A stretch of DNA of 64,000 bases from Thermoplasmata archaeon. Its GTDB lineage: Archaea > Thermoplasmatota > Thermoplasmata > Thermoplasmatales > Thermoplasmataceae. Below the pieces are notes generated by a model. The model made no database searches. It was not told the DNA's origin and worked only from the letters and a program-made list of their open reading frames with translations. The DNA is taken from the NCBI GenBank assembly GCA_021817455.1, contig JAKAUW010000013.1, positions 1 through 64,000 of the forward strand. Reading direction: 5' to 3'. Positions 1 to 64,000 of this stretch are shown piece after piece. The number at the start of each line of letters is the position of its first letter. The stretch's first letter is position 1. The position numbers were made by a program, and so were the translations under genes.

Positions 1-165
1 GGTGTTATATGTGCGGTGTTTATCCTTATGACAGACAGCCCACTCTCATACATTGATAGAAGTGGCTCCCTTTTAAAACTGGAGGGCCCAATAGTTGCCA
101 CAATCTTCGTGCTCGACACGATACAATATATTCTGAATCTATTTAATTCTGAACAAGCAGCTTGA
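1..165 (+). CDS. C-terminal end of an unknown membrane protein (partial)
   Basis: Frame 1 is open from the first base to a TGA at 163-165, giving the last 54 residues of a protein that begins outside the window. The fragment has two hydrophobic stretches (starting GVICAVFILM, and IVATIFVLDTIQYILNLF) separated by a short polar segment, so it looks like the end of an integral membrane protein. It converges on the trp operon with 28 bp between the stop codons. I do not recognise the family. That it is coding is inferred from the open frame and residue composition only. Confidence 0.5.
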   Translation, partial: GVICAVFILMTDSPLSYIDRSGSLLKLEGPIVATIFVLDTIQYILNLFNSEQAA

Positions 166-193
166 AATCTTTTCACCGCTATTAACTGCGAAT

Positions 194-928
194 TTAATGT
201 AAGAAGCTGCCAGTATGGAATTCTCCGTTGAGTATGGAAGTTCCAATTAGCATTCCAAGATATTGCGACACATCGTTTTCAAGCAAATACATGCTGTCGA
301 TCCCGCTTTCAAGCACTAGTCCCACCTCTGTCTCCTTATATTTTTGAAGAACCTGGAATTCTTGGGCTTCCATCTTCAGTGTTTTCAGGTTCCTTCTGTT
401 GTATCCATAAATGATGCCTTTCTGAGGTTTCAGGGCATCAAGAAATGCCATGTCATGAAATTCAACAAGTGCTTCCATTCCCAGAGATATAGCGTAGTTG
501 CTCAATTCCCGCGCCTTTTCAATTCCCAGAAAATCAAGTATAAAAAGTACTGCATCTGCTCCTGAGTTGAATGCATTCCGAACCATGAGTTCACTTGATA
601 CAAAGTCCTTGTCGAGAATGGGAAGATTGAGTTCCTGCACCACTGTAATGTCGGCATAATTCCCCAGAAAGTGGTCCTGCTCCGTTAGAATGCTTAAGCC
701 TGCAACACTCTGGAGATCTGCTTTCCTGAAATATTCAAGTGGGCCAATATCTTTTCCAAGATTAAAGCCAGATGGCGACTTCCTCTTGAATTCTGATATT
801 ATCCCAGTTTTTCCATGCTTCTTGAAATTCAGGAGGCTATCTTTTAGGCTGATAGGGCCCCTGATGCGATTGTATTCAACTGGTTTCCGCTGCCAGTTCC
901 TGGAATAGATATGCTCAACTATGCTCAC
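194..928 (-). CDS. trpC: Indole-3-glycerol-phosphate synthase
   Basis: Cytoplasmic TIM-barrel enzyme that closes the indole ring in tryptophan synthesis, turning CdRP into indole-3-glycerol phosphate. Family catalytic residues are visible in order: the lysine in SEFKRKSPS (about residue 48), the lysine in ILDKDF (about 107), the glutamate in ALVEFHD (about 156), the asparagine in NRRNL (about 180) and the glutamate/serine in VLESGI (about 207). Length is near the usual 245-255. It is the last gene of the operon and overlaps the end of trpG. The start is uncertain: TTG at 940 and GTG at 937 or 928 are all in frame. GTG 928 gives an N terminus starting MSIVEHIYSRNW. Confidence 0.93.
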   Translation of the reverse strand: MSIVEHIYSRNWQRKPVEYNRIRGPISLKDSLLNFKKHGKTGIISEFKRKSPSGFNLGKDIGPLEYFRKADLQSVAGLSILTEQDHFLGNYADITVVQELNLPILDKDFVSSELMVRNAFNSGADAVLFILDFLGIEKARELSNYAISLGMEALVEFHDMAFLDALKPQKGIIYGYNRRNLKTLKMEAQEFQVLQKYKETEVGLVLESGIDSMYLLENDVSQYLGMLIGTSILNGEFHTGSFLH

Positions 929-1490
929 TGATAACACCAATGAAATTCCTCATTATTTCCCTGCCATATTGTGAGTAGTAGCTTTCTGGATGGAACTGTA
1001 AGCCAAATTTGCGGCCATCTTCTGAGTGGAATGCCATAGCTGTACCGTCAGTAGCGGAAACTGCATCTACAATTATGCTGCGGTTAGGCTTTATTGCAAG
1101 CGAGTGGTACCTGACAGCGTTGAATCTCCCCGGGATTCCAGAAAGCAACCCTGTTCCAAAATTCTCCATGGTGTCTATCTCCCCATGCATCAAGGTGTCT
1201 GTTCTGTAGATTTCACAACCAAGATAATATCCTATTAGCTGATGGCCAAAGCAGATTCCAAGTGCAGTGGGGAAACCTTTTTCCAGTAGCTCCAGACCCA
1301 TCCCCCTATCTCTCTGATTTACAGGATTTCCAGGTCCCGGTGAAATAATGAGCGCATCATATTCTCCTGAATCGACGTGATCAATATCAGCACTACTGTC
1401 AACCACATCCACTCCCAACCCTTCTCTCCGAAGAAGGTCCACTATGTTGAAGGTAAATGAATCCTTGTTATCAAGCAGCATTATGCGCAA
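915..1490 (-). CDS. trpG: Anthranilate synthase component II (glutamine amidotransferase)
   Basis: Class I glutamine amidotransferase that supplies ammonia from glutamine to TrpE for anthranilate synthesis. The family start MRIMLLDNKDSFTFN is present, with the oxyanion motif PGPG near residue 51, the catalytic cysteine in GICFGHQ (Cys80) and the His/Glu of the triad in QFHPES (167-169). At 191 residues it is a normal free-standing TrpG. The frame opens with a TTG at 1490 that overlaps the end of trpE by 10 nt. The next ATG, at 1481, would remove the first strand of the fold, so TTG is preferred. Confidence 0.94.
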   Translation of the reverse strand: MRIMLLDNKDSFTFNIVDLLRREGLGVDVVDSSADIDHVDSGEYDALIISPGPGNPVNQRDRGMGLELLEKGFPTALGICFGHQLIGYYLGCEIYRTDTLMHGEIDTMENFGTGLLSGIPGRFNAVRYHSLAIKPNRSIIVDAVSATDGTAMAFHSEDGRKFGLQFHPESYYSQYGREIMRNFIGVISEHS

Positions 1491-2653
1491 ATCAAACCGC
1501 CCGCCAATATTGTGCCGGCTTTGGCAATTATTTCATCCACTTCATTGCTGGGGTTGGAATCCTTTACTATGCCTGCTCCAGCCTGAGTGTATGACTTTCC
1601 ACCATTTTTGAAGGCTGACCTAATGGTCAGTGCCATATCCATATGGTTTTTCCCCATGATTCCAACCGTACCGCCATAAGGCCCCCTCTCCGTGGTCTCA
1701 TATTCATCGATAATCTCTATGGCCCGGACTTTTGGAGCTCCGCTTACGGTACCGGCCGGGATTAGCGAAGAAAAGATGTCAAAATTGCGCTTTCCTTTTG
1801 CGAGCTTGGATTCTACACTGCTTGTCAGGTGGATAACTGAGTAAAATTTCTCCGGTACCATGCTTCTGCTAACATTTACGCTGTCTGTTGAACTGATTCT
1901 GGAAAGGTCATTTCTGGCTAGATCCACAAGCATCCGGTGTTCGCATAGTTCCTTGTTGTCAGAAAGCAGCGATGCGACAAGATTGGCATCAGTGTTGCCG
2001 ACCCGGTTTCGTGTGCCGGCAATCGGGTTTATGGTTAAATGCTCGCCATGTTTGGTGAATGCATTTTCCGGCGTGCTTCCAAGAATTTCCAAATTCCCCA
2101 TTTTGTAATAGTAAACATATCTGGATTTGTCATTGAATAGGAGGTGCCTGAGGATTTTCGGGCCGTTGAACCACTCCAGGTTGAATCGATGGGACATCAC
2201 GACCTGCAAAGCTTCTCCATTCCTTATCCGTTCCCTTATTTCCAAAATGCTCTCTTCAAGCTTTCCCCTTTCCAGGGGTGGTAAATCAACTCTCTTCCCG
2301 CTAACATGTAATTGGCGTTCCTCTGTTCTTATAAAACTGCCAGAAACAGTCTCGGACGGGAGAATGGCTCCAATGAGTGGCCACTCTTTTCTGTGTCTGC
2401 TTTTGACTCCAAGTGTATCCTGAACGAGGCTGAATGAAGTAAAGATAGGAATTTTGACATCTCCCTCTTCAGATTCATCCATGAGTTCTGGGATGGTTTC
2501 ATCCAGAGCTTTTCTTGCACTTCCATTGAATAGAAAAGGTTTATCATCAGTCTTGAAAAGGAATTCTTCGCCAACTAATCTATCCTTGTCGCTGAACCTG
2601 CAGAAATATGCAAAGTTCGCACCCTGCTCCTCGAGTTCACCTACTTTGTTGAT
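1481..2653 (-). CDS. trpE: Anthranilate synthase component I, start codon unclear
   Basis: Chorismate-using subunit of anthranilate synthase. Conserved motifs are visible: IAGTRNR, HRMLVDLARNDL, GTVSGAPKVRAIEII, YGGTVGIMG and AGAGIVKDSNP. The first ATG in frame is at 2482 and would give only 333 residues, missing part of the N-terminal domain. The same frame stays open upstream to a TGA at 2675-2677 and encodes plausible TrpE sequence (for example FLFKTDDKPFLFNGSARKAL), but that stretch has no ATG, GTG or TTG. The best placed initiator I can see is ATC at 2651-2653, six bases after AAGGAG, giving about 390 residues, close to the archaeal norm. A sequencing error or another rare start is possible. 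trpE overlaps the 3' end of trpF. Confidence 0.88.
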   Translation of the reverse strand: MNKVGELEEQGANFAYFCRFSDKDRLVGEEFLFKTDDKPFLFNGSARKALDETIPELMDESEEGDVKIPIFTSFSLVQDTLGVKSRHRKEWPLIGAILPSETVSGSFIRTEERQLHVSGKRVDLPPLERGKLEESILEIRERIRNGEALQVVMSHRFNLEWFNGPKILRHLLFNDKSRYVYYYKMGNLEILGSTPENAFTKHGEHLTINPIAGTRNRVGNTDANLVASLLSDNKELCEHRMLVDLARNDLSRISSTDSVNVSRSMVPEKFYSVIHLTSSVESKLAKGKRNFDIFSSLIPAGTVSGAPKVRAIEIIDEYETTERGPYGGTVGIMGKNHMDMALTIRSAFKNGGKSYTQAGAGIVKDSNPSNEVDEIIAKAGTILAGGLICA

Positions 2654-3257
2654 AAGTGTCTCCTTCAGAACGGATCACCTCCATGAATTCTATGATTTTT
2701 TTGTGGCTCTTTCTTCCGGGTGTTTCCTCCAGGCTGCTGCTTACATCTATAAAATATGGGGAGTACAAGAGCAGTTTTCTTAGGTTTGAAACAGAAACTC
2801 CCCCTGCAATTCCAATGGGGAGATTTTTCATATTGCTGACCCTTGCCGTGGCAGAATCCAGGGCGTTTCTTCCATATTCCAGCAGGACAAGGTCTGCACC
2901 TAGCTTTATTTTTTCAATCCCTGCATTTAATGGAGATGGCTCCTCCTGTGCAAATACAACAGAAATGACTTTTCGGCCTAGTTCTTCCTTCACATAATCA
3001 ATCTCATCTGCTCCATGCTGAAAATGCAGTTGCACATAGGATTCCCCGGAATGTATAGCCATAACGTTTTCCATTTCCGTATAAACGCCAGCTACGGTAG
3101 CCCCCATGGAGGACAACTCGTTGACCACGCTTTCACTTCCCTTTCTTGGAGATCTGTCTGATCTAACGATTCCGATGATGTCTGCGCCCTGCTCCATGGA
3201 AAATATGGCGTCTTCAGTGTTTGTTATTCCGCAAATCTTCACTTTGGGCTCATGCAT
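2637..3257 (-). CDS. trpF: Phosphoribosylanthranilate isomerase
   Basis: Catalyses the Amadori rearrangement of phosphoribosylanthranilate to CdRP in tryptophan synthesis. The N terminus VKICGITN carries the general-base cysteine of the family. The general acid aspartate is expected in FIDVSSSLEETPGRK near the C terminus, and IGIAGGVS fits the phosphate site. About 206 residues is typical. ATG 3257 is preferred over the TTG three bases upstream because a GGAGGT sits eight bases before it, inside the end of trpD. The 3' end overlaps the extended trpE frame. Confidence 0.93.
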   Translation of the reverse strand: MHEPKVKICGITNTEDAIFSMEQGADIIGIVRSDRSPRKGSESVVNELSSMGATVAGVYTEMENVMAIHSGESYVQLHFQHGADEIDYVKEELGRKVISVVFAQEEPSPLNAGIEKIKLGADLVLLEYGRNALDSATARVSNMKNLPIGIAGGVSVSNLRKLLLYSPYFIDVSSSLEETPGRKSHKKIIEFMEVIRSEGDTYQQSR

Positions 3258-4227
3258 CAACAGCGACCTCCACGACTTTCTGGATATGTTGATGAACTAT
3301 CCCCGATAAGATGGTTTCAAGTGCGCTTCTGTAGGCTTCAATTATATCAGAGGATTTTCCATTTATCACAAGAGAAAGCGCTGCATTGATGGCTATGTAC
3401 CTAGCGACGTTCGTGTTTGCGCCCGCAAGCCCTTCCATTGCCAAACTGAACGAAGTCTCCGGGTCTAAACTGGAAATGTGTTCTAATCCAATCTTTTCCC
3501 CGATTATTTCTTTAGGTCTGATCACCATCTTCCTGGCTTTGCCTTTGGAAATCAGCACAACATTGGTGTTGGAATATGGTGAGACTTCATCCATCCCGTC
3601 TTCTGAATAGATTACGCATCCTCTCTTATTGTTGTAAAGAATAAATTCCACGTAAATTTTAGAGATCTCTTCATGAGTAACTCCAAGCATCAGTACATCT
3701 GGGTCTGCTGGATTGGTAATAGGTCCGAGATAGTTGAAAGCAGTCTTTGCGGGAATCATTTTCCTTGCCCTTGCAAACTTTGCAAAACTGTCGTTGTATT
3801 TTGGTGCAAGTATAAATGCAAAAGAACTGTCCCTGATCCTCTTCTCCAGAGCGGCCTGGTCCATTTGGAAATTGTACCCCAGGAAGTTTAGGAAATCTGC
3901 ACTTCCTTTATTGCTGGTGGCTCCAAAATTTCCATGTTTGGCAACCTTTACGCCCATGGCGCTTACTACAAGAGCTGCGGCAGTACTCACATTGATGGTA
4001 TTCTTGCTGTCACCCCCAGTGCCCACAATATCCGAAACGCCCTGTATCTTTGATAAGGTGGCCCTTTTCTTGATTATATTGGCAAGCTCCCCAACTATCG
4101 AAGGCGTGTTTCCACTCTCGTTGATCTGCCTCAGAAACTCAGCCTTTTGCTCATCAGTGGAGTTATCCAGGATTGAATCTATTGCTGATTTCAGTTGATA
4201 ACCACCAATCCAGCTCTCAGTCCGCAT
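3250..4227 (-). CDS. trpD: Anthranilate phosphoribosyltransferase
   Basis: Transfers phosphoribose from PRPP to anthranilate. Family signatures are the PRPP site GTGGDSKNTINVST (about residues 69-82), KHGN (97-100) and the acidic segment YSEDGMDEVSP. At 325 residues it is close to the usual 330-345. The ATG overlaps the end of trpA by 11 nt and the stop overlaps the start of trpF, which fits translational coupling along the operon. Confidence 0.95.
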   Translation of the reverse strand: MRTESWIGGYQLKSAIDSILDNSTDEQKAEFLRQINESGNTPSIVGELANIIKKRATLSKIQGVSDIVGTGGDSKNTINVSTAAALVVSAMGVKVAKHGNFGATSNKGSADFLNFLGYNFQMDQAALEKRIRDSSFAFILAPKYNDSFAKFARARKMIPAKTAFNYLGPITNPADPDVLMLGVTHEEISKIYVEFILYNNKRGCVIYSEDGMDEVSPYSNTNVVLISKGKARKMVIRPKEIIGEKIGLEHISSLDPETSFSLAMEGLAGANTNVARYIAINAALSLVINGKSSDIIEAYRSALETILSGIVHQHIQKVVEVAVDA

Positions 4228-4954
4228 TTAGAGGAGCCTCCCTAACCGATACCTGGAATTTCCTGAACCCTTCGAGATCCCGATTCTTCAGATACTCCAC
4301 AAGCAAGCTTCCTATAGCGACTCCACTGCTTCCAAGATCGAGAACCTCTCTAATCTGGGCTGTTGTTCTGATTCCGAATCCAAAATTAATTTCCCTCCCG
4401 GGTAGAAGATCAAGAATCCTCTTGGATACTTCCTCAAGATCAAAGGGCATATCTATTCCGGTCGAGGGTTGCAGGCCATAGTAAATCCAGGATCTTGTCA
4501 TTGAGGACACAGAAATGATCAGGCCATCGGGTGTCGCAGGGTTGAAAAAAGGTATGAAATTGAAGGTTTCCTCAATTTCCGGAATAATCCGGTCACTTTC
4601 TTCGGAGTAGTCTGTTAGAAGATCAGGGACGATAACTCCCCTGAAGCCGTCATCTTTCAGGAACTCAGCAAAGCTAATGCCTTGTTTGCTAAATTTTTCA
4701 TAATAGCTAAGGGCATAGGTTGGAATGCCTTTTCCATTCAGAATGCTTGTGTATTCCAAAAGATGGGAAGGAGTATAATTCTTCAGGGCCACGGAATGGG
4801 TGGCCTTTATAATAGGGCCATCATAGAGGGGGTTACTCTCAGGTATGCCTATCTCTACATATTTCACCACATCAGGATCCACAGCTCCCAGAAAGGACTT
4901 CAATATTTCAGTGGACGGATAATCTGCGGTAAAATACAGGATCAAAGGCGTCAT
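4217..4954 (-). CDS. trpA: Tryptophan synthase alpha subunit
   Basis: TIM-barrel subunit that cleaves indole-3-glycerol phosphate to indole and glyceraldehyde 3-phosphate. The catalytic glutamate lies in VEIGIPESNP and the catalytic aspartate in LYDGPII, in the expected order and spacing. A GTG at 4966 would give a 249-residue protein overlapping trpB by 4 nt. The ATG at 4954 is preceded at eight bases by GAGGTGA, matching the anti-SD sequence, so I start there (245 residues). It is coupled directly to trpB, its functional partner. Confidence 0.93.
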   Translation of the reverse strand: MTPLILYFTADYPSTEILKSFLGAVDPDVVKYVEIGIPESNPLYDGPIIKATHSVALKNYTPSHLLEYTSILNGKGIPTYALSYYEKFSKQGISFAEFLKDDGFRGVIVPDLLTDYSEESDRIIPEIEETFNFIPFFNPATPDGLIISVSSMTRSWIYYGLQPSTGIDMPFDLEEVSKRILDLLPGREINFGFGIRTTAQIREVLDLGSSGVAIGSLLVEYLKNRDLEGFRKFQVSVREAPLNAD

Positions 4955-4962
4955 GAAATTGT

Positions 4963-6222
4963 TCACCTCTGGAAAATCGACATGTCGAGAAGGCCATGTC
5001 CACTTACATTGACGAGTATTGTCTCTCTGCTATTCCCGTTGGCCCTCGCATATTCTATTGCTGTGGCAATGGCGTGGCCTGATTCCGGTGCTGCAACAAT
5101 GCCTTGGCTCCTCGCAAAAAGTTTCAGGGCATCAATAACACTACTTTCAGTAACATCACTGGATTTTATCTTACCAGAATTAACAAGCATTGAAATGGAA
5201 GGTGCCGCGCCATGGTACCGAAGACCCCCTGCATAGATTTTCTCAGGGACAAAATCAGACCCAAGTGTATACATCTTTATTGAAGGAAGGATCTTAGCCG
5301 TGTCCACATAATCATACTTGTATTCGCCCTTGGTGAACTTTGGGACTTCAGATGCCGTTGAAGCGAAAATCTTTGCTTCCTTGAATTTTTTCATGAGGGG
5401 AAAAACAAAACCTCCGAAATTACTGCCTCCTCCAACGCAACCAATCATCACATCAGGTTCCTCGCCAAGAATTTCTAGTTGTTTTTCCGACTCCAGGCCA
5501 ATAACGCTCTGGTGCGTCAGGACTGAATTGAACACACTACCAAGCATGTATTTAAGATCCTTCTCCAGGGCATACTCTACTGCTTCGCTGATTGCTATTC
5601 CCAGTGTGCCGGGGTGATCCGGCGCCTTAGCCAGAACCTGTCTTCCGAATTCTGTTTCAGTTGAAGGGCTAGGTACAATCTCTCCCCCGTAGAGTTCCAT
5701 GATATTCTTCCTGAGGGGTTTTTGGTTGAAGCTAACCTTTACCATGAAAATCTTCGATGTTATCCCTGCCATGGAGGCTGCAACCGTAGTGGCAGTTCCC
5801 CACTGGCCAGCGCCAGTCTCTGTTACAACGCCCGTAGAACCTTCATCTCTCGTGTAGAACGCCTGTGGGATAGCCGTGTTGATCTTGTGGGATCCGGTTA
5901 TGGTGGCCCCTTCGTATTTGACCAGGATCTTTCCCTTATAGTCCAGGGCCTTCTCAAGTCCATTTGCCCTGAAAAGGGGAGTAGGCCTCCCAATCTGAGC
6001 GTAAATTTCCTGAACTTCTTCTGGAATCTTGGTATACCTTTGAAAAGTGAACTCCTGTTTCAGGATGGTTTTGGGAAGTATCCGGTTCAGAAGCTGGATC
6101 GAAGAATTCTTCTCATCCCGATCTACAGGGGGCGGAAGTTGTCTCGGCAGGTCAGGCACCACGTTGTACCATTCATGAGGGATAATTGCCGTATCCTGTG
6201 TTGAAAGCATTATTTTTCTCAT
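4963..6222 (-). CDS. trpB: Tryptophan synthase beta subunit, TrpB2 type
   Basis: PLP enzyme that condenses indole with serine. It is the long TrpB2 form (419 residues) and not classical TrpB1. It has the extended N terminus with PRQLPPPVDRDE, the PLP lysine in ITGSHKIN (about residue 113), TETGAGQWG where TrpB1 has a histidine before the last glycine, and the phosphate cup GCVGGGSN. TrpB2 is often encoded away from trpA as an indole salvage enzyme. Here it is the first gene of the operon and the only beta subunit in view, so it probably serves the main pathway. A TTG lies immediately upstream of the chosen ATG. Confidence 0.95.
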   Translation of the reverse strand: MRKIMLSTQDTAIIPHEWYNVVPDLPRQLPPPVDRDEKNSSIQLLNRILPKTILKQEFTFQRYTKIPEEVQEIYAQIGRPTPLFRANGLEKALDYKGKILVKYEGATITGSHKINTAIPQAFYTRDEGSTGVVTETGAGQWGTATTVAASMAGITSKIFMVKVSFNQKPLRKNIMELYGGEIVPSPSTETEFGRQVLAKAPDHPGTLGIAISEAVEYALEKDLKYMLGSVFNSVLTHQSVIGLESEKQLEILGEEPDVMIGCVGGGSNFGGFVFPLMKKFKEAKIFASTASEVPKFTKGEYKYDYVDTAKILPSIKMYTLGSDFVPEKIYAGGLRYHGAAPSISMLVNSGKIKSSDVTESSVIDALKLFARSQGIVAAPESGHAIATAIEYARANGNSRETILVNVSGHGLLDMSIFQR

Positions 6223-6245
6223 CAATGCGATTTATTTAAACATTA

Positions 6246-6258
6246 GTGTTTATTTTTC
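6246..6258 (-). promoter_or_regulatory. Candidate TATA box of the trp operon
   Basis: On the minus strand an A/T-rich AAAAATAAAC element lies about 26-30 bp before the trpB start codon, the position expected for a leaderless transcript. A second element (TTTAAATAAA, 6231-6240) is closer and may be part of the same promoter. No attenuator-like leader peptide is visible because there is almost no leader. Confidence 0.4.
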
Positions 6259-6289
6259 TTCATTACTTATATGAAATGCAACAAAGTTT

Positions 6290-6297
6290 CAATATAC
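6290..6297 (+). promoter_or_regulatory. Candidate TATA box of the YbjQ-family gene
   Basis: The sequence CAATATAC is centred about 26 bp upstream of the ATG at 6319, which would give a leaderless transcript. The gene is divergent from the trp operon and shares its 96-bp intergenic region. Confidence 0.4.
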
Positions 6298-6318
6298 ACT
6301 TTGTAAATATTACCAAGC

Positions 6319-6678
6319 ATGAGTGAAATAATTGTAGTATCAACAAACTATGTACCTGGGCACCGCGTAAAAGAAGTAAAAGGTGCAATATGGGGAATAA
6401 CTGTGAGAAGTCGGGGAATTGGCGGCAACCTAATGGCCGGAATAAGGAGTTTGGCTGGTGGGGAAATCAAGGAATATGTCGTCATGCTCAATGATGCCCG
6501 TAACCTGGCAATGGACAGGTTAAAGGAAGAAGCCCAAAAAGTGGGTGCCAATGCCGTTCTAGACATGAAGTTCGACACCTCCGACATAGCGCAGACTATG
6601 ACAGAGATAGTGGCTTATGGAACTGCTGCCGTGGTTGAGCCACTTTCGGAAAAAGGGCAGGCTGTCAGTCTATCTTAG
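6319..6678 (+). CDS. YbjQ/UPF0145 family protein
   Basis: Small cytoplasmic protein of 119 residues matching the YbjQ (UPF0145, PF01906) family. The N-terminal strand-turn VSTNYVPGHRV, the glycine-rich IRSLAGGEIKEY and the helix leading to KVGANAVLDMKFD are typical. The fold forms pentameric rings in solved homologues and the family is sometimes labelled heavy-metal binding, but no function is established. It stands alone, divergent from the trp operon and convergent with the methyltransferase gene 4 bp away. Confidence 0.85.
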   Translation: MSEIIVVSTNYVPGHRVKEVKGAIWGITVRSRGIGGNLMAGIRSLAGGEIKEYVVMLNDARNLAMDRLKEEAQKVGANAVLDMKFDTSDIAQTMTEIVAYGTAAVVEPLSEKGQAVSLS

Positions 6679-6682
6679 CACT

Positions 6683-7369
6683 CTATGGCTTTGTACCCCA
6701 GTGGATCCCTATGGATCCACCCATCAATCTTTTAAAACCTGCATCTGTGAATCCTGCGGTTTTTATTTTTTCCAGTATTGTTTCTTGAGAATGGAAATTC
6801 CTGACCGAATTCGCAAGATATGTGTATGATTTCGATTTAGTTGCTGTGTTTCCAATTACAGGGACAATGTGGTAGAAATAAATTCTGAATAGAACGGAAA
6901 ATCCTGGTAGAGTTGGGTCGTAAATGTCAAGGTTAACGAATCTTCCACCACTCCTAAGGACGCGAAATGCCTCAGAGAGGTATCTGTCAACGCTCTCTAA
7001 GTTCCTGGTAAGATATGCGGATACAACTGCACTGTATGAGGCATCATCAAGTGGCATGTTTTCTGCGCTTGCTACGACAAACTTCGTTTCCGGAAGGATG
7101 GACGGGCGGAACATGCTCCGGGTTATGTCAAGTGAAGTTACCCTGCAATCAGGGCAGCGGTCCAGAATCATTCTGGTCAGTTTTCCCGTACCTGCACCGC
7201 AGTCAAGGACATCGCTTGATTTCTTAAGATCTAACTTCTGGAGCGCATACCTTCTCCATTTCTGGTCCATGCCTGCCGATATAATGCTGTCAAGAAGATC
7301 GTACCTGTCCTGGATGTTCTCGAATACCTGTTTTACAAGGTCCTCTTTCTTTATGGAAGTTACTGGCAT
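6683..7369 (-). CDS. UbiE/MenG-like SAM-dependent methyltransferase
   Basis: Class I methyltransferase of the UbiE/COQ5 type, which in other organisms methylates demethylmenaquinone or a ubiquinone precursor. It has the SAM motif VLDCGAGTGKLT (about residues 54-65), LRSGGRFVNLDIYDP and the family-like segment FYFYHIVPVIG seen here as YFYHIVPVIGN. At 228 residues it has the usual size. The window encodes two succinate dehydrogenases and a cytochrome b/Rieske unit that need quinone, so quinone methylation is a reasonable but unproven role. It is third in an operon after mcm and a DUF424 gene. Confidence 0.8.
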   Translation of the reverse strand: MPVTSIKKEDLVKQVFENIQDRYDLLDSIISAGMDQKWRRYALQKLDLKKSSDVLDCGAGTGKLTRMILDRCPDCRVTSLDITRSMFRPSILPETKFVVASAENMPLDDASYSAVVSAYLTRNLESVDRYLSEAFRVLRSGGRFVNLDIYDPTLPGFSVLFRIYFYHIVPVIGNTATKSKSYTYLANSVRNFHSQETILEKIKTAGFTDAGFKRLMGGSIGIHWGTKP

Positions 7370-7373
7370 CAGG

Positions 7374-7682
7374 TCACTCTATGAGTTTTGCAAATTGCGC
7401 GTGAGGAACACGGTCAATATAAATGATGTTTTCACGGTCAACGTAAGAGTTCCTGATAGCAAGGTCGACAACATGCTTGCCCACAAGATTGGCAATGGTG
7501 CAGAGCCCCATGGATGAGAGGAACGTTTCATCTGACACCTTTGTTTCGCCGTAGAATTCAGGGGCAATCTTCAGGTGCAATTTCCCTTCGCGGATTTCGC
7601 GGTTAACGAGATCAGAATCAGCAGCAGCCAGGAGGATCTCCCCCTGAATATGCTGGATTTTCATGGTTATGCCTGCACTCAT
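7374..7682 (-). CDS. DUF424 family protein
   Basis: Small archaeal protein of 102 residues matching DUF424 (PF04242). Recognisable blocks are REIREGKLHLKI, the central NLVGKHVVDLAIRN and IIYIDRVPHAQFAKL. The function is unknown. The ATG overlaps the mcm stop codon as ATGA, so the two are very probably translated from one mRNA. A second in-frame ATG six codons downstream is possible. Confidence 0.82.
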   Translation of the reverse strand: MSAGITMKIQHIQGEILLAAADSDLVNREIREGKLHLKIAPEFYGETKVSDETFLSSMGLCTIANLVGKHVVDLAIRNSYVDRENIIYIDRVPHAQFAKLIE

Positions 7683-9787
7683 TTGATCACATCTAGTTTC
7701 CTGTAAAATGGTTCGTATACCTGGCCAGCCGCCTTGAGTTTGGTAATGGCTTCCAGGGCCCTTTCCTGAGTCAGGCCCTTAGATATGGACAAAGCAATGA
7801 CATCATCGATTTCCGCCTGATGTCTTTCCTTCTTGATCTCCTTAATGATGTCGAACACGAGTTCAAGGTCTCCGCGCTGTTTTGAGCTGGTTCCAGAATA
7901 GAGGATATCTATGTCGACCTCTCCGTTTGTCATAGACACGTCTTTGAGATAGTAGTCCACCACTTTCTTGGCAAGCAAAGCGTCCTCGGAAGTCACTATG
8001 GGTGAGAGTCTAGCTTTTGCGGCAGCCTCGGCTAGCCTTATTGTAGATTCAAGCTGCCTTGCGGTTATGGGAATGGAATCAGCACTGCTGTTTCTAGTCT
8101 TGACATATTCGTCTTTAAGGAGTCCAATGGCATCATCAGAGAGTCTGGGAAAAATCCTGGTTCTTGCGTATGATACGTATTTTCTGATAGTTTCCTTGTC
8201 TATGGGCGGGGAAAAGTCCTCTTCTTCCGGAACTTCAAACTCAAGGATTTCATTAAGCTCAAGGCTCCTGTAAATTTCACCTACCCTGTGGGCTTTAAGC
8301 ACATGCTCTGCCAGCCTCTCATCGTTGCCTCTTTCAGGCTTGTCAATAATCTTGAAGATTACGTCGAATCTTGAGAGCAACGGCGGTGGGAAATCTATCT
8401 GGTCAACAATGCTCCTGTTCTGGTCGTACCTTCCGAATTTTGGATTGGCTGCCCCAAGTATGGAACACCTGGACTTGAGTGTAGCCATAATTCCGGCTTT
8501 AGACACGGTGATGGTTTGCTGTTCCATAGCCTCGTGCATCGCAGCAGTGTCTTTTTCATCCATTTTGTCCAGTTCATCAATGGCCGCAAATCCATTGTCC
8601 GCCAGTACCAGTGCGCCCGCTTCAAGGGTCCATCTTCCCTCACCAAAATCATCTCTCACAGCGGCAGCGGTCAGTCCTGCAGCACTGGAACCACGGCCGA
8701 ATGCAAAGACACCACGGGGGGAAATCTCAGTCATATACTTCAAAAGTTGTGATTTTGCAGTGCCTGGGTCACCTACCATAAGAATATGGATATCACCCCT
8801 CATTGTGGTGCCATCCTTCATAAATTTCCTTACTCCTCCAAACATCTGGAGTACAAGGGCAGTTTTCACCATCTCCATGCCATAAATGGTGGGGGCAATC
8901 GATGAAGCGAGGCGGTCTATAATTTTTGGCTCTTTGGCGAGCCTCATTATTTCCTGTTCATCCTCGATAGAGATATTCACTTCCTCCAGTTCCTTAGACT
9001 TCTTGTAATTGACCGCATAGAAGTAAATGTCATATTCTGTAAGCATGATGTTCCCAGAACGTTTCTGTTCGGCCCTCAGTACACCATCCACTGTAACACG
9101 GTCCCCGGGGAACAGTTTGCCTGTAACATCATCTTCCATGATTACGCTGATTCTCTGGGGTTGCGATCCTCCCTGCATCGTCTCAGGGTTCTCCTGCAGC
9201 TCTACTTTCTGGATATCGACAAATTCTGACAGATCCGGATTCAGCTTGAACTTTGCCTTCTGGTGGTCTATACCGCTTTCAAGGTCATTACTGCATTTCT
9301 GAGGTTCGTCTAACTTGCCCCTTTCCTGGTTTACATAGGTCAACTCGCCACAGACACTGCACACAAATGCAGCTTTCTGAAGCCTCGGAAGAACTTCAGT
9401 ATTCTTTCTTATGATTCCGGTAATGCTCAGAAGCTTCCCGATATCCGGGCTCCTTAGCTGCCTGATTTCTTTCCTGAAATTGGGGTCTTCACTGACATCA
9501 TAAAGCCTGATGTTGATCCTGGAAACCTGCACCCTTTCTGGCCTAACTAATTCCCGAAGGACTTCTTCCCCAAGTGTAAAGTACAGCTCAGGCTTTTCAG
9601 CTATTCCCTGGTCAAAGCCCGTGATTCTGCCGAATTCTGATATATCTTTAAAATTAATGTAGATTGATTTCTCCTCGGGATAAATGGTGCTAAGCCGGTT
9701 TATTTTGTCCATATAACCATATTCGGAAAAGATCCTCAGCCAGCCTTCCCTTATTTTCTGCGGATCTTCAAGAAGAGAACCAATCAT
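7679..9787 (-). CDS. mcm: Minichromosome maintenance (MCM) replicative helicase
   Basis: Archaeal replicative helicase that unwinds DNA ahead of the fork as a hexamer. Layout is the N-terminal A domain, a zinc-binding insert, the OB fold, and the AAA+ domain with Walker A GDPGTAKS (339-346), Walker B AAIDEL (401-406), sensor GAANPKFG and the arginine finger in LSRFD, followed by a C-terminal winged helix. At 702 residues it is full length with no intein. The zinc insert shows only three cysteines (143, 146, 165): the fourth is not at the usual CxxC position, where SND follows Cys165. It is the first gene of a three-gene operon. Confidence 0.96.
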   Translation of the reverse strand: MIGSLLEDPQKIREGWLRIFSEYGYMDKINRLSTIYPEEKSIYINFKDISEFGRITGFDQGIAEKPELYFTLGEEVLRELVRPERVQVSRINIRLYDVSEDPNFRKEIRQLRSPDIGKLLSITGIIRKNTEVLPRLQKAAFVCSVCGELTYVNQERGKLDEPQKCSNDLESGIDHQKAKFKLNPDLSEFVDIQKVELQENPETMQGGSQPQRISVIMEDDVTGKLFPGDRVTVDGVLRAEQKRSGNIMLTEYDIYFYAVNYKKSKELEEVNISIEDEQEIMRLAKEPKIIDRLASSIAPTIYGMEMVKTALVLQMFGGVRKFMKDGTTMRGDIHILMVGDPGTAKSQLLKYMTEISPRGVFAFGRGSSAAGLTAAAVRDDFGEGRWTLEAGALVLADNGFAAIDELDKMDEKDTAAMHEAMEQQTITVSKAGIMATLKSRCSILGAANPKFGRYDQNRSIVDQIDFPPPLLSRFDVIFKIIDKPERGNDERLAEHVLKAHRVGEIYRSLELNEILEFEVPEEEDFSPPIDKETIRKYVSYARTRIFPRLSDDAIGLLKDEYVKTRNSSADSIPITARQLESTIRLAEAAAKARLSPIVTSEDALLAKKVVDYYLKDVSMTNGEVDIDILYSGTSSKQRGDLELVFDIIKEIKKERHQAEIDDVIALSISKGLTQERALEAITKLKAAGQVYEPFYRKLDVIK

Positions 9788-9943
9788 TGCCTTAACGCAT
9801 GTTCACAGCCATTAAAATAAATTTGTCAAAACTGTAGCTATTGTAAACAGAACCTATTGTTTTGAACCCATGATTCACAATACAATGGATAGTGAAACAG
9901 AATCTGAATTATCTGTCAAGTGTGGTTTTATCAATTGCTAAAA

Positions 9944-9954
9944 AAATTATATAG
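9944..9954 (+). promoter_or_regulatory. TATA box of tRNA-Thr
   Basis: AAATTATATAG is centred 29 bp upstream of the tRNA 5' end, the standard position for an archaeal stable-RNA promoter. Confidence 0.6.
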
Positions 9955-9977
9955 CCTTGGAAACATCTCGTACGGCT

Positions 9978-10051
9978 GCCGTCGTAGCTCAGCCTGGTAG
10001 AGCGTGTGCTTGGTAAGCACAAGGTCGCGGGATCGAATCCCGTCGGCGGCT
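9978..10051 (+). tRNA. tRNA-Thr (anticodon GGT)
   Basis: The sequence folds into a cloverleaf: acceptor GCCGTCG pairs with CGGCGGC with discriminator T, the D stem is GCTC/GAGC, the anticodon stem TGTGC/GCACA encloses TTGGTAA (anticodon GGT, reading ACC/ACT), and the T stem is GCGGG/CCCGT. No intron is present and CCA is not encoded. The T loop reads ATCGAAT, so position 54 is A and not the common T. Confidence 0.95.
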
Positions 10052-10231
10052 TCAATCCAGCGAATCCTGATTTTCTGAATTACTTGCATGAATTGTAAAT
10101 GTGACTGCCTTACCATTATACGATTCAAGGGAGAGAATGGTTATTTTGTTACGGTGGCCTATGCGTGGAATTATATTTGTGAGAGGATTAGAATAATCCC
10201 CTTGTCACAGCATTGGTTAGGATTTCAATAC

Positions 10232-10603
10232 TTATGCATTGCCGGACACTACAATTAAAGATGGATTATCTGATATTTTTTTCTGAAACTCCTTCTGGAT
10301 CTGATCGGCAGGAATTTTCGCCACCATATCTTTAACGTATGACAGACCTGGGAATGAGATTGCATCCCAGAGGCAGGCCACTCCACAGTTGTTACATCCA
10401 ACCATGCAGTTCTCGGGAAACATGACTACGGACTTTTTCTTTTCCAGATCAAAGCCGAATACATTCCTTTTCTCGCCACAGGTCACCACGCAGAGGCCGC
10501 ATCCCATGCACTTGCTCTCGTCCACCGTTGGGTGCCAGTCGATATTTGACCTTTCCATTCCATGCCATATTGCAAATGAACTGGGCAGGTTACTGTTTGT
10601 CAT
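10232..10603 (-). CDS. Ferredoxin-like dicluster 4Fe-4S protein (second of a tandem pair)
   Basis: Small iron-sulfur protein with CMGCGLCVVTCG and a second cysteine cluster CMVGCNNCGVAC, consistent with two iron-sulfur clusters and a role as a soluble electron carrier. ATG 10603 is chosen because GAGGAGA lies eight bases upstream inside the preceding gene. An upstream in-frame start would add 20 residues that do not resemble ferredoxin. It is a paralogue of the next gene: both start with WHG(M/V)ER, have a [W]xPxVD block before the first cysteine and the same cysteine pattern. They overlap by 14 nt. Confidence 0.83.
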   Translation of the reverse strand: MTNSNLPSSFAIWHGMERSNIDWHPTVDESKCMGCGLCVVTCGEKRNVFGFDLEKKKSVVMFPENCMVGCNNCGVACLWDAISFPGLSYVKDMVAKIPADQIQKEFQKKISDNPSLIVVSGNA

Positions 10604-10964
10604 GTATAACATTCTCCTCCAGATGAACAGAGTGGGTTGGGAATTTTTCAAGTCTGGCTGCAAGGTCTTCCTTCACTTTGGGGAAGATTTTATACTTTAA
10701 AACCACGCCCCGGACGAATTTTTTGGGGTCTTCAGGAAATGTTATGGCATTTTCTCCACAGAGTTTTCCGCATGTAGTGCATCCGATCACACATTTACCG
10801 GGATTCGCGACGGCAGGCAGCGAAGCCTGACTATCCCACCGGTACACATCATTTCCACATGTCAGCAGGCACATTCCACATCCGTCACACTTCTGCGCAT
10901 CAACAATGGGGTACCATTCAACCATTCGCCTTTCGACCCCATGCCATGTTCCGTCGCCGCTCAT
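10590..10964 (-). CDS. Ferredoxin-like dicluster 4Fe-4S protein (first of a tandem pair)
   Basis: A 124-residue iron-sulfur protein with CDGCGMCLLTCG and CVIGCTTCGKLCG, matching the downstream paralogue. The shared EWYPIVDAQKC-like segment before the first cluster and a basic C-terminal tail set both apart from the ordinary 2x[4Fe-4S] ferredoxin. The pair is transcribed alone from a clear TATA box. The redox partner is not indicated by the neighbours. Confidence 0.83.
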   Translation of the reverse strand: MSGDGTWHGVERRMVEWYPIVDAQKCDGCGMCLLTCGNDVYRWDSQASLPAVANPGKCVIGCTTCGKLCGENAITFPEDPKKFVRGVVLKYKIFPKVKEDLAARLEKFPTHSVHLEENVIHDKQ

Positions 10965-10984
10965 ACGTTAATTATACTGATTGT

Positions 10985-10994
10985 CTATATATTA
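10985..10994 (-). promoter_or_regulatory. TATA box of the ferredoxin pair
   Basis: TAATATATAG on the minus strand is centred 26 bp before the ATG at 10964, so the transcript would be leaderless. Confidence 0.6.
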
Positions 10995-11170
10995 GCACAT
11001 ACTAATAGTATCAAGCAAGAACCTTAAATAAAAAGAGATATTGATTTTACAATCCAGTTTCCAATACTGGTTATCTTCAGGATCGTGTGGGTAAGTTTAC
11101 CCCAATTGTTAACACAGGAACCTGTGGTACAACCTATCTCAACTACATTCTACGGTTCTACCAGGAAATC

Positions 11171-11842
11171 TTATGGCGAAGTCTCAAATCTCGCTATAAA
11201 TCTGATATGTTTTTTACCTAATTTCAGAGGTGTGGTAAGTGCAATTATACCTGAGAAAAGCAGGCAGGCTGAATATAGAAGTATGGAATAAATGGGCTGC
11301 AGTACTGTAAACAAAAATCCGCCAATGGCTAATCCTGCTGCCACATGACCGCTTCACAAGGCGCTAATTATCCCATTTCCCCGACCTAAGCTCTGTTCGC
11401 TTACAATAAATGGCAGCACTGCATGATCAGCAGTTCAGGATATGTCCCATAGTGCGGCTATCAATCCTATTATGGGCAATAATATGTACTTGTTCCCCTA
11501 GTCATAGGGCATAGTCAGGCCAAGGGTTAGTGCCGCAATTCCGATGTCAACTTATGAGGCCGCCAAGATGAATCGCTTATCCCTGGCCCTGTCTAAGGTT
11601 GGACCAGCAAGAAATGTCATGGAATAGATTCCATATTCAATGAAAAGGACAATACCTGCGAAGATTATGCTGCGGCTTATGAGGAAGGCGTAAGCCTGAA
11701 TAGTGATCATGGTAAGCGTGTACCCTAGGCTGTATGCAGAACTCTTCGCACAGTAAGCGAGAAAATACTTGTTAGCGAGCAACCCTATAGGTCTGTCCAC
11801 TGGAGGTTTTTCTCCGGCGGATATTAAATTTGAGATATCCAA
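11171..11842 (-). pseudogene. Decayed MFS transporter (N-terminal half)
   Basis: One reading frame runs through the whole interval without an indel and encodes about 220 residues of the first half of a major facilitator transporter. It has six hydrophobic segments and the MFS motif A, FLAGPTLDRARDKR, between helices 2 and 3. The frame is broken by four internal stops: TAA 11552-11554, TAG 11498-11500, TGA 11435-11437 and TGA 11354-11356. A further TAA at 11171-11173 ends it. No second half of the transporter is found downstream. The start codon lies 13 nt after the ROK kinase stop, so the two were probably an operon for uptake and phosphorylation of a sugar. Confidence 0.8.
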
Positions 11843-11854
11843 AATCTGGCAGAC

Positions 11855-12817
11855 TTACTCAACTGCAATAACCTGGGCTTCACGGTATAATGGCAGGGCA
11901 ATAGTGCTCAGGTCGTGGCCATTCCTCAACCCCTTTATGATCTTCACCGGCCGCTGCATGGATTTGAACTCCTCTTGCACAGCCACCCTCAGTGGCTTGA
12001 AAAGATCATCTCCTGCACTTGCTATGCCACCCCCAATTATAATGGCTTCAGGGTCAAATATGTCTATTATGTTCACGATTCCAACTGCAAGGTAGTAAAC
12101 GGTTTCTTCAATAATGAGCTGAGAAAGCATGTCTCCTTTATTCTTGAATTCAAAAACTTTCTTGGCATCAATGTCAGATGGTCTTATCTTGGAGTAGAGT
12201 TCAGATTCCTTCACTGCGGTTACATTCTCGGCGACTCTCCTTGCTATTCCTCTCCCTCCTGCCACTGCTTCGAGGCACCCACGCCTTCCGCAGCCACAGA
12301 CAGGTCCATTTGACATAACAACCATGTGCCCCATTTCCCCAGCCATGCCGTGGGCTCCACGGTAAAGCTTGCCCCCAATGAATACTCCTCCGCCAATTCC
12401 TGTGCTCAGGGTGAGGTAGACAAAATTGTCATAATTCTTTCCGCTCCCAAAAATCCTCTCAGCTATGGTAGCCGCCGTCGCGTCGTTTTCAAGATATACC
12501 TTTGCCGCGAATTCATCCTCAAGAACCTTGCTAATAGCGAAGTTTTTCAAGCCTAGAATATTTGGGGAACTCAGGACCACTCCCCTTTCAGAATCAACAA
12601 GACCTGCAAATATTACGCCTATTGCATCAGGCTTTTTCAATCCTGATTTTTCAAGGAGAGTGTGGCCCATGTATATAAGATCCTCAGCAAGTTTCTTTCT
12701 TCCCAGATGCCTTACTGTTGGTTTTCTCTGTGAACTAATTATCTTGCCGGAATCGTCTCCAAGAACAGCGGAAATTTTTGTTCCCCCGACATCAAAACCG
12801 AGGATATATTTGGGCAT
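11855..12817 (-). CDS. ROK-family sugar kinase (glucokinase-like)
   Basis: Predicted ATP-dependent hexose kinase. The N-terminal phosphate loop GFDVGGTK, the catalytic aspartate in LENDATAA, the sugar-binding GEMGHM and the zinc site CGCGRRGCLEA followed by GGRG identify the ROK family. The C-terminal IIIGGGIA is also typical. It lacks an N-terminal HTH, so it is an enzyme and not a NagC-type repressor. At 320 residues it is of normal length. Glucose is the likely substrate, as in many archaeal ROK kinases, but is not proven here. The adjacent transporter gene is broken. Confidence 0.9.
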   Translation of the reverse strand: MPKYILGFDVGGTKISAVLGDDSGKIISSQRKPTVRHLGRKKLAEDLIYMGHTLLEKSGLKKPDAIGVIFAGLVDSERGVVLSSPNILGLKNFAISKVLEDEFAAKVYLENDATAATIAERIFGSGKNYDNFVYLTLSTGIGGGVFIGGKLYRGAHGMAGEMGHMVVMSNGPVCGCGRRGCLEAVAGGRGIARRVAENVTAVKESELYSKIRPSDIDAKKVFEFKNKGDMLSQLIIEETVYYLAVGIVNIIDIFDPEAIIIGGGIASAGDDLFKPLRVAVQEEFKSMQRPVKIIKGLRNGHDLSTIALPLYREAQVIAVE

Positions 12818-12838
12818 GCAGAACTTGATTTTAAGAAA

Positions 12839-12850
12839 ACATATAAAAGA
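12839..12850 (-). promoter_or_regulatory. TATA box of the ROK kinase
   Basis: TCTTTTATATGT on the minus strand is centred about 28 bp before the ATG at 12817. Confidence 0.5.
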
Positions 12851-12913
12851 TGTCCATTGAAATGAATTTATGCAATGGCAGAAAAATAACTTATTATAGG
12901 TATCTTTCCGGGG

Positions 12914-14185
12914 TCACTGTTTCTTGACTACGAGCACCAGGTCATCCCTTCCTACCACGGTGACTTTGGCATTAGCATCCACTATGCTGCCATCCTCTGT
13001 CCTTGCTCGCCACTGAATCCCTTCAACAGATACTGTACCCATGGGATTTATAGCCTTCTTTACTAAGGCCGTTTTCCCAATCAGAGATTCAGAGCCAGTG
13101 TATTTTCTGGATCTGAGAGAGATTGCTATCCTTCTTACAAATAAGCCCACAACAATTGCTATTATGGCTATCAGTACAGCAGCAATTATATCGCCTGTGC
13201 CAAATGGTGATGGAGAATATCCGGGATTACCGGAAAGGTATGGTGAAGCTAGCATGAATGTTCCAAATAAGGTAACGATTACGCCGCTTATCAATGCTAC
13301 CCCATGGCCGGTTTTCGCCTCAAGGAAAATGAATATTGCTCCAACTAGCACGAGGATTATTCCAACAAGCGATGCACTGACGATTTCTGCCCCAAGGAGC
13401 CCTAGTGCTATGAAGGCTATTCCAACAATGGTAAGGACAGCAGTGCCATGATATATGTCTGCAAGAATGGCTATGGATCCAACTAGAATGAAAAGGCCAT
13501 CCACTGTTGTATTGCTTAGGAAACTCAGGAAATTGTCATAATAACCGGGGTTTTGCGTAACGACATTGTAACTACTCAGGTTCATTAATGCAAGGAAGCT
13601 GGTAAGGTTTGATGCATAGCCATTGACCAGGCCGTTAGAAATAGCCTGTGCTCCCGTGTAGGCAATATCCTGGGACACCATTATTTGGGCAGCAGTCACA
13701 TTATGGTGGTTTTCCTGGGCGAGTGCGCCCATATATGAGATGAAGTAGTTTTCCGTATGGTTTTGCTCCAGGGAGGTCCCTCCCACAACTATTGGAGTTG
13801 AAGGTCCGATAACAGTGCCATTTCCCATATATACAGCGGTGGATGCAAGGGCAATATAGGATCCAGCTGAAGCAGCCCCGCCATAGGAAGGCACGTACGT
13901 GTAAACGGGAATGCCCAAACTCTGTGTTGCATTGATCGCATTAATGATCTCCAGCATATTCTGGAGGATCCCTCCAGGGGTGTTCATGTCGATAACCACG
14001 GCAACAGTGTTGTTCCTGTTTATTCCAGCCAAAGCGCTAGATATAAAATGTGACGAACCCGGATCTATTTCCTCATGGAGATTAAGAACGATGACATTCT
14101 GGCTTGTGGTGGCTGAACTGCTGCTTGCGAAGGAAATCGCCACAAATGAGAGGATGAAGAGAAGCACTATGGGTGAAACTTTCAC
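12914..14185 (-). CDS. NfeD / 1510-N-type membrane serine protease homologue lacking the catalytic lysine
   Basis: Membrane protein of 423 residues with a signal peptide (about 1-22), a ClpP-like protease domain, several membrane helices (about 210-360) and a C-terminal NfeD OB-fold domain (ending VVGRDDLVLVVKKQ). The nucleophile motif is intact (YGGAASAGSY, Ser106). In the Pyrococcus 1510-N family the partner is a lysine about 41 residues later. Here that position, just before ENYF, is histidine (His143), and the whole protease domain from residue 3 to about 300 contains no lysine. It may be catalytically dead or use another base. Family members are thought to act on stomatin-like membrane partners, but none is encoded nearby. 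Confidence 0.88.
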   Translation of the reverse strand: MKVSPIVLLFILSFVAISFASSSSATTSQNVIVLNLHEEIDPGSSHFISSALAGINRNNTVAVVIDMNTPGGILQNMLEIINAINATQSLGIPVYTYVPSYGGAASAGSYIALASTAVYMGNGTVIGPSTPIVVGGTSLEQNHTENYFISYMGALAQENHHNVTAAQIMVSQDIAYTGAQAISNGLVNGYASNLTSFLALMNLSSYNVVTQNPGYYDNFLSFLSNTTVDGLFILVGSIAILADIYHGTAVLTIVGIAFIALGLLGAEIVSASLVGIILVLVGAIFIFLEAKTGHGVALISGVIVTLFGTFMLASPYLSGNPGYSPSPFGTGDIIAAVLIAIIAIVVGLFVRRIAISLRSRKYTGSESLIGKTALVKKAINPMGTVSVEGIQWRARTEDGSIVDANAKVTVVGRDDLVLVVKKQ

Positions 14186-14266
14186 TTCTCAATATATTCA
14201 GCTGATTATAAAGGTTTTATTGCCAAAGAAAAAGTGATTTATCAATGCAAACCATAGTGGGCGGAG

Positions 14267-15556
14267 ATGATCAGAACTTCTATAGGGGACCTGAACGCCG
14301 TTGTGCAGGGAGAAAAGGTCAGATTAAACGGTTGGGTCCAGGACATTAGGCGCCTTAAAAGCATAGCCTTTGTTATCATGAGAGATCACACAGGAACAGT
14401 ACAGGTTACACTAAAGCCAGATGCACTTTCAAATTACAATGAAGTTACTGAACTCAGCAGAGAGTCAGTTATAGAAATAGAAGGCAAGGTAGACAGAAAG
14501 TCCGGGGCAAAAGCCGGCCTGGAAATTCAAGCCCTCAGTGTAAACATTCTCAACATTTCACGCTCCCCGCTTCCATTGGGTATCGATGACCCCGTTGAAG
14601 CGGATTTCGACACGAGGCTGAATAACAGGTTCCTTGACTTAAGGAAGAATGTGAATAACGTCATATTCAGAGTGGAAAGCTCACTTCTCTGGGGAATGAG
14701 GAAATACCTCATGTCACAGAATTTTGTAGAAGTCCATACCCCCAAGATAGTTGCAGCTGCAACGGAAGGTGGGGCAGACCTTTTCAGGGTTAAATACTTC
14801 GAGAAAGACACCTACCTGAATCAGAGCCCGCAACTGTACAAGGAAATTCTCATGTCATCAGGGATGGACCGGGTATTTGAAGTTGGACCAGCATTCAGGG
14901 CAGAAGAGCATAACACTCCCCGGCATTTGAACGAGTTCACTTCTGTAGACATTGAAATGAGTTTTGCTGATCACAACGATGCAATGGCAATGCTGGAAAA
15001 TGCGGTAAAATCTGGTATAGAGGAAGTATTGAAGAACAATGCGGATGCACTGAAGCTTTTGGGCAAAGAGCTCAAGGTCCCAGAGGTACCATTTCCAAGG
15101 ATAACTTACAAGGAATGCGTGAAGATACTAGAAAAGAAAGGTTCCACATTCAATTATGGAGAAGATTTCAACACCGAGCATCTGAAGGAAATCGGAGGAA
15201 AATTCCCTGGTTTTTACTTCATCACTGAGTGGCCCGCAACAGTACGCCCCTTTTATACAATGCCAAAACAAGACGATCCCTCGCTCACCAATTCCTATGA
15301 TCTTCAGTTTGGCGAGAAGGAAATAACTTCAGGCGCTCAGAGAGTGCATGATCCAGACATGCTTGAAAAAAGATTTATGGAGAAAGGCTTGAACCCCTCC
15401 GATTTCGAGTTTTATATAAAGGCCTTCAGGTACGGCATGCCCCCGCATGCAGGCTGGGGCCTGGGACTCGAAAGGCTGACTATGATTATATTGGATATAC
15501 CAAACATACGATCGGTCACTCTATTTCCTAGAGACAGAACGAGAGTTGTTCCCTGA
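14267..15556 (+). CDS. aspS: Aspartyl-tRNA synthetase (archaeal type)
   Basis: Class IIb synthetase that charges tRNA-Asp. It has the N-terminal OB anticodon-binding domain and the class II motifs: motif 2 in FRAEEHNTPRHLNEF and motif 3 in GWGLGLERL, ending FPRDRTRVVP as archaeal AspRS do. At 429 residues it has the compact archaeal size. At two anticodon-domain positions used to separate Asp-only from Asp/Asn enzymes in Thermococcus, this one has Gln25 (where the Asp-only enzyme has Trp) but keeps Lys82, so its specificity cannot be called from sequence. It is divergent from the NfeD-type gene. Confidence 0.95.
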   Translation: MIRTSIGDLNAVVQGEKVRLNGWVQDIRRLKSIAFVIMRDHTGTVQVTLKPDALSNYNEVTELSRESVIEIEGKVDRKSGAKAGLEIQALSVNILNISRSPLPLGIDDPVEADFDTRLNNRFLDLRKNVNNVIFRVESSLLWGMRKYLMSQNFVEVHTPKIVAAATEGGADLFRVKYFEKDTYLNQSPQLYKEILMSSGMDRVFEVGPAFRAEEHNTPRHLNEFTSVDIEMSFADHNDAMAMLENAVKSGIEEVLKNNADALKLLGKELKVPEVPFPRITYKECVKILEKKGSTFNYGEDFNTEHLKEIGGKFPGFYFITEWPATVRPFYTMPKQDDPSLTNSYDLQFGEKEITSGAQRVHDPDMLEKRFMEKGLNPSDFEFYIKAFRYGMPPHAGWGLGLERLTMIILDIPNIRSVTLFPRDRTRVVP

Positions 15557-15655
15557 ATATTTCCTCCCTTTTTCCTCTTCTCCAAAAGCTATCTGGTCAA
15601 GTTCTTCGCCGCTGGCAATTTCTAGGTCATCCCTTGAAAATTTTCTTCCTGCCAT
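15521..15655 (-). CDS. Possible 44-residue small protein
   Basis: A short frame begins at ATG 15655 (MAGRKFSRDDLEIASGEEL) and ends with TAG at 15521-15523, overlapping the last 36 nt of aspS on the other strand. The product would be charged and probably unstructured. In favour is a strong TATATATAT element 35 bp upstream on the same strand that has no other obvious target. Against it are the short length and the overlap. No family is recognised. Confidence 0.35.
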   Translation of the reverse strand: MAGRKFSRDDLEIASGEELDQIAFGEEEKGRKYSGNNSRSVSRK

Positions 15656-15685
15656 CTATGACCAAATGATGTAGTGAATCCAATG

Positions 15686-15694
15686 TATATATAT
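15686..15694 (-). promoter_or_regulatory. TATA-like element facing the 44-residue frame
   Basis: TATATATAT lies in the aspS-hbd intergenic region. It is symmetric. Read leftward it would place a start site about 9 nt before the ATG at 15655. Read rightward it is too far from the dehydrogenase gene, which has its own closer box. Confidence 0.35.
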
Positions 15695-15732
15695 CTTTAC
15701 AATTGAGAATATCCCATTTCGCAAAAGGCTGA

Positions 15733-15746
15733 AAATAAAATAAGCT
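15733..15746 (+). promoter_or_regulatory. TATA box of the 3-hydroxyacyl-CoA dehydrogenase gene
   Basis: The A/T-rich run AAATAAAATAAGCT is centred about 27 bp upstream of ATG 15766, consistent with a leaderless transcript. Confidence 0.45.
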
Positions 15747-15765
15747 TAAGTGCCTATTCCTTGGC

Positions 15766-16737
15766 ATGGGCGATAAAACCGAAATCAGGAAGGTCACAGT
15801 CATCGGCGCAGGAAATATGGGAGCCGCAATCGCGGAACTTATGGCTTTCAATGGATACCATGTCAACCTCAAGGATCAGACAGAATCATTGATTTCAGCC
15901 GGCTTGAAAAGGATTGAAGGCTTTGCAGGAGGGCTTGCCAAATTTGAGGAATCAAAGGGTTCCAAGGAAATTCAGAGAATAGAGAAAAACGGCATCAAGC
16001 TCACAGAAGACCAGAAAACAGCTTTTCTGAAGAACAATGCCCCAACGTTCACGAGCAAACATGTTCAGGATTTGTTGAAGAGAGTGAAACCTGTTCTTGA
16101 TTACTCTGACATAGGGGATTCAGATCTGGTCATAGAGGCGGTTTTTGAAAATCTCAAGGTAAAGCGGGACGTATTTGCTGAAGTTTCCAAAGTTGTCCCA
16201 AGCCAGTCTATTATTGCCTCAAACACCTCATCAATAAGCATAACATCAATAACATCAGGAATGGAGAACCCTGAAAGAATGCTTATCACACACTTTTTCA
16301 ACCCGCCATACACACTTCCACTGGTGGAAATAGTTCCTTCTATACATACCGAACCGGCGGTGGCTGAAACGACAAAGCAATTTATATCTAATCTAAGGAA
16401 CCACAGGGGCCCAATGGTTCCCATACTGGTCAAGGAAGTTCCAGGATTCGTTGTAAACAGGATGCTGGTTCCAATGATTAATGAGGGTATTTTCCTTCTG
16501 GATGAGGGTGTTGCATCCCCTGAAGACATAGATTTAGCTATGAAGAAAGGGGCTGGAATGCCCATGGGACCACTTGAACTTGCTGATATGGTTGGTCTGG
16601 ACGTAACTCTTGACGTATGCAACCTGTTTTACCAGCAACTCGGGGATCCTAAATACAGGCCTTCGGTTCTGCTGAAGAAAATGGTAGATGCCGGGTTCCT
16701 TGGAAGAAAATCAGGTAGGGGTTTTTACACCTACTGA
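15766..16737 (+). CDS. 3-hydroxyacyl-CoA dehydrogenase
   Basis: NAD-dependent enzyme of fatty-acid or 3-hydroxybutyryl-CoA metabolism. The N-terminal Rossmann motif is VIGAGNMGAAIAE (about residues 11-23), the catalytic histidine lies in THFFNPPY, and the C-terminal helical domain carries VVNRMLVPMINE and ends GRKSGRGFYTY. At 323 residues it is about 40 longer than the 3-hydroxybutyryl-CoA dehydrogenases because of an insertion of about 50 residues before VIEAVFE. It is a single gene. No thiolase or acyl-CoA dehydrogenase lies next to it. Confidence 0.92.
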   Translation: MGDKTEIRKVTVIGAGNMGAAIAELMAFNGYHVNLKDQTESLISAGLKRIEGFAGGLAKFEESKGSKEIQRIEKNGIKLTEDQKTAFLKNNAPTFTSKHVQDLLKRVKPVLDYSDIGDSDLVIEAVFENLKVKRDVFAEVSKVVPSQSIIASNTSSISITSITSGMENPERMLITHFFNPPYTLPLVEIVPSIHTEPAVAETTKQFISNLRNHRGPMVPILVKEVPGFVVNRMLVPMINEGIFLLDEGVASPEDIDLAMKKGAGMPMGPLELADMVGLDVTLDVCNLFYQQLGDPKYRPSVLLKKMVDAGFLGRKSGRGFYTY

Positions 16738-16742
16738 AGTCT

Positions 16743-17030
16743 TTATTTTACCTGCTTAAGGTCCTTAAGCTGTTTGTTTACAAGAACTACAGTCGGGCTC
16801 ACTATATACTTGGATTTTGAAATTCTTGCAATGGAAACTAGCGCACTTCTGTTCCTGTTAGTCTTGAAGAACCCCTTAACTTCCTTGATAAGGGTCTTGC
16901 TTACCATTAGCTCCACATATATCTGGTTGCCCATGTGGAACCATGTGGCTATTATGGAGCCGCTTTCTACGTTTTCCACGTCCTCCCGGTCTATCTCAAA
17001 ATCAAATCTTTGCCCGATTTCTATTTTCAA
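16743..17030 (-). CDS. Small hypothetical protein
   Basis: A 95-residue soluble protein, basic at the C terminus, with predicted alternating strands (IIATWFHMGNQIYVELMV) and a lysine-rich end. The frame opens with TTG at 17030. No ATG or GTG is available, and an A/T-rich box lies about 30 bp upstream. I do not recognise a family. It is convergent with the dehydrogenase gene, with stop codons 5 nt apart. Confidence 0.6.
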   Translation of the reverse strand: MKIEIGQRFDFEIDREDVENVESGSIIATWFHMGNQIYVELMVSKTLIKEVKGFFKTNRNRSALVSIARISKSKYIVSPTVVLVNKQLKDLKQVK

Positions 17031-17153
17031 TTCACTGACCTTGCAAGTATAGAAAAAACTGAATTATTTAAGCTTTTTCTGTATGTTGCGTATTTCAAAG
17101 AGCTTATATATTGCCCTGAAAAATAATGAAATGGCATTTCTGCCATTAATGGC

Positions 17154-17600
17154 TCACTCTTCGCTTTCTAGTAGTTTTATATTCAGGAGCCTTTCCAGTT
17201 TTCTTGCAGTCTTAATTTCCGGGAGTAGGTCACCCCTTTCTATGCTAGAAATGACGTTCTTCTTCTCAAGAAGCTTTGCTGCAAGTTCATCCTGGGTCAA
17301 TGAAAGCTTTGCTCTTGCGCTCCTTATGAGTTCAGCGTATTCAGGAACAACATCCAGGCTCTCAATGTTGTCCCTGGGCCTCTTTCTTGAAGATGGCCTG
17401 GAGGGAGGAACAACAATCCTCTTTTGTGGTATCTTGATGGGTTCCAGGTTAGTATGGGCACTCGGTGTTGAAAACCTCGTCCTGATACTCTCCGCGGGCG
17501 TTCCCAATCTTGCGCATGCATCGCATACACTCAAAACAGCTCCTTCAATCCTGACCTTTTCTAGTTGTGGAACTTTCTTCCCGCACATTTCACAATCCAT
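17154..17600 (-). CDS. Multiprotein bridging factor aMBF1
   Basis: Archaeal MBF1, a conserved protein linked to transcription and ribosomes. It has an N-terminal zinc ribbon with CxxC pairs (CEMC and CDAC), a basic proline-rich linker with PPSRPSSRKRPRD, and a C-terminal HTH of the Cro type (LSLTQDELAAKLLEKKNVISSIERG). ATG 17600 gives MDCEMCGKK, the family start, and sits about 30 bp after a TTATTAAATC box. Two further ATGs lie 9 and 15 nt upstream. It is divergent from the fibrillarin gene. Confidence 0.92.
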   Translation of the reverse strand: MDCEMCGKKVPQLEKVRIEGAVLSVCDACARLGTPAESIRTRFSTPSAHTNLEPIKIPQKRIVVPPSRPSSRKRPRDNIESLDVVPEYAELIRSARAKLSLTQDELAAKLLEKKNVISSIERGDLLPEIKTARKLERLLNIKLLESEE

Positions 17601-17694
17601 TTTGATCATAAACATATCAAAATCAGATTTAATAAGTTAATTCAGGTGTGGAGATCCAGGGACACATATCTTTTTTAGCTGACTTTGCCTACTT

Positions 17695-18345
17695 GTGGCA
17701 TTGGATATAGCATCGCTGGGCATTGCCAAAGTACACGGAAAACTATACACTGTTACCAAGTACAACGATTCAGTATACGGCGAGGACATCAAGAGGATAG
17801 AGAAGGCCTACTTCCGTGAGTGGGAGCCCAAGCGAAGCAAGATCGCAGCAGCAATTCTGAAAAGAGTCAAGGAACTTCCATTCAGGAAAAATTCCAGCAT
17901 TCTTTACCTAGGTGCGTCGACCGGCACTACGACTACACATCTCTCTGATATCTGCACTGAGGGCAGGATATATGCTGTTGAAAAAGCTTATGATCCATTT
18001 GTAAAACTTATTTCCCTGGCAGAACGGAGAGAAAACATTTACCCAATCTTAGAAGATGCTTCTATTCCTGAAAGATACGCATTTTTCATGGATAATATAG
18101 ACATAATATACCAGGATGTGGCCCAGAGAAATCAGGTCCAGATATTCAACGCAAATGCAAAGGCATTTCCAAAGGTGAAAGATGCCATGCTTATTCTTAA
18201 GATAAGGTCGATCTCCGGCAAAGGGTCTGAAGAGGAAATCCTCAAGAGGGAGATGGCAAAGATCGAGAACTTCAGGCCATTGGAAGTCGTCAACCTCCAG
18301 CCTTATTCCAAGGCGAACTATCTGATCAGGCTAAAGAGGACCTGA
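17695..18345 (+). CDS. flpA: Fibrillarin-like rRNA/tRNA 2'-O-methyltransferase
   Basis: Catalytic subunit of archaeal C/D box sRNPs, which methylates the ribose 2'-OH of rRNA and tRNA at guide-selected sites. It has the short N-terminal domain, the SAM motif ILYLGASTGTTTTHLSD (about residues 68-84), the AVEKAYDPF region, and the IYQDVAQRNQ segment typical of fibrillarin. At 216 residues it is of normal size. The start is GTG 17695, with a TATA-like sequence about 28 bp upstream. The usual partner gene nop5 is not adjacent, so the two core proteins are unlinked here. Confidence 0.95.
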   Translation: MALDIASLGIAKVHGKLYTVTKYNDSVYGEDIKRIEKAYFREWEPKRSKIAAAILKRVKELPFRKNSSILYLGASTGTTTTHLSDICTEGRIYAVEKAYDPFVKLISLAERRENIYPILEDASIPERYAFFMDNIDIIYQDVAQRNQVQIFNANAKAFPKVKDAMLILKIRSISGKGSEEEILKREMAKIENFRPLEVVNLQPYSKANYLIRLKRT

Positions 18346-18378
18346 AATCAATTTATAAAAAATTAGTATATCTCAGGG

Positions 18379-19128
18379 ATGTCAGACTTTAAGGAGTTCT
18401 TCTCAAAAAACGCCGATTCCTATGCAAACAGTGATTCACATAAAAAAGGCGAGGATCTCAACCAGCTTGTCAAGGAAATCAAACCATCTGATTCAGACGT
18501 GGCCATAGATCTGGCATCAGGCACGGGTTTCACAGCCATGGGGATGGCACCTTATGTCTCGAGGGTTGTTGCCATAGATGGTACAAAGGAAATGCTGGAG
18601 AAGGCAAAAGCTATTGCAAATGAGAATGGAATCCGGAACATTGAATTTGCCATTGGGGATGTAATTCTACTTCCATATGAGGATGGCACATTTGACATTG
18701 CAACCTGCAGGCGTGCAGCACACCATTTTATAGACAAGAAAAAATTCCTTGCTGAAACATTCAGGGTGCTGAAGAAAGGCGGAAGGTTTGGCCTGGTTGA
18801 TATGGCAGTGCCGGAGTCTGACCAGGATAATGTGTTTAACCAAATTGAAATTATCAGGGACCCATCCCACATTGCAGCGGAAAAAGTTGGAATCTGGAAG
18901 GCCTTAATGGAAGATGCGGGCTTCAAGATTTTAAATGTACTTACATCCGAGGAAGAGTATACTGTTGAGAAATGGCTTTCCCCGGTAAAGATGGAAAGCG
19001 TTGAAGGAAGGGAGTTGCAGACTTATCTGAGTAGGACCGCTGAAGAAAAGCTGTTGAAAGGCAATATTAACAGGAAGAAAGGCACTATCCTTAAGGAAAG
19101 GTTTGTGATAATTGCGGAGAAACCTTGA
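18379..19128 (+). CDS. SAM-dependent methyltransferase (class I, UbiE-like)
   Basis: Predicted soluble methyltransferase with SAM motif VAIDLASGTGFTAMG (about residues 40-54), the acidic motif VVAIDGTKEML and the post-motif region RRAAHHFIDKKKFL followed by LKKGGRFGLVDMAVPE. The C-terminal part varies between relatives and the substrate cannot be predicted. A TATA-like AATTTATAAAAAA lies about 25 bp upstream, so it probably has its own promoter despite being 33 bp after flpA. Confidence 0.82.
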   Translation: MSDFKEFFSKNADSYANSDSHKKGEDLNQLVKEIKPSDSDVAIDLASGTGFTAMGMAPYVSRVVAIDGTKEMLEKAKAIANENGIRNIEFAIGDVILLPYEDGTFDIATCRRAAHHFIDKKKFLAETFRVLKKGGRFGLVDMAVPESDQDNVFNQIEIIRDPSHIAAEKVGIWKALMEDAGFKILNVLTSEEEYTVEKWLSPVKMESVEGRELQTYLSRTAEEKLLKGNINRKKGTILKERFVIIAEKP

Positions 19129-19155
19129 AAATAATGGTATCAGATGGAGGATAAC

Positions 19156-21843
19156 ATGTCATTAAGCACTGGGGAACTTGACCTTGAATTTTTTAAACAA
19201 TCCGGCTTCCAAAAGAAGTCTTGCGTATCATGCGGCCATTATTTCTGGACTCTTGACAGCAACAGGAAGACGTGCGGAGACCCTCCATGTGATTCCTATA
19301 CCTTTATTGGAAACAGCCCCGCCAACAGGCAGTATACCATCAAGGAGGTAAGATCACTTTTCCTAGATTTCTTCAAGGGGACCCATAAGATCATTGGCCC
19401 TTACCCTGTTGTACCAAGATGGAGGGATGATGTGCTCCTTGTCAATGCATCAATATACAATTTCCAACCCCACGTAACCTCAGGCCGGGTTTCACCTCCC
19501 GGGAACCCCCTCGCAATGTCGCAGCCTTCGGTAAGAATGCTCGATACGGACTTGGTTGGAGAAACGGGCCGGCATCTTACATCATTTGAAATGATGTGCC
19601 ATGATTCCTTCAACTACAAGGATAAATTTGTTTACTGGAAGGAAGAAACTACGAAGTACTGCCACAAATTCCTTACCGAGGCGATGGGAATAGACCCTAA
19701 ACTCATAAGCTATAAGGAGAAACCATGGTCAGGGGGCGGAAATGGCGGAAATGCCTTTGAAGTCCTCATTGCAGGTCTTGAAGTTGCCACGCTGGTGTTC
19801 ATGGATATGGTCATTGATCCTGAAGGAACTGTAGAAATTGATGGGAACAGGTATTCCAAAATGGACATGATGATTGTGGACACCGGCTATGGGCTTGAAA
19901 GGCTTGCTTGGCTTTCCAATGGAACTGCCACAGTATACCAGGCCGTGCTGCCATACGCAATTGACCACATCGTCAAGAATTCCTCCATCAGGCAATGGGA
20001 ACCTGAAAGCCTAGCGCTGCTGTCCCGGCATTCTGCAGAAATTGAGCCGTTCGATAGGGATACAGTGCTTGACAGAAGCTTCCCCGAATTAAAGAACAAG
20101 GGACTGGTAAACAGCCGTGAAGAACTGGAAAGGCAGTTCGATCTTGCAAAGGCCGTATATACGATTGCAGACCATACAAAGACCCTCATGATACTGTTTT
20201 CAGATTATGTTATACCGAGCAATGTGAAGGTTGGATATCTTGCGCGGCTGCTTATCCGGCGGGCACTCAGGGCCAAGGCGGAATGCAGTTACACAGGCTC
20301 TCTGTTTGACCTAATCAGGCTCCACCACCATCACTTGAAAGATGTAATACACAATTTCCCAGAATCGTTCATACTGGAAGCACTAAGCGAGGAAGAAAGG
20401 AAATACTCCGAGCTGGAACAGAAGGGCGAGAGCCTAATACTTAGGACCTTTGACAGGAAAGGCTCCCTTTCCACAGAAGACCTGGTAACTTTGTACGACT
20501 CATCCGGAATTATTCCAGAAACAGCCGCAAGGATTGTGCTGGAGAAAAGAAATGCAAGAATAGCCATACCTGGCGACTTCAACTCCCTCATCACATTGCT
20601 GCATGAAAAACCAGAGGCAGCTAAGAAGAAGGCTAAGAATTATCCAGATATCTTTACAAGGCCGCTATACTATGATGACACTTCGATAAAGGAATTCAAC
20701 GCCCTTGTGCTTTATTCTAGCGAAAAGGAAATTATTCCAAACCAGACAGCCTTCTATCCTGATGGTGGTGGTCAACCAACCGACCTGGGTTATTTCACTT
20801 ACAGAGGAAAGAGAGTAGAAATGCTGGGAGCCTCCAGGATCGGGCGCTCCATTGTGCACAAAGTCGAAACGGAAATACCAGAACATTCGAGAATCATAGG
20901 GCATGTAGATTACTTTAGAAGGCACAGGCTGATGGTTCACCACTCCTCGACCCATCTTCTGCTTGGGGTACTGAGGGAAGTTCTAGGAGAACACGTATGG
21001 CAGAGTGGGGTGCAGAAAGGCGTGGACAGGTCAAGGATCGACGTAACTCATTTCAGGAAACCATCAGATAGCGAGATGAGGCAGATTGAAAAGAAATGCC
21101 TTGAATATATAACACAGGGAAGGGCCATCGCAGTAAGGAACATGGAATGGAACAAGGCCATTACCAAATATGGGTTCAGGCTCTTTGAAGGCGGTGTGCC
21201 GGAGGGCAATACTATCCGAGTAGTGGAGATCGATGGGGTGGATGCTGAAGGATGCGGTGGCACACATCTCAAAAACACTTCAGAGATAGGATTTCTGAAG
21301 ATACTGAAAGTAGAAACCATTCAGGAAGGGATCCAGAGGTTCACATTTGCGTCTGGCGAAGCAGCCCTTGACTATGTGCAAGAAATCTACTCAAACGAAC
21401 AGTTCATTGAAAGTGAACTCACGACAGTTCCTGAAAAAGTAGTGAGTTCAGTTTCTAAATTGGTTGAGGAAAACCTGGAGCTGAGGAAAGGGAAGGAGAA
21501 GCACTTGAAGGAAAAAGTTGAGGCCGCAATAGCCAATGCACAGCCACTGCACATTCCAAACACAGAATCCATTTTTATTGAGGGCAGTTTTGGAGAAGAT
21601 GAAATGAAGGGAATAATCAATGCTCTTTTCTCACTGAAAAAAGAGCTTTCTTTCGTCTTGAGCAGAACAACAGAATCCACAGAATTACGGATTGTGGCTT
21701 CAAAAGACGATGCAATTTCGATTGGCAGGAAACTGGCGGCAAGAATCGGGGCTTCTGTAGAGGGAAACAAGAGGCATGCGCAACTTTCCGGGCAATTCAG
21801 CATTGATAAAAGCTTAATAAGGGCAATTTTGGATCAACGTTGA
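19156..21843 (+). CDS. alaS: Alanyl-tRNA synthetase (archaeal type)
   Basis: Class II synthetase that charges tRNA-Ala and edits mischarged serine and glycine. The archaeal N-terminal zinc-binding extension (CVSCGHYFW and CGDPPC) precedes the catalytic core with motif 3-like DTGYGLERLAW. The editing domain has HHSSTHLL and CGGTHLKNTSEIG, which supply the zinc ligands, and is followed by a short C-terminal region. About 895 residues is normal for archaea. ATG 19156 is chosen because GGAGG lies five bases before it. An ATG 12 nt upstream is also in frame. Confidence 0.95.
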   Translation: MSLSTGELDLEFFKQSGFQKKSCVSCGHYFWTLDSNRKTCGDPPCDSYTFIGNSPANRQYTIKEVRSLFLDFFKGTHKIIGPYPVVPRWRDDVLLVNASIYNFQPHVTSGRVSPPGNPLAMSQPSVRMLDTDLVGETGRHLTSFEMMCHDSFNYKDKFVYWKEETTKYCHKFLTEAMGIDPKLISYKEKPWSGGGNGGNAFEVLIAGLEVATLVFMDMVIDPEGTVEIDGNRYSKMDMMIVDTGYGLERLAWLSNGTATVYQAVLPYAIDHIVKNSSIRQWEPESLALLSRHSAEIEPFDRDTVLDRSFPELKNKGLVNSREELERQFDLAKAVYTIADHTKTLMILFSDYVIPSNVKVGYLARLLIRRALRAKAECSYTGSLFDLIRLHHHHLKDVIHNFPESFILEALSEEERKYSELEQKGESLILRTFDRKGSLSTEDLVTLYDSSGIIPETAARIVLEKRNARIAIPGDFNSLITLLHEKPEAAKKKAKNYPDIFTRPLYYDDTSIKEFNALVLYSSEKEIIPNQTAFYPDGGGQPTDLGYFTYRGKRVEMLGASRIGRSIVHKVETEIPEHSRIIGHVDYFRRHRLMVHHSSTHLLLGVLREVLGEHVWQSGVQKGVDRSRIDVTHFRKPSDSEMRQIEKKCLEYITQGRAIAVRNMEWNKAITKYGFRLFEGGVPEGNTIRVVEIDGVDAEGCGGTHLKNTSEIGFLKILKVETIQEGIQRFTFASGEAALDYVQEIYSNEQFIESELTTVPEKVVSSVSKLVEENLELRKGKEKHLKEKVEAAIANAQPLHIPNTESIFIEGSFGEDEMKGIINALFSLKKELSFVLSRTTESTELRIVASKDDAISIGRKLAARIGASVEGNKRHAQLSGQFSIDKSLIRAILDQR

Positions 21844-21858
21844 AGCCGGAGCTAACCG

Positions 21859-23586
21859 ATGTCTGATCAGGAAGATCGCAAAGTCATTCTCGACACAGTT
21901 TCAAAATATTACGATTATACTTCCTATGAAAATGGAGAAGACACTGTTACCCTAAGGGTTCCTGAGTTCCATCTGCAGCCTGAACAGAACTTCATTAAGT
22001 TATCAAGGGAACTTGACAAGCTTGGTTATCTTAGTTTTACCAGCACAGGCGATGTAGATGAAATCATAGTAATGCACAAGCCGGTCAGGAAGACAAAAAC
22101 GGACTCAAGGATAAAGCTGGTTCTGCTGGCCACTACCATCGCTTTCGCCCTTTATTATGGGTATCAGTACCAGGTCAGCTACAAGGGCACCGGTGATTTC
22201 CTTGGAAACCTTGCAACTTCTCTGCTCTTCTACATGCTTCCCCTTGCGGTAATACTTGCAGGCAGGGAGGCTGCCAAATACGTTGCTATGAAGAAGAATG
22301 GAATGCAGTACCCTTTGCCCATATTCATTCCTAACCCTCTCGGCATCGGCTCAATGGGCATGATCAACTCACCTAACAGGCCATATGTAAGCAAGCGCGC
22401 AATGATCGAGTCTGGAGGATATTCCATAATCGCAGGGTTTTTCATATCCCTGATTTTTCTCATAATAGGCTCGCTGACCACATACAATTTCCCCCCATCC
22501 GCACCCATTGTCAATTCACAGGTCCAGACAGTGGGTTCTCCGCTAGTCCTGCAGTTCATTGCCAACCCGCTTATTCCTTCTAATGGTATTCTGGATCCAC
22601 TTGCACTGGCAGGGTGGGCCGGAATTGTCATCACTGCTTTCAACGCGCTTCCCCTGGGATTCCTGGACGGTGGCCTTATCTCATCAGCCTTGTTCGGGAG
22701 GAGGTCTATTTACCTGTCGTATCTCTCCCTTGTTGTCATAATAGCATTAAGTGTGATTTACACTCCCTGGATAATACTGGCGGTGTTCGCGCTTCTTGTT
22801 GGTCTCAAGGGTCCACAACCTTTGAACAATATAACTGGAATACGCATGAACACAAAAGCAATAGCAATGGTGGCATTTGCCATCATCATCCTTGGTCTTG
22901 CCCCGTTTCCATTGCATACAAGCACGAACAGCTTCAACGTTGGCGTATCACAGCAATACTTCCTATTATACAACGGCGGCCAGAACAGTGTCAGTTTCAA
23001 TATTTCAGTGAATAACACCGGGCAATCTACGATAGTTCCAGCATTTGAAATTTCCCCCACAGTTGGCTACAATATGTCAGGTGAAAGCAGATCTATTGCT
23101 CCAGGGGGGCAGGTTAACTACTCTCTGAAAATAGATCCCCCATACAATATGCCGCTTGGTTTCAGCAGTTACCAATTGACGGTATATTCTGGAAACTACT
23201 TCAGCACAGTGGATTTGTCAATATTCAAAGTTAACACAAGCAGCCTGATGGAATTCAACAACTATAACCCATTTACAATGAAACCAGACCAGAACGGCTC
23301 CATCTCTTTAGCACTCACCTCCAATGAACCAGAGGATATACACATTGTATCAATTGGCGGACCCAACATTTCTTTCTCATATTATCTGGAAAATAAGCTT
23401 TCAAAAATAACCTACAACTCTAATCTTGCATATCTTCTGCTTTCTCCAACTCCATCAAGCACTTTCACCATTGTACCTGGAAACGCCACAATAATAAACC
23501 TATCCCTGAATTCATCGCCGCAATACTGGTATATTGTGGCATTCAATCAGAATTATACTGCAGCAATTGCACAGTATGAAACATGA
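21859..23586 (+). CDS. Site-2-protease (M50)-like membrane protein with degenerate HExxH
   Basis: Polytopic membrane protein of 575 residues. An N-terminal soluble domain (1-80) is followed by helices arranged as in archaeal site-2 proteases, with the family segments LPIFIPNPLGIGSMGMIN, SKRAMIESGGYSIIAGF and the third-ligand motif NALPLGFLDGG (Asp270). The zinc motif HExxH is replaced by REAAK (Arg136-Lys140), so both zinc histidines are missing. Metalloprotease activity is therefore unlikely. The C-terminal 220 residues form an extracytoplasmic beta-rich domain with many NxS/T sequons. It follows alaS by 15 bp and is probably cotranscribed with it. Confidence 0.85.
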   Translation: MSDQEDRKVILDTVSKYYDYTSYENGEDTVTLRVPEFHLQPEQNFIKLSRELDKLGYLSFTSTGDVDEIIVMHKPVRKTKTDSRIKLVLLATTIAFALYYGYQYQVSYKGTGDFLGNLATSLLFYMLPLAVILAGREAAKYVAMKKNGMQYPLPIFIPNPLGIGSMGMINSPNRPYVSKRAMIESGGYSIIAGFFISLIFLIIGSLTTYNFPPSAPIVNSQVQTVGSPLVLQFIANPLIPSNGILDPLALAGWAGIVITAFNALPLGFLDGGLISSALFGRRSIYLSYLSLVVIIALSVIYTPWIILAVFALLVGLKGPQPLNNITGIRMNTKAIAMVAFAIIILGLAPFPLHTSTNSFNVGVSQQYFLLYNGGQNSVSFNISVNNTGQSTIVPAFEISPTVGYNMSGESRSIAPGGQVNYSLKIDPPYNMPLGFSSYQLTVYSGNYFSTVDLSIFKVNTSSLMEFNNYNPFTMKPDQNGSISLALTSNEPEDIHIVSIGGPNISFSYYLENKLSKITYNSNLAYLLLSPTPSSTFTIVPGNATIINLSLNSSPQYWYIVAFNQNYTAAIAQYET

Positions 23587-23595
23587 GGAGATCAT

Positions 23596-24666
23596 ATGCT
23601 GAAAGTTGCATTTTTGGTGAATCCTATTGCGGGATGTGGGCAGTTTTTTAATCTTAAAGGTTCAGACACCCTTCACCTCAAGGACTGCCCGAGATCGATA
23701 TCATTGGAAAAAGCAGCAGAGTTCCTGGAGGAGGTGAAGGACATTGAAGCAGAATTCATGACGGCATCTGAAAAGATGGGCGAGGAAGCTTTCCGGAAAA
23801 GCGGAATGGAAAAATTCCGCATTGTGTATACATACTCTGGTGATTGCAGGTCGGCAGATACCATCAATGCTTCAAAATCCATGATGAAAGAAGGTGCAGA
23901 CCTTCTGGTATTCTTCGGTGGGGACGGGACAGCGAGAGACATCGTTGATTCAGGTTTTTCCAATCCAGTGATTGGCGTCCCCCTGGGAACAAAGATGTTC
24001 AGCTCAGTATTTGCAATCAGTATTTCAAGGGCTGTGCAGTTGTTCAGGTCTATGGCAGAGGGCCATCAGCAAGATTTCGTAAATGCCGATGTAGTCGACC
24101 TTAACGAAAAGGCATATGAAAGCGGGGAAATTGGGGTATCTACATACGGCACACTTTTTGTACCTAAAAGTGAATTCATAATGTCGGAATCCAAGGCTGA
24201 ATACCCTGCATCAAGCTCTGAGGCCATAGCCCAGTATATAATTGATGGAATGCAGGACGAAGTAAATTATCTCATAGGGCCAGGATCCACATGCAAGACC
24301 ATAAACAGCCTGCTTAATTTGGACAGCAGTTTGTTAGGCTTCGACCTTGTACGAAACCGTAAACTTCTGGCAAAGGACCTCAGTGAGGAGCAGATAAACG
24401 AAATTTCAGATCATGATACAAGGATCGTGCTGTCCCCAATCGGTGGACAGGGTTTCCTCTTGGGAAGAGGGAATAAACAACTTACAACGAGAATCCTGGC
24501 TAAGGTGGGGTTCAAAAACATCATCGTGGTGTCTTCTGAGGAAAAACTGCAATCTCTTAAGGGGCTCTACATAGATATCTGGGGCAGTGAATCATTGGAA
24601 AGGCCCAAATTTGTAAAGGTCCTCTTCAGTTATGGCAGGTTTAAACTCATGCGAGTTATATTCTGA
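23596..24666 (+). CDS. ATP-NAD kinase family protein
   Basis: Member of the ATP-NAD kinase superfamily, most like the long COG3199 group. The phosphate-donor motif FFGGDGTARDI (about residues 112-122) and GVPLGTKMFSSVFAIS are clear. The N terminus VAFLVNPIAGCGQ also fits. At 356 residues it is longer than classical NadK, and some relatives may act on other substrates, so NAD phosphorylation is inferred. GAGGAG precedes the ATG and the gene starts 10 bp after the site-2-protease homologue. Confidence 0.85.
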   Translation: MLKVAFLVNPIAGCGQFFNLKGSDTLHLKDCPRSISLEKAAEFLEEVKDIEAEFMTASEKMGEEAFRKSGMEKFRIVYTYSGDCRSADTINASKSMMKEGADLLVFFGGDGTARDIVDSGFSNPVIGVPLGTKMFSSVFAISISRAVQLFRSMAEGHQQDFVNADVVDLNEKAYESGEIGVSTYGTLFVPKSEFIMSESKAEYPASSSEAIAQYIIDGMQDEVNYLIGPGSTCKTINSLLNLDSSLLGFDLVRNRKLLAKDLSEEQINEISDHDTRIVLSPIGGQGFLLGRGNKQLTTRILAKVGFKNIIVVSSEEKLQSLKGLYIDIWGSESLERPKFVKVLFSYGRFKLMRVIF

Positions 24667-24748
24667 ATACTCGAAAAATATTCGGCAATTGACAATTTTT
24701 TCGACAAAAATTAGCAAAATGTTTAATTAAGAAGAACATACCAGTTCA

Positions 24749-26488
24749 GTGAGAGAGCAGGAACAGGAAGGCAAAGCATTTTCCGACCTCACGAAAATGG
24801 TGAAAAAGTCACCGCATTGGAGCATTCTCGTAGGATTAACAGCATTGGTGCTCTTTATTGATTACCTATTCATTATGAGCCTATTCATAATCATTGTCGG
24901 CGTTCTTGGCTCATATTTGCTCGTTATTTCCCTCGATGTACTGTTCGTGAGAATAACAAAGACCCATTTTCCAGCAAGAAGGATACTGTACCTCAACTTC
25001 ATGTCGTTTGCACTTGCATCTATTTTCTTCTGGATCATATCGCTGATTCATCTGTTCCAGAGCCTCGAATCGCTTCTCATGGTTTCAATATCTTCGGCCA
25101 CCCTGTTGAGAGTACTCATTTTCTACACATATTACTCTGACAAGTTATCGAAATTCTTTATCCCTGCCTTGAATTACACTTACGCTGCAATTTTCGCCTT
25201 AACAATTGCCTTCAGGGACCTGGCCACAGTAATTCCCTTCATAATTTCATCCATAATTTATGTCATTGGTGGCATCGTTTTTGTGAAAAGTTCTACCAAG
25301 GAGTTCTCAAAAGAATATGGAGAAAGCGCCACAAAGATAATTCAGATGTTCCTCAATTACAATGATAGCCAAGAGAGCCTCGAAGTGGGAAATAAGTTCT
25401 TTGCTCAACTGTATGCTCACAGCAGGCGTGTGCCTGTAAAAGTCATTGACGTGGTCAGGAAGGACGACGGAAGGCTTGTAACTATGGTATTCCCGTATGT
25501 GCATCCTGGCCCATTCGGAACACTTGGGTCCAGTGATCTACCGCTGAGACTCCAGCACAGGCTTTCGGATCTTGGCACAGATCTAATGGTATTTCACACA
25601 ACCACCACAAACAGCAATAACTGCTCCGGTGACCAGGACATTGATGAGATCGCTTCGGGCGTGATGCAGTGTCTGAATGGAATGGAGTACGTTGACACTG
25701 TTTCAAGATTTAAAAGGATCAACGTGGGGAAATATGTCATCGGAATGCAAAAATTCGGAAAGTTTGGCTTTGGCGCAATAATTCCCGAGAGGCAGCCTTT
25801 TGATGACGTCAAGCTGAAGGAAGGCATCGACATTATGCATCATGTTGAAAAGACCGCGTTGAAAGAGTTCGCCGTTATTGATGCCCAGAATTGCTTTGTA
25901 GAAAAGGCGCCTGAACTGGACAACTGTGAGGGCATGGAGAAAGCTTTCTCCCGTGAACTAAAAAGGCTTGAGACAAAATTCCCTGCTCGTATGGGTTATT
26001 ACAGGATCCATGAACCAATTTCTGAACTTGGTTCCATGGGAATTCAGGCATTCGTGACCGAAACTGGCGACAAATATCAGGCAGTTGTTCTGACTGATTC
26101 AAACAATATAACACGGGAAGTGGTAGAACTATCAAGGAAGCTTGTGGAGAATGAGATTAGCAACCTCGAGATATACACCACCGATAACCACTACGTGAAT
26201 GCTAACAATCTTGACATAAACCCGCTAGGCAGAAGCGGAAATCCCATGCAGGCCGCTGAAATGATAAAGCGTACAGTCCTCATGGCAAAGAATACGATCA
26301 CTGATGTGAAAATTGGCATGAAGAGCCACATGGTGAAGGTCAAGATGGGAGAAGAAAACACTTACCAGAGGCTAATTGATTCGGTCTTCACTTCTCTAAG
26401 GATGGCAAAATACACCATAATTATAACAATTCCTTCAAGCATAATAGCCTCCATAGCAATATTCAGATTCGTCTTGCCTGTCATGTGA
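24749..26488 (+). CDS. DUF2070 / COG3356 membrane protein
   Basis: An archaeal membrane protein of 579 residues. Seven or so N-terminal helices (about residues 22-190) are followed by a large soluble domain with the conserved VFPYVHPGPFGTLGSSDLP and FHTTTTNSNNCSGDQD blocks, and one C-terminal anchor helix (IIITIPSSIIASIAIF). COG3356 has been compared with neutral ceramidase-like hydrolases, but no member has a proven function to my knowledge. The start is GTG 24749, with a TATA-like AATGTTTAATTAAG about 30 bp upstream. Confidence 0.82.
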   Translation: MREQEQEGKAFSDLTKMVKKSPHWSILVGLTALVLFIDYLFIMSLFIIIVGVLGSYLLVISLDVLFVRITKTHFPARRILYLNFMSFALASIFFWIISLIHLFQSLESLLMVSISSATLLRVLIFYTYYSDKLSKFFIPALNYTYAAIFALTIAFRDLATVIPFIISSIIYVIGGIVFVKSSTKEFSKEYGESATKIIQMFLNYNDSQESLEVGNKFFAQLYAHSRRVPVKVIDVVRKDDGRLVTMVFPYVHPGPFGTLGSSDLPLRLQHRLSDLGTDLMVFHTTTTNSNNCSGDQDIDEIASGVMQCLNGMEYVDTVSRFKRINVGKYVIGMQKFGKFGFGAIIPERQPFDDVKLKEGIDIMHHVEKTALKEFAVIDAQNCFVEKAPELDNCEGMEKAFSRELKRLETKFPARMGYYRIHEPISELGSMGIQAFVTETGDKYQAVVLTDSNNITREVVELSRKLVENEISNLEIYTTDNHYVNANNLDINPLGRSGNPMQAAEMIKRTVLMAKNTITDVKIGMKSHMVKVKMGEENTYQRLIDSVFTSLRMAKYTIIITIPSSIIASIAIFRFVLPVM

Positions 26489-26525
26489 GTATTATTCAAT
26501 ACATAAAAAGTAAACGGGAAACTGG

Positions 26526-26550
26526 CTGACATGTCAGATGTTGTCTGACA
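26526..26550. promoter_or_regulatory. Palindromic candidate operator upstream of the HTH gene
   Basis: CTGACATGTCAG (26526-26537) is a perfect 12-bp palindrome. Its right half TGTCAGA (26532-26538) also pairs with TCTGACA (26544-26550). The three CTGACA/TGTCAG units lie 70-120 bp before the HTH gene start and just after the DUF2070 stop. They could be a regulator site or part of a DUF2070 transcript end. No T-tract follows. Confidence 0.4.
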
Positions 26551-26616
26551 CTTTATGTAGGTAAATATGTGGCGGAACGTGTAGTTAGGGGTACATGTAG
26601 GTTGTCTGCCACCAAG

Positions 26617-26630
26617 TTTTATATATATCC
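26617..26630 (+). promoter_or_regulatory. TATA box that fixes the start of the HTH gene
   Basis: TTTTATATATATCC is centred 24 bp before ATG 26647. This places the transcript start at or next to that ATG and excludes the longer GTG-initiated frame from 26569. Confidence 0.65.
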
Positions 26631-26646
26631 ATGCGAATTTGATGTT

Positions 26647-26988
26647 ATGGAGTTAATAGCAGATGGAAACATCATTAGATCTCTGAACCGAAGCGAATTG
26701 AGGCGCAAGGTTCTGTTCTATATGCTTTCCATTTATCCTTACAGGTCCTATCTCTCTGAGATATCACGGGCGGTAAAATCAGATCCTTCTAATGTGAAGG
26801 GTTGCCTGGAGGGCCTTGGCGTCAGATACACAGGAGAAGAGTCACTTGTCGGCCTTGGACTCATTTCCGTCGAGCAAACCAAGAACGGCTTCAAGTATTA
26901 CAAGGTTAATCAGGACTACATAGAGGACATTAAGGGCCTCAGAACTATGTTTAACCACAAGAAAGTTTTCGCAGTTGAAATAGGATAA
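26647..26988 (+). CDS. Small winged-HTH protein
   Basis: A 113-residue protein. The segment LRRKVLFYMLSIYPYRSYLSEISRAVKSDPSNVKGCLEG reads as a winged helix-turn-helix (helix, then the SEISRAV turn, then a recognition helix), followed by a wing-like GLISVEQTKNGFKYYKVN. It fits archaeal wHTH regulators found in many Thermoplasmata and Methanosarcina. The start is set by the TATA box. The frame is also open upstream to GTG 26569, but that would put the promoter inside the coding region. Possible autoregulation through the upstream CTGACA repeats is inferred. Confidence 0.75.
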   Translation: MELIADGNIIRSLNRSELRRKVLFYMLSIYPYRSYLSEISRAVKSDPSNVKGCLEGLGVRYTGEESLVGLGLISVEQTKNGFKYYKVNQDYIEDIKGLRTMFNHKKVFAVEIG

Positions 26989-27017
26989 CACCTGAATTGG
27001 TGTTATCAAGGTTTTTC
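26984..27017 (+). terminator. Hairpin terminator overlapping the HTH stop codon
   Basis: GATAACACC (26984-26992) and GGTGTTATC (26999-27007) form a perfect 9-bp stem with a 6-nt loop. The stem starts inside the stop codon of the HTH gene and is followed by AAGGTTTTT. This resembles an intrinsic terminator. The stem could also bind a regulator of lonB, whose promoter begins about 40 bp further on. Confidence 0.45.
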
Positions 27018-27082
27018 CCTTCTATACGTTATTTTGTTGCTTTCCTTATATTGGAAAGGCTTAATAGTTTAATTTAAATTGA

Positions 27083-29047
27083 GTGGTGGTGGACAGTACG
27101 GTAGAAACTGTAGATGAATGGGTTAGGAAACTTAACATCACTTCAACTAAAGATGTTCAGGTGCCCAGGATTCTTTATGACCAGGTAGTAGGCCAGGAGG
27201 AGGCCAGAGAAGTCGTTAAAAAAGCCGCCTTGCAGAAGAGGCATGTACTTCTTATTGGCGAACCTGGAACTGGAAAATCAATGCTGGCCCAGTCGATGGT
27301 AGATTTCCTGCCAAAAGACGAGCTAGAAGACATACTTGTTTTCCCTAATCCTGAAGATTCAAACAGACCAAAGGTAAAAACACTTCCGGCAGGGAAAGGA
27401 AAGGAAATTGTAAGGCAATACCAGTTGAAGGCTGAGAGGGAGAAAAAAGACCGTTCTAGGGGTATTTTATTTATCATTATTTCGGTGGTTTTCCTTGGCA
27501 TTGTAGCCTCAATTGCCTTCACCAACTACACCATTGCGTTCCTTGCAATTTTTGCAGCACTTTTCATATATATGATAATGGCTCTGAATCCGGGAATGAG
27601 GATGGAACGTGCTTTAGTTCCGAAGTTGCTCGTTTCGCATACACCATCCGACAAACCTCCATTTATTGATTCAACCGGGGCACATTCTGGTGCCCTCCTT
27701 GGAGATGTAAGGCATGATCCTTTCCAGTCAGGGGGTCTTGAAACGCCTGCCCATGATAGGGTGGAATCAGGAAATATTCATAAGGCACACAGGGGAGTTT
27801 TGTTTGTAGATGAAATGAACCTGCTCAGGCCAGAAAGCCAGCAGGCACTTCTTACAGCAATGCAGGAAAAGAAATTTTCCATCTCGGGTCAGAGCGAAAG
27901 AAGCGCTGGCGCAATGGTCCAGACAGAACCCGTACCTTGTGATTTCGTATTAGTTGCAGCTGGAAACCTGGATGCAGTTCAGGGCATACACCCTGCATTG
28001 AGGTCAAGGATACGGGGATACGGTTATGAAGTCTACGTAAATGACACCATGGAGGACAGTGATGAAAACAGGCATAAACTGGTACAATTCATTGCACAGG
28101 AAATACTCAAGGACAAGAAGATTCCACACTTTGATGTTGGCGCAGTAATAGAAATTATAAAGGAAGCCCAGAAAAGGTCAGGAAGAAAAGGAAAGCTCAC
28201 CCTCAGGCTCAGGGAACTGGGCGGCCTAATAAGGGTCGCCGGTGACATTGCAATTACCGAAAAGACCGATATTGTTTCCGCAAGGCAGGTAGTATCTGCA
28301 AAAGCTTTGAGCAAACCTCTAGAACAGCAGGTTGCAGATAGATCTATTCAGATCAGGAAATCTTACCAGACTTTCAGAAGTGAAGGTTCACAGGTGGGAA
28401 TGGTAAACGGCCTCGCGGTTGTTGGTGCAAACACTGGGATGGCCGACTACACCGGTATCGTAATGCCAATCGTTGCAGAAGTGACTCCTGCCCAGCACAA
28501 GGGAAATGGAGTAGTAGTAGCAACTGGAAAACTAGGGGAAATTGCAAAGGAAGCCGTCCAGAATGTATCGGCTGTTTTCAAGAAATTGAGTGGTAAGGAC
28601 ATCTCTGACCTCGATATCCATATACAGTTCATTGGAACATATGAAGGAGTAGAAGGTGACTCAGCTAGTGTGTCCATAGCCACTGCGGTCATTTCTGCAA
28701 TTGAAAATATTCCAATAGACCAGACAGTCGCAATGACCGGGTCTCTCAGCGTCAGAGGCGCAGTTCTTCCCGTTGGAGGAGTAACTGCAAAGGTTGAAGC
28801 AGCTATAGAAGCTGGAATGAAGAGGGTAATAGTCCCCGCGGCAAACTATGGAGATATAGTCCTGGATCAGGTCCACGAAGGCAAGATTGAAATAATTTCT
28901 GCTTCAGACATCAGGGAAGTCTGGGACAATGCGCTCATTGCCAGCCCAGAGAAACAGAAGTTCCTTTCGTCAGTTGCCGATTTTCTAAACTCCAAAATGT
29001 TCGGTGCAGGAAAGCAGGGCACCCGACCCGGAACAAATGTCGCCTAA
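27083..29047 (+). CDS. lonB: Membrane-anchored ATP-dependent protease LonB
   Basis: Archaeal Lon, the main membrane-bound ATP-dependent protease. Walker A GEPGTGKS (59-66) is followed by the two-helix membrane insertion (about 126-168), Walker [10 protein letters not shown], and the protease domain with the Ser-Lys dyad in EGDSASVS (Ser near 527) and [10 protein letters not shown] (Lys near 570). At 654 residues it is full length with both active sites intact. It starts with three GTG codons in a row (27083). A TTAATAGTTT box lies about 22 bp upstream. It overlaps the downstream Cgi121-like gene. Confidence 0.96.
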
Positions 29048-29477
29048 AATTAGATACTATAATCTGCTGGCCTGGGAATGCCTCTCATCGATACGAGACT
29101 TCCTTGGAGCCAGCCACGATGATTTTTTTTCCGCAATTGACGCAACCAAAGCCATAAGCATTGAACAGATAACAATCGCATACCATAGGGCAAAAAGAAT
29201 TCTGGAGCATTCTGAGAAGATCAAGAGAACTGAATCTGCCTTCCTCATGCTCATGACAGGTGAAAAGCAGATTTCAAGGGCACAGGAGGAAGGTGGCATT
29301 TCTAGTTCCACAACGAGCATTTTAGCCGTATATGTCAATGAGAAGGATATCTTGGATTTTGAAAATCTATGCAACGGCAAACTGAAGGCAAATCCAGAAA
29401 TCCCATTACCAGAAAAGGCATTGGACATGGATGGAGTTGTCTTCACCAGGATGGCAAAGGTCGAACTTTCCATATAA
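29037..29477 (+). CDS. Probable KEOPS subunit Cgi121
   Basis: A 146-residue protein whose central part, [18 protein letters not shown] then [18 protein letters not shown], matches the CGI-121 pattern (conserved helix, then (S/T)GxxQIxxA). The C-terminal strand-helix layout ending [11 protein letters not shown] also fits. Cgi121 binds tRNA within the KEOPS complex that makes N6-threonylcarbamoyladenosine. The call rests on motif resemblance only. ATG 29037 overlaps the lonB end by 11 nt, giving a coupled pair. No other KEOPS gene is in the window. Confidence 0.65.
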
Positions 29478-29507
29478 CATTTATATTTAAAACCAGATTC
29501 AACAACG

Positions 29508-30395
29508 ATGAAAGGTAATTTTCTGGCTCTGTTCGGGCATGTTGCGATAGATGTAACAATGAATGTGGATTTCCTTCCCGCAAATGGATCCGTTGCAGTC
29601 AACTCTCTGAGGGAGAACTTTGGTGGGACTGCCGGAAACTTCGCTATGATTGGGGCCCGCCTTGGCCTGCCATTTCATCTTTATTCCGCAGTATCAGAGC
29701 GTTCGCATCTCAATTACATCAAATTCCTGAAGGAAATCGGGGCAGACATATCACATATGTATGTGGATGCTGATGACCTGGGGCCAATCGGCTATGCAGC
29801 CTCCAATGGTGTAGATCAGATATATTATTTTTATCAGGGGCCAATGAACAAGCCTCTTGAAAGTAGAATATCATTGGAACGTTCAGGTTACCAGTGGATA
29901 CATTTTGGGACAGGCCTGCCAGATGATTATCTTTCCATCAGCAGGAAATGTGAAGGCTCAAGAATAGTATTTGATCCGGGACAGGAGATTAATTACAGGT
30001 ATAACAAAGATAACTTGGAAAAGATGCTTAAAATAGCGCATCTAACCATAATGAATGAAACTGAGTCCACAAGAGCTGAGGAAATTCTTGGATTAGGAAA
30101 AGGTGAACTTCAAGGCTACTGCCGGGAGATCATAATAACAAGGGGAGCTAACGGTTCAAGTTACTTCAAGGATGGGACAAGAAAAGATTTCTCCGCAAAG
30201 AAAGTGAACAACCCTTACGACACTATTGGAGCAGGGGACGCTTTTCGTGCCGGAATATATTACGCAATCTGGAGAAACTTGAACATGGATAAGGCAATAG
30301 AGTTGGGGGCAGCGGTTTCGGCAGAAGCCATCAGGAAGCCTTTCAAAGAATTCCACATGTCTGGTGAACAGATGCTGAACCAAATATCCCAATGA
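29508..30395 (+). CDS. PfkB-family carbohydrate kinase
   Basis: Ribokinase-fold sugar or nucleoside kinase of 295 residues. The N-terminal FGHVAIDVTM, the glycine pair in ENFGGTAGNFAMIGARLG and the C-terminal anion hole with catalytic aspartate, NPYDTIGAGDAFRAG, define the family. The substrate is not predictable: close archaeal relatives include KDG kinases, ADP- or ATP-dependent sugar kinases and nucleoside kinases. A TTTATATTTAAAA box about 22 bp upstream suggests its own promoter. Confidence 0.88.
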   Translation: MKGNFLALFGHVAIDVTMNVDFLPANGSVAVNSLRENFGGTAGNFAMIGARLGLPFHLYSAVSERSHLNYIKFLKEIGADISHMYVDADDLGPIGYAASNGVDQIYYFYQGPMNKPLESRISLERSGYQWIHFGTGLPDDYLSISRKCEGSRIVFDPGQEINYRYNKDNLEKMLKIAHLTIMNETESTRAEEILGLGKGELQGYCREIIITRGANGSSYFKDGTRKDFSAKKVNNPYDTIGAGDAFRAGIYYAIWRNLNMDKAIELGAAVSAEAIRKPFKEFHMSGEQMLNQISQ

Positions 30396-30424
30396 TTTCA
30401 TTAAAGCAATGGCAATACTTCTTT

Positions 30425-30952
30425 ATGCCACTGTATGAATTTGAAGGGAGAGTACCGGTAGTTGATGAGACAGCATACGTTTTTCCAACAGCAGTTGTGA
30501 TTGGAAACGTGAAGATAGGCAAAGAAGTCTGGGTGGGGCCAGGGGCAGTACTCAGGGGCGATTACGGTGAGATAGAGGTAGGGGACTTCACTGCAGTTGA
30601 GGACAATGTGGTCATTCACGCTAGGCCAGGGGAGAAAACAACAATTGGAAAGCATGTTACTCTGGGTCACTTGTCAGTCATACATACTCCAACAATCGGA
30701 GACTGGGCTGTAATAGGCATGAATTCCACAATATCTGATTTTGCAAATGTTGGAACCTGGGCAGCTGTTGCAGAAGGGGCAGTAGTAAGAAACCGGTCAG
30801 AGATACAAGAGGAAAGCATAGCAGCAGGTGTACCAGCCAAGATCATAGGGAAAGTAACGGAGGAGTACAAGAAACTCTGGAAAGACTACAAGAACAACTA
30901 CAACACATTCTGCAGGCGATACAGAAACAATATGACAGCAGTCAAAAAATAA
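30425..30952 (+). CDS. Gamma-class carbonic anhydrase-like hexapeptide protein
   Basis: Left-handed beta-helix protein of about 175 residues starting MPLYEFEGRVPVV. The three metal-binding histidines of gamma-carbonic anhydrases are conserved: DNVVIHA (His65) and GHLSVIH (His82 and His87). The early PGAVLRGDYG block and C-terminal helix (EEYKKLWKDYKNNY) also match. It lacks the acidic loop of Methanosarcina Cam and so is closer to CamH-type proteins, whose activity varies. ATG 30425 is preferred to the upstream ATG 30392, which would add 11 unrelated residues. Confidence 0.88.
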   Translation: MPLYEFEGRVPVVDETAYVFPTAVVIGNVKIGKEVWVGPGAVLRGDYGEIEVGDFTAVEDNVVIHARPGEKTTIGKHVTLGHLSVIHTPTIGDWAVIGMNSTISDFANVGTWAAVAEGAVVRNRSEIQEESIAAGVPAKIIGKVTEEYKKLWKDYKNNYNTFCRRYRNNMTAVKK

Positions 30953-30981
30953 AATAAGCATAAAGCCCATTTCTAACCTGC

Positions 30982-32193
30982 ATGTTGTCACACATTCCTA
31001 TTGCTGATATCAGGGCCAGAAAAGTCATTGATTCAAGGGGAAACTTCACAGTAGAAGCCACAGTTGACCTGGAATATTCCACCGGGATATGCTCATCTCC
31101 TTCAGGTGCAAGCACTGGCGCAACAGAGATGCAGGCCTTTCCTAAAGGTGGGCCTGATGAGTCAATAAAGTTCTTCGAGAAGAATCTCAAAAACAAGCTC
31201 ATAGGCTTTAACTCACTAGACCAGCAGGGGTTAGACACACTGATCAGAGAACTGGACGGTTCAGAATATCTTTCTAACCTTGGCGGTAACATGGCTACAG
31301 CAATATCTGTGGCAAACGCCAAGGCTGTGGCTCAGGCTCTCGATATTCCGCTTTACAGATATGTAGGAGGTATGTTTTCACGTAGCCTTCCTAAACCGAT
31401 GGGTAACGTAATTGGTGGTGGCAGGCACTCAAGGAATGGCACAACAATTCAGGAGTTTCTCGTCTCTACACAGGGAAAGACTTTCATGGAGTCTGCCTAC
31501 CTCAACACCCGGGTTCACCGAAGAATTGGGGAACTTCTTTCTGACAAGCTGAAAGGAGTCAGCGTTGGAGTTGGAGACGAAAGGGCGTGGACTGCAAGCA
31601 TAGATGACCTTGAAGCTGTGGAAATAATAAAACAGGCGACAAAGGAACTCTCAAACGAACACAAGGTCAAGATTCTAATGGGAGTGGATTTCGCCGCAAC
31701 CGAATTTTTCAAGGATGGCAAGTATCACTACAAGAAAGAAGTGAAGTCTCGTGACCAGCAGATTGACTTTGCCGCATCGTTCACCAATGAACTTGGGTTT
31801 TATTTCAACGAAGACCCAATAGAAGATACCGATTTCGAGGGCTTTGCAGAAGTCACAAAGAAAGTTGGCAAAAAGGGCGTGATTGTGGGCGATGACATTT
31901 ATACAACAAACCCGAAAAGACTCAAAAAAGGCATAGAACTAAAGTCCACGAGTGGCATATTAATCAAAGTGAACCAGATTGGGACACTTTCCAGCACTGT
32001 AGAAACAGTAAAACTTGCGACAGAGGCAGGAATGAGCAGAACAGTCTCGCACAGAAGCGGAGAAACTACAGATGATTTCATTGCACACCTTTCCGTTGCC
32101 TTTGGGGCTGAGTTCATCAAGACAGGTACAATTGGCGGAGAAAGGCTGGCCAAGCTCAATGAACTGATACGCATAGAGGAAGATTTCCTTTAG
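30982..32193 (+). CDS. eno: Enolase
   Basis: Glycolytic enzyme that interconverts 2-phosphoglycerate and phosphoenolpyruvate. The start [16 protein letters not shown] and substrate loop SGASTGATE are typical. Magnesium ligands fall in [20 protein letters not shown] and [10 protein letters not shown]. The catalytic lysine is in [10 protein letters not shown] and SHRSGETTD follows. At 403 residues it is slightly short for the family but appears complete. A TATA-like AAATAAAATAAGCATA lies about 27 bp upstream. Confidence 0.96.
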
Positions 32194-32202
32194 GTCTTCG
32201 GA

Positions 32203-32976
32203 ATGCTGAACCTGGTTGGGCTCGGGCTTAGGGGAGTCAAAAGCCTGACGATCGAGCAATTTGAGGTGCTAAAAGCCTCAGACATAGTTTATTTTGAGAC
32301 TTACACTTCCATTTCCCCACAAGGTACTATCAGGGAGTTGGAACGAATCCTCGCCAAAAAGGTGCTTGCGGCAGAGAGAGAATTTGTGGAGTCCCAGGAG
32401 GAAATAATCCGGTTATCAGCTTATCAGAACGTCTCAATTGTGATCACGGGAGACCCACTGTCCGCTACGACTCATAATCAACTACGTGCCGATACAATGG
32501 GTGCAGGTATAGACGTGCAAACATTCGAAAATGCGTCAATTATTTCCGTAGTCCCAGGTAAGATAGGGTTGTTTCCTTACAGAATGGGGCCGCCCGTATC
32601 CGTTCCGTTCCCGGAGGACAATTTTCTTCCAAAGAGTGTACTGGAAAAAATCGGGGCAAACTTGTCACAGAACCAGCACACTATTCTTCTTCTGGACCTG
32701 AAAGAAGGAAGGACAATGTTTTCCCACGAGGCGCTTGAAACAATTCTCCAGATGGAAGGCCGATATAAGCTCGGAGTCATAAACGAGGAAATCATGGTGT
32801 TCTCCTTATCACGGGTCTCACAGGTCGGGGAAAGGTTGATTTTCGACACTGTAAAAAACATAATAAGTGCGCGTTTTGCAGAGTTTCCTTCAACCTTAGT
32901 AATACCGGCAAAGCTTAACCACAACGAAGAGGAATTTGCCGAAAAATTCACAAAAAAATGCAGTTATTTCAGGTAG
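32203..32976 (+). CDS. dphB: Diphthine synthase
   Basis: SAM-dependent methyltransferase that builds the diphthamide side chain on elongation factor 2, of the tetrapyrrole-methylase fold. The N terminus MLNLVGLGLRGVKSLT, the VYFETYTS block, VITGDPLSATTH and GLFPYRMGPPVSVPFPEDN are diagnostic. At 257 residues it is normal. It starts 9 bp after enolase and converges with the HTH gene, the two overlapping by 13 nt at their 3' ends. Confidence 0.95.
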   Translation: MLNLVGLGLRGVKSLTIEQFEVLKASDIVYFETYTSISPQGTIRELERILAKKVLAAEREFVESQEEIIRLSAYQNVSIVITGDPLSATTHNQLRADTMGAGIDVQTFENASIISVVPGKIGLFPYRMGPPVSVPFPEDNFLPKSVLEKIGANLSQNQHTILLLDLKEGRTMFSHEALETILQMEGRYKLGVINEEIMVFSLSRVSQVGERLIFDTVKNIISARFAEFPSTLVIPAKLNHNEEEFAEKFTKKCSYFR

Positions 32977-33563
32977 GTTTCAGCTACCTGCATAACGTAA
33001 CTTATGGGTATGCTGTATTTTCTGGAAACATACTGGGGATCAAGGTAATCGCAGAAGTCAAGCAGTATGTTTCTGGTCAATTCATCCGGAGAAATCCTGT
33101 TTATGTAGTAATGAAGCTTTCCAAGCAGGTTATCTTTTTCCTGAACCAGTTCAGTGCGCCTTTCCATAAGCTTTTTCAGTTCTTCTTCGGTTTTATTGAG
33201 GCTGGCCAGTAGTTCCTTGGGGTGTTTTGTAAGATCTGTGGTGTTTTCCTGCTCCTTTTCAGGGATTTCGTAACGTTTGATCTCAATAAAATTCCGGGAA
33301 TAGTCAGCAACAAGCGTAGAGAATCCTGTGGGTTTGTAAATTTTCCTTGGTGCTCCTGAGCTGCTAGGTATCATTCCTGCTGACAGGATAAGATTGGCCT
33401 TTTCCAGCAGATCAAGCTGTTTGTTTATGGCCTGCTGAGAAACGCCTATCCATCGGCTTATCTGGAAGGCATATGACTGGTCGAGGATAAGTCCTCTCAG
33501 TATCTCTCTCCTCGTATTGTTTTCCATTGCTGAAATAAGTGAAAGGATTTCCTCGTCAATCAT
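32964..33563 (-). CDS. ArsR-like winged-HTH regulator downstream of hsp20
   Basis: A 199-residue protein with an N-terminal winged HTH (NNTRREILRGLILDQSYAFQISRWIGVSQQAINKQLDLLEKANLI), the wing carrying SGAPRKIYKPT, then a long predicted coiled coil (about residues 115-150, KEL...LNKTEEELKKLMERRTELVQEK style) and a C-terminal helical part. This layout resembles archaeal ArsR-type heat-shock regulators such as Phr in the DNA-binding half only. It lies 9 bp after hsp20 in the same orientation, so it is probably cotranscribed with it and may bind the operator in front of hsp20. Confidence 0.8.
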   Translation of the reverse strand: MIDEEILSLISAMENNTRREILRGLILDQSYAFQISRWIGVSQQAINKQLDLLEKANLILSAGMIPSSSGAPRKIYKPTGFSTLVADYSRNFIEIKRYEIPEKEQENTTDLTKHPKELLASLNKTEEELKKLMERRTELVQEKDNLLGKLHYYINRISPDELTRNILLDFCDYLDPQYVSRKYSIPISYVMQVAETYLK

Positions 33564-33572
33564 TATTTGCCC

Positions 33573-34124
33573 TCAGTCTATGGAAATCTTCCTTCCGCCA
33601 GGGGTTTCTTTCTTTGCTCTTTCAACAGACACATCAAGTATCCCATTGATGAACTTCGCGTTTGCAGTCTCAGGCCTAAGCTCGTAATTGAAGTCTACAC
33701 TCTTGTAATATTTCCTTGGGCCCTCCTTGACCTCAATTGTTACGTTGTATTCCGACACGTTTAACTGGATATTCTCCTTCGCTATGCCGGGCAGTTCGTA
33801 AGTTATGAATACTTTGTCCTTGTCCTCAGTGAGATCTGTGATAGGTTCTCTGACATCCTTGTCCAGAAGCTTTGGTTCCTTCCCAAATGTCCTGCCCTGA
33901 GGAACATTTCCAAATTCTTCAAAAACTGGCTTTCCATCGGGGCCTATTTTATAGGAAAAGCCGTAAACATATGGGCCGAAGGTTTGCACATCGGAATCTT
34001 TGAGCATCCTGTCCCACATTTTCATCATTCTCTCGTTGAACCTGTCAAAATCGAAACCGAAGTTTTGGAAAAACTCCTCAAATTCGTCTCTCCACTCATC
34101 TTCTCTTCTCCTTTTGTATGGCAT
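33573..34124 (-). CDS. Small heat-shock protein Hsp20
   Basis: ATP-independent holdase chaperone of 183 residues. An N-terminal acidic/aromatic arm (EFEEFFQNFGFDFDRFNERM) precedes the alpha-crystallin domain (about 95-180) with VFITYELPGIAKENIQLNVSEYNV-type strands, split here by ELPGI and ending with NGILDVSVERAKK. There is no terminal IxI. AGGAGG lies eight bases before the ATG. The promoter region contains a 23-bp inverted repeat, and a regulator gene follows, which points to heat or stress control. Confidence 0.94.
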   Translation of the reverse strand: MPYKRRREDEWRDEFEEFFQNFGFDFDRFNERMMKMWDRMLKDSDVQTFGPYVYGFSYKIGPDGKPVFEEFGNVPQGRTFGKEPKLLDKDVREPITDLTEDKDKVFITYELPGIAKENIQLNVSEYNVTIEVKEGPRKYYKSVDFNYELRPETANAKFINGILDVSVERAKKETPGGRKISID

Positions 34125-34138
34125 GTTTACATCCTCCT

Positions 34139-34161
34139 GTTGTCAACTATTAGTTGACAAC
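34139..34161. promoter_or_regulatory. Operator of the hsp20 operon
   Basis: GTTGTCAACTA and TAGTTGACAAC form a perfect 11-bp inverted repeat around one T. Each arm also contains a smaller dyad, GTTGNCAAC. The element sits directly upstream of the hsp20 ribosome site and about 20-30 bp downstream of A/T-rich TATA candidates (AAATTAATAATC near 34163-34175), so it would cover the transcription start. A bound protein there would block initiation. The best candidate protein is the HTH regulator encoded downstream of hsp20. Confidence 0.7.
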
Positions 34162-34290
34162 TGATTATTAATTTTAGGTATTTAAGGATTGCCCATTGTG
34201 CAGAAATATAACTTCTTCAGCATAAGTCTTGAGAAAAGAAGTACATCCACCTTTATGTAAATCGAATGGCGTAGTTATTAGTGTACTCCC

Positions 34291-34300
34291 TTTTAAAACT
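34291..34300 (+). promoter_or_regulatory. TATA box of the first sdh operon
   Basis: TTTTAAAACT is centred about 30 bp before the GTG start of sdhA. A second copy of TTTTAAAACT occurs 16 bp downstream (34309-34318), too near the start to be the main box. Confidence 0.5.
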
Positions 34301-34324
34301 TAATGGGTTTTAAAACTGGTTTCT

Positions 34325-36028
34325 GTGGAGATAATAAAAGAAGACATCATAATAATGGGAGGGGGAATGGCGGGTCTGAGAGCTGCCATTTCAGCTGCAG
34401 AGAGAAATCCAAAAGTCTCTGTCGGGCTCGTTTCTAAACTATACCCATTAAGATCACATTCAGTTTCAGCTGAAGGAGGAACCAGTGCCGTTTTAAATCC
34501 AAAAGACAGCTATGACCTTCATTCCTTTGACACAATCAAGGGAAGTGATTATCTTGCGGATCAGGACGCTGTGGAGGAGTTTGTCAGGATCGTGCCTGAG
34601 CAGATATACACCACTGACCGATGGGGATGTCCATGGTCAAGGAATCCTGATGGAACAATTTCTCAGAGGGACTTCGGTGGGCTAAGTTTCCCAAGGGCAA
34701 CATTTGCGGCGGACAAGACCGGGTTCCATGTAATGCAGACTCTCTTCAGCAGATGCCAGATGCATGATCGAATTCACTTCTACAATGAATATTTCGTTAC
34801 TTCGGCTATAATTGAGCAGAGTAGTTTCAACGCCCTGACTGCAATTAACCTCAAAACAGGGGAGTTTGTAGTGTTCCAGGGCAAAGCACTGATCTTTGCG
34901 GCTGGAGGTGCAGGGCGACTTTACCAGTTCAGCACTTATGCCAGTTCTGTGACAGGTGACGGTAATGCAATAGCATACCGTGCAGGGCTTACACTCAAGG
35001 ATATGGAGTTTATGCAGTTCCACCCAACTGGTCTGGTCCCATCTGGTATCCTTATCACGGAAGCTGCGAGGGCAGAGGGTGGCTATCTCAGGAACTCTGA
35101 GAACAAGAGGTTCATGGAGAAATATGCTCCCACGAAACTGGAGGAAGCACCCAGAGACATTGTTTCCAGGGCAATGATGTGGGAAATACTTGCTGGACGC
35201 GGTATCAGTGATGAACACGGGGATACACCACATATTCATCTTGACCTGACGCACATCGCAGACAAACTGGAGGAGAGGCTCCCCATGATTACGGAAATAG
35301 CAAAAAAATTCAACCACATTGACCCAGCAGAAGAACCAATTCCCGTGAGGCCGGCCACACATTATACAATGGGGGGAATTGAAGTGCACATTTCAACTGA
35401 GACCCAGGTGCCAGGTATTTTTGGGGCAGGGGAAAATGTTGCAATTAGTATACACGGTGCAAACCGGCTTGGCTCAAACTCTACAAATGAATGCCTTGCT
35501 TTTGGCAATGTCTCAGGGATCGCAGCCGCTGACTGGGCATCTGCACACGAGATTCCCCAGCTTGACAGGATCAAAGCAATGATTGAAGAAAAGAGGATAT
35601 GGGAAGGAATACTTAAAAACGGAAGCGGAGAAAGCATTGCCAGGATAAGGGAAGATCTCAGGACGGGTATGGATCTCAATGTTGGTGTGCTCCGAACCGA
35701 AAATGAACTTGCGCGGCAGATCAGGAATATCAATTCCCTGAAAGCCAGATATGAAAAAGTCACTGTTGAGGACAAGTCAAGAGTATTCAATCTGCAGCTG
35801 CAGGAAGCCCTGGAACTTGGATTCATGCTGGATCTTGCAGAAGTTATAACAATCGGCGCCTTAATGAGGAGGGAAAGCAGGGGTGCACACTACAGAAATG
35901 ATTTCCCCGCAAGGGATGACAAGAGATTCCTCAAGCACACGATAGTTAACTACACCAGGGATGGCCCTCAGTTCAGTTACAAAGATGTAGTCATAACCAA
36001 GTGGCAACCAGCCGCGAGAGTATACTGA
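34325..36028 (+). CDS. sdhA: Succinate dehydrogenase/fumarate reductase flavoprotein subunit (first cluster)
   Basis: FAD-containing catalytic subunit that oxidises succinate or reduces fumarate. The N-terminal nucleotide fold is IIIMGGGMAGLRAA, the histidine for covalent FAD is in RSHSVSAEGGTSA, the substrate region is FHPTGLVPSGILITEAARAEGG (seen in parts) and the C-terminal FAD contact is HGANRLGSNSTNE. At 567 residues it is complete. The start is GTG 34325. It is the first of four genes, sdhABCD, divergent from the hsp20 operon. Its flavoprotein is clearly distinct from the second cluster's. Confidence 0.95.
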   Translation: MEIIKEDIIIMGGGMAGLRAAISAAERNPKVSVGLVSKLYPLRSHSVSAEGGTSAVLNPKDSYDLHSFDTIKGSDYLADQDAVEEFVRIVPEQIYTTDRWGCPWSRNPDGTISQRDFGGLSFPRATFAADKTGFHVMQTLFSRCQMHDRIHFYNEYFVTSAIIEQSSFNALTAINLKTGEFVVFQGKALIFAAGGAGRLYQFSTYASSVTGDGNAIAYRAGLTLKDMEFMQFHPTGLVPSGILITEAARAEGGYLRNSENKRFMEKYAPTKLEEAPRDIVSRAMMWEILAGRGISDEHGDTPHIHLDLTHIADKLEERLPMITEIAKKFNHIDPAEEPIPVRPATHYTMGGIEVHISTETQVPGIFGAGENVAISIHGANRLGSNSTNECLAFGNVSGIAAADWASAHEIPQLDRIKAMIEEKRIWEGILKNGSGESIARIREDLRTGMDLNVGVLRTENELARQIRNINSLKARYEKVTVEDKSRVFNLQLQEALELGFMLDLAEVITIGALMRRESRGAHYRNDFPARDDKRFLKHTIVNYTRDGPQFSYKDVVITKWQPAARVY

Positions 36029-36037
36029 AGTGATCAT

Positions 36038-36781
36038 ATGGTATCTGAAAACTATGAATTTGTCATTAAAAGGAAAACTGAACATGGGGTGTCAAGGCAA
36101 GACAGGTTTCTAGTGCCCAAAAAGAAAATCTCCACTGTACTTGAGGGACTGGTCTACATCAGCGAGAATCTCGACGGCACCCTTTCTTTCCGTCATTCTT
36201 GCAGGATGGAAATTTGCGGTAGCTGTTCCATGGAGATTAACGGAAAGCCGAAAATGGCTTGCTCTACCATAGCTGGGTCGCTTGGAACGGGCACAATCAA
36301 AGTGTCACCACTGCCACATTACGAAGTGATAAAGGACCTTGTAGTTGACATTGAGCCGTTTTTTGATAAGTACAGGGCCGTGAAACCTTACGTCATCAGA
36401 AACAACGAGGATAAGCCAAGCAGCGAACTGCTCCAGACACCAGAGCAGTTCAAGCTCTATGAGCAATATTCTATGTGCATTAAATGTGGGCTATGCCTTG
36501 CAGCTTGCCCAATTAGCGGTTCAGATGAAGATTACCTTGGGCCCGCAGCCCTCGCTGCGGCTTTGAGATTCAATTTGGACAGCAGGGATGGCGGCTCCGG
36601 AATCCGGCTCGAAATTACCGACACAGATGAAGGGATAGCCAGATGTCACTATGCAGGTGAATGTTCCGAAGTCTGCCCGAAAGATGTTGATCCATCGAAG
36701 GCAATTCAGCTACTACGGAGAGCAGCGATATCACACGAATTGAAAAAAGTCTTCAGGAGGGGTGCAAAAGGTGGGAAGTAA
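36038..36781 (+). CDS. sdhB: Succinate dehydrogenase iron-sulfur subunit (first cluster)
   Basis: Electron-transfer subunit linking the flavin to the membrane anchor. It has the plant-type [2Fe-2S] motif CRMEICGSCSMEINGKPKMAC (in two parts), then CIKCGLCLAACP and CHYAGECSEVCPK for the other two clusters, arranged as in ordinary SdhB. At 247 residues it is of usual size. The gene follows sdhA by 9 bp and overlaps sdhC. Confidence 0.95.
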   Translation: MVSENYEFVIKRKTEHGVSRQDRFLVPKKKISTVLEGLVYISENLDGTLSFRHSCRMEICGSCSMEINGKPKMACSTIAGSLGTGTIKVSPLPHYEVIKDLVVDIEPFFDKYRAVKPYVIRNNEDKPSSELLQTPEQFKLYEQYSMCIKCGLCLAACPISGSDEDYLGPAALAAALRFNLDSRDGGSGIRLEITDTDEGIARCHYAGECSEVCPKDVDPSKAIQLLRRAAISHELKKVFRRGAKGGK

Positions 36782-37175
36782 CAGCGGAGTAATTGGCTGG
36801 GGAAATTTCTTCCATAAAGGCATAGGATACTTCGCCTATACGATGCATAGGATTTCTGGCATAGTCATTGTACTGTACCTTTATCTCCACTTCTTTGTTC
36901 TATCCAACCTTTTGAAAGGAGGCGCCACATTCAATAGCCTCATAACATCGTTTACCTATGGCCCCTTTGACATTTTCATTGTGATGGACATACTTCTTAC
37001 TCTGGTAATTTTCTACCATGGGGCCAATGGCATAAGGCTCATGTTGAATGAATTTGGCCTTGGGCTCAAACATCACAAGGTTATGTTCTATGTGCTGGAG
37101 TCTGCAGCAATGGCAGTTATGTTGCTCTTCCTTTACTTTGCCTGGCAGGTTCTGGTGTCTGGGGGCGGCGTCTGA
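36771..37175 (+). CDS. sdhC: Succinate dehydrogenase membrane anchor, cytochrome b subunit (SdhC)
   Basis: Three-helix heme b anchor of 134 residues. The helix-1 signature HRISGIVIVLYLYLHFF and the YHGANGIR motif after helix 2 carry the likely heme histidine ligands. GTG 36771 is chosen because AGGAGG lies ten bases before it. An earlier in-frame GTG at 36762 sits directly on that AGGAGG. The start overlaps the end of sdhB by 11 nt. It pairs with the downstream SdhD to form a quinone and heme site. Confidence 0.9.
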   Translation: MGSNSGVIGWGNFFHKGIGYFAYTMHRISGIVIVLYLYLHFFVLSNLLKGGATFNSLITSFTYGPFDIFIVMDILLTLVIFYHGANGIRLMLNEFGLGLKHHKVMFYVLESAAMAVMLLFLYFAWQVLVSGGGV

Positions 37176-37573
37176 TGAGTACAGAAGAAAATGGATCAGG
37201 AACACGCTACAAACATGGGCAAAGAACCACTGGATCTATTCAATGGTTATTCCAGGCTGCAAGCGGGGTCTTCATAATCTTCTTCCTGGCTGTGCATCTA
37301 TATGTTGCACACATAAATGGTGGCAGCCCAATTGAGTTGTTTGATACAGTTGTGGGCAATCTTCGGAATCCATGGTGGCTTGCCTTTTTTCTCGCGTTCC
37401 TATGGATTGTTACTTATCACGGGCTTAATGGAGTAAAGGGGGTCATCTATGAAATGGGCATCACGGCAAAGACGAGAAAACTTGTATCTTGGGGAATTAT
37501 TGCTTTATTCACAGTATCAGTTATTTACGGCACCCTTCTATCGTTGGTTGTAGCGCAGATGACTATCCCCTGA
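37175..37573 (+). CDS. sdhD: Succinate dehydrogenase membrane anchor (SdhD)
   Basis: A second three-helix anchor of 132 residues with a soluble N-terminal tail. FIIFFLAVHLYVAHI holds a histidine pair and IVTYHGLNGVKG matches the YHGxNG motif of SdhC, suggesting the two anchors are related. The ATG overlaps the sdhC stop codon as TGATG. It ends the first cluster; a 189-bp gap with a new promoter follows. Confidence 0.88.
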   Translation: MSTEENGSGTRYKHGQRTTGSIQWLFQAASGVFIIFFLAVHLYVAHINGGSPIELFDTVVGNLRNPWWLAFFLAFLWIVTYHGLNGVKGVIYEMGITAKTRKLVSWGIIALFTVSVIYGTLLSLVVAQMTIP

Positions 37574-37708
37574 TAATTTTATCTCAAGAAAAATCGACTC
37601 TTGGGTGAACACCAACTAGGATCTGGCATGTATTCTATTGGTATCTTGGATTTATGGCCGATAGTTCAGGGATTATAAAAAGCCTATCCTAAATAATCAT
37701 TAAAACGT

Positions 37709-37719
37709 TTATTAAAGTC
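37709..37719 (+). promoter_or_regulatory. Candidate promoter of the second sdh cluster
   Basis: The 189-bp gap after sdhD holds TTATTAAAGTC, about 50 bp before the ATG at 37763, with AAATAATCATTAAAACG just upstream. Either would make this cluster a separate transcription unit with a short leader. I see no inverted repeat there. Confidence 0.4.
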
Positions 37720-37762
37720 TGAGGTATCAACAGAACAAGCTAGCTGTAATTAAGTGATTCAC

Positions 37763-39481
37763 ATGGCTGAGCAATACATAAAAACTGAGTCGGACGTTCT
37801 GATCATAGGAGCAGGCGGAGCTGGTATGAGGGCAGCACTCGCTGCTTCAGATGCTGGCCTTAGGGTAACTGTTGTTTCCAAGTCATTGCTGGGCAAGGCA
37901 CATACTGTAATGGCCGAGGGAGGGATAGCCGCTGCCCTTGGTAATGTTGACCCCAAAGATAACTGGCAGGTGCACTTCGGGGATATTGTAGAAGAAGGAG
38001 TGTACATCGGAAACTGGAGAATGGCAGAGATTCTTGCCAAGGAGGCACCCCAGAGAGTGCACGAGTTGGAAAGGTTTGGAGCTCTTTTTGACCGCACTCC
38101 TGACGGCAGGATCTTGCAGAGGGCTTTCGGCGGCCATTCCTATAGAAGGCTTTGCCATGTAGGAGACAGAACCGGGCTTGAAATTATAAGGACACTTCAG
38201 GACCAAATAATCCACAAGGAAAACGTCACAATTTTCGATGAAATGTACGTTACAAATCTTCTGAAGAAAAATGGACGCGTCATAGGCGCTGTGGGAATGA
38301 AAATGGACAAAGGCGAGTTCCATCTCTTCAGAGCCAAGGCTGTAGTGCTTGCAACAGGAGGCTGCGGGAGAGTCTTTAAGGTCACATCAAACTCATGGGA
38401 ATCCACGGGGGATGGTTTAGGCATTGCCTTCAGGGCCGGAGCGACCTTGCAGGATATGGAAATGATCCAGTTCCACCCCACGGGAATGGTTTATCCGCCA
38501 GGCGTAAAAGGACTTCTTGTCACGGAAGGCGTCAGAGGGGAAGGTGGAATCCTTTACAACAAGGACAAAGAGAGGTTCATGCTCAGATACTCGCCACAAA
38601 AAAAGGAGTTGGATGCGAGGGATGTCGTTGCCAGGGCAAATTATGCAGAGATCCAGGCCGGCAGGGGCACTGAACACGGCGGAGTTTACCTGGATATTTC
38701 CTACAAGGGGGCAGATTTCGTTAAGAAGAAACTCCCAAGCATGTATATGCAGTTCATGGAATTCGCAGGTGTTGATATTACAAAGGAAATGATGGAAGTA
38801 GCCCCAACTACGCATTATCAGATGGGTGGCGTACGAGTAGACCCAGATACAGGGGCCACAACAGTGGATGGATTGTTTGCCGCTGGAGAAATCGCCTGCG
38901 GACTGCATGGAGCAAACAGGCTCGGTGGTAACTCAATGAGTGATATCCTCGTCTTTGGAAAGAAAGTGGGCGAGGGGGCATCTGAATTTGTCAAGAAGGT
39001 GGAGTTGATGGATGTCGAGGATTCTGAAGTCACAGGTGAGATTGAGAAGGTTCTATCTTTCCTTAAGCCTGATGGAACAAACGCATATGATCTCATAGAT
39101 GAGCTTACCACAACCATGTCGGAAAACGTGGGTATAGTCAGGGATGGCGAACACCTCCAGAAAGCTCTTGACACCATTGCAAATATAAAAGAAAAGTACT
39201 CAAAGGTTGCAGCTCCAGGTGGAAGAAAATACAACCATGGCCTATTGGCTGCACTTGAGCTTGGCAACATGCTCGTAGCTACTGAGGCGATAGTGAGATC
39301 TGCAATAATGAGACCTGAAAGCCGTGGAGCACACACTAGGCTGGATTTCCCGAAGAAAAACAGGGAATGGTTGAAGAACATTACGTGCACCAATTCAAAC
39401 GGTGACATGAAGTTAGATACCATTCCGGTACCGGAACTTCCGGATGAGTTCAAACCATATGTTAAACCGGAGGAATACTGA
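37763..39481 (+). CDS. Flavoprotein subunit of a second, Sdh1-like succinate dehydrogenase
   Basis: A 572-residue SdhA/FrdA-family flavoprotein, well separated from the first cluster's. It has IIGAGGAGMRAALAA for FAD binding, KAHTVMAEGGIAA with the flavin-linking histidine, and NPKDNWQVHFGD, RMAEILAKEAP, FGALFDRTPDGRI and HVGDRTGLEIIRT. From memory these blocks match the mycobacterial Sdh1 flavoprotein (Rv0248c type) closely, as does ITKEMMEVAPTTHYQMGGV. Catalytic and FAD contacts (TEGVRGEGG, HGANRLGGNS) are intact. ATG 37763 is preferred to GTG 37754. The direction of the reaction in the cell is unknown. Confidence 0.92.
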   Translation: MAEQYIKTESDVLIIGAGGAGMRAALAASDAGLRVTVVSKSLLGKAHTVMAEGGIAAALGNVDPKDNWQVHFGDIVEEGVYIGNWRMAEILAKEAPQRVHELERFGALFDRTPDGRILQRAFGGHSYRRLCHVGDRTGLEIIRTLQDQIIHKENVTIFDEMYVTNLLKKNGRVIGAVGMKMDKGEFHLFRAKAVVLATGGCGRVFKVTSNSWESTGDGLGIAFRAGATLQDMEMIQFHPTGMVYPPGVKGLLVTEGVRGEGGILYNKDKERFMLRYSPQKKELDARDVVARANYAEIQAGRGTEHGGVYLDISYKGADFVKKKLPSMYMQFMEFAGVDITKEMMEVAPTTHYQMGGVRVDPDTGATTVDGLFAAGEIACGLHGANRLGGNSMSDILVFGKKVGEGASEFVKKVELMDVEDSEVTGEIEKVLSFLKPDGTNAYDLIDELTTTMSENVGIVRDGEHLQKALDTIANIKEKYSKVAAPGGRKYNHGLLAALELGNMLVATEAIVRSAIMRPESRGAHTRLDFPKKNREWLKNITCTNSNGDMKLDTIPVPELPDEFKPYVKPEEY

Positions 39482-40233
39482 TGGAAGAGAAAATAACCTT
39501 GAATATTTACAGGCAGGATCCGTCCGTAGATGAGAAGGGGCGTTACCAGAAATTTGAAGTTCCTTATGTTGACGGAATGGTTGTCCTTGACGCAGTAAGA
39601 TACGTTCAGGAAAAAATTGACACTACGCTTGCAATAAGGTGGAACTGCAAGGCTGCCAAGTGTGGTTCTTGCTCAGCAGAGATCAACGGCATGCCAAGAC
39701 TCATGTGCAAGACGAGGATTGATAAGGTAGGTCACAACATCACTGTCTCTCCTATGGGTGCCTATCCTGTGATCAGGGATCTTGTCACAGATGTATCCGA
39801 GAACTGGGATATACTCAGGCAGATTCCAAAATTCACCCCTAAGGAGGATCTGGAGTTCCCCTGGAAGATTCAGCAGGAGGACGTGGAAAGGTCTCAGGAA
39901 TTCAAGAAATGCATACAGTGCTTCCTGTGCCAGGATGTATGCCATGTTGTCAGGGAACATTCCACACCATATTTTGGACCGGCTCACATAGTCAAGGCTG
40001 CGTCTCTTGATATGCATCCCATTGACTCAGTGGACAGGTCTACTTTCCTGAACAAAGTGGGGGGACTTGGCTTCTGCAACATTACAAAGTGCTGCCAGGA
40101 TGTCTGCCCGGAGCATATCCGCATCACGGACAATGCAATTATCCAGGAAAAGGAAAGGACCGTTGACATGACATATGATCCTATTGCAAGGTTAATAAAG
40201 AGAAGCAGAACAAAGGAAAAGAGTGTGGTCTAA
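39481..40233 (+). CDS. Iron-sulfur subunit of the Sdh1-like complex
   Basis: A 250-residue SdhB/FrdB-family protein. IRWNCKAAKCGSCSAEING carries the [2Fe-2S] cysteines, CIQCFLCQDVCHVV and GFCNITKCCQDVCPEHI the other clusters, followed by KITDNA-like RITDNAIIQEKER. The spacing, QEDVERSQEFKKC and LDMHPIDSVDR closely resemble mycobacterial Rv0247c as I remember it, and differ from the SdhB of the first cluster, which has CIKCGLCLAACP. The ATG overlaps the flavoprotein stop as TGATG. Confidence 0.92.
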   Translation: MEEKITLNIYRQDPSVDEKGRYQKFEVPYVDGMVVLDAVRYVQEKIDTTLAIRWNCKAAKCGSCSAEINGMPRLMCKTRIDKVGHNITVSPMGAYPVIRDLVTDVSENWDILRQIPKFTPKEDLEFPWKIQQEDVERSQEFKKCIQCFLCQDVCHVVREHSTPYFGPAHIVKAASLDMHPIDSVDRSTFLNKVGGLGFCNITKCCQDVCPEHIRITDNAIIQEKERTVDMTYDPIARLIKRSRTKEKSVV

Positions 40234-40234
40234 A

Positions 40235-40966
40235 ATGATAGGCAATCAGAATCAGACAAGGCAGAAAACGAACAGGTCAATGACTAGGATTATACCAAAG
40301 GAGTTTCTGGAGCCAAACTGGAGGCTTTGGTCATTTATCCTGCTTATTGTGTTAGGAGTCTTCCTTATGGCCGTATACCCTGTGTATTACAGCAGTACCA
40401 CGGGGCTCACCGATCCTTTCTACTCTCCGACCCTTGCAGTGGTACCTCTTGTGGCGCTGTTCAGGTTTACCTGCTATGCATACAGGAAAGACTACCACAG
40501 GCACGTTTTCAATCACCCAAGAACCTGTGAAATCGGGTTCAGGGCTGAATTCAAAGGAAGAGAATACACCGGAGAAACAAGGCTTCTCAGAATAGAGAAT
40601 GCACACCGGTACTTCATGTATTTCGCAGTTGCGATACTGCCATTCTTCTACTATGACATATACCTTTCAATGGTGTACCAGCCCGGGTTCACACTTACAC
40701 TCGGTGGCCTGTTGCTAATAGTCAACACGGCACTCGTTACCCTCTATACATTCTCCTGCCATGCTATCAGGCACCTGGTCGGAGGAAACATAGACTGTTT
40801 CAGCTGCAAGCACAACACGAGAAACAAGATATTCAACGGTCAGACCTTACTGAATGCGCACCACGAGACATTTGCCTGGCTAAGCCTAACAATGTTCTTC
40901 CTGGTTGACCTATTCATAAGGGCTACAGTTGCCGGAGTGATACCGAACATAGTGCTTCTGCACTGA
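40235..40966 (+). CDS. Five-helix membrane anchor of the Sdh1-like complex with a Cys/His-rich loop
   Basis: A 243-residue membrane protein with five predicted helices (about residues 22-43, 60-78, 118-140, 150-172 and 210-232), in the place of the two small anchors of the first cluster. Between helices 4 and 5 lies SCHAIRHLVGGNIDCFSCKH, with three cysteines and three histidines, then NAHHETFAWLSL. The mycobacterial Sdh1 anchor has the same architecture (TCHSxRH..., NARHxxFAW from memory) and was reported to hold a Rieske-type [2Fe-2S] cluster. The same could apply here. An in-frame GTG at 40223 is an alternative start. Confidence 0.85.
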   Translation: MIGNQNQTRQKTNRSMTRIIPKEFLEPNWRLWSFILLIVLGVFLMAVYPVYYSSTTGLTDPFYSPTLAVVPLVALFRFTCYAYRKDYHRHVFNHPRTCEIGFRAEFKGREYTGETRLLRIENAHRYFMYFAVAILPFFYYDIYLSMVYQPGFTLTLGGLLLIVNTALVTLYTFSCHAIRHLVGGNIDCFSCKHNTRNKIFNGQTLLNAHHETFAWLSLTMFFLVDLFIRATVAGVIPNIVLLH

Positions 40967-40976
40967 GGTGAAAAAT

Positions 40977-41162
40977 ATGGCGAGAAATCTAAGCAGCGTA
41001 AGGTATCCACTGTTCTTCCTCGGTCTGTTCATAATAGAAATTGGAGGGCTCCTCTACCATTTCATGAACATTTCCGAGAACGATGTGGTGGCGTTTGCGG
41101 CCGTGGGATTCATCGTGTTCTTTCTTTCACTCGCTGTCCCCTGGTCCACAAACAAACACTAA
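40977..41162 (+). CDS. Small two-helix membrane protein in the Sdh1-like cluster
   Basis: A 61-residue protein (MARNLSSVRYPLFFLGLF...) with two hydrophobic segments and a short charged C terminus. GAGGTG lies seven bases before ATG 40977. It immediately follows the five-helix anchor and is the last gene before a T-rich terminator, so it probably belongs to the complex as a small extra subunit. No family is recognised. Confidence 0.65.
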   Translation: MARNLSSVRYPLFFLGLFIIEIGGLLYHFMNISENDVVAFAAVGFIVFFLSLAVPWSTNKH

Positions 41163-41190
41163 TTTTTTTAAAAAAAATTAATTTTTTAAA
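41161..41190. terminator. Bidirectional T-tract terminator
   Basis: A run of T, A and T tracts (TTTTTTTAAAAAAAATTAATTTTTTAA) fills the 15 bp between the convergent small membrane protein and DedA genes and extends into the DedA end. It provides U-rich ends in both directions. Confidence 0.5.
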
Positions 41191-41828
41191 GCCTTTCTAC
41201 TTTTCAATTTTGTGTATACCCACGCTATAACTATAATGGCAAGGGCTGCAAGCGCCAGGTCTGTGAACTTGTTGAAGGCACTGATTATCTGTTCCCAGTG
41301 GGGGCCAAGAAGGTAACCTAGGTAAATCAGGATTGAGTCCCAGATCATGGCACCTACAAAAGTCAGTACCAGGAAATGCGCCCTGTTCATTTTTGCAATG
41401 CCCGCTGGTATTGAAATGAATGTTCTGAATATAGGGACGAGCCTGGTTAGGAATACTGAAGGAGTCCCATATCTCTCAAACCAAAACTGGGTCCGGTCTA
41501 TGGAACCTTTGTCAAGCATCACGTATCTTCCGTACCTGAGGATAAGTGGTATACCTCCATAGTCCCCGAGCATGTAAGCAAGGTATGCCCCAACCATGTT
41601 GCCAACGCTACCTGCAAGAAGCAGCAGAATGAAAGCGGGAATTCCTATTTCGGAAGGCAATATCCCGCTGTAGGCAAGGTAGCCTCCAAAAGCCATAACT
41701 ACTTCAGACGGTATGGGGAGCAGAAGCCCTTCAAGAAGCATCAGGATAAAAATTCCGGGATAGCCTAGTGTTGTTATGATTGATATAACCTCATTGGACA
41801 CCATAGTGGCTAATGCAAGATCTAACAC
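41178..41828 (-). CDS. DedA-family membrane protein
   Basis: Polytopic protein of 216 residues of the DedA/SNARE-associated family, proposed flippases or lipid-linked transporters. Family features are GYPGIFILMLLEGLLLPIPSEVVM, GNMVGAYLAYMLGDYGG, and the FLTRLVPIFRTFISIPAGIAKM block with its conserved Arg and Pro, then GAMIWDSILIYLGYLLG. The start is GTG 41828; the in-frame ATG eight codons later is an alternative. Confidence 0.9.
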   Translation of the reverse strand: MLDLALATMVSNEVISIITTLGYPGIFILMLLEGLLLPIPSEVVMAFGGYLAYSGILPSEIGIPAFILLLLAGSVGNMVGAYLAYMLGDYGGIPLILRYGRYVMLDKGSIDRTQFWFERYGTPSVFLTRLVPIFRTFISIPAGIAKMNRAHFLVLTFVGAMIWDSILIYLGYLLGPHWEQIISAFNKFTDLALAALAIIVIAWVYTKLKSRKALKN

Positions 41829-41863
41829 GTGAACCGATCTTGTCCCTTTATTTATAAGGTTCG

Positions 41864-42376
41864 TCAGTCGTTACCGGGCATTTTCGCATAGAATTCTCCA
41901 AGCATAGCCCTTGTTTCCTCTTCCGGCAGTTCAAATTTCCTCTTTTTGATGTTACTTTCCAGCAGCATAAGTTCCGCCAGTTCATCAGGGTAGCCTTGAG
42001 CATAGACGATCTCCTTGATCTGGGAATTCATGATCATCTTTGAGCAAACAATGCATGGGTGTGTGGTTATGTAAATAGTTGCCCCGCTGATGCTTACTCC
42101 ATGCACTGCAGCCTGTATAATTGCATTCTGTTCAGCATGAAGACCCCTGCAAAGCTCATGCCTCTCGCCGGAGGGCACATTGAGGTCATCCCTGATGCAG
42201 CCAACAACGTCACAGTGGACTGTACCTGATGGGGGGCCATTATAGCCGGTTGCAAGGATGTTCTTGTCCTTCACGATAACGGCACCGACTTTTCTCCTAG
42301 TGCAGTTTGCTCTAGAAGCAGCGAGAAACGCCATCCTCATGAAATACTGGTCCCAAGTGGGCCTGTTATCTCCCAT
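41864..42376 (-). CDS. dCMP deaminase (ComEB type)
   Basis: Zinc-dependent cytidine/deoxycytidylate deaminase of 170 residues that supplies dUMP for thymidylate synthesis. The zinc motif HAEQN (with the catalytic glutamate) and [11 protein letters not shown] are intact. [25 protein letters not shown] and the insert C...CIRD...C...HELCRGL, with extra Cys/His residues of the dCMP deaminase group, identify the subfamily. It is divergent from the P-type ATPase. Confidence 0.92.
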
Positions 42377-42486
42377 TTAATGCTGAACTTTAGCTGGATT
42401 AATAATATTTTGTGAACCGGAGCACTTCAGAATTGGAACTGAATGGTAAATGCCTCAGTAAGGCACATCTGAGGTTATTAGGGATT

Positions 42487-42499
42487 AATTACTATATTC
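42487..42499 (+). promoter_or_regulatory. TATA box that sets the P-type ATPase start
   Basis: TTAATTACTATAT is centred about 26 bp upstream of ATG 42520, supporting that ATG over the GTG at 42412 that also lies in frame. Confidence 0.45.
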
Positions 42500-42519
42500 A
42501 CCCACACATTTACAGTAAA

Positions 42520-45165
42520 ATGAGAGAGCCTTTGAAGGCAGCAGAGGTTTCCCAGAGCAGCTTCGAAGAAGTTGCCTTAACCCTTGGCACCGATATTTCC
42601 AGTGGCCTCAATAGCACAGAGGCAGAGTCAAGGCTCAGATCGTATGGCAAGAATGCAATCGAGCCTGAAAAAAATATGGGGTTCTTAGGGGTTTTTGTCA
42701 GGGAATTCAGAGAGCCCATGATCCTCCTTCTGGTGATTATTGCAATTTTGTATTCTATCCTTGGGGAGCCCAGGGATGCCATAACAATAGTGGTCGTTGT
42801 CATGCTGGTAGTGGGAATTGAAACCTATAACGTCAACAAGGCCAGGGCCTCAATCAATGCACTGAGGGATTTGCGAATGCCTGTTGCCAGAGTACTGAGG
42901 GGTGGGTCAACCAGGGAAATGAAAACAGAATCAATTGTACCTGGCGATATCGTGTTCCTTTACTCTGGCGATTTGGTACCTGCAGATGGAAGGCTTGTAG
43001 AGTCTCATACATTGAAAGTTGATGAATCCTCTCTTACAGGCGAGTCATTTTATGTTCTCAAAGATGCCGATTCTATTCCAAAATCAGGGCTCATTGCCGA
43101 ACTCACCAATATTGTATTCTCTGGAACTATGGTGGTGCAGGGTTCAGGAAAATTCATTGCAACAGCAACAGGTAAGAATACAGAACTTGGCACGATAGCT
43201 AGCCTCACCGAAAAGGAAGGGTCGAAAAAGACTCCCCTGCAGGACTCACTTTCAAGACTTATCACTGTACTGGCATCAATGGCTGTAATTTTCAGTGTAA
43301 TTGTTCCCTTGATGGGATACCTAGAAGGTCAGGCCATAAGCGATATGATACTTACAGGGCTCTCAATGGCATTCGCAACAGTTCCGGAGGAGTTGCCTGT
43401 CATAATTTCCATCACCCTTGCCATTGGTGCATTTTCCCTTTCAAAGCATAAGGCAGTAGTAAAGGATCTCAGGGCGGCTGAGACCTTAGGCAGTGTATCG
43501 GTCATAGCCACAGACAAAACTGGTACCTTAACGGAAAACAAGATGTCGGTGGCGAATGTATATTTTGATCCTTCAACTGTCGGCCTGGGACTCCAACCAG
43601 ACTTCATGGACGAAGCGGCTATTCTTGCCACAGGCACCTTGAACTTTTCAAAGGATTCAGAGACCTCCCGTAGAGACCCTATGGAAACAGCCGTTTACAA
43701 TTATTTCATATCCAAAAGGCCTACAAACACGAACATTGCTAAAAAATACAGGCTTCTAGAAGAATTTGGATTTGACAATAAGCTGAAACTGTCATCATAT
43801 ATCTATGAGAATCTAGATCAGGAAATTTTTATTTTCACAAGCGGGGCACCAGAAGCAATCCTGAACAGAATTGATAACAGTGGCAATTCCAATTCATCAG
43901 GCAACGCATTGAAGGAAGATTTGGCTGCACTTGTGCTCGAGGAAGTGGAGGAAATCTCTTCCAGGGGCGAACGGGTCATTGGTGTTGCCTATAAAAAGTT
44001 GGAAAAAAGCAGCACAGAAAGGAATGATGTTGAATGCACTTTGAACTATCTCGGGCTAATCAGTTTTATTGACCCGCCCAGGGAAGAAGTCAAGAACTCA
44101 ATACTTGCATGCCAGAATGCTGGGATCAAGGTAATAATGTTGACCGGAGATCATCCCAGGACAGCAAGGGCCATAGCGGATAAAGTAGGGATAAATTCTG
44201 CAGGGGCTGTTTTGACCGGAAATGAACTTGCGAGAATGGATGATTCAACACTCAAAAGGCAATTGGACCGTGTCTCTGTATTTGCGAGAATCACCTCAGA
44301 GGATAAATTCAGAATAGTGAAGCTCCTGCAAGAAAAGGGTGAAACAGTAGCTGTAACTGGAGATGGAGTAAATGATTCTCCTGCATTGAAACGCGCAGAG
44401 ATAGGGATATCCATGGGGATCAGGGGGACAGCGGTTGCAAGAGAGGCATCGGACATGATTCTTCTTGATGATAATTTTTCAACAATCGTGGAAGCGGTTC
44501 ACGAAGGCCGTGAAATCCTGTATACCCTAAAAAAGAGCATTAAGTATGAGATAAGCATAAAACTCTCCCTCGTAATGATTCTCTTTGCTCCCCTTATAGT
44601 CTCGATACCTTTCCCGTTTTCACCAATCCAGATCATAATCTTGGAGCTTCTCCTGGACGTGGCCGCTCTCGGGGGTTTCCTGTATGAGAGGGAGGAATCT
44701 GGCATTATGACAACCAAGATGAAAAATGCCAAATCCTCTTTCATCAATGCCAGTACACTGGCATATGTTACGCTTACGTCGCTGGCTATTGCCGGGGCAG
44801 TTTTTGGAATCTACTTTTACTTGGTACAGACTTCAGGGGACCTTGAAAGGTCTCAGACAGCGGCTTTCGCTGCTTGGGTTATTGCTCAACTGTTTCTCGC
44901 GCAAAATCTAAGGACCGAAAGGGAACCCGTATCAGTAAAGGGATTCTTTTCAAACAAAGTTGTATTGATATGGGGAATACTGGTGTTTATCACCTTATTC
45001 ATAATAACAATCTTCCCTTCTCTCCAGTTGATTTTGCATACAGCTGACCTTACTGCATTTGACTGGGTACTGGTAATTGCCGGTACTGCAGCAGCAACAT
45101 TCTGGATGGAAGCGGTAAAGATCTGGCATTACTATTCGGGAAAACACCGTTACAAGGGTCTATAA
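42520..45165 (+). CDS. P-type cation-transporting ATPase (P2-like)
   Basis: Membrane ion pump of about 881 residues. It has an N-terminal cation-ATPase domain, the actuator DESSLTGES, the helix-4 motif ATVPEELPVIIS, the phosphorylation site SVIATDKTGTLTENKM, MLTGDHPRTARA and the hinge VTGDGVNDSPALK. The C-terminal membrane half carries LLLDVAALGGFLYE. The PEEL motif and overall layout fit P2/P3 pumps (Ca2+- or H+-type), but the ion cannot be named from sequence. No N-terminal heavy-metal domain or CPC motif is present, so it is not a copper or zinc pump. Confidence 0.93.
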   Translation: MREPLKAAEVSQSSFEEVALTLGTDISSGLNSTEAESRLRSYGKNAIEPEKNMGFLGVFVREFREPMILLLVIIAILYSILGEPRDAITIVVVVMLVVGIETYNVNKARASINALRDLRMPVARVLRGGSTREMKTESIVPGDIVFLYSGDLVPADGRLVESHTLKVDESSLTGESFYVLKDADSIPKSGLIAELTNIVFSGTMVVQGSGKFIATATGKNTELGTIASLTEKEGSKKTPLQDSLSRLITVLASMAVIFSVIVPLMGYLEGQAISDMILTGLSMAFATVPEELPVIISITLAIGAFSLSKHKAVVKDLRAAETLGSVSVIATDKTGTLTENKMSVANVYFDPSTVGLGLQPDFMDEAAILATGTLNFSKDSETSRRDPMETAVYNYFISKRPTNTNIAKKYRLLEEFGFDNKLKLSSYIYENLDQEIFIFTSGAPEAILNRIDNSGNSNSSGNALKEDLAALVLEEVEEISSRGERVIGVAYKKLEKSSTERNDVECTLNYLGLISFIDPPREEVKNSILACQNAGIKVIMLTGDHPRTARAIADKVGINSAGAVLTGNELARMDDSTLKRQLDRVSVFARITSEDKFRIVKLLQEKGETVAVTGDGVNDSPALKRAEIGISMGIRGTAVAREASDMILLDDNFSTIVEAVHEGREILYTLKKSIKYEISIKLSLVMILFAPLIVSIPFPFSPIQIIILELLLDVAALGGFLYEREESGIMTTKMKNAKSSFINASTLAYVTLTSLAIAGAVFGIYFYLVQTSGDLERSQTAAFAAWVIAQLFLAQNLRTEREPVSVKGFFSNKVVLIWGILVFITLFIITIFPSLQLILHTADLTAFDWVLVIAGTAAATFWMEAVKIWHYYSGKHRYKGL

Positions 45166-45168
45166 AAA

Positions 45169-45825
45169 TCAACTCCTTTTGGTAATTGCTTTTCTGGCTT
45201 CATCCAAGATAGCGAGGACAACATCACTTTCCACCTGTTTGAAATCTTCATAGAATTCTCCGACCGCTTCCATATACATTACAGGCTCCGCACAAACTAT
45301 CTCATCAGCAAATTCTCTCAATTCTTCTAATACTGATCTCTGTCCCACAGGTACTGCGACAATTATTCTGGACTGGTCTATGTTTGAGAAGAATTTGAGC
45401 GCGGCCTTCATGGTGGAACCAGTTGCAATACCATCATCCACAACGATAGCAGTTGCCTCCGGAGTCAGAAGCATTTTGTTCTCTGGCCTGATTTTTTTCT
45501 GCAATTCCTTAATCTCGGCCATTTTTCTCTGGATCACTGATTTCAAATCATTTTCACGAAGATGCATGTGTGATAGAATTTCCTTATTATAGTAAACACA
45601 GGGTTCCTCCCCTTCTGTGACAGCACCAAGGGCAAGTTCTTCCTGGAAAGGAGCACCGAGTTTTTTCACAATTAAAGCTTCCAAAGGCACATTCAGGAAC
45701 CTTGCAACCTCATAAGCCACGGGAATTCCTCCTCTGGTCAAGCCATATATAATAACATTTTTCCCCTGATATTTTTCAAGGAGCAAAGAAAGCTTCTGGC
45801 CTGCATCTTTCCTATTCTTGAACAT
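45169..45825 (-). CDS. Phosphoribosyltransferase-domain protein
   Basis: A 218-residue type I PRTase-fold protein. The PRPP-binding loop is IVVDDGIATGSTMKAAL (about residues 128-144), and GLTRGGIPVAYEVARFL is the pyrophosphate-loop region. The family (COG1926-like) is distinct from salvage enzymes such as HGPRT, and the substrate is unknown. Some relatives are predicted erythromycin esterase or hydrolase partners. It is convergent with the ATPase gene, 3 nt apart. Confidence 0.85.
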   Translation of the reverse strand: MFKNRKDAGQKLSLLLEKYQGKNVIIYGLTRGGIPVAYEVARFLNVPLEALIVKKLGAPFQEELALGAVTEGEEPCVYYNKEILSHMHLRENDLKSVIQRKMAEIKELQKKIRPENKMLLTPEATAIVVDDGIATGSTMKAALKFFSNIDQSRIIVAVPVGQRSVLEELREFADEIVCAEPVMYMEAVGEFYEDFKQVESDVVLAILDEARKAITKRS

Positions 45826-45984
45826 GCGATCTATCAGTGAGTTATAATTTAATTACTAAATGGCTAACTAGGAAGCATTCCGGTATTTCCCCCCCAACTT
45901 CCTGATCAGCTTGCCAGGCAATTGAGAAAATGCAATGCTTAAGCCCTAAAAGCAACATATCTGGAATACAAGGATGGAAAAAAG

Positions 45985-46057
45985 TGGGCCCGACCGGATT
46001 TGAACCGGTGACCACCGCCTTGTAAGGGCGGTATCATAACCACTAGACTACGAGCCC
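45985..46057 (-). tRNA. tRNA-Val (anticodon TAC)
   Basis: On the minus strand GGGCTCG pairs with CGGGCCC in the acceptor with discriminator A. The anticodon stem CCGCC/GGCGG encloses CTTACAA (anticodon TAC), and the T arm is ACCGG TTCAAAT CCGGT. No intron, and CCA is not encoded. Confidence 0.95.
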
Positions 46058-46087
46058 TGCTATGAGCAGGTTCACGTATTCACTGGG

Positions 46088-46097
46088 AATATATTAT
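46088..46097 (-). promoter_or_regulatory. TATA box of tRNA-Val
   Basis: AATATATTCC on the minus strand is centred about 35 bp upstream of the tRNA 5' end. Confidence 0.5.
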
Positions 46098-46114
46098 TTT
46101 CATGCATTTACTGT

Positions 46115-46585
46115 TTATTTGGATATCCTCACTTCATCTATGAGTGTGGATCTGAGTAGAATAGATGCCTTGCTTACCGACTTTGGAATCACTATGACTT
46201 TTATGTTAGCAAGGCTCTCCACGTGCTTTGTGATATCATCTGTGCTTATATCTTCAAATATCAATGTGTCGATGTTCCTGAATACGATTTTTGTGGATAT
46301 CTCTGCCAAATCCTCCCCATTTATGGTAAGGGTTTTGATGTTCTCTATGTACTTTACAGAACCTTTGGTGGCCCCTTCTATGAAATTTTTGGACAGATGT
46401 TTGGCTCCCTCCACTCCGGAAAGAAATGTTCTGTAAGCCTCATTTGTAATTTCTCCCAGTGTCTGACCCGTATCTCTTGTCAGTTTCAGAATTCTACCGT
46501 AAATATCCTTTCTTACTCCTTTAACTGAAATGTTCTGTTTGGTCTCCTCGTTTTCAGTCTCTTCTTTTACCGTATTTTTTTCCAT
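46115..46585 (-). CDS. Unknown protein with a ribbon-helix-helix-like N terminus
   Basis: A 156-residue protein. After a charged, disordered start, residues about 18-57 (ISVKGVRKDIYGRILKLT then TGQTLGEITNEAYRTFLS) fit the strand-helix-helix pattern of RHH DNA-binding proteins. The C-terminal half alternates short strands and helices (IKTLTINGEDLAEIS, IDTLIFEDIS, IKVIVIPKS) like a small repeat domain. It diverges from the Rieske-cytochrome b operon with 155 bp between starts and has its own TATA box (46605-46613), so regulation of that operon is an attractive but untested idea. Confidence 0.65.
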   Translation of the reverse strand: MEKNTVKEETENEETKQNISVKGVRKDIYGRILKLTRDTGQTLGEITNEAYRTFLSGVEGAKHLSKNFIEGATKGSVKYIENIKTLTINGEDLAEISTKIVFRNIDTLIFEDISTDDITKHVESLANIKVIVIPKSVSKASILLRSTLIDEVRISK

Positions 46586-46604
46586 GCCTATACAGTTGGT
46601 ACCA

Positions 46605-46613
46605 GTATATTAG
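46605..46613 (-). promoter_or_regulatory. TATA box of the RHH-like gene
   Basis: CTAATATAC on the minus strand is centred 24 bp before ATG 46585, implying a leaderless transcript. Confidence 0.5.
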
Positions 46614-46710
46614 GATTTTGGGATATCCAGAAATCTATAAATCCTTTTTCATTATCAAAGGTATTACCTAATTGCCAGTTTTATAAGGTAAACAGTTGAA
46701 AAATCTAAAA

Positions 46711-46720
46711 AAACTTATAC
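46711..46720 (+). promoter_or_regulatory. TATA box of the Rieske-cytochrome b operon
   Basis: AAACTTATAC is centred 25 bp before ATG 46741, implying a leaderless transcript. The 155-bp divergent region contains no long inverted repeat that I can see. Confidence 0.5.
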
Positions 46721-46740
46721 AGTAGTTCTATTCATCTTCC

Positions 46741-47478
46741 ATGGACGATGAGCCAATAGATCAGGGAAAAAGGAATTTCCTGAAGGCAATGATCGTAGTT
46801 TCTGCGGGAGCCGCAGTCGTTGGGGTCGCAAATGGCGTTATCAGGAATCTTATAACTCCTGCCGCCGGTCTTACTTCGTTTCCCACACTCACTCTCGTTG
46901 ACGAAGCGACTGGCGCCCCCATACACACCTCAGATATTAAGGTAAACAGCACAAAAGCTTACATCTTTTATTATCCCCTGGATAATGATCCAAATTTTCT
47001 GTTAAGATTGGGAGATACAAGCAACAATGATGTAAGAGTGACTCCGCAGAATGTCAGCATACCCGCAACTGGCGCGGTATTCAGGTCTCCCGGTGGAGTG
47101 GGCCCTTATGGCTCGGTAGTATCTTTCAGTGCAATATGCCAGCATCTGGGATGCATTCCCCCAATTATCCACTACTACAGTGGAGGGTCAGCAATTCCTG
47201 GGCACCCGTCATTGAGCAGCCCCACCGGTTTTATCCACTGCAATTGCCATGGAAGCACATATGACCCGGCCCAGGGCGCAGCAGTTGTTACTGGTCCAAC
47301 AGTGAAGCCGCTACCCAATGTTGTTCTAGACTTTGACCCTATCACTGACACTTACAAAGTAAGAAGTATGCTTGGCCCAACAATATATGGAAAACCCAGT
47401 GACCTTGAAGGCGGAACACCATTTCCTAGCGGAACAACAACCACAAAGGTTTCACAGGTCAGCGTTGCGGGGGCTTAA
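46741..47478 (+). CDS. Rieske iron-sulfur protein
   Basis: Membrane-anchored [2Fe-2S] protein of a cytochrome bc1-like complex. Box I is CQHLGC (133-138) and box II is CNCHGS (167-172), giving ligands Cys133, His135, Cys167 and His170, with Cys138 and Cys169 placed for the disulfide. The N terminus KRNFLK before a hydrophobic helix resembles a Tat signal-anchor with KR in place of RR. At 245 residues it has a long insertion between the boxes and a Ser/Thr-rich tail. It is the first gene of a four-gene operon with cytochrome b. Confidence 0.95.
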   Translation: MDDEPIDQGKRNFLKAMIVVSAGAAVVGVANGVIRNLITPAAGLTSFPTLTLVDEATGAPIHTSDIKVNSTKAYIFYYPLDNDPNFLLRLGDTSNNDVRVTPQNVSIPATGAVFRSPGGVGPYGSVVSFSAICQHLGCIPPIIHYYSGGSAIPGHPSLSSPTGFIHCNCHGSTYDPAQGAAVVTGPTVKPLPNVVLDFDPITDTYKVRSMLGPTIYGKPSDLEGGTPFPSGTTTTKVSQVSVAGA

Positions 47479-47491
47479 AGAGGTTTTTTAA

Positions 47492-49165
47492 ATGGCTAAA
47501 AGTAAATTTAAACTGGTCAAAGTCCCAAAAGTTGACGATATCCTTGGCCCCGATCCCATGCATATAGAGGAACTTCCGCTCAAGAAAGTACCCGATTACA
47601 TGAGGAAAAGAGGAGGAATCTGGTACTGGACGGGCGCTATAATCAGCATGGCCTTTGTCTACCAGATTATAACCGGCTTGTTGCTCCTGCTGTATTACAA
47701 TCCCTCCGAAGCATATCTGTCCACTGAAGCGATAATCACATCAATACCATTCGGCTCTTTCATGCTCACTACACACCTTTATGGTGCGTATGCAATGATA
47801 TTCCTAATTTATGTGCATATGTACAGGAACTACTTCTTCGGTTCTTACAAGAAACCGAGGCAACTTCAGTGGGTAATTGGAGTACTATTGCTTGCAGTCA
47901 CTGTCGGGGTTGGTTTCTTCGGATATTCAATGACCGGCGATGTTCTCTCTGCAGATGCAACGGATGTGGGAAGAGGAATCGCCCAGGCAACACCCTTCCT
48001 AGGGAATTCCCTTGAAGCCATATTCTTTGGAAACGGAACATCAACTAGCTTATTCATTCACATGCTTGCCTGGCACGTAATCCTTGTTCTTCTCATTGGT
48101 GTACTCTTTGGTGCACACTTCTGGCTGGCTGAAGCAAATGGAATAATGCCATCACACAAAGATGTGAACCACAAGGCACCTGCGGTCGACACTGAAGAAG
48201 AAAAACACAAAAAATGGTATCCTTACAACTTCGGATTCATGACACAACTGGCAATGTACAGTTTCGGGCTACTTATGATTATACCATCGGTGATTGCCTT
48301 ACTACCAAATGTACCTGCACTGTTTTCGCCATTCCCGCAAGTATCACCAAGCAGTCCCCTAGCTGCTTACGTTCCTGCATATCCACCATGGTTCCTTCTT
48401 TTTGTATACAAAGCAGTCGACTTTGAACTTTTCAGTGCCGCTGGGCCGCTTTCTGCACTCGCTGCAACGGCGGTATTCGGAATAGTACCACTAGTTTACT
48501 TCCTCCTGCTGCCATTCATAGATACTACAGACGACCTCCACCCACTTTCAAGACCACTGGTTACTTCTTTTGGAATCCTGGGGATCCTTTACATGTCAAT
48601 TCTTTCGGCTTGGGGGGCTCTTACTCCAGGTGTGCAGATTCCAAACTGGGAGGTGGCAGCAGTATTCGTTCCTCCATTTGTCATAGTTGTCGCAGGGGTC
48701 ACGGTACTTTCCCGCCTGTTCAAGAAAGGAAAATTCAAGGTAAGCACCAGTAAAATAACCACATCATTCCTTGTATTCCTGTTCATACTGATGTTTGCGG
48801 CATACAACTTTGGGCAGAATTTCACAGCAACACTGGTTCATACAAGTGGGCTTAACATAGTAACCTCACTTTTCACAGGAGGCGTAATGGTCTTTGGGGC
48901 AATTGGAACTATGAAATCCGCCAACATGTCGCTTGAACATGAGAAAAAGGTAGAGAGCGAGAACACTTTCCACCTCAACAAGAATGTGGCGGTGATCCTG
49001 TCGGCACTTCTCACTGTTGGCACAATTGTGATCATATATCTCATTATGCAGCTGGATCCAATCGGGGCTGTTCCTAATGCTGAGTTTGGAATCGGGCTTG
49101 GGTTTATCCTGGTTTTCGCAGGCACAATTATGAGAATTTACAGGGCAGCGTTTTACGATGAGTGA
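47492..49165 (+). CDS. Cytochrome b subunit of a bc1-like complex
   Basis: Integral quinol-oxidising subunit of 557 residues. Two pairs of heme histidines lie 14 residues apart: HLYGAYAMIFLIYVH and HVILVLLIGVLFGAH, as in cytochrome b/b6. The quinol-site PEWY of bc1 complexes reads PPWF here. The C-terminal third adds more helices. The pair Rieske + cytochrome b without cytochrome c1 is typical of archaeal complexes, where the onward acceptor differs. The gene follows the Rieske gene by 13 bp and overlaps the next by 8 nt. Confidence 0.94.
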   Translation: MAKSKFKLVKVPKVDDILGPDPMHIEELPLKKVPDYMRKRGGIWYWTGAIISMAFVYQIITGLLLLLYYNPSEAYLSTEAIITSIPFGSFMLTTHLYGAYAMIFLIYVHMYRNYFFGSYKKPRQLQWVIGVLLLAVTVGVGFFGYSMTGDVLSADATDVGRGIAQATPFLGNSLEAIFFGNGTSTSLFIHMLAWHVILVLLIGVLFGAHFWLAEANGIMPSHKDVNHKAPAVDTEEEKHKKWYPYNFGFMTQLAMYSFGLLMIIPSVIALLPNVPALFSPFPQVSPSSPLAAYVPAYPPWFLLFVYKAVDFELFSAAGPLSALAATAVFGIVPLVYFLLLPFIDTTDDLHPLSRPLVTSFGILGILYMSILSAWGALTPGVQIPNWEVAAVFVPPFVIVVAGVTVLSRLFKKGKFKVSTSKITTSFLVFLFILMFAAYNFGQNFTATLVHTSGLNIVTSLFTGGVMVFGAIGTMKSANMSLEHEKKVESENTFHLNKNVAVILSALLTVGTIVIIYLIMQLDPIGAVPNAEFGIGLGFILVFAGTIMRIYRAAFYDE

Positions 49166-49838
49166 TATCAGGGTGAAAGGGTTTGAAGAAATCTCCTTTT
49201 GGAGAGAGGACGAGGTAGGACTAATAGTCCTAAGAAGTTCTGTATCCGGGAAGATAAGGAAGCAAACACTTGATGAACTCCTGATGGCGCTGAGTACAGC
49301 TTCCATTGACAGTACTGTAGAGAGCATTGCCATAACTGGTCAGAATGATTTCTTTGCAGCAGAGCTTCTGGGGTGGGAAGACCCAATTGAAATGCTCAAT
49401 TCAATGAGAGCCCTGGCTTCCATCATATATTCAATAGAAAAACCAATTTATGCAATTGTGAATGGTGATGCCTTAGACATAGGATATGAACTTGCGCTGC
49501 TTTGCGACACAATTGTATGTGCGCCCGAAGCAAAGCTAGGGTTCACGAAGCAGTATATGTTTGCAATGGGCGCCTCCCTGACCTCATCGAAGTTTTTGAA
49601 AACTGAGGTCAGAAAGGCGCTCGAAGGTATCAACTGTGATTATGTTTTTCCTGCATCTGATCTACTGGGCGAATCAAAGGTACTTATTGGTGAAACCAGC
49701 AGTTTCAAGATGGTCCTCAAAAGAAAGAGCCGTATGCGGCACCTAAGAGAGGCACTTGGAGAAGAGCACCTTGCCCTGTTGGCAAGAATCAGCGAGAGTA
49801 AACTGGACGATATTAAATCAAAAAAAATAGGAGTTTGA
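49158..49838 (+). CDS. Crotonase-fold protein in the cytochrome b operon
   Basis: A 226-residue protein of the enoyl-CoA hydratase/isomerase fold. The oxyanion-loop region is seen as IAITGQNDFFAAELL and the second as VNGDALDIGYELALLCDTIVCAPEAKLGF, both typical in spacing. The usual GGG of the second loop is altered to ALD and the C-terminal third is unlike active hydratases, so activity is doubtful. Its ATG overlaps the cytochrome b end by 8 nt, so it is translated with a respiratory subunit. It may be an assembly or scaffold protein. This is inference. Confidence 0.75.
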   Translation: MSDIRVKGFEEISFWREDEVGLIVLRSSVSGKIRKQTLDELLMALSTASIDSTVESIAITGQNDFFAAELLGWEDPIEMLNSMRALASIIYSIEKPIYAIVNGDALDIGYELALLCDTIVCAPEAKLGFTKQYMFAMGASLTSSKFLKTEVRKALEGINCDYVFPASDLLGESKVLIGETSSFKMVLKRKSRMRHLREALGEEHLALLARISESKLDDIKSKKIGV

Positions 49839-49845
49839 AATTAAA

Positions 49846-50481
49846 ATGGCAAGCAACATAAAAGGATGGATCGGGTTCCTGGTCATAACCGTTATTATAA
49901 TTGGAGGAGCTTTTGGGACATCTCAACTCATTCCTACCCAGGCTTCTGGAACATCAATCAAGGGAATTGCCTCCAGCGGGGGAAGCGGATTTTATAATGC
50001 ATCCAATCAGACTTATACAGCCAATGTCAGCGACACAACAACCAACCTCAGTTTTACAATGACAATTACGGACACTACGGCATCAGGAGTAATGAATCTG
50101 ACAGTCATAGCGCCTAATGTGCTGAATCTCAGCGCATACAATTCAACTTATAGTGCAATTTATGACAAACTGTACAATCAAACCTTGAACCAGACGGAGA
50201 AGTCAGGCACCACCTTGAATTCCTCTGTTAACAGTTCAATTGCGCAGAATGTCTCAAAGCTGGCAGAGAGTTATACTTACCAGAACATAACTTATCAGTT
50301 GTTCCAGTCCTTCACCAAGAATGTTACTTATTCTGGCGGACAGTATGAGTTCAATTTTACTTTGCAGCTCAACACCACAGCACTCAAACTCATGGTCACA
50401 GGCCAGAGTCTATTTGTTGTAATTAATGCGGCTGCAGGATCAGATTCTTCAAATGGATTCATAATGCTTTCAAAGCAGTGA
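49846..50481 (+). CDS. Secreted or membrane-anchored sequon-rich protein
   Basis: A 211-residue protein with one N-terminal hydrophobic helix (WIGFLVITVIIIGGAFG, about 8-24) and a Thr/Ser/Asn-rich outer domain holding more than ten NxS/T sequons, which suggests heavy N-glycosylation outside the cell. There are no cysteines or heme motifs. It ends the Rieske-cytochrome b operon 7 bp after the crotonase-like gene and could be a surface subunit of that complex, loosely like the glycosylated partner of archaeal bc complexes. No family is recognised. Confidence 0.7.
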   Translation: MASNIKGWIGFLVITVIIIGGAFGTSQLIPTQASGTSIKGIASSGGSGFYNASNQTYTANVSDTTTNLSFTMTITDTTASGVMNLTVIAPNVLNLSAYNSTYSAIYDKLYNQTLNQTEKSGTTLNSSVNSSIAQNVSKLAESYTYQNITYQLFQSFTKNVTYSGGQYEFNFTLQLNTTALKLMVTGQSLFVVINAAAGSDSSNGFIMLSKQ

Positions 50482-50594
50482 ATTCATCTTTTTTTAAATT
50501 TGGCCTGGCCAGGATTGTCTATTTTTTTATTCTAATCAATTCGCCGTTCAGTGCATTCCATCAGAAGCATTATCCAATGTTCACGCATTAAGAA

Positions 50595-51326
50595 TTAGAA
50601 CACAAACAGTAGGATTGGTATTGCAATCAGGACAGAAAGCAAGGAAGCAAGAAAATTAACCTCTCCTTTACTTAACTTGTTCCGGTTTTCAAATGCAGCA
50701 CCAAGGATGCTATCTATCTGGCATCCAAGAAATCCAAGCGCACCGACCAATAGGATTCTTACAACATTAATCCCTGAGGATGCGCTGAGCAATCCATATG
50801 AAATTGCAACAATAAATGCACCAAGGAGAGCTGCCGCTTCCCCTGTCAGGGAAACTCCCCCATTTATTCCAGGCGTTGTTCTCTTAAAGTTTGTGATCAT
50901 GTATACTTTCTTGTCGATTTGACCTATTTCTGATGCAAAAGTGTCTGAATTAACCACTGCGAGTGATATTGAAAACAATTCAAAATAGTGGAAATAGATG
51001 GAATGCGACAGCAAGCTACCTAGGTTAATTGAAGCAATGGCTATCCCGATGAGTGCTGCATAAAAGACATTGGAGACTCGCCTCTCGCCAGCGACTCCTT
51101 CCTGCACATGCTGTTTTTTCTTGATCTCAAAGAAGGCTTTAGTGGCAAAGTGCGAACTTATGGCAAACACTAGCAAGACAATGAGCCATTGGACTGAACC
51201 AAAGAAGGCAACGATAAGACCAACCACTAAAGCAGCTGTAGTTCCTTTAAGGTCAAATATGTTGAACACTCTGGAGACCACAAACAGTACTGCCAGTATG
51301 GCCAGTATCAGTACAGTGTCAAGCAA
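50595..51326 (-). CDS. DUF92 membrane protein
   Basis: Polytopic protein of 243 residues. The conserved block TPGINGGVSLTGEAAALLGA and the earlier NSDTFASEIGQ match DUF92 (PF01940; TMEM19/VTE6-like). VTE6 is a phytyl-phosphate kinase in plants and archaeal members are suspected to act on isoprenoid phosphates. The frame opens with TTG 51326, 12 bp after the pdxS stop codon. No ATG or GTG alternative fits the first helix. Confidence 0.85.
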   Translation of the reverse strand: MLDTVLILAILAVLFVVSRVFNIFDLKGTTAALVVGLIVAFFGSVQWLIVLLVFAISSHFATKAFFEIKKKQHVQEGVAGERRVSNVFYAALIGIAIASINLGSLLSHSIYFHYFELFSISLAVVNSDTFASEIGQIDKKVYMITNFKRTTPGINGGVSLTGEAAALLGAFIVAISYGLLSASSGINVVRILLVGALGFLGCQIDSILGAAFENRNKLSKGEVNFLASLLSVLIAIPILLFVF

Positions 51327-51338
51327 ACTATAGATGGA

Positions 51339-52349
51339 TTACCAACCTCTTTCCTGGAGCCTCATTTCCTTTGGCATCTGTTCAATGTCCAGACCCTGCA
51401 TTCCGGCTAGCCCAGAGGAAACTCCGCCTATAATCTTGTAATCCTCATAATTCTCTACAGCTTCTACAACCGCCTTTGCCATCCGTTCAGGGTCTTTAGA
51501 CTTGAATATACCGCTTCCAACAAATACTCCATCCATGCCAAGTTTCATCATCAGGGCACCGTCAGCTGGCGTCGCAACTCCACCTGCTGCAAAGTTTACT
51601 ACCGGGAGCCTGCCAAGCTTTCTAACTTCCTTAAGGACCTTAAGAACTTCTGCCTCCATCTTCTCAAGATTTTGTCCGTAAAAGAGATTGTACCCTGTGA
51701 GATAGTTTTCATCACCAAAGAGATCCTGGGATGCAGTTTTCCTTAGAACGCAATAGTTCTCGGCGATCCTTTCTGCAACCTTTTTCAATTCCTCCTGGCT
51801 AAGATCTTTTATTATCCCGATCTCTTCATTGACCATTCTGATATGCCTTACTGCCTCCACAACATTTCCTGTCCCCGCTTCCCCTTTTGTTCGAATCATG
51901 GCAGCTCCTTCGACAATTCTTCTCACCGCTTCTGGCAGAGTCCTTGCACCACATACTACTGGTACCTTAAGCTGCTTCTTGTAAACATGGAAGAACGGAT
52001 CCGCAGGAGTCAGAACTTCACTTTCATCAAGCATGTCTACACCAAGGGCTTCCAGCGTGTATCCCTCTGAAATATGGCCTATTCTTACCTTTGCCATTAC
52101 CGGTATTGAAACTGCATTGAGAATCTCCTTGATCTTTTCAGGGTCAGCCATTCTGGCAACACCCCCAGCCGCCCTGATATCTGCTGGAACTCTTTCAAGA
52201 GCCATAACCGATACTGCACCGGCATCCTCGGCGATTTTCGCCTGTTCTGCAGTGGTTACGTCCATGATGACGCCGCCCTTTGTCATTTTGGCAAATCCTC
52301 TCTTGATGAGTTCTTCGCCAAATCTCAATTCTGAGATGTCTGTGGACAT
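51339..52349 (-). CDS. pdxS: Pyridoxal 5'-phosphate synthase, lyase subunit
   Basis: Builds PLP from ribose 5-phosphate, glyceraldehyde 3-phosphate and ammonia as a dodecamer with PdxT. The blocks [25 protein letters not shown] (with a catalytic lysine), [25 protein letters not shown] and [17 protein letters not shown] are all present. ATG 52349 ([11 protein letters not shown]) is the family start. A frame running 35 codons further upstream would cross its promoter. The partner gene pdxT is not in the window. Confidence 0.96.
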
Positions 52350-52374
52350 GTTAATCGAGATTGGATAGGAGAAG

Positions 52375-52385
52375 ATTATAAATAT
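52375..52385 (-). promoter_or_regulatory. TATA box of pdxS
   Basis: ATATTTATAAT on the minus strand lies about 31 bp before ATG 52349 and excludes the longer N terminus. It is divergent from the glycosyltransferase promoter. Confidence 0.5.
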
Positions 52386-52493
52386 CTTTATAGGTAAGTT
52401 GAAAAATCTTGAGGAATACGCTTTTTGTAAACTTTTTCCGACTTTACAGCCCAAAGTTTTAAACCTAAAGATACATAACAGATTAGAATAATA

Positions 52494-53579
52494 ATGGCAG
52501 GTCCTAAGGTTGACAGTGTTGCCATAATACTACCTGTCGTGAACGAACGGCCAAATCTGGAAAACCTACTTCCCGAACTGGAAGATTACACAGTATACGT
52601 TGTGGACGATGGAAGCACCGATGGAACTCAGCAGATATGCGCACTGTGGAGCAATGTTCATCTGGTCGAGCGTCACAGGAGAATGGGTCTGGTGTCCGCT
52701 ATTCTGGAAGGATTCAAGAGGCTCCCCCCAACTTGTAGATATGCCGTTGTTATGGATTCTGACTTTTCTCACAATCCATCTTATATCCCTGAACTTATCA
52801 AAACCGCCTCAGAAAAACAGGCAGATCTTGTGGTTGGCTCCCGTTATGTTCCCGGTGGAAAGAACAGGGATTCAATCAAGAGAAGGCTCATCAGCATAGG
52901 GGGCAACATAGCCTTCAGATCTACATTTTCTGCTAAAGTAAGGGATGCTACAAGCGGATACAGGGTTTACTCAGCCAGTGCCATGGAATTCCTGCTAGAT
53001 TCCAATTATGTCGAGGCAATAAGCCCGTCATATGCTGGCCAGATTGACATCATGAGAAGGCTTATCGGTAATGGCTTCAAAGTGTGCGAATATCCAATAA
53101 AGTTTGTGAAAAGGTCCCAGGGGAAAAGCAAGCTTAAATTCAATGATATCGGGAATTTCGCCTCACTAATTTTCAAGAAGGGCAACATTGGCAGGTATGT
53201 CATTGTGGGAATATCAGGGGTATTTGTAAACTATCTCATACTTTTCCTTCTCTATGGCTATATGGGATTCCCTGCCAGTCCTCTTGCAGTTGAAGCGAGC
53301 GTTGTTTCCAACTTCGTGCTTAATGATAGATTCACGTTTAAGAAAAGGCCTACAACGGGAAAGACCACATTTCTTTTCAGGCTCGCTAGATTCAATTTCT
53401 TCAGTTTGCTTGGTATAGGCGTTAATGCGGGAATCTTCTACATCCTGTTAACTAGTGGCATTATCAATAAAGGAAGCATTTATGGAATTGGAATCGCACA
53501 ATTTGTGGGAATAGTATGCGCTTTCCTCGTAACTTATCTCTCCTCAACATTCTACGTTTGGAGGGAAAGTGAGAAGTGA
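52494..53579 (+). CDS. Dolichol-phosphate mannose synthase-like GT2 with GtrA domain
   Basis: A 361-residue membrane glycosyltransferase. The GT2 domain (1-225) has [22 protein letters not shown], the DSDFSHNP metal motif and SGYRVYS. The C-terminal GtrA domain (225-361) has four helices with [17 protein letters not shown] and NDRFTFKK. This is the layout of the Pyrococcus furiosus dolichol-phosphate mannose synthase, so it probably makes a polyprenyl-phosphate sugar donor for protein N-glycosylation or lipid glycosylation. It overlaps the next gene by 4 nt (GTGA). Confidence 0.9.
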
Positions 53580-55486
53580 ATGGGAGCCAGGAAAATTTAA
53601 TTCTCGTTATCAGGTTTTCATTCATCGCGATTAGTTCTGCATTAATTGCAATTCCACAGATCCTCTGGAGCGAGTTTGGTTATCAGGGCATTTTGCTCAT
53701 CGCACTGGAGTCCTTTTCCATTTTCCTTGGTTTCCTTTTTCTTCTTAGTGGACTCGCAGCAAAGCTTCCCGTACCAGCGCTGAATTTCACTCAAAAAATT
53801 TTGTCTAGGATTGAGGCAGAGACATCTGGTGGCAAACTTCTCATAAAACTCGCTCCTCTTGGCTTTCTGGCTTACACCGTATATCTTATAGTTCCTGTTT
53901 TTCTTTCAGGCATGGAGCATTATGGCGCTGTGCCATTTAATTACGAAGTGTTGCTGGTTATAGCGACAGGGTCATCTTTGGCAATGCTGGCATTACTTCA
54001 TTTGATGGAGACCAAAACTTCAAGAAAGCTTACAAGGCTGTTTTACCTTCCCATTGCTGCACTGGCTCTTACCTGGGCCATCGCATTCTGGGTTGGGTCA
54101 CCAAAATTCCCTACTGATGAAATGCTGTTGGACTACTACTCAGCTCACCTCACACTTCAAGGAATAAATCCCTATGTTGTGACAAATACATCTGGAGTTT
54201 TTGGTTTCATACATTCATCTATCCCCGGTTTTCCTCTGAGCATCGGCACGCCATTGCTTACAGGAGGGCTTGTAACCAGCCTCAGTTACCCTGCCCTTTC
54301 AATTTTTTCCTATATCCCTGCCCAGATTCTTGGAATAAGCCCTTCAGCTACTCTTCTTCCTCTTTATGTTGTGCCCGCATTGATGATTTTCTCTCTTTAT
54401 TCAGGCTTAAAATACAGACTACTTTCGCTCTTTCCCGTGTTTATCCTCCTTCTGAATCCTTCATACCTAATCCAGACTGGACTGGGCTACCCTGACATCT
54501 TGTGGACAATCTTGATGCTCATTTCAGTTTCGACCTATAAAAAACCGGCACTCTCTGGGCTTTCTGTGGGATTAGCTCTCGCAGTTAAGCAAATTCCATG
54601 GGTAGTTTTCCCATTTTTCCTCATATTTATTTTCAAGGAAACAGGCAGGAGGGCAGGAATTGTGTGGTCAACTTTTGCGGTTGTAGCATTCCTTTTGCCT
54701 AATCTGCCATTTATAGCCAGTGATCCTTCCTCTTTTTTCCATGCATTGGCATCACCCGGGCTCCTTCCGCTCATCGGCATAGGATTTGGTCCTTCCCAAC
54801 TGGGTTTTCTTGGAATACTCCCACTCTCTAGGGAATTCTTTACTGCCTTGGTCGTGTGCCTGGGGATATCATTTGTGATCGTTTACATTTCATATTATGA
54901 TAGGTTAAGATTCGCTTTTCTTGCTTTTCCATTAATTATTTTTCTTTTCAATTACAGGTTCCTCCTTGATTACGAAATCTTCTGGCCCATCATCGCACTC
55001 GCCATTCCCGCACTTATGAACACAGAAAAAGGTGAGACTTTAAGCGGAGAGCACAAAAGAGTAAGTTTAAAAGGAAAAGAAAAAGCAATAGCACTGGCTA
55101 TCGCCGTGTTGCTTCTTGGAGTACCCCTTGGAATTCAAGCCATGCATCCAGTTACCAGTGATATAAGCATGGGTGATATTAGCATTGAATCAACAGGGAA
55201 CGGCAATATAACCGCAATCTCATTGAACATTTTGGTTGAAAATGGCAATTTATCATATGGGCAGATACTTTACAGGATAGTCCCCCTATCATCGATGCCT
55301 AACCTGAACGGATACCTCTGGCAGCATGGCAATATAACCATGGGGATCAAAGGAGCAATGATAACCATTTTACCGGAAAATTCACAACAACAGATACCGG
55401 CCAATGGAAATTACCGCATCATAGCTTATTATGGGGCAAACTCATCAACTTCACAATTCACAGTTAGCAATGGCAATATTACTTGA
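53576..55486 (+). CDS. Predicted GT-C-like membrane glycosyltransferase
   Basis: A 636-residue protein with about 13-14 hydrophobic segments. The first outer loop has PTDEMLLDYYSAHLTLQGINPYV, resembling the acidic loop motif of GT-C enzymes that use polyprenyl-phosphate sugars. The end is a beta-rich, Asn-rich outer domain. The GTG start overlaps the donor-synthase stop, so this enzyme likely uses the donor made by its neighbour. The acceptor is unknown. The call rests on topology and context, not on a clear family match. Confidence 0.65.
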   Translation: MNGSQENLILVIRFSFIAISSALIAIPQILWSEFGYQGILLIALESFSIFLGFLFLLSGLAAKLPVPALNFTQKILSRIEAETSGGKLLIKLAPLGFLAYTVYLIVPVFLSGMEHYGAVPFNYEVLLVIATGSSLAMLALLHLMETKTSRKLTRLFYLPIAALALTWAIAFWVGSPKFPTDEMLLDYYSAHLTLQGINPYVVTNTSGVFGFIHSSIPGFPLSIGTPLLTGGLVTSLSYPALSIFSYIPAQILGISPSATLLPLYVVPALMIFSLYSGLKYRLLSLFPVFILLLNPSYLIQTGLGYPDILWTILMLISVSTYKKPALSGLSVGLALAVKQIPWVVFPFFLIFIFKETGRRAGIVWSTFAVVAFLLPNLPFIASDPSSFFHALASPGLLPLIGIGFGPSQLGFLGILPLSREFFTALVVCLGISFVIVYISYYDRLRFAFLAFPLIIFLFNYRFLLDYEIFWPIIALAIPALMNTEKGETLSGEHKRVSLKGKEKAIALAIAVLLLGVPLGIQAMHPVTSDISMGDISIESTGNGNITAISLNILVENGNLSYGQILYRIVPLSSMPNLNGYLWQHGNITMGIKGAMITILPENSQQQIPANGNYRIIAYYGANSSTSQFTVSNGNIT

Positions 55487-55599
55487 AATTTGGAATGTCT
55501 GTTGAAATCTCCGGATTAGTTAAAGAATGGCATTTATCACAAAAATCGGTTTTTAAGTAAAAACCCGCAGATTCCAATTTTGCCGAGGTTTCTGAAGAC

Positions 55600-55610
55600 A
55601 AATATATAGT
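55600..55610 (+). promoter_or_regulatory. TATA box of the TauE-DUF1634 pair
   Basis: AAATATATAGT is centred 26 bp before ATG 55631, implying a leaderless transcript. Confidence 0.55.
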
Positions 55611-55630
55611 AGTCAGAGATTCAGGGTTGA

Positions 55631-56617
55631 ATGACTGCTATCCTATACATAGCACTAAAGTTCCTTTCAATCGTAGTGGGCGGGATTGCAGCTGGTACTA
55701 TCGGTTCACTGACGGGCCTTGGTGGGGCTACGGTTCTTGTTCCACTCTTGTCACTATTTTATGGAATTCCTATTATTTATGCGACAGGTGCAAGCCTTGT
55801 ATCTACCATCGCAACTTCTGCGGGAAGTGCTAGCGCATATACAAGGGAAAAGATCACCAATGTGAAAATAGGGATTGGGCTTGAGATTGCCACTACAGCA
55901 GGTGCCATAGTAGGATCACTTACTGCAGTATACATCAACAACAACAATTATTCCTGGGCAATCTACATAATTTTCGGTGTGGTGCTGCTGGGTTCACTGA
56001 TACCCACAGTCCAGAGAGGCAAATACGAAGAGCCTCTCCCCATAAAGGCAGACTGGTCAACAAAACTTTTCCAGCTTACAGGTTCCTATTATGACAAGAG
56101 ACTCAAAAAGAAGGTCGATTATGAAGGAGTAAGGTGGTGGCTCGCTGAATTTATAATGTTTTTTGCAGGAGTCATTTCAGGTCTTCTTGGCATCGGAAGC
56201 GGAGCGTTGAAGGTTCTGGGAATGGACTGGGCAATGAATTTACCCATGAAGGTAACTACCACAACTAGCAACTTTATGATAGGAATTACGGCTGCCACAG
56301 GTAGCTCCATTTACTGGTATAATGGATATATTCAGGTATTCATAGCTGCAGCCACAGCAATTGGCGTCCTTATAGGTTCTTTCATCGGGGCCAGGATCCT
56401 TATGAAAATAACTAACAAGAACATCAGGTGGATATTCTTTGCAATACTGTCATTCCTGGGCGCCGAAATGTTACTGCGCGGGCTTCAGAAATCCCGGGCC
56501 CTGAACATTTCACTTGACCTGGAGGTTGTAATCTCGGCAATATTTGCTTTCATAATGATAAGCGGGCTTTACATATATACAGTGAGGGGTGTTGAAAGAC
56601 ATGCAAAAGGAAATTGA
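55631..56617 (+). CDS. TauE/SafE-family membrane transporter
   Basis: A 328-residue transporter of the TauE/SafE (sulfite exporter) family. The two inverted halves each carry the glycine-rich signature: AAGTIGSLTGLGGATVLVP and SGLLGIGSGALKVLGMDWAM, separated by a soluble loop (about 125-170). Members move sulfite, sulfoacetate and other small organic anions, but the substrate here is unknown. It is followed by a DUF1634 gene, a pairing seen in many archaea and bacteria. Confidence 0.9.
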   Translation: MTAILYIALKFLSIVVGGIAAGTIGSLTGLGGATVLVPLLSLFYGIPIIYATGASLVSTIATSAGSASAYTREKITNVKIGIGLEIATTAGAIVGSLTAVYINNNNYSWAIYIIFGVVLLGSLIPTVQRGKYEEPLPIKADWSTKLFQLTGSYYDKRLKKKVDYEGVRWWLAEFIMFFAGVISGLLGIGSGALKVLGMDWAMNLPMKVTTTTSNFMIGITAATGSSIYWYNGYIQVFIAAATAIGVLIGSFIGARILMKITNKNIRWIFFAILSFLGAEMLLRGLQKSRALNISLDLEVVISAIFAFIMISGLYIYTVRGVERHAKGN

Positions 56618-56993
56618 TCTTGATCTCATAACAAGTTATGTACTGAGAACTGGTGTAGTAGTAAGTTTATTCTTCATCCTATTTGGCACTATTCTGCTAT
56701 TTGTCAGGAACGGAGGCATGAACCACACCCTTTCTTATCTTTCAAATTTCAGCAACAGCTTCGACTCCCATTCCATTCCCCTTGGAGGTATACCCGCAGG
56801 CCTTGCCGCCCTTGATGGAATTTATTATATAACTACAGGCCTGTGGGTCCTGATCTTCACGCCAATTTCGGTGGTATTTATCGCAATAATCGACTTCCTG
56901 AAAGATAAGAACAAACTTTACGTGGCAATGAGCATAGTAGTGCTTTTCAACCTGTTTTTTGCCATGCTGGTGATACCGAGAATAACCTTATGA
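56601..56993 (+). CDS. DUF1634 membrane protein
   Basis: A 130-residue protein with three predicted helices (VVSLFFILFGTILLF, GLWVLIFTPISVVFIAI, LYVAMSIVVLFNLFFAML). The start DLITSYVLRTGVVVSL and the LTPI-like IFTPISVV block fit DUF1634 (PF07843). It overlaps the TauE gene and probably forms a unit with it. ATG 56601 is chosen over GTG 56589 and TTG 56592. Confidence 0.8.
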   Translation: MQKEIDLDLITSYVLRTGVVVSLFFILFGTILLFVRNGGMNHTLSYLSNFSNSFDSHSIPLGGIPAGLAALDGIYYITTGLWVLIFTPISVVFIAIIDFLKDKNKLYVAMSIVVLFNLFFAMLVIPRITL

Positions 56994-57080
56994 CTTAAAT
57001 TTCACTGAGGGCAGGAAATTTGCTCTATCTGTGAAAAAATCTTTATAATTGATGTGGGGATTTAAGGGCAGGGTCGTATA

Positions 57081-58535
57081 ATGCTAAATTTTGAGCGTGT
57101 CAAAATAGCACATGAAGACCCCCAGAAGAGGGTTAAGAGTTTCCAGCTGGAGCCAGTAAAAGAGTACACAGATAGCGAAGCCATTGCTGAATCAAGCAGG
57201 TGCATTGGCTGCAATATCTGCACACAGGCGTGCCCTGCCAGCCTGGATATTGGCGGTTATATTAACAGTACGGCAGTAGGCGATCCGGCCCAGACCGTCA
57301 GGATAGTTTTTGAGAATCTTCCCTTTCCTGCAGTAATAGGCAGGGTATGCACACATCTTTGCGAAGACATCTGTGTAATGTATGACACAGGTGGCCCAAT
57401 AGCTATCAGGCATATTAAGCGATATGCAGCTGACAAGTTCAATGATTATGGCGAAATCCTGCAGCTCCCCAGAAAGAAATTTATCGGAAAAAAAGTCGCA
57501 GTTATCGGCGGTGGCCCATCCGGGCTGACGGCCTCATATTACCTGTCTATTCAAGGGATTAAGGTTACATTGTTTGAGAAACTCCCGGCGCTGGGAGGGT
57601 TTATGAAGACAGGTATCCCCAGATACAGGCTTCCGCAAGAGGTTATTGACAAGGAGATAGGATTCATAATTTCGCAGGGTGTTGATGTAAAGCTTAATAC
57701 GGAAGTTGGAAAAGACATCACATTTGATGAGATACTGAAGTCCTACGATGCCGTTTACATTTCAGTGGGTAACCAGAAACCACACATGACAGGCACCCCA
57801 GGCAGTGATGCCGAAAATGTAATCCATGCAACAGAATTCCTGAGGAGAGTAAGTTTCGGTGAACACATTGACGTTGGGAAGAATGTTGTGGTCATCGGCG
57901 GAGGATTTACTGCCAACGATTCATCCAGAACCTCTATAAGGCTCGGGGCAAAGAACGTATACATCATGTACAGAAGGCGGGAAATTGACCGCCCCGGTTA
58001 TCCTAGCATGAATGCAGATGAAGAAATGGAAGAATCCATTGAGGAATATGTCAATTATGTTTGGGAAGTAACTCCATTCGAGTACGTCAAGGAAGGGAAC
58101 AGGGCTGTAAAGCTCAGGTATTGGCAGAATGAGATGGTTACTGAAAAGGGGGGTCGCGCCAAGCCAGTCCCGAACAAAGATAAGGTACACGAAATAGATG
58201 TAGATTTCATAATAGAGGCTACAGGGCAGGAAACTGATTATGGATTCATGGGAGATGAGTATCTCAGGAATCTCCGTTTAACGCCTCAGGGCCAACCCAT
58301 TACCAATGAAACAGGCATGACATCCCTAAAGGGGGTCTTTTCAGGAGGGGATTCCACAAACACTTCCAGGGACCTCATAAGTGCGGTAAGGGATGCAGAC
58401 AAAGCTGTAAATGGAATTCTAGGATATCTCAATGTCATGGATCAGGTAAACGAAGACAGGCTTCCAATTCTAGACCGGTGGAAAAAATTCTCCCCGACCT
58501 CGGCAAAAATGGCTTATGCCGAGAGGTCCAGGTAA
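57081..58535 (+). CDS. GltD/NfnL-type NAD(P)-dependent flavoprotein
   Basis: A 484-residue oxidoreductase. The N-terminal iron-sulfur domain (about 1-125) has [16 protein letters not shown] and [10 protein letters not shown], coordinating 4Fe-4S clusters. The FAD fold [17 protein letters not shown] (about 139-155) and the NAD(P) fold [17 protein letters not shown] (about 275-291) follow, with GIPRYRLP and the closing GVFSGGD. This is the small subunit of glutamate synthase or NfnB family. No large subunit (GltB) or NfnA partner is adjacent, so it is a stand-alone form of unknown partner. Confidence 0.85.
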
Positions 58536-58537
58536 AT

Positions 58538-59863
58538 TTATTTTATAATGGTTTCAAAGCCCGTGTAAGGAATCAATGCTTTCGGAACCTGGAAGCCTGT
58601 CTGATCTTTGAGCTGGTTGTTTTCCATAATGGCAACAAGTGCCCTTGTGGTGGCAACTGCAGTGCTGTTGAGTGTGTGGACAAACCTGTTCCCTCCCTTT
58701 GCCCTGTACCTTATATTCAGGGACCTTGCCTGGTAATCGGTGTCGTTCGAAGCTGAAACTACTTCCCTGAATTTTCCCTGCGATGGGAACCATGCCTCTA
58801 TGTCATATTTTCTCGCAGCAAGATTTCCCAGGTCTCCTGAGCATATGTTCACCACTCTGTAAGGTAACTCCAGATTTCTGAACATGTCTTCGGAATTTTT
58901 TACCAGTTCATCGAAGAAATCCCAGGAATCCTCAGGCTTGCAGTAAATAAACTGTTCAATTTTTGTGAACTGGTGCACCCGGAAAATGCCCTTTGTATCT
59001 TTCCCATGTGAACCTGCCTCCTTCCTGAAACAGGGGGATATCCCCGCCAGCCTCACAGGCAGGTTGCTTTCCTCAAGTATCTCGTCCTGGAAAAACGCTG
59101 CAAGTGGGTGTTCTGCAGTTGATATGAGGTAGAGGTCCTCGCCTTCAATCTTGTACAAAGTGTCTTTGAAGGTTTCAACGTCTGTTGCGCCCTCCATTGC
59201 CCTGTAGTTAAGCATAAATGGAGGCTCAACAAGTTCAAATCCCCTTTCTGATAGAAAATCTAGTGCATAGTTTACAAGGGCCAGTTCTAACTTCACTAGC
59301 CTGTTCTTCATAAAATAGAATCTTGCCCCTGAGGTCTTAGCTGCTCTCTCGAGATCAACAATCCCAATATCCTGCACTAGATCCACATGGCTCACGGGCC
59401 GGCTCATGAGCAGTTCGTATTCCATACCTTTGCTTGCTTTTTTGAAAGTTTCAACATCTTCCTTGAAGACCTTCGCCCTACCCCAAGTGCGTACGAGTAC
59501 AGCTTCTTCTTCAGTGAGGCAATGCGGAGCCTCTTTGTCTAGCAGATTGGGAATCAGTTTTGCAATTCTTGTTCTGGAATCTTCAATTTCTTTCTGTTCA
59601 CCCTCTATTAATGTTAATTTTGAGTTAAGTTCCCGCACTTTCTCCTTTATTTGAGAAGGGTCTCGGCCTTCCTTTATTGCTGTTGAAACTTCAAGGCTCA
59701 TGTTGTTCTTTTCATGTTTTACCTGGTTAATGGCCTTGAGTTTCTCCCTCCATTTCTCATCCAGTTCAAAGAACTGGTCAAGTATCTTTGAATCAAAGCC
59801 CCTGGCTTTACACGAATCATAGAATAAACTGGGGTTCTCCCTGAGAAGTTTGATGTCTATCAT
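58538..59863 (-). CDS. serS: Seryl-tRNA synthetase
   Basis: Class II synthetase that charges tRNA-Ser. The N-terminal helical hairpin (about 30-100, rich in K and E) contacts the long variable arm, motif 2 is in FRKEAGSHGKDTKGIFRVHQF and motif 3 in NSTAVATTRALVAIMEN. Its 441 residues are the common, non-methanogenic type. It is convergent with the GltD-like gene (3 bp). Confidence 0.95.
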   Translation of the reverse strand: MIDIKLLRENPSLFYDSCKARGFDSKILDQFFELDEKWREKLKAINQVKHEKNNMSLEVSTAIKEGRDPSQIKEKVRELNSKLTLIEGEQKEIEDSRTRIAKLIPNLLDKEAPHCLTEEEAVLVRTWGRAKVFKEDVETFKKASKGMEYELLMSRPVSHVDLVQDIGIVDLERAAKTSGARFYFMKNRLVKLELALVNYALDFLSERGFELVEPPFMLNYRAMEGATDVETFKDTLYKIEGEDLYLISTAEHPLAAFFQDEILEESNLPVRLAGISPCFRKEAGSHGKDTKGIFRVHQFTKIEQFIYCKPEDSWDFFDELVKNSEDMFRNLELPYRVVNICSGDLGNLAARKYDIEAWFPSQGKFREVVSASNDTDYQARSLNIRYRAKGGNRFVHTLNSTAVATTRALVAIMENNQLKDQTGFQVPKALIPYTGFETIIK

Positions 59864-59908
59864 TGATGAGTGGTTAAGATATATGTGGTAAAAAATTGTT
59901 ATGCTTGA

Positions 59909-60589
59909 TTAGAGATAGCTCCACCCGCCAACTCCTTCCTCGTCATCGTTGGTTCCATCGGTAAATTCCTTGATGACCCTTCTACTCATCTGCACCTTCG
60001 GGGCAGATCTGACTGATCTGAGCCTCTCGTCAATATCCCTGCTCATATAGCTGTAGGATAGATTGTCTTCCTGTGTCTTGAGTGTGCTCATGAATCCGCC
60101 TGTGTAGCTGAATATGTTTAGTAGTACGAGAGAACCTGGAAGAATGAGGGTAAAAGTCTTCAAGATGCCGTATCCTGTATAGAGGTCGTTAAGAAGTCCT
60201 GAATAAGCAAACAATTGGCTCTGGCTCACTGTCAGGACACCATTGCTGAAGTATTCATTAACTCCTGCCAATGCGCCAGACGTGAATGGAGCCATCGCGA
60301 AGGTAATCATCATTATGATTGAGGTGGCAATGAGGGAAGAAGTTAGAGCCTTTGAAGTGGTTCCGGATTTTCTACCGCCGAGATAACCGGCAATTGCAGG
60401 CCCGGCAATGGGTATCCACCAAAGCAGTAGTGAAAAAATTATGGAATAGTAAATACCTTTAGGCTGTGAGTAAGTCAGGATATCCTTCTTATTTCTCTTG
60501 TCATATTCCTTCTTCAAACTGTGGATTTTAAAATTCTCCTTGAAATTTCCCAAACCAAAAGCCTTAGGTGTCATCCAATTGTCCGACAT
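59909..60589 (-). CDS. Unknown membrane protein
   Basis: A 226-residue protein with three to four hydrophobic segments (about 48-66, 85-103, 145-165) and soluble ends. The block PIAGPAIAGYLGGRKSGTTSKAL resembles the GxxGGRKAG pattern in DUF5518-like archaeal membrane proteins, but the match is partial. The C terminus has DDEEGVGGWSYL. It is followed by serS after about 45 bp in the same orientation. No function is proposed. Confidence 0.65.
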   Translation of the reverse strand: MSDNWMTPKAFGLGNFKENFKIHSLKKEYDKRNKKDILTYSQPKGIYYSIIFSLLLWWIPIAGPAIAGYLGGRKSGTTSKALTSSLIATSIIMMITFAMAPFTSGALAGVNEYFSNGVLTVSQSQLFAYSGLLNDLYTGYGILKTFTLILPGSLVLLNIFSYTGGFMSTLKTQEDNLSYSYMSRDIDERLRSVRSAPKVQMSRRVIKEFTDGTNDDEEGVGGWSYL

Positions 60590-60689
60590 GCTATTAGCAG
60601 GTATATATATAATCTTTTTGACTCAAGAAATTATTGAAAAAATTATGAATGCAGGTGAGCCATTTCCTAGGATATCTGCCTACTGTAAA

Positions 60690-61904
60690 TCATGCACCAT
60701 ATTTTTCTGCCCTGTCAGACAACTGGAGCAGAACTTTCATGACATCTCCACTATTGATGTTGTAGGTACCATAAGTGCATGATATTTCATCAAATAATTT
60801 TGCACGATCTTTTCTTATTCCGCTCGAATTGAATAATATGGGCAAAGGATCTCCGGAATGGTCTTTCATTGCGCAAGGCGTCGAATGGTCTCCCGTAACA
60901 CAAACCACCGTATCTTGCAGAATCTTGCCAATATCTTTCATTGCTGCGTCTATTCTCTGTATAGCATCCCTCTTGGCGATGGGGTCTCCATCATGACCTG
61001 CAACGTCTGTGGCCTTGATATTCATAATGAGGAAATCATAATCGTTCAGTGTCCTGTACGCAGCTTCAAATTTTGCCCTGAAATCACTATCAAGCCTCCC
61101 AGTTGCACCTTCCACTGCGATGCTGTTCATCCCTATAAGGCGGCAAATGCCTGTTATCATTGGTATGCCGGATATGCACGCGGCTTTCATACCGTAAAGC
61201 TCGCTGAATGGGGTGAGCGATGGCGCCTGCCCTGCGCCCCTTATCAGTAGTTCATTAGCGGGTTCCTTTCCTTCCTTTATTCTTTTTGCGTTTAATGGAT
61301 GGTCAGCTAGTTTCTTCCTTGCCAGCGCAAGGTATTTGTTAAGGACATCTGCCGTGAATTTCGCTTTTTCATCCAGAGGCTTTACCTCTTGCACCCTCAG
61401 TCCTGGCTCATGCGGATCAGAATCAGTTATGCGGTCCATCAGGTCCTTGCCCCTCATGACGAGGGCTGCCCTGTGCTCAACTCCCGCCCTTACGAAGAAA
61501 TCCACTCCATCAACAGAGAAAGATAGTGCTTCCGCAAGTTTGTCTGTACCAGAGGTAATTCTTCCTGCCCTTCTGTCAGTCACCACGCCATTTGTATCAA
61601 CAGTACCGAAGTTTGCCCTGAAGGCAACATCTCCGCCGAGAACTGTCATTCCAAGGCCCATAGCCTCAAATGGTCCCCTCCCTGTGTAAAATTTTTCCGG
61701 GTCATAACCAAGCAATGAGAGGTGTGAGGTATCAGATCCGGTCCTGTATCCAGGGGATACAGGATGCATTATCCCGCACTGCCCGTCCTTTACAAGCCTG
61801 TTTAGGTTGGGCCTGTAAGCTGCCTGAAGTGCTGTTCTGCCCTGTAGCTCCACATTAGGCCTGTCTCCTAGCCCATCAAGAACAATAAGGAAGATTTTCT
61901 TCAT
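60690..61904 (-). CDS. apgM: 2,3-bisphosphoglycerate-independent phosphoglycerate mutase (ApgM)
   Basis: Archaeal phosphoglycerate mutase of the alkaline-phosphatase superfamily, 404 residues. The start MKKIFLIVLDGLGDRPN carries the first metal ligand, with TGRGPFEAMG, VAFRANFGT, KATDVAGHDGDP and VCVTGDHSTPC supplying the others. It interconverts 3- and 2-phosphoglycerate, one step before enolase. ATG 61904 is chosen because GGTGA lies eight bases upstream. The frame extends 29 codons further, overlapping ahcY. It is third in an operon after ahcY and a RibD-like gene. Confidence 0.94.
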   Translation of the reverse strand: MKKIFLIVLDGLGDRPNVELQGRTALQAAYRPNLNRLVKDGQCGIMHPVSPGYRTGSDTSHLSLLGYDPEKFYTGRGPFEAMGLGMTVLGGDVAFRANFGTVDTNGVVTDRRAGRITSGTDKLAEALSFSVDGVDFFVRAGVEHRAALVMRGKDLMDRITDSDPHEPGLRVQEVKPLDEKAKFTADVLNKYLALARKKLADHPLNAKRIKEGKEPANELLIRGAGQAPSLTPFSELYGMKAACISGIPMITGICRLIGMNSIAVEGATGRLDSDFRAKFEAAYRTLNDYDFLIMNIKATDVAGHDGDPIAKRDAIQRIDAAMKDIGKILQDTVVCVTGDHSTPCAMKDHSGDPLPILFNSSGIRKDRAKLFDEISCTYGTYNINSGDVMKVLLQLSDRAEKYGA

Positions 61905-61920
61905 GGTTAAAATCACCCGT

Positions 61921-63156
61921 TCAGGTTCCTTCCTTCCACTCTTCAGCGTATTTCCTCTGTTCATCGCTGAGTTTGTCAATAGAAAGATCAAGCCCTTTGA
62001 GTTTCAGGTTTGCAACTTCCAGATCAATCTTTCTTGGGACAGGATACACTTTCTTCTCAAGTTTCTGGTGGTTCTTCACCAGATACTCCGCCGTCAATGC
62101 CTGTATGGAGAAGCTCATATCCATAATCTCTACCGGGTGTCCCTGGCCAGCTGCAAGGTTAACGAGCCTTCCGTCCGCAATAAGGTCAATAGTATTCCCG
62201 TTTTCAAGCTTGTATCTATTTATGGATTCTCTCACAGGTCTCTTTTCCAGCGACTTCGACTCAAGTTCTTTCACTGGAATTTCATTGTTGAAGTGCCCAG
62301 AGTTTGCCAGTATGAGGTTTTTCTTGGCCACAAGCAGGTCTGCGTACGATACAACATTCTTCATTCCTGTTGCAGTAACAACTAGGTCCGCTTCCCTTAT
62401 GGCCATATTCATGGGTTTTACGTCAAAACCATCCATTGCAGCTTCCACAGCTTTTACAGGGTTAATCTCCGTCACAGTCACAAGTCCACCCAGCCCCTTC
62501 ATCCGCATGGCAATACCCTTGCCACACCAGCCATAGCCTGCAACGACTATCTTCTTTCCGGCCAACAGAACATTGGTTGCGGACATAATGCCATCAAGGG
62601 TGCTCTGGCCCGTTCCGTACCTGTTGTCAAAGAAATGCTTCATTTCTGCATCATTGACGTCAAACATTGGAAATTTCAATGCGCCGGCTTTTTCCATCGC
62701 AAATAGCCTCACGACGCCCGTTGTAGTCTCCTCATTGCCCCCAATTATGTTGTCAAGAAGATCAGTACGGTCTTCGGAAACAATTTTGACAAGGTCTCCT
62801 CCATCATCGATTATGACATTGGGCTTGAGATCAAGTGTCTTATTGAGGTACTCATAGTATTCTTCCTCTGTTTCACCCTTTTTTGCATAAACTTCCATTT
62901 TATAATCGTCCCTCAGAGAGTGGACGACGCTATCATCTGAGCTTAGCGGATTGCAGGATGACATTCTTATCTCTGCACCTCCTTCCCGCAGTAAAAGAGC
63001 GAAAATTCCCGTCTTGGCTTCCACATGCAAAGCCATAGAAATTTTCACTCCTTTGAGTGGCTTTTCCCGGATGAATCTCTCGCGTATCTGGGATGTAACG
63101 TCCATCCTTTCCCTGGCCCAGCCAAGTCTCAGGAATCCTTTACTTGTGTTTTCCAT
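61921..63156 (-). CDS. ahcY: S-adenosylhomocysteine hydrolase
   Basis: NAD-dependent enzyme that splits S-adenosylhomocysteine to adenosine and homocysteine, removing the inhibitor left by methyltransferases. The NAD-binding motif is KIVVAGYGWCGKGIAMR, the substrate segment IDDGGDLV, and VNLAAGQGHPVEIMD sits near the end. At 411 residues it is the short form without the eukaryote-type insertion. Its start overlaps the end of the RibD-like gene by 28 nt, and the N-terminal GWARERMDVTSQIRERF supports that start. Confidence 0.96.
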   Translation of the reverse strand: MENTSKGFLRLGWARERMDVTSQIRERFIREKPLKGVKISMALHVEAKTGIFALLLREGGAEIRMSSCNPLSSDDSVVHSLRDDYKMEVYAKKGETEEEYYEYLNKTLDLKPNVIIDDGGDLVKIVSEDRTDLLDNIIGGNEETTTGVVRLFAMEKAGALKFPMFDVNDAEMKHFFDNRYGTGQSTLDGIMSATNVLLAGKKIVVAGYGWCGKGIAMRMKGLGGLVTVTEINPVKAVEAAMDGFDVKPMNMAIREADLVVTATGMKNVVSYADLLVAKKNLILANSGHFNNEIPVKELESKSLEKRPVRESINRYKLENGNTIDLIADGRLVNLAAGQGHPVEIMDMSFSIQALTAEYLVKNHQKLEKKVYPVPRKIDLEVANLKLKGLDLSIDKLSDEQRKYAEEWKEGT

Positions 63157-63785
63157 AGTCTCTGTAAGTGATATGGATCAAGGCTTATAAGAACACCCTT
63201 GCCGAAAGGTTCTGCAGACTTAATCACGTTGCGGATTTCAAAACCGGGCGAAAACAACTGGAACCCTCCTCCTTCTATTATGATGTCGCCGATGTAAAGG
63301 TGGAACTGATCTATGAAACGTTCCTCAATGAAACTTGTTATAATTGATCTACCACCTTCAACAAGCAGCTTGCTGATACCCTCTTCTTGCAGTTCAGATA
63401 GAATGTTCTCCAGCTGGAGTCCTTTTAAATCCCTGGTCCTGATCTCGCATTCCCTATTATCTTCCCTAACTTTGGCTGTATAGATGATAGTTCTCGCTGC
63501 TGAGTCATAGACCCTTGATCCAATCCCGGTCCTTAGACTACGGTCAAGAATTATTCTCACTGGAAACTTCTCTTTCTTGACGGCGTTCTGGTCAACAAGC
63601 AGCCTCGGATCATCTGCAATAACTGTCCCAGAGCCAATAAGTATGGCATCGACCTCGGATCTAAGTTCATGTACCCTTACCATGTCCTCTGGAGAAGAAA
63701 TGATTACTCTTCTGCCATCTTTGCCTGAAATAAACCCATTCAGGCTCTGTGCAACGTTTACAATGACGTAAGGTCTTTTGGTCAA
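63129..63785 (-). CDS. RibD C-terminal-domain reductase (riboflavin pathway)
   Basis: A 218-residue reductase of the RibD_C/dihydrofolate-reductase-like fold, which in archaea reduces 2,5-diamino-6-ribosylamino-pyrimidinone phosphate during flavin synthesis. The start PYVIVNVAQSLNGFISGKDG, the LRSEVDAILIGSGTVIADDPRL block and the ISKLLVEGGRSIITSFI motif are typical. It begins with TTG 63785, about 26 bp after an AAATTAATATGG box (63807-63818). It heads the operon with ahcY and apgM. Confidence 0.9.
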   Translation of the reverse strand: MTKRPYVIVNVAQSLNGFISGKDGRRVIISSPEDMVRVHELRSEVDAILIGSGTVIADDPRLLVDQNAVKKEKFPVRIILDRSLRTGIGSRVYDSAARTIIYTAKVREDNRECEIRTRDLKGLQLENILSELQEEGISKLLVEGGRSIITSFIEERFIDQFHLYIGDIIIEGGGFQLFSPGFEIRNVIKSAEPFGKGVLISLDPYHLQRLWKTQVKDS

Positions 63786-63906
63786 CTGCTGAAAAACACG
63801 GTGTCCATATTAATTTTCTCTATTAGAAGACTTGTTGCTAGAAAACACATACGTCAAAAACTGGGAGTGCAAATATTTAGTTTTTGGTAGACATAGACCA
63901 TGGATA

Positions 63907-64000
63907 ATGAGATTAACAGGACTGGATTTGCCAGGGCAGTTTCTAGATATGTTCGATGGCGTTGACCTGGAACTATACAATCACCAGGAGGAGGCAATCA
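63907..64000 (+). CDS. Start of an SF2 helicase, possibly Hel308 (partial)
   Basis: An open frame from ATG 63907 reaches the window end (MRLTGLDLPGQFLDMFDGVD then LELYNHQEEAI). The last part matches the Q-motif region (LYxxQxEAI) at the front of Hel308 and related SF2 helicases. Only about 31 residues are in view, so the subfamily is open. AAATATTTAG lies about 30 bp upstream. An ATG at 63900 is in another, short frame. Confidence 0.5.
   Translation, partial: MRLTGLDLPGQFLDMFDGVDLELYNHQEEAI

Follow-up and report, generated by a model that had tools for sequence, protein, structure and literature searches.

Two operons for complex II adjoin one another (34325–37573 and 37754–41162) in the window, the whole stretch of 64,000 nucleotides of DNA from a Thermoplasmata archaeon analysed here, and the arrangement raises the question of how one genome came to hold two such systems at one place and what the pair is for. 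The comparisons described below make it probable that two unrelated complexes share a single chromosomal slot, that the second is a Rieske-type class F enzyme with an additional subunit, X2, and that its operon was transferred as a unit of four genes, with displacement in situ by an interchangeable enzyme.

Organization of the two operons

Both operons are complete, with uninterrupted open reading frames, and the eight genes are found, all on the + strand, where the first-pass annotation of this DNA had placed them in reporting two complete complex II systems side by side. The features of the slot and its borders are listed in Table 1.

Table 1. The complex II slot of the window, from its left to its right border
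Feature	Coordinates	Strand	Evidence
Left slot border: eno, dph5, HTH, hsp20	30982..34124	.	Same order in other genomes
A1, SdhA flavoprotein of class A complex II, 567 aa	34325..36028	+	PRK06069/TIGR01812 above cut-off; FAD-His and catalytic His/Arg motifs
B1, iron-sulfur subunit, 247 aa	36038..36781	+	PRK05950 above cut-off; three Fe-S Cys motifs
C1, first three-helix heme anchor (predicted), 137 aa	36762..37175	+	Sdh_cyt PF01127; 6LUM_C E=1e-6; His43, His86
D1, second three-helix heme anchor (predicted), 132 aa	37175..37573	+	Sdh_cyt PF01127; His41, His82
Inter-operon region upstream of cluster 2	37574..37753	+	Retained in G436, which has the cluster 1 deletion
A2, flavoprotein of class F (Sdh1-type) complex II, 575 aa	37754..39481	+	7D6V_A 607.7 bits; catalytic motifs
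B2, class F iron-sulfur subunit, 250 aa	39481..40233	+	PRK12386 above cut-off; 7D6V_B 280.9 bits
C2, single five-helix anchor, Sdh1 SdhC homologue	40223..40966	+	7D6V_C E=2e-30, 109.4 bits
X2, two-helix membrane protein, proposed accessory subunit, 61–64 aa	40968..41162	+	Adjoins C2; alignments
Right slot border: dedA, dCMP deaminase	41178..42376	-	Same order in other genomes

Cluster 1 is, by its sequence matches, a class A di-heme enzyme with two three-helix anchors and predicted hemes; its earlier description as an sdhABCD operon with two heme anchors agrees with the Sdh_cyt matches and with the two heme-type histidines in each of C1 and D1. The best solved relative of A1 is the M. smegmatis Sdh2 chain 6LUM_A (493 bits), and inspection of the cluster 1 operon, the region covered, identified no SdhF-type single-helix subunit, a component of Sdh2.

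Cluster 2 is of the class F kind, as the mycobacterial Sdh1 likeness first proposed for it implied. Among solved structures, its A, B and C proteins are closest to the chains of M. smegmatis Sdh1, and A2 and B2 group with other class F sets, apart from A1 and B1, in the SdhA and SdhB trees; the best NCBIfam model for A2, PRK07803, scores 775.5 bits, which is under its cut-off of 819. The sequence blocks on which the likeness had been recognized are present in the window, with the correction that the first reads VDPKDNW and not NPKDNW. The anchor C2 is homologous to the SdhC of mycobacterial Sdh1, which is its sole significant match in a Foldseek structure search (7D6V_C, E=2.7e-7), and an AlphaFold model of moderate quality (pLDDT 72.8) has the five long helices that had been read from the sequence.

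Seven residues of C2 (C84, C102, C179, H128, H180, H184 and H214) are invariant in 36/36 SdhC proteins of one alignment and 30/30 of another, and are candidate Rieske ligands, so that a membrane Rieske site is probably kept, with its cofactor predicted. Electrons would then pass from FAD through [2Fe-2S], [4Fe-4S] and [3Fe-4S] clusters to a Rieske-type cluster and on to quinone, the Rieske-type cluster being held by Cys and His where the five-helix anchor faces the cytoplasm. Alternatively, the Rieske cluster could have been lost, or the conserved Cys and His and a CxxC motif at C2 192–195 could serve another metal center or a disulfide: the invariant set comprises three Cys and four His where a Rieske cluster needs only two and two, and the extra CxxC occurs in every Thermoplasmatales anchor examined and in about 12 of 29 bacterial ones. 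Against this, the 7D6V chain has each of the invariant Cys and His over the part that aligns, and we regard an altered site as improbable.

The fourth gene, X2, encodes 64 residues from a GTG start or 61 from an inner ATG, the latter being the 61-residue extra membrane protein of the first-pass annotation, and has two hydrophobic segments. It adjoins C2 in 20/20 class F genomes of the order and is absent from genomes without class F, the count covering the Thermoplasmatales genomes within the phylum sample. This pattern suggests that X2 probably serves the class F complex of Thermoplasmatales as an extra subunit specific to this lineage.

A conserved slot with alternating occupants

The operons occupy a conserved slot, eno-dph5-HTH-hsp20-[sdh]-dedA-dCMP deaminase, whose content differs among genomes: cluster 1, cluster 2 or the two together. 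Cluster 1 is present alone in G286 and G148, and cluster 2 alone in G435 and G436 and likewise in the slot of G230; both are present in the window and in G245 and G433, two genomes of the same genus. Mis-assembly of the paired clusters is very unlikely because the pair recurs in these two. The occupants that are exchanged are whole complexes, with membrane anchors unrelated to one another.

The most informative neighbor is G436, which is sister to the window genome by EF-2 (97% identity). Where the window has cluster 1, G436 has 107 bp, part of which aligns to the start of sdhA1 with a score of 59 (the maximum for shuffled sequences is 39). Judged from this alignment, the nearest relative has lost cluster 1 and retains a decayed sdhA1 scar.

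Insertions are seen elsewhere in the order. Family f4 has cluster 2 as an insert of 3.6 kb adjoining the resident A1, with the empty site in G413 and G412; the insert of G339 measures 4.7 kb, contains cluster 2 and also adjoins a resident A1, the empty site being in G221 of the same genus. Inspection of these junctions by eye recognized no target-site duplication or transposase. The cluster 2 tree places f4 with G128/G180, and G339 with Cuniculiplasma, in conflict with EF-2, which is a single species marker; a constraint placing f4 outside is rejected (p=9e-4). Both types lie within 4 kb of each other in 14 of the 19 genomes possessing both, the genomes compared being mostly draft assemblies.

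Origin of the second complex

Class F is present in 158/390 Thermoplasmatota genomes and in more than ten bacterial phyla, and mycobacteria are therefore no special partner. In trees of SdhA and of SdhB the Thermoplasmatales sequences form a single deep clade of their own, and their strongest association is with Dormibacterota/Chloroflexota sequences. The gene order is A-B-C-X in all Thermoplasmatales class F loci examined, and C-A-B in bacteria and the other Thermoplasmatota, wherever the locus extends far enough for its order to be read. A single origin with the other Thermoplasmatota class F sets is rejected (AU p=3e-4).

Two simpler histories fare badly against these data. The first-pass annotation had raised transfer between Actinobacteria and Thermoplasmata, with nesting of cluster 2 among actinobacterial Sdh1 as the expected outcome, and the M. 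smegmatis chains are indeed its best solved relatives, but this reflects which structures exist. A joint clade with Actinomycetota class F is rejected (AU p=1.7e-6), the Thermoplasmatales clade is separate and deep, the CxxC of C2 is missing from actinobacterial anchors, and gene order differs; a recent actinobacterial origin is thus already contradicted by the trees and alignments, and retains very little probability. The other history is a recent duplication, inside the lineage, of a single sdh operon; together with an anchor unrelated to Sdh1 it had been named as the contrary case, and it has nothing but the adjacency of the clusters in its favor. A1 shares about 38% identity with A2, separate sets of orthologues of the two occur throughout the order, the anchors of the two clusters come from unrelated families, and that of cluster 2 is homologous to its Sdh1 counterpart; the chance of such a duplication is negligible.

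Division of labor or displacement

The pair could be functional, with one complex oxidizing succinate under air and the other reducing fumarate, or serving another quinone potential, at low oxygen, as had been suggested. The di-heme anchors of class A are chemically distinct from the Rieske anchor of class F, the genome carries both a heme-copper oxidase and a bd oxidase, and the two M. smegmatis complexes are reported to be non-equivalent. Both types are kept in all nine sampled genomes of genus g20 (family f4) and in all four of g6, where they are non-adjacent; double possession can therefore be stable, which fits some specialization. However, 66 of the 85 genomes of the order with a complex II have a single type, and which type varies even among close genera; A1 and A2 share the FAD-His, the catalytic His/Arg motifs and the same Glu; the closest relative of the window dropped cluster 1; and Cuniculiplasma has cluster 2 only. 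A division of labor is thus unlikely, though it keeps some probability. The Gln/Glu site is not discriminating as a marker of direction: Gln is quoted for mycobacterial Sdh2, and Glu is found in A1, A2 and 109/109 class F flavoproteins.

The single-type genomes and the slot pattern agree better with displacement in situ and interchangeability of the enzymes than with a fixed split into oxidase and reductase, as far as sequence comparison can tell. Under displacement, the class F operon would move among Thermoplasmatales as a four-gene unit, in a direction that we infer, and would settle next to an sdh operon already in place; either of the neighboring complexes may later be lost, and cluster 2 can outlast the resident. 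The double state of the window would be the overlap stage of this process, and in the lineage of the window either cluster may be the second arrival. For the wider proposition, that the Thermoplasmatales hold a distinct Rieske-type subclass of complex II (order A-B-C-X, a two-helix X2, a cytoplasmic CxxC near the Rieske site) which spreads as a unit and has repeatedly settled beside an unrelated resident complex II before one was deleted, we put the chances at about even.

If displacement is the correct reading, the sdh slot is a natural record of the exchange of entire respiratory-chain complexes: one complex is swapped for another, unrelated to it, at the same chromosomal position, and both, either, a scar and empty sites can be seen in close relatives. 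Class F complex II has a mycobacterial enzyme as its reference structure, and the survey also extends it to a large family in bacteria and archaea, with X2 as a new candidate subunit.

Comparison with known systems

Operon displacement in situ was reportedly described by Omelchenko et al. 2003, and the likeness is that genes are replaced at a fixed chromosomal position; the difference is that the slot of the window alternates whole complexes, with the double and single states and a scar visible.

M. smegmatis Sdh1 (class F, PDB 7D6V/7D6X) has homologous SdhA and SdhB and a homologous single SdhC anchor, whose invariant Cys and His are also in C2, but is ordered C-A-B rather than A-B-C-X, and cluster 2 adds X2 and the anchor CxxC and falls outside the actinobacterial clade. 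M. smegmatis Sdh2 (class A, PDB 6LUM) is the best solved relative of A1 and C1 and, like cluster 1, has two three-helix anchors with four heme-type His, although these anchors are only remotely related in sequence to those of cluster 1.

The same two classes occur together in M. tuberculosis (Rv0247c-0249c and Rv3316-3319), where Sdh1 and Sdh2 provide mutual back-up (PMC9426501); there the loci are far apart by gene number, whereas the clusters of the window share a slot and alternate among relatives. SdhD was noted to be missing in a study from 2013 on A-, E- and Gplasma (PMC3750248); in these acid-mine Thermoplasmatales a lone class F anchor would account for its absence.

Cuniculiplasma divulgatum S5 (G093) has cluster 2 and no cluster 1, and the A and B subunits of its complex II are found in the proteome under normal growth (PMC5155288, PMC7285479). 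With class F as the only complex II in this cultured organism, the biochemistry of the enzyme is testable. Its operon (CSP5_0486-0489) is the same four-gene class F operon, X2 included, as cluster 2 of the window, but it is the sole complex II of C. divulgatum, and the literature calls it an ordinary complex II.

Class assignment of the two sdh clusters

All eight sdh genes described in the first-pass annotation lie at the positions it gave and are intact in the window. Cluster 1 (A1-B1-C1-D1) codes for SdhA, SdhB and two Sdh_cyt anchors in family searches, and the best solved relative of its flavoprotein and first anchor is M. smegmatis Sdh2 (6LUM), a class A enzyme with two haems. Each anchor has two haem-type histidines, for comparison with the haem ligands C47, C87, D65 and D107 of M. 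smegmatis Sdh2 (PMC7447783).

Cluster 2 (A2-B2-C2-X2) is of the Sdh1 type, as had been proposed, and the best solved relative of A2, B2 and C2 alike is M. smegmatis Sdh1 (7D6V). The five-helix anchor, C2, is assigned to no Pfam or NCBIfam family, and matches 7D6V_C both by sequence (E=2e-30) and by fold (E=2.7e-7, with a C2 model of moderate quality). A review (PMC10238741) assigns Sdh1 to class F and credits it with a Rieske cluster in the membrane. Seven residues (C84, C102, C179, H128, H180, H184 and H214) are invariant across the window anchor, 34 others from Thermoplasmatota and the alignable part of the M. smegmatis anchor, and again across a separate set of 29 anchors from bacteria. They would include the two Cys and two His ligands of the Rieske cluster, provided that this cofactor has been kept. 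Judged by the helix predictions and the positive-inside rule, all seven would lie on the cytoplasmic face of the membrane, towards SdhB. Next to the conserved Cys and His residues is a CxxC motif (C2 residues 192–195), which is present in all Thermoplasmatales examined, in other Thermoplasmatota and in about 12 of the 29 bacteria, but was not found in the actinobacterial anchors sampled.

X2, a small two-helix membrane protein, has profile matches in 25 of 390 phylum genomes. The 20 strong matches are exactly the 20 genomes of the order with class F, each adjoining C2. The remaining five score poorly (E above 6e-4) and are probably spurious. X2 stays with class F even where the operon seems to have been transferred, which makes it a good candidate for a subunit of the Thermoplasmatales class F complex, similar to the SdhF subunit of Sdh2 in type rather than in sequence.

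Distribution and phylogeny of class F

Class F anchors are found in 158 of 390 Thermoplasmatota genomes, and among the best 80 of at least 577 loci in one scan of named genomes they are present in Acidobacteria, Deltaproteobacteria, Melainabacteria, Gemmatimonadetes, Planctomycetes, Poribacteria, Rokubacteria, Verrucomicrobia, Chloroflexi, Dormibacterota, Actinobacteria and others. The gene order, where visible, is C-A-B in bacteria and other Thermoplasmatota, and A-B-C-X in Thermoplasmatales. We note that three Thermoplasmatota genomes outside the order (G013, G161, G274) have two or three class F anchors.

The suggested transfer between Actinobacteria and Thermoplasmata is not borne out: Thermoplasmatales class F forms a clade of its own in the SdhA, SdhB and concatenated trees, and monophyly with the Actinomycetota sequences is rejected (p=1.7e-6). 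A single clade with other Thermoplasmatota class F is also rejected (p=3e-4), and the closest set is Dormibacterota/Chloroflexota (SH-aLRT 99; concatenated tree, unrooted).

The paired sets of loci L089 and L119 (see the table) show that adjoining complex II pairs exist beyond Thermoplasmatales too. Five loci of the G046/G050/G221/G236/G339 genome group (L048, L165, L169, L170, L171) have a divergent A1-type flavoprotein (43–49% identity); B1 is matched weakly there, C1 and D1 anchors are not recognisable, and the loci may represent a third class of complex II in Thermoplasmatales.

Features and contents of sdh loci (G, genomes; L, loci)
Genome or locus	Positions	Feature
Window	40796-40807	C2 CxxC
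L089 (Deltaproteobacteria MAG)	1277-8577	Different SdhA/SdhB set directly upstream of class F C-A-B operon
L119 (Phycisphaerales MAG)	3142-9357	Different SdhA/SdhB set directly upstream of class F C-A-B
L158 (G435)	3741-5649	Extra gene between hsp20 and sdhA2, presumably an EamA-like transporter
L160 (G434)	1443-3896	Extra gene, as in L158
L048 (G339)	11166-12174	~1 kb of insert past sdhA2 (ATPase-like reading frame), which may have come with the transferred block
G286, G148		Slot with cluster 1 alone (dedA not seen in G148)
G435, G436		Slot with cluster 2 alone
Window, G245, G433		Slot with both clusters
G230		Slot with cluster 2, cluster 1 elsewhere in genome

Loss and probable acquisition of clusters

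The shared slot is bordered by eno, dph5, HTH and hsp20 genes on one side and dedA and dCMP deaminase genes on the other. G436, the sister of the window genome in the EF-2 tree, has 107 bp where the window has the 3.27 kb cluster 1 region. The first part of these 107 bp still resembles, in decayed form, the beginning of sdhA1, so G436 has lost cluster 1.

Family f4 carries A2-B2-C2-X2 on a 3.6 kb block immediately upstream of its resident A1 operon, and the same point in G413 and G412 has only 75–153 bp. The resident A1 operon of G339 likewise has cluster 2 next to it, on a 4.7 kb block that is missing from G221 of the same genus, where the site measures 190 bp. The cluster 2 tree pairs f4 with G128/G180 and G339 with Cuniculiplasma; the EF-2 tree, a single marker, places f4 outside the family and joins G339 to G050/G046. 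The empty-site genomes could alternatively have lost cluster 2; transfer into f4 and into G339 is the simplest explanation.

Relationship between the two enzymes

Complex II of type 1 (cluster 1-like) or type 2 (cluster 2-like) is present in 85 of 117 genomes of the order, with 34 having type 1 only (a count that includes the divergent form of the G046/G050 group), 32 type 2 only and 19 both. Many of the genomes surveyed are draft assemblies, and these counts depend on their completeness. The two types are within 4 kb of each other in 14 of the 19. Both window flavoproteins keep the catalytic motifs, with the same Glu. In Cuniculiplasma divulgatum S5, cluster 2 is the only complex II of these types, and the A and B subunits of C. 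divulgatum complex II were detected under optimal growth (PMC7285479). A fixed split, with one complex as oxidase and the other as reductase, is possible; the most economical view is that the window pair would be two interchangeable succinate dehydrogenases in overlap. In M. tuberculosis, the same two complex II classes can stand in for each other, with Sdh1 as the main aerobic enzyme (PMC9426501).
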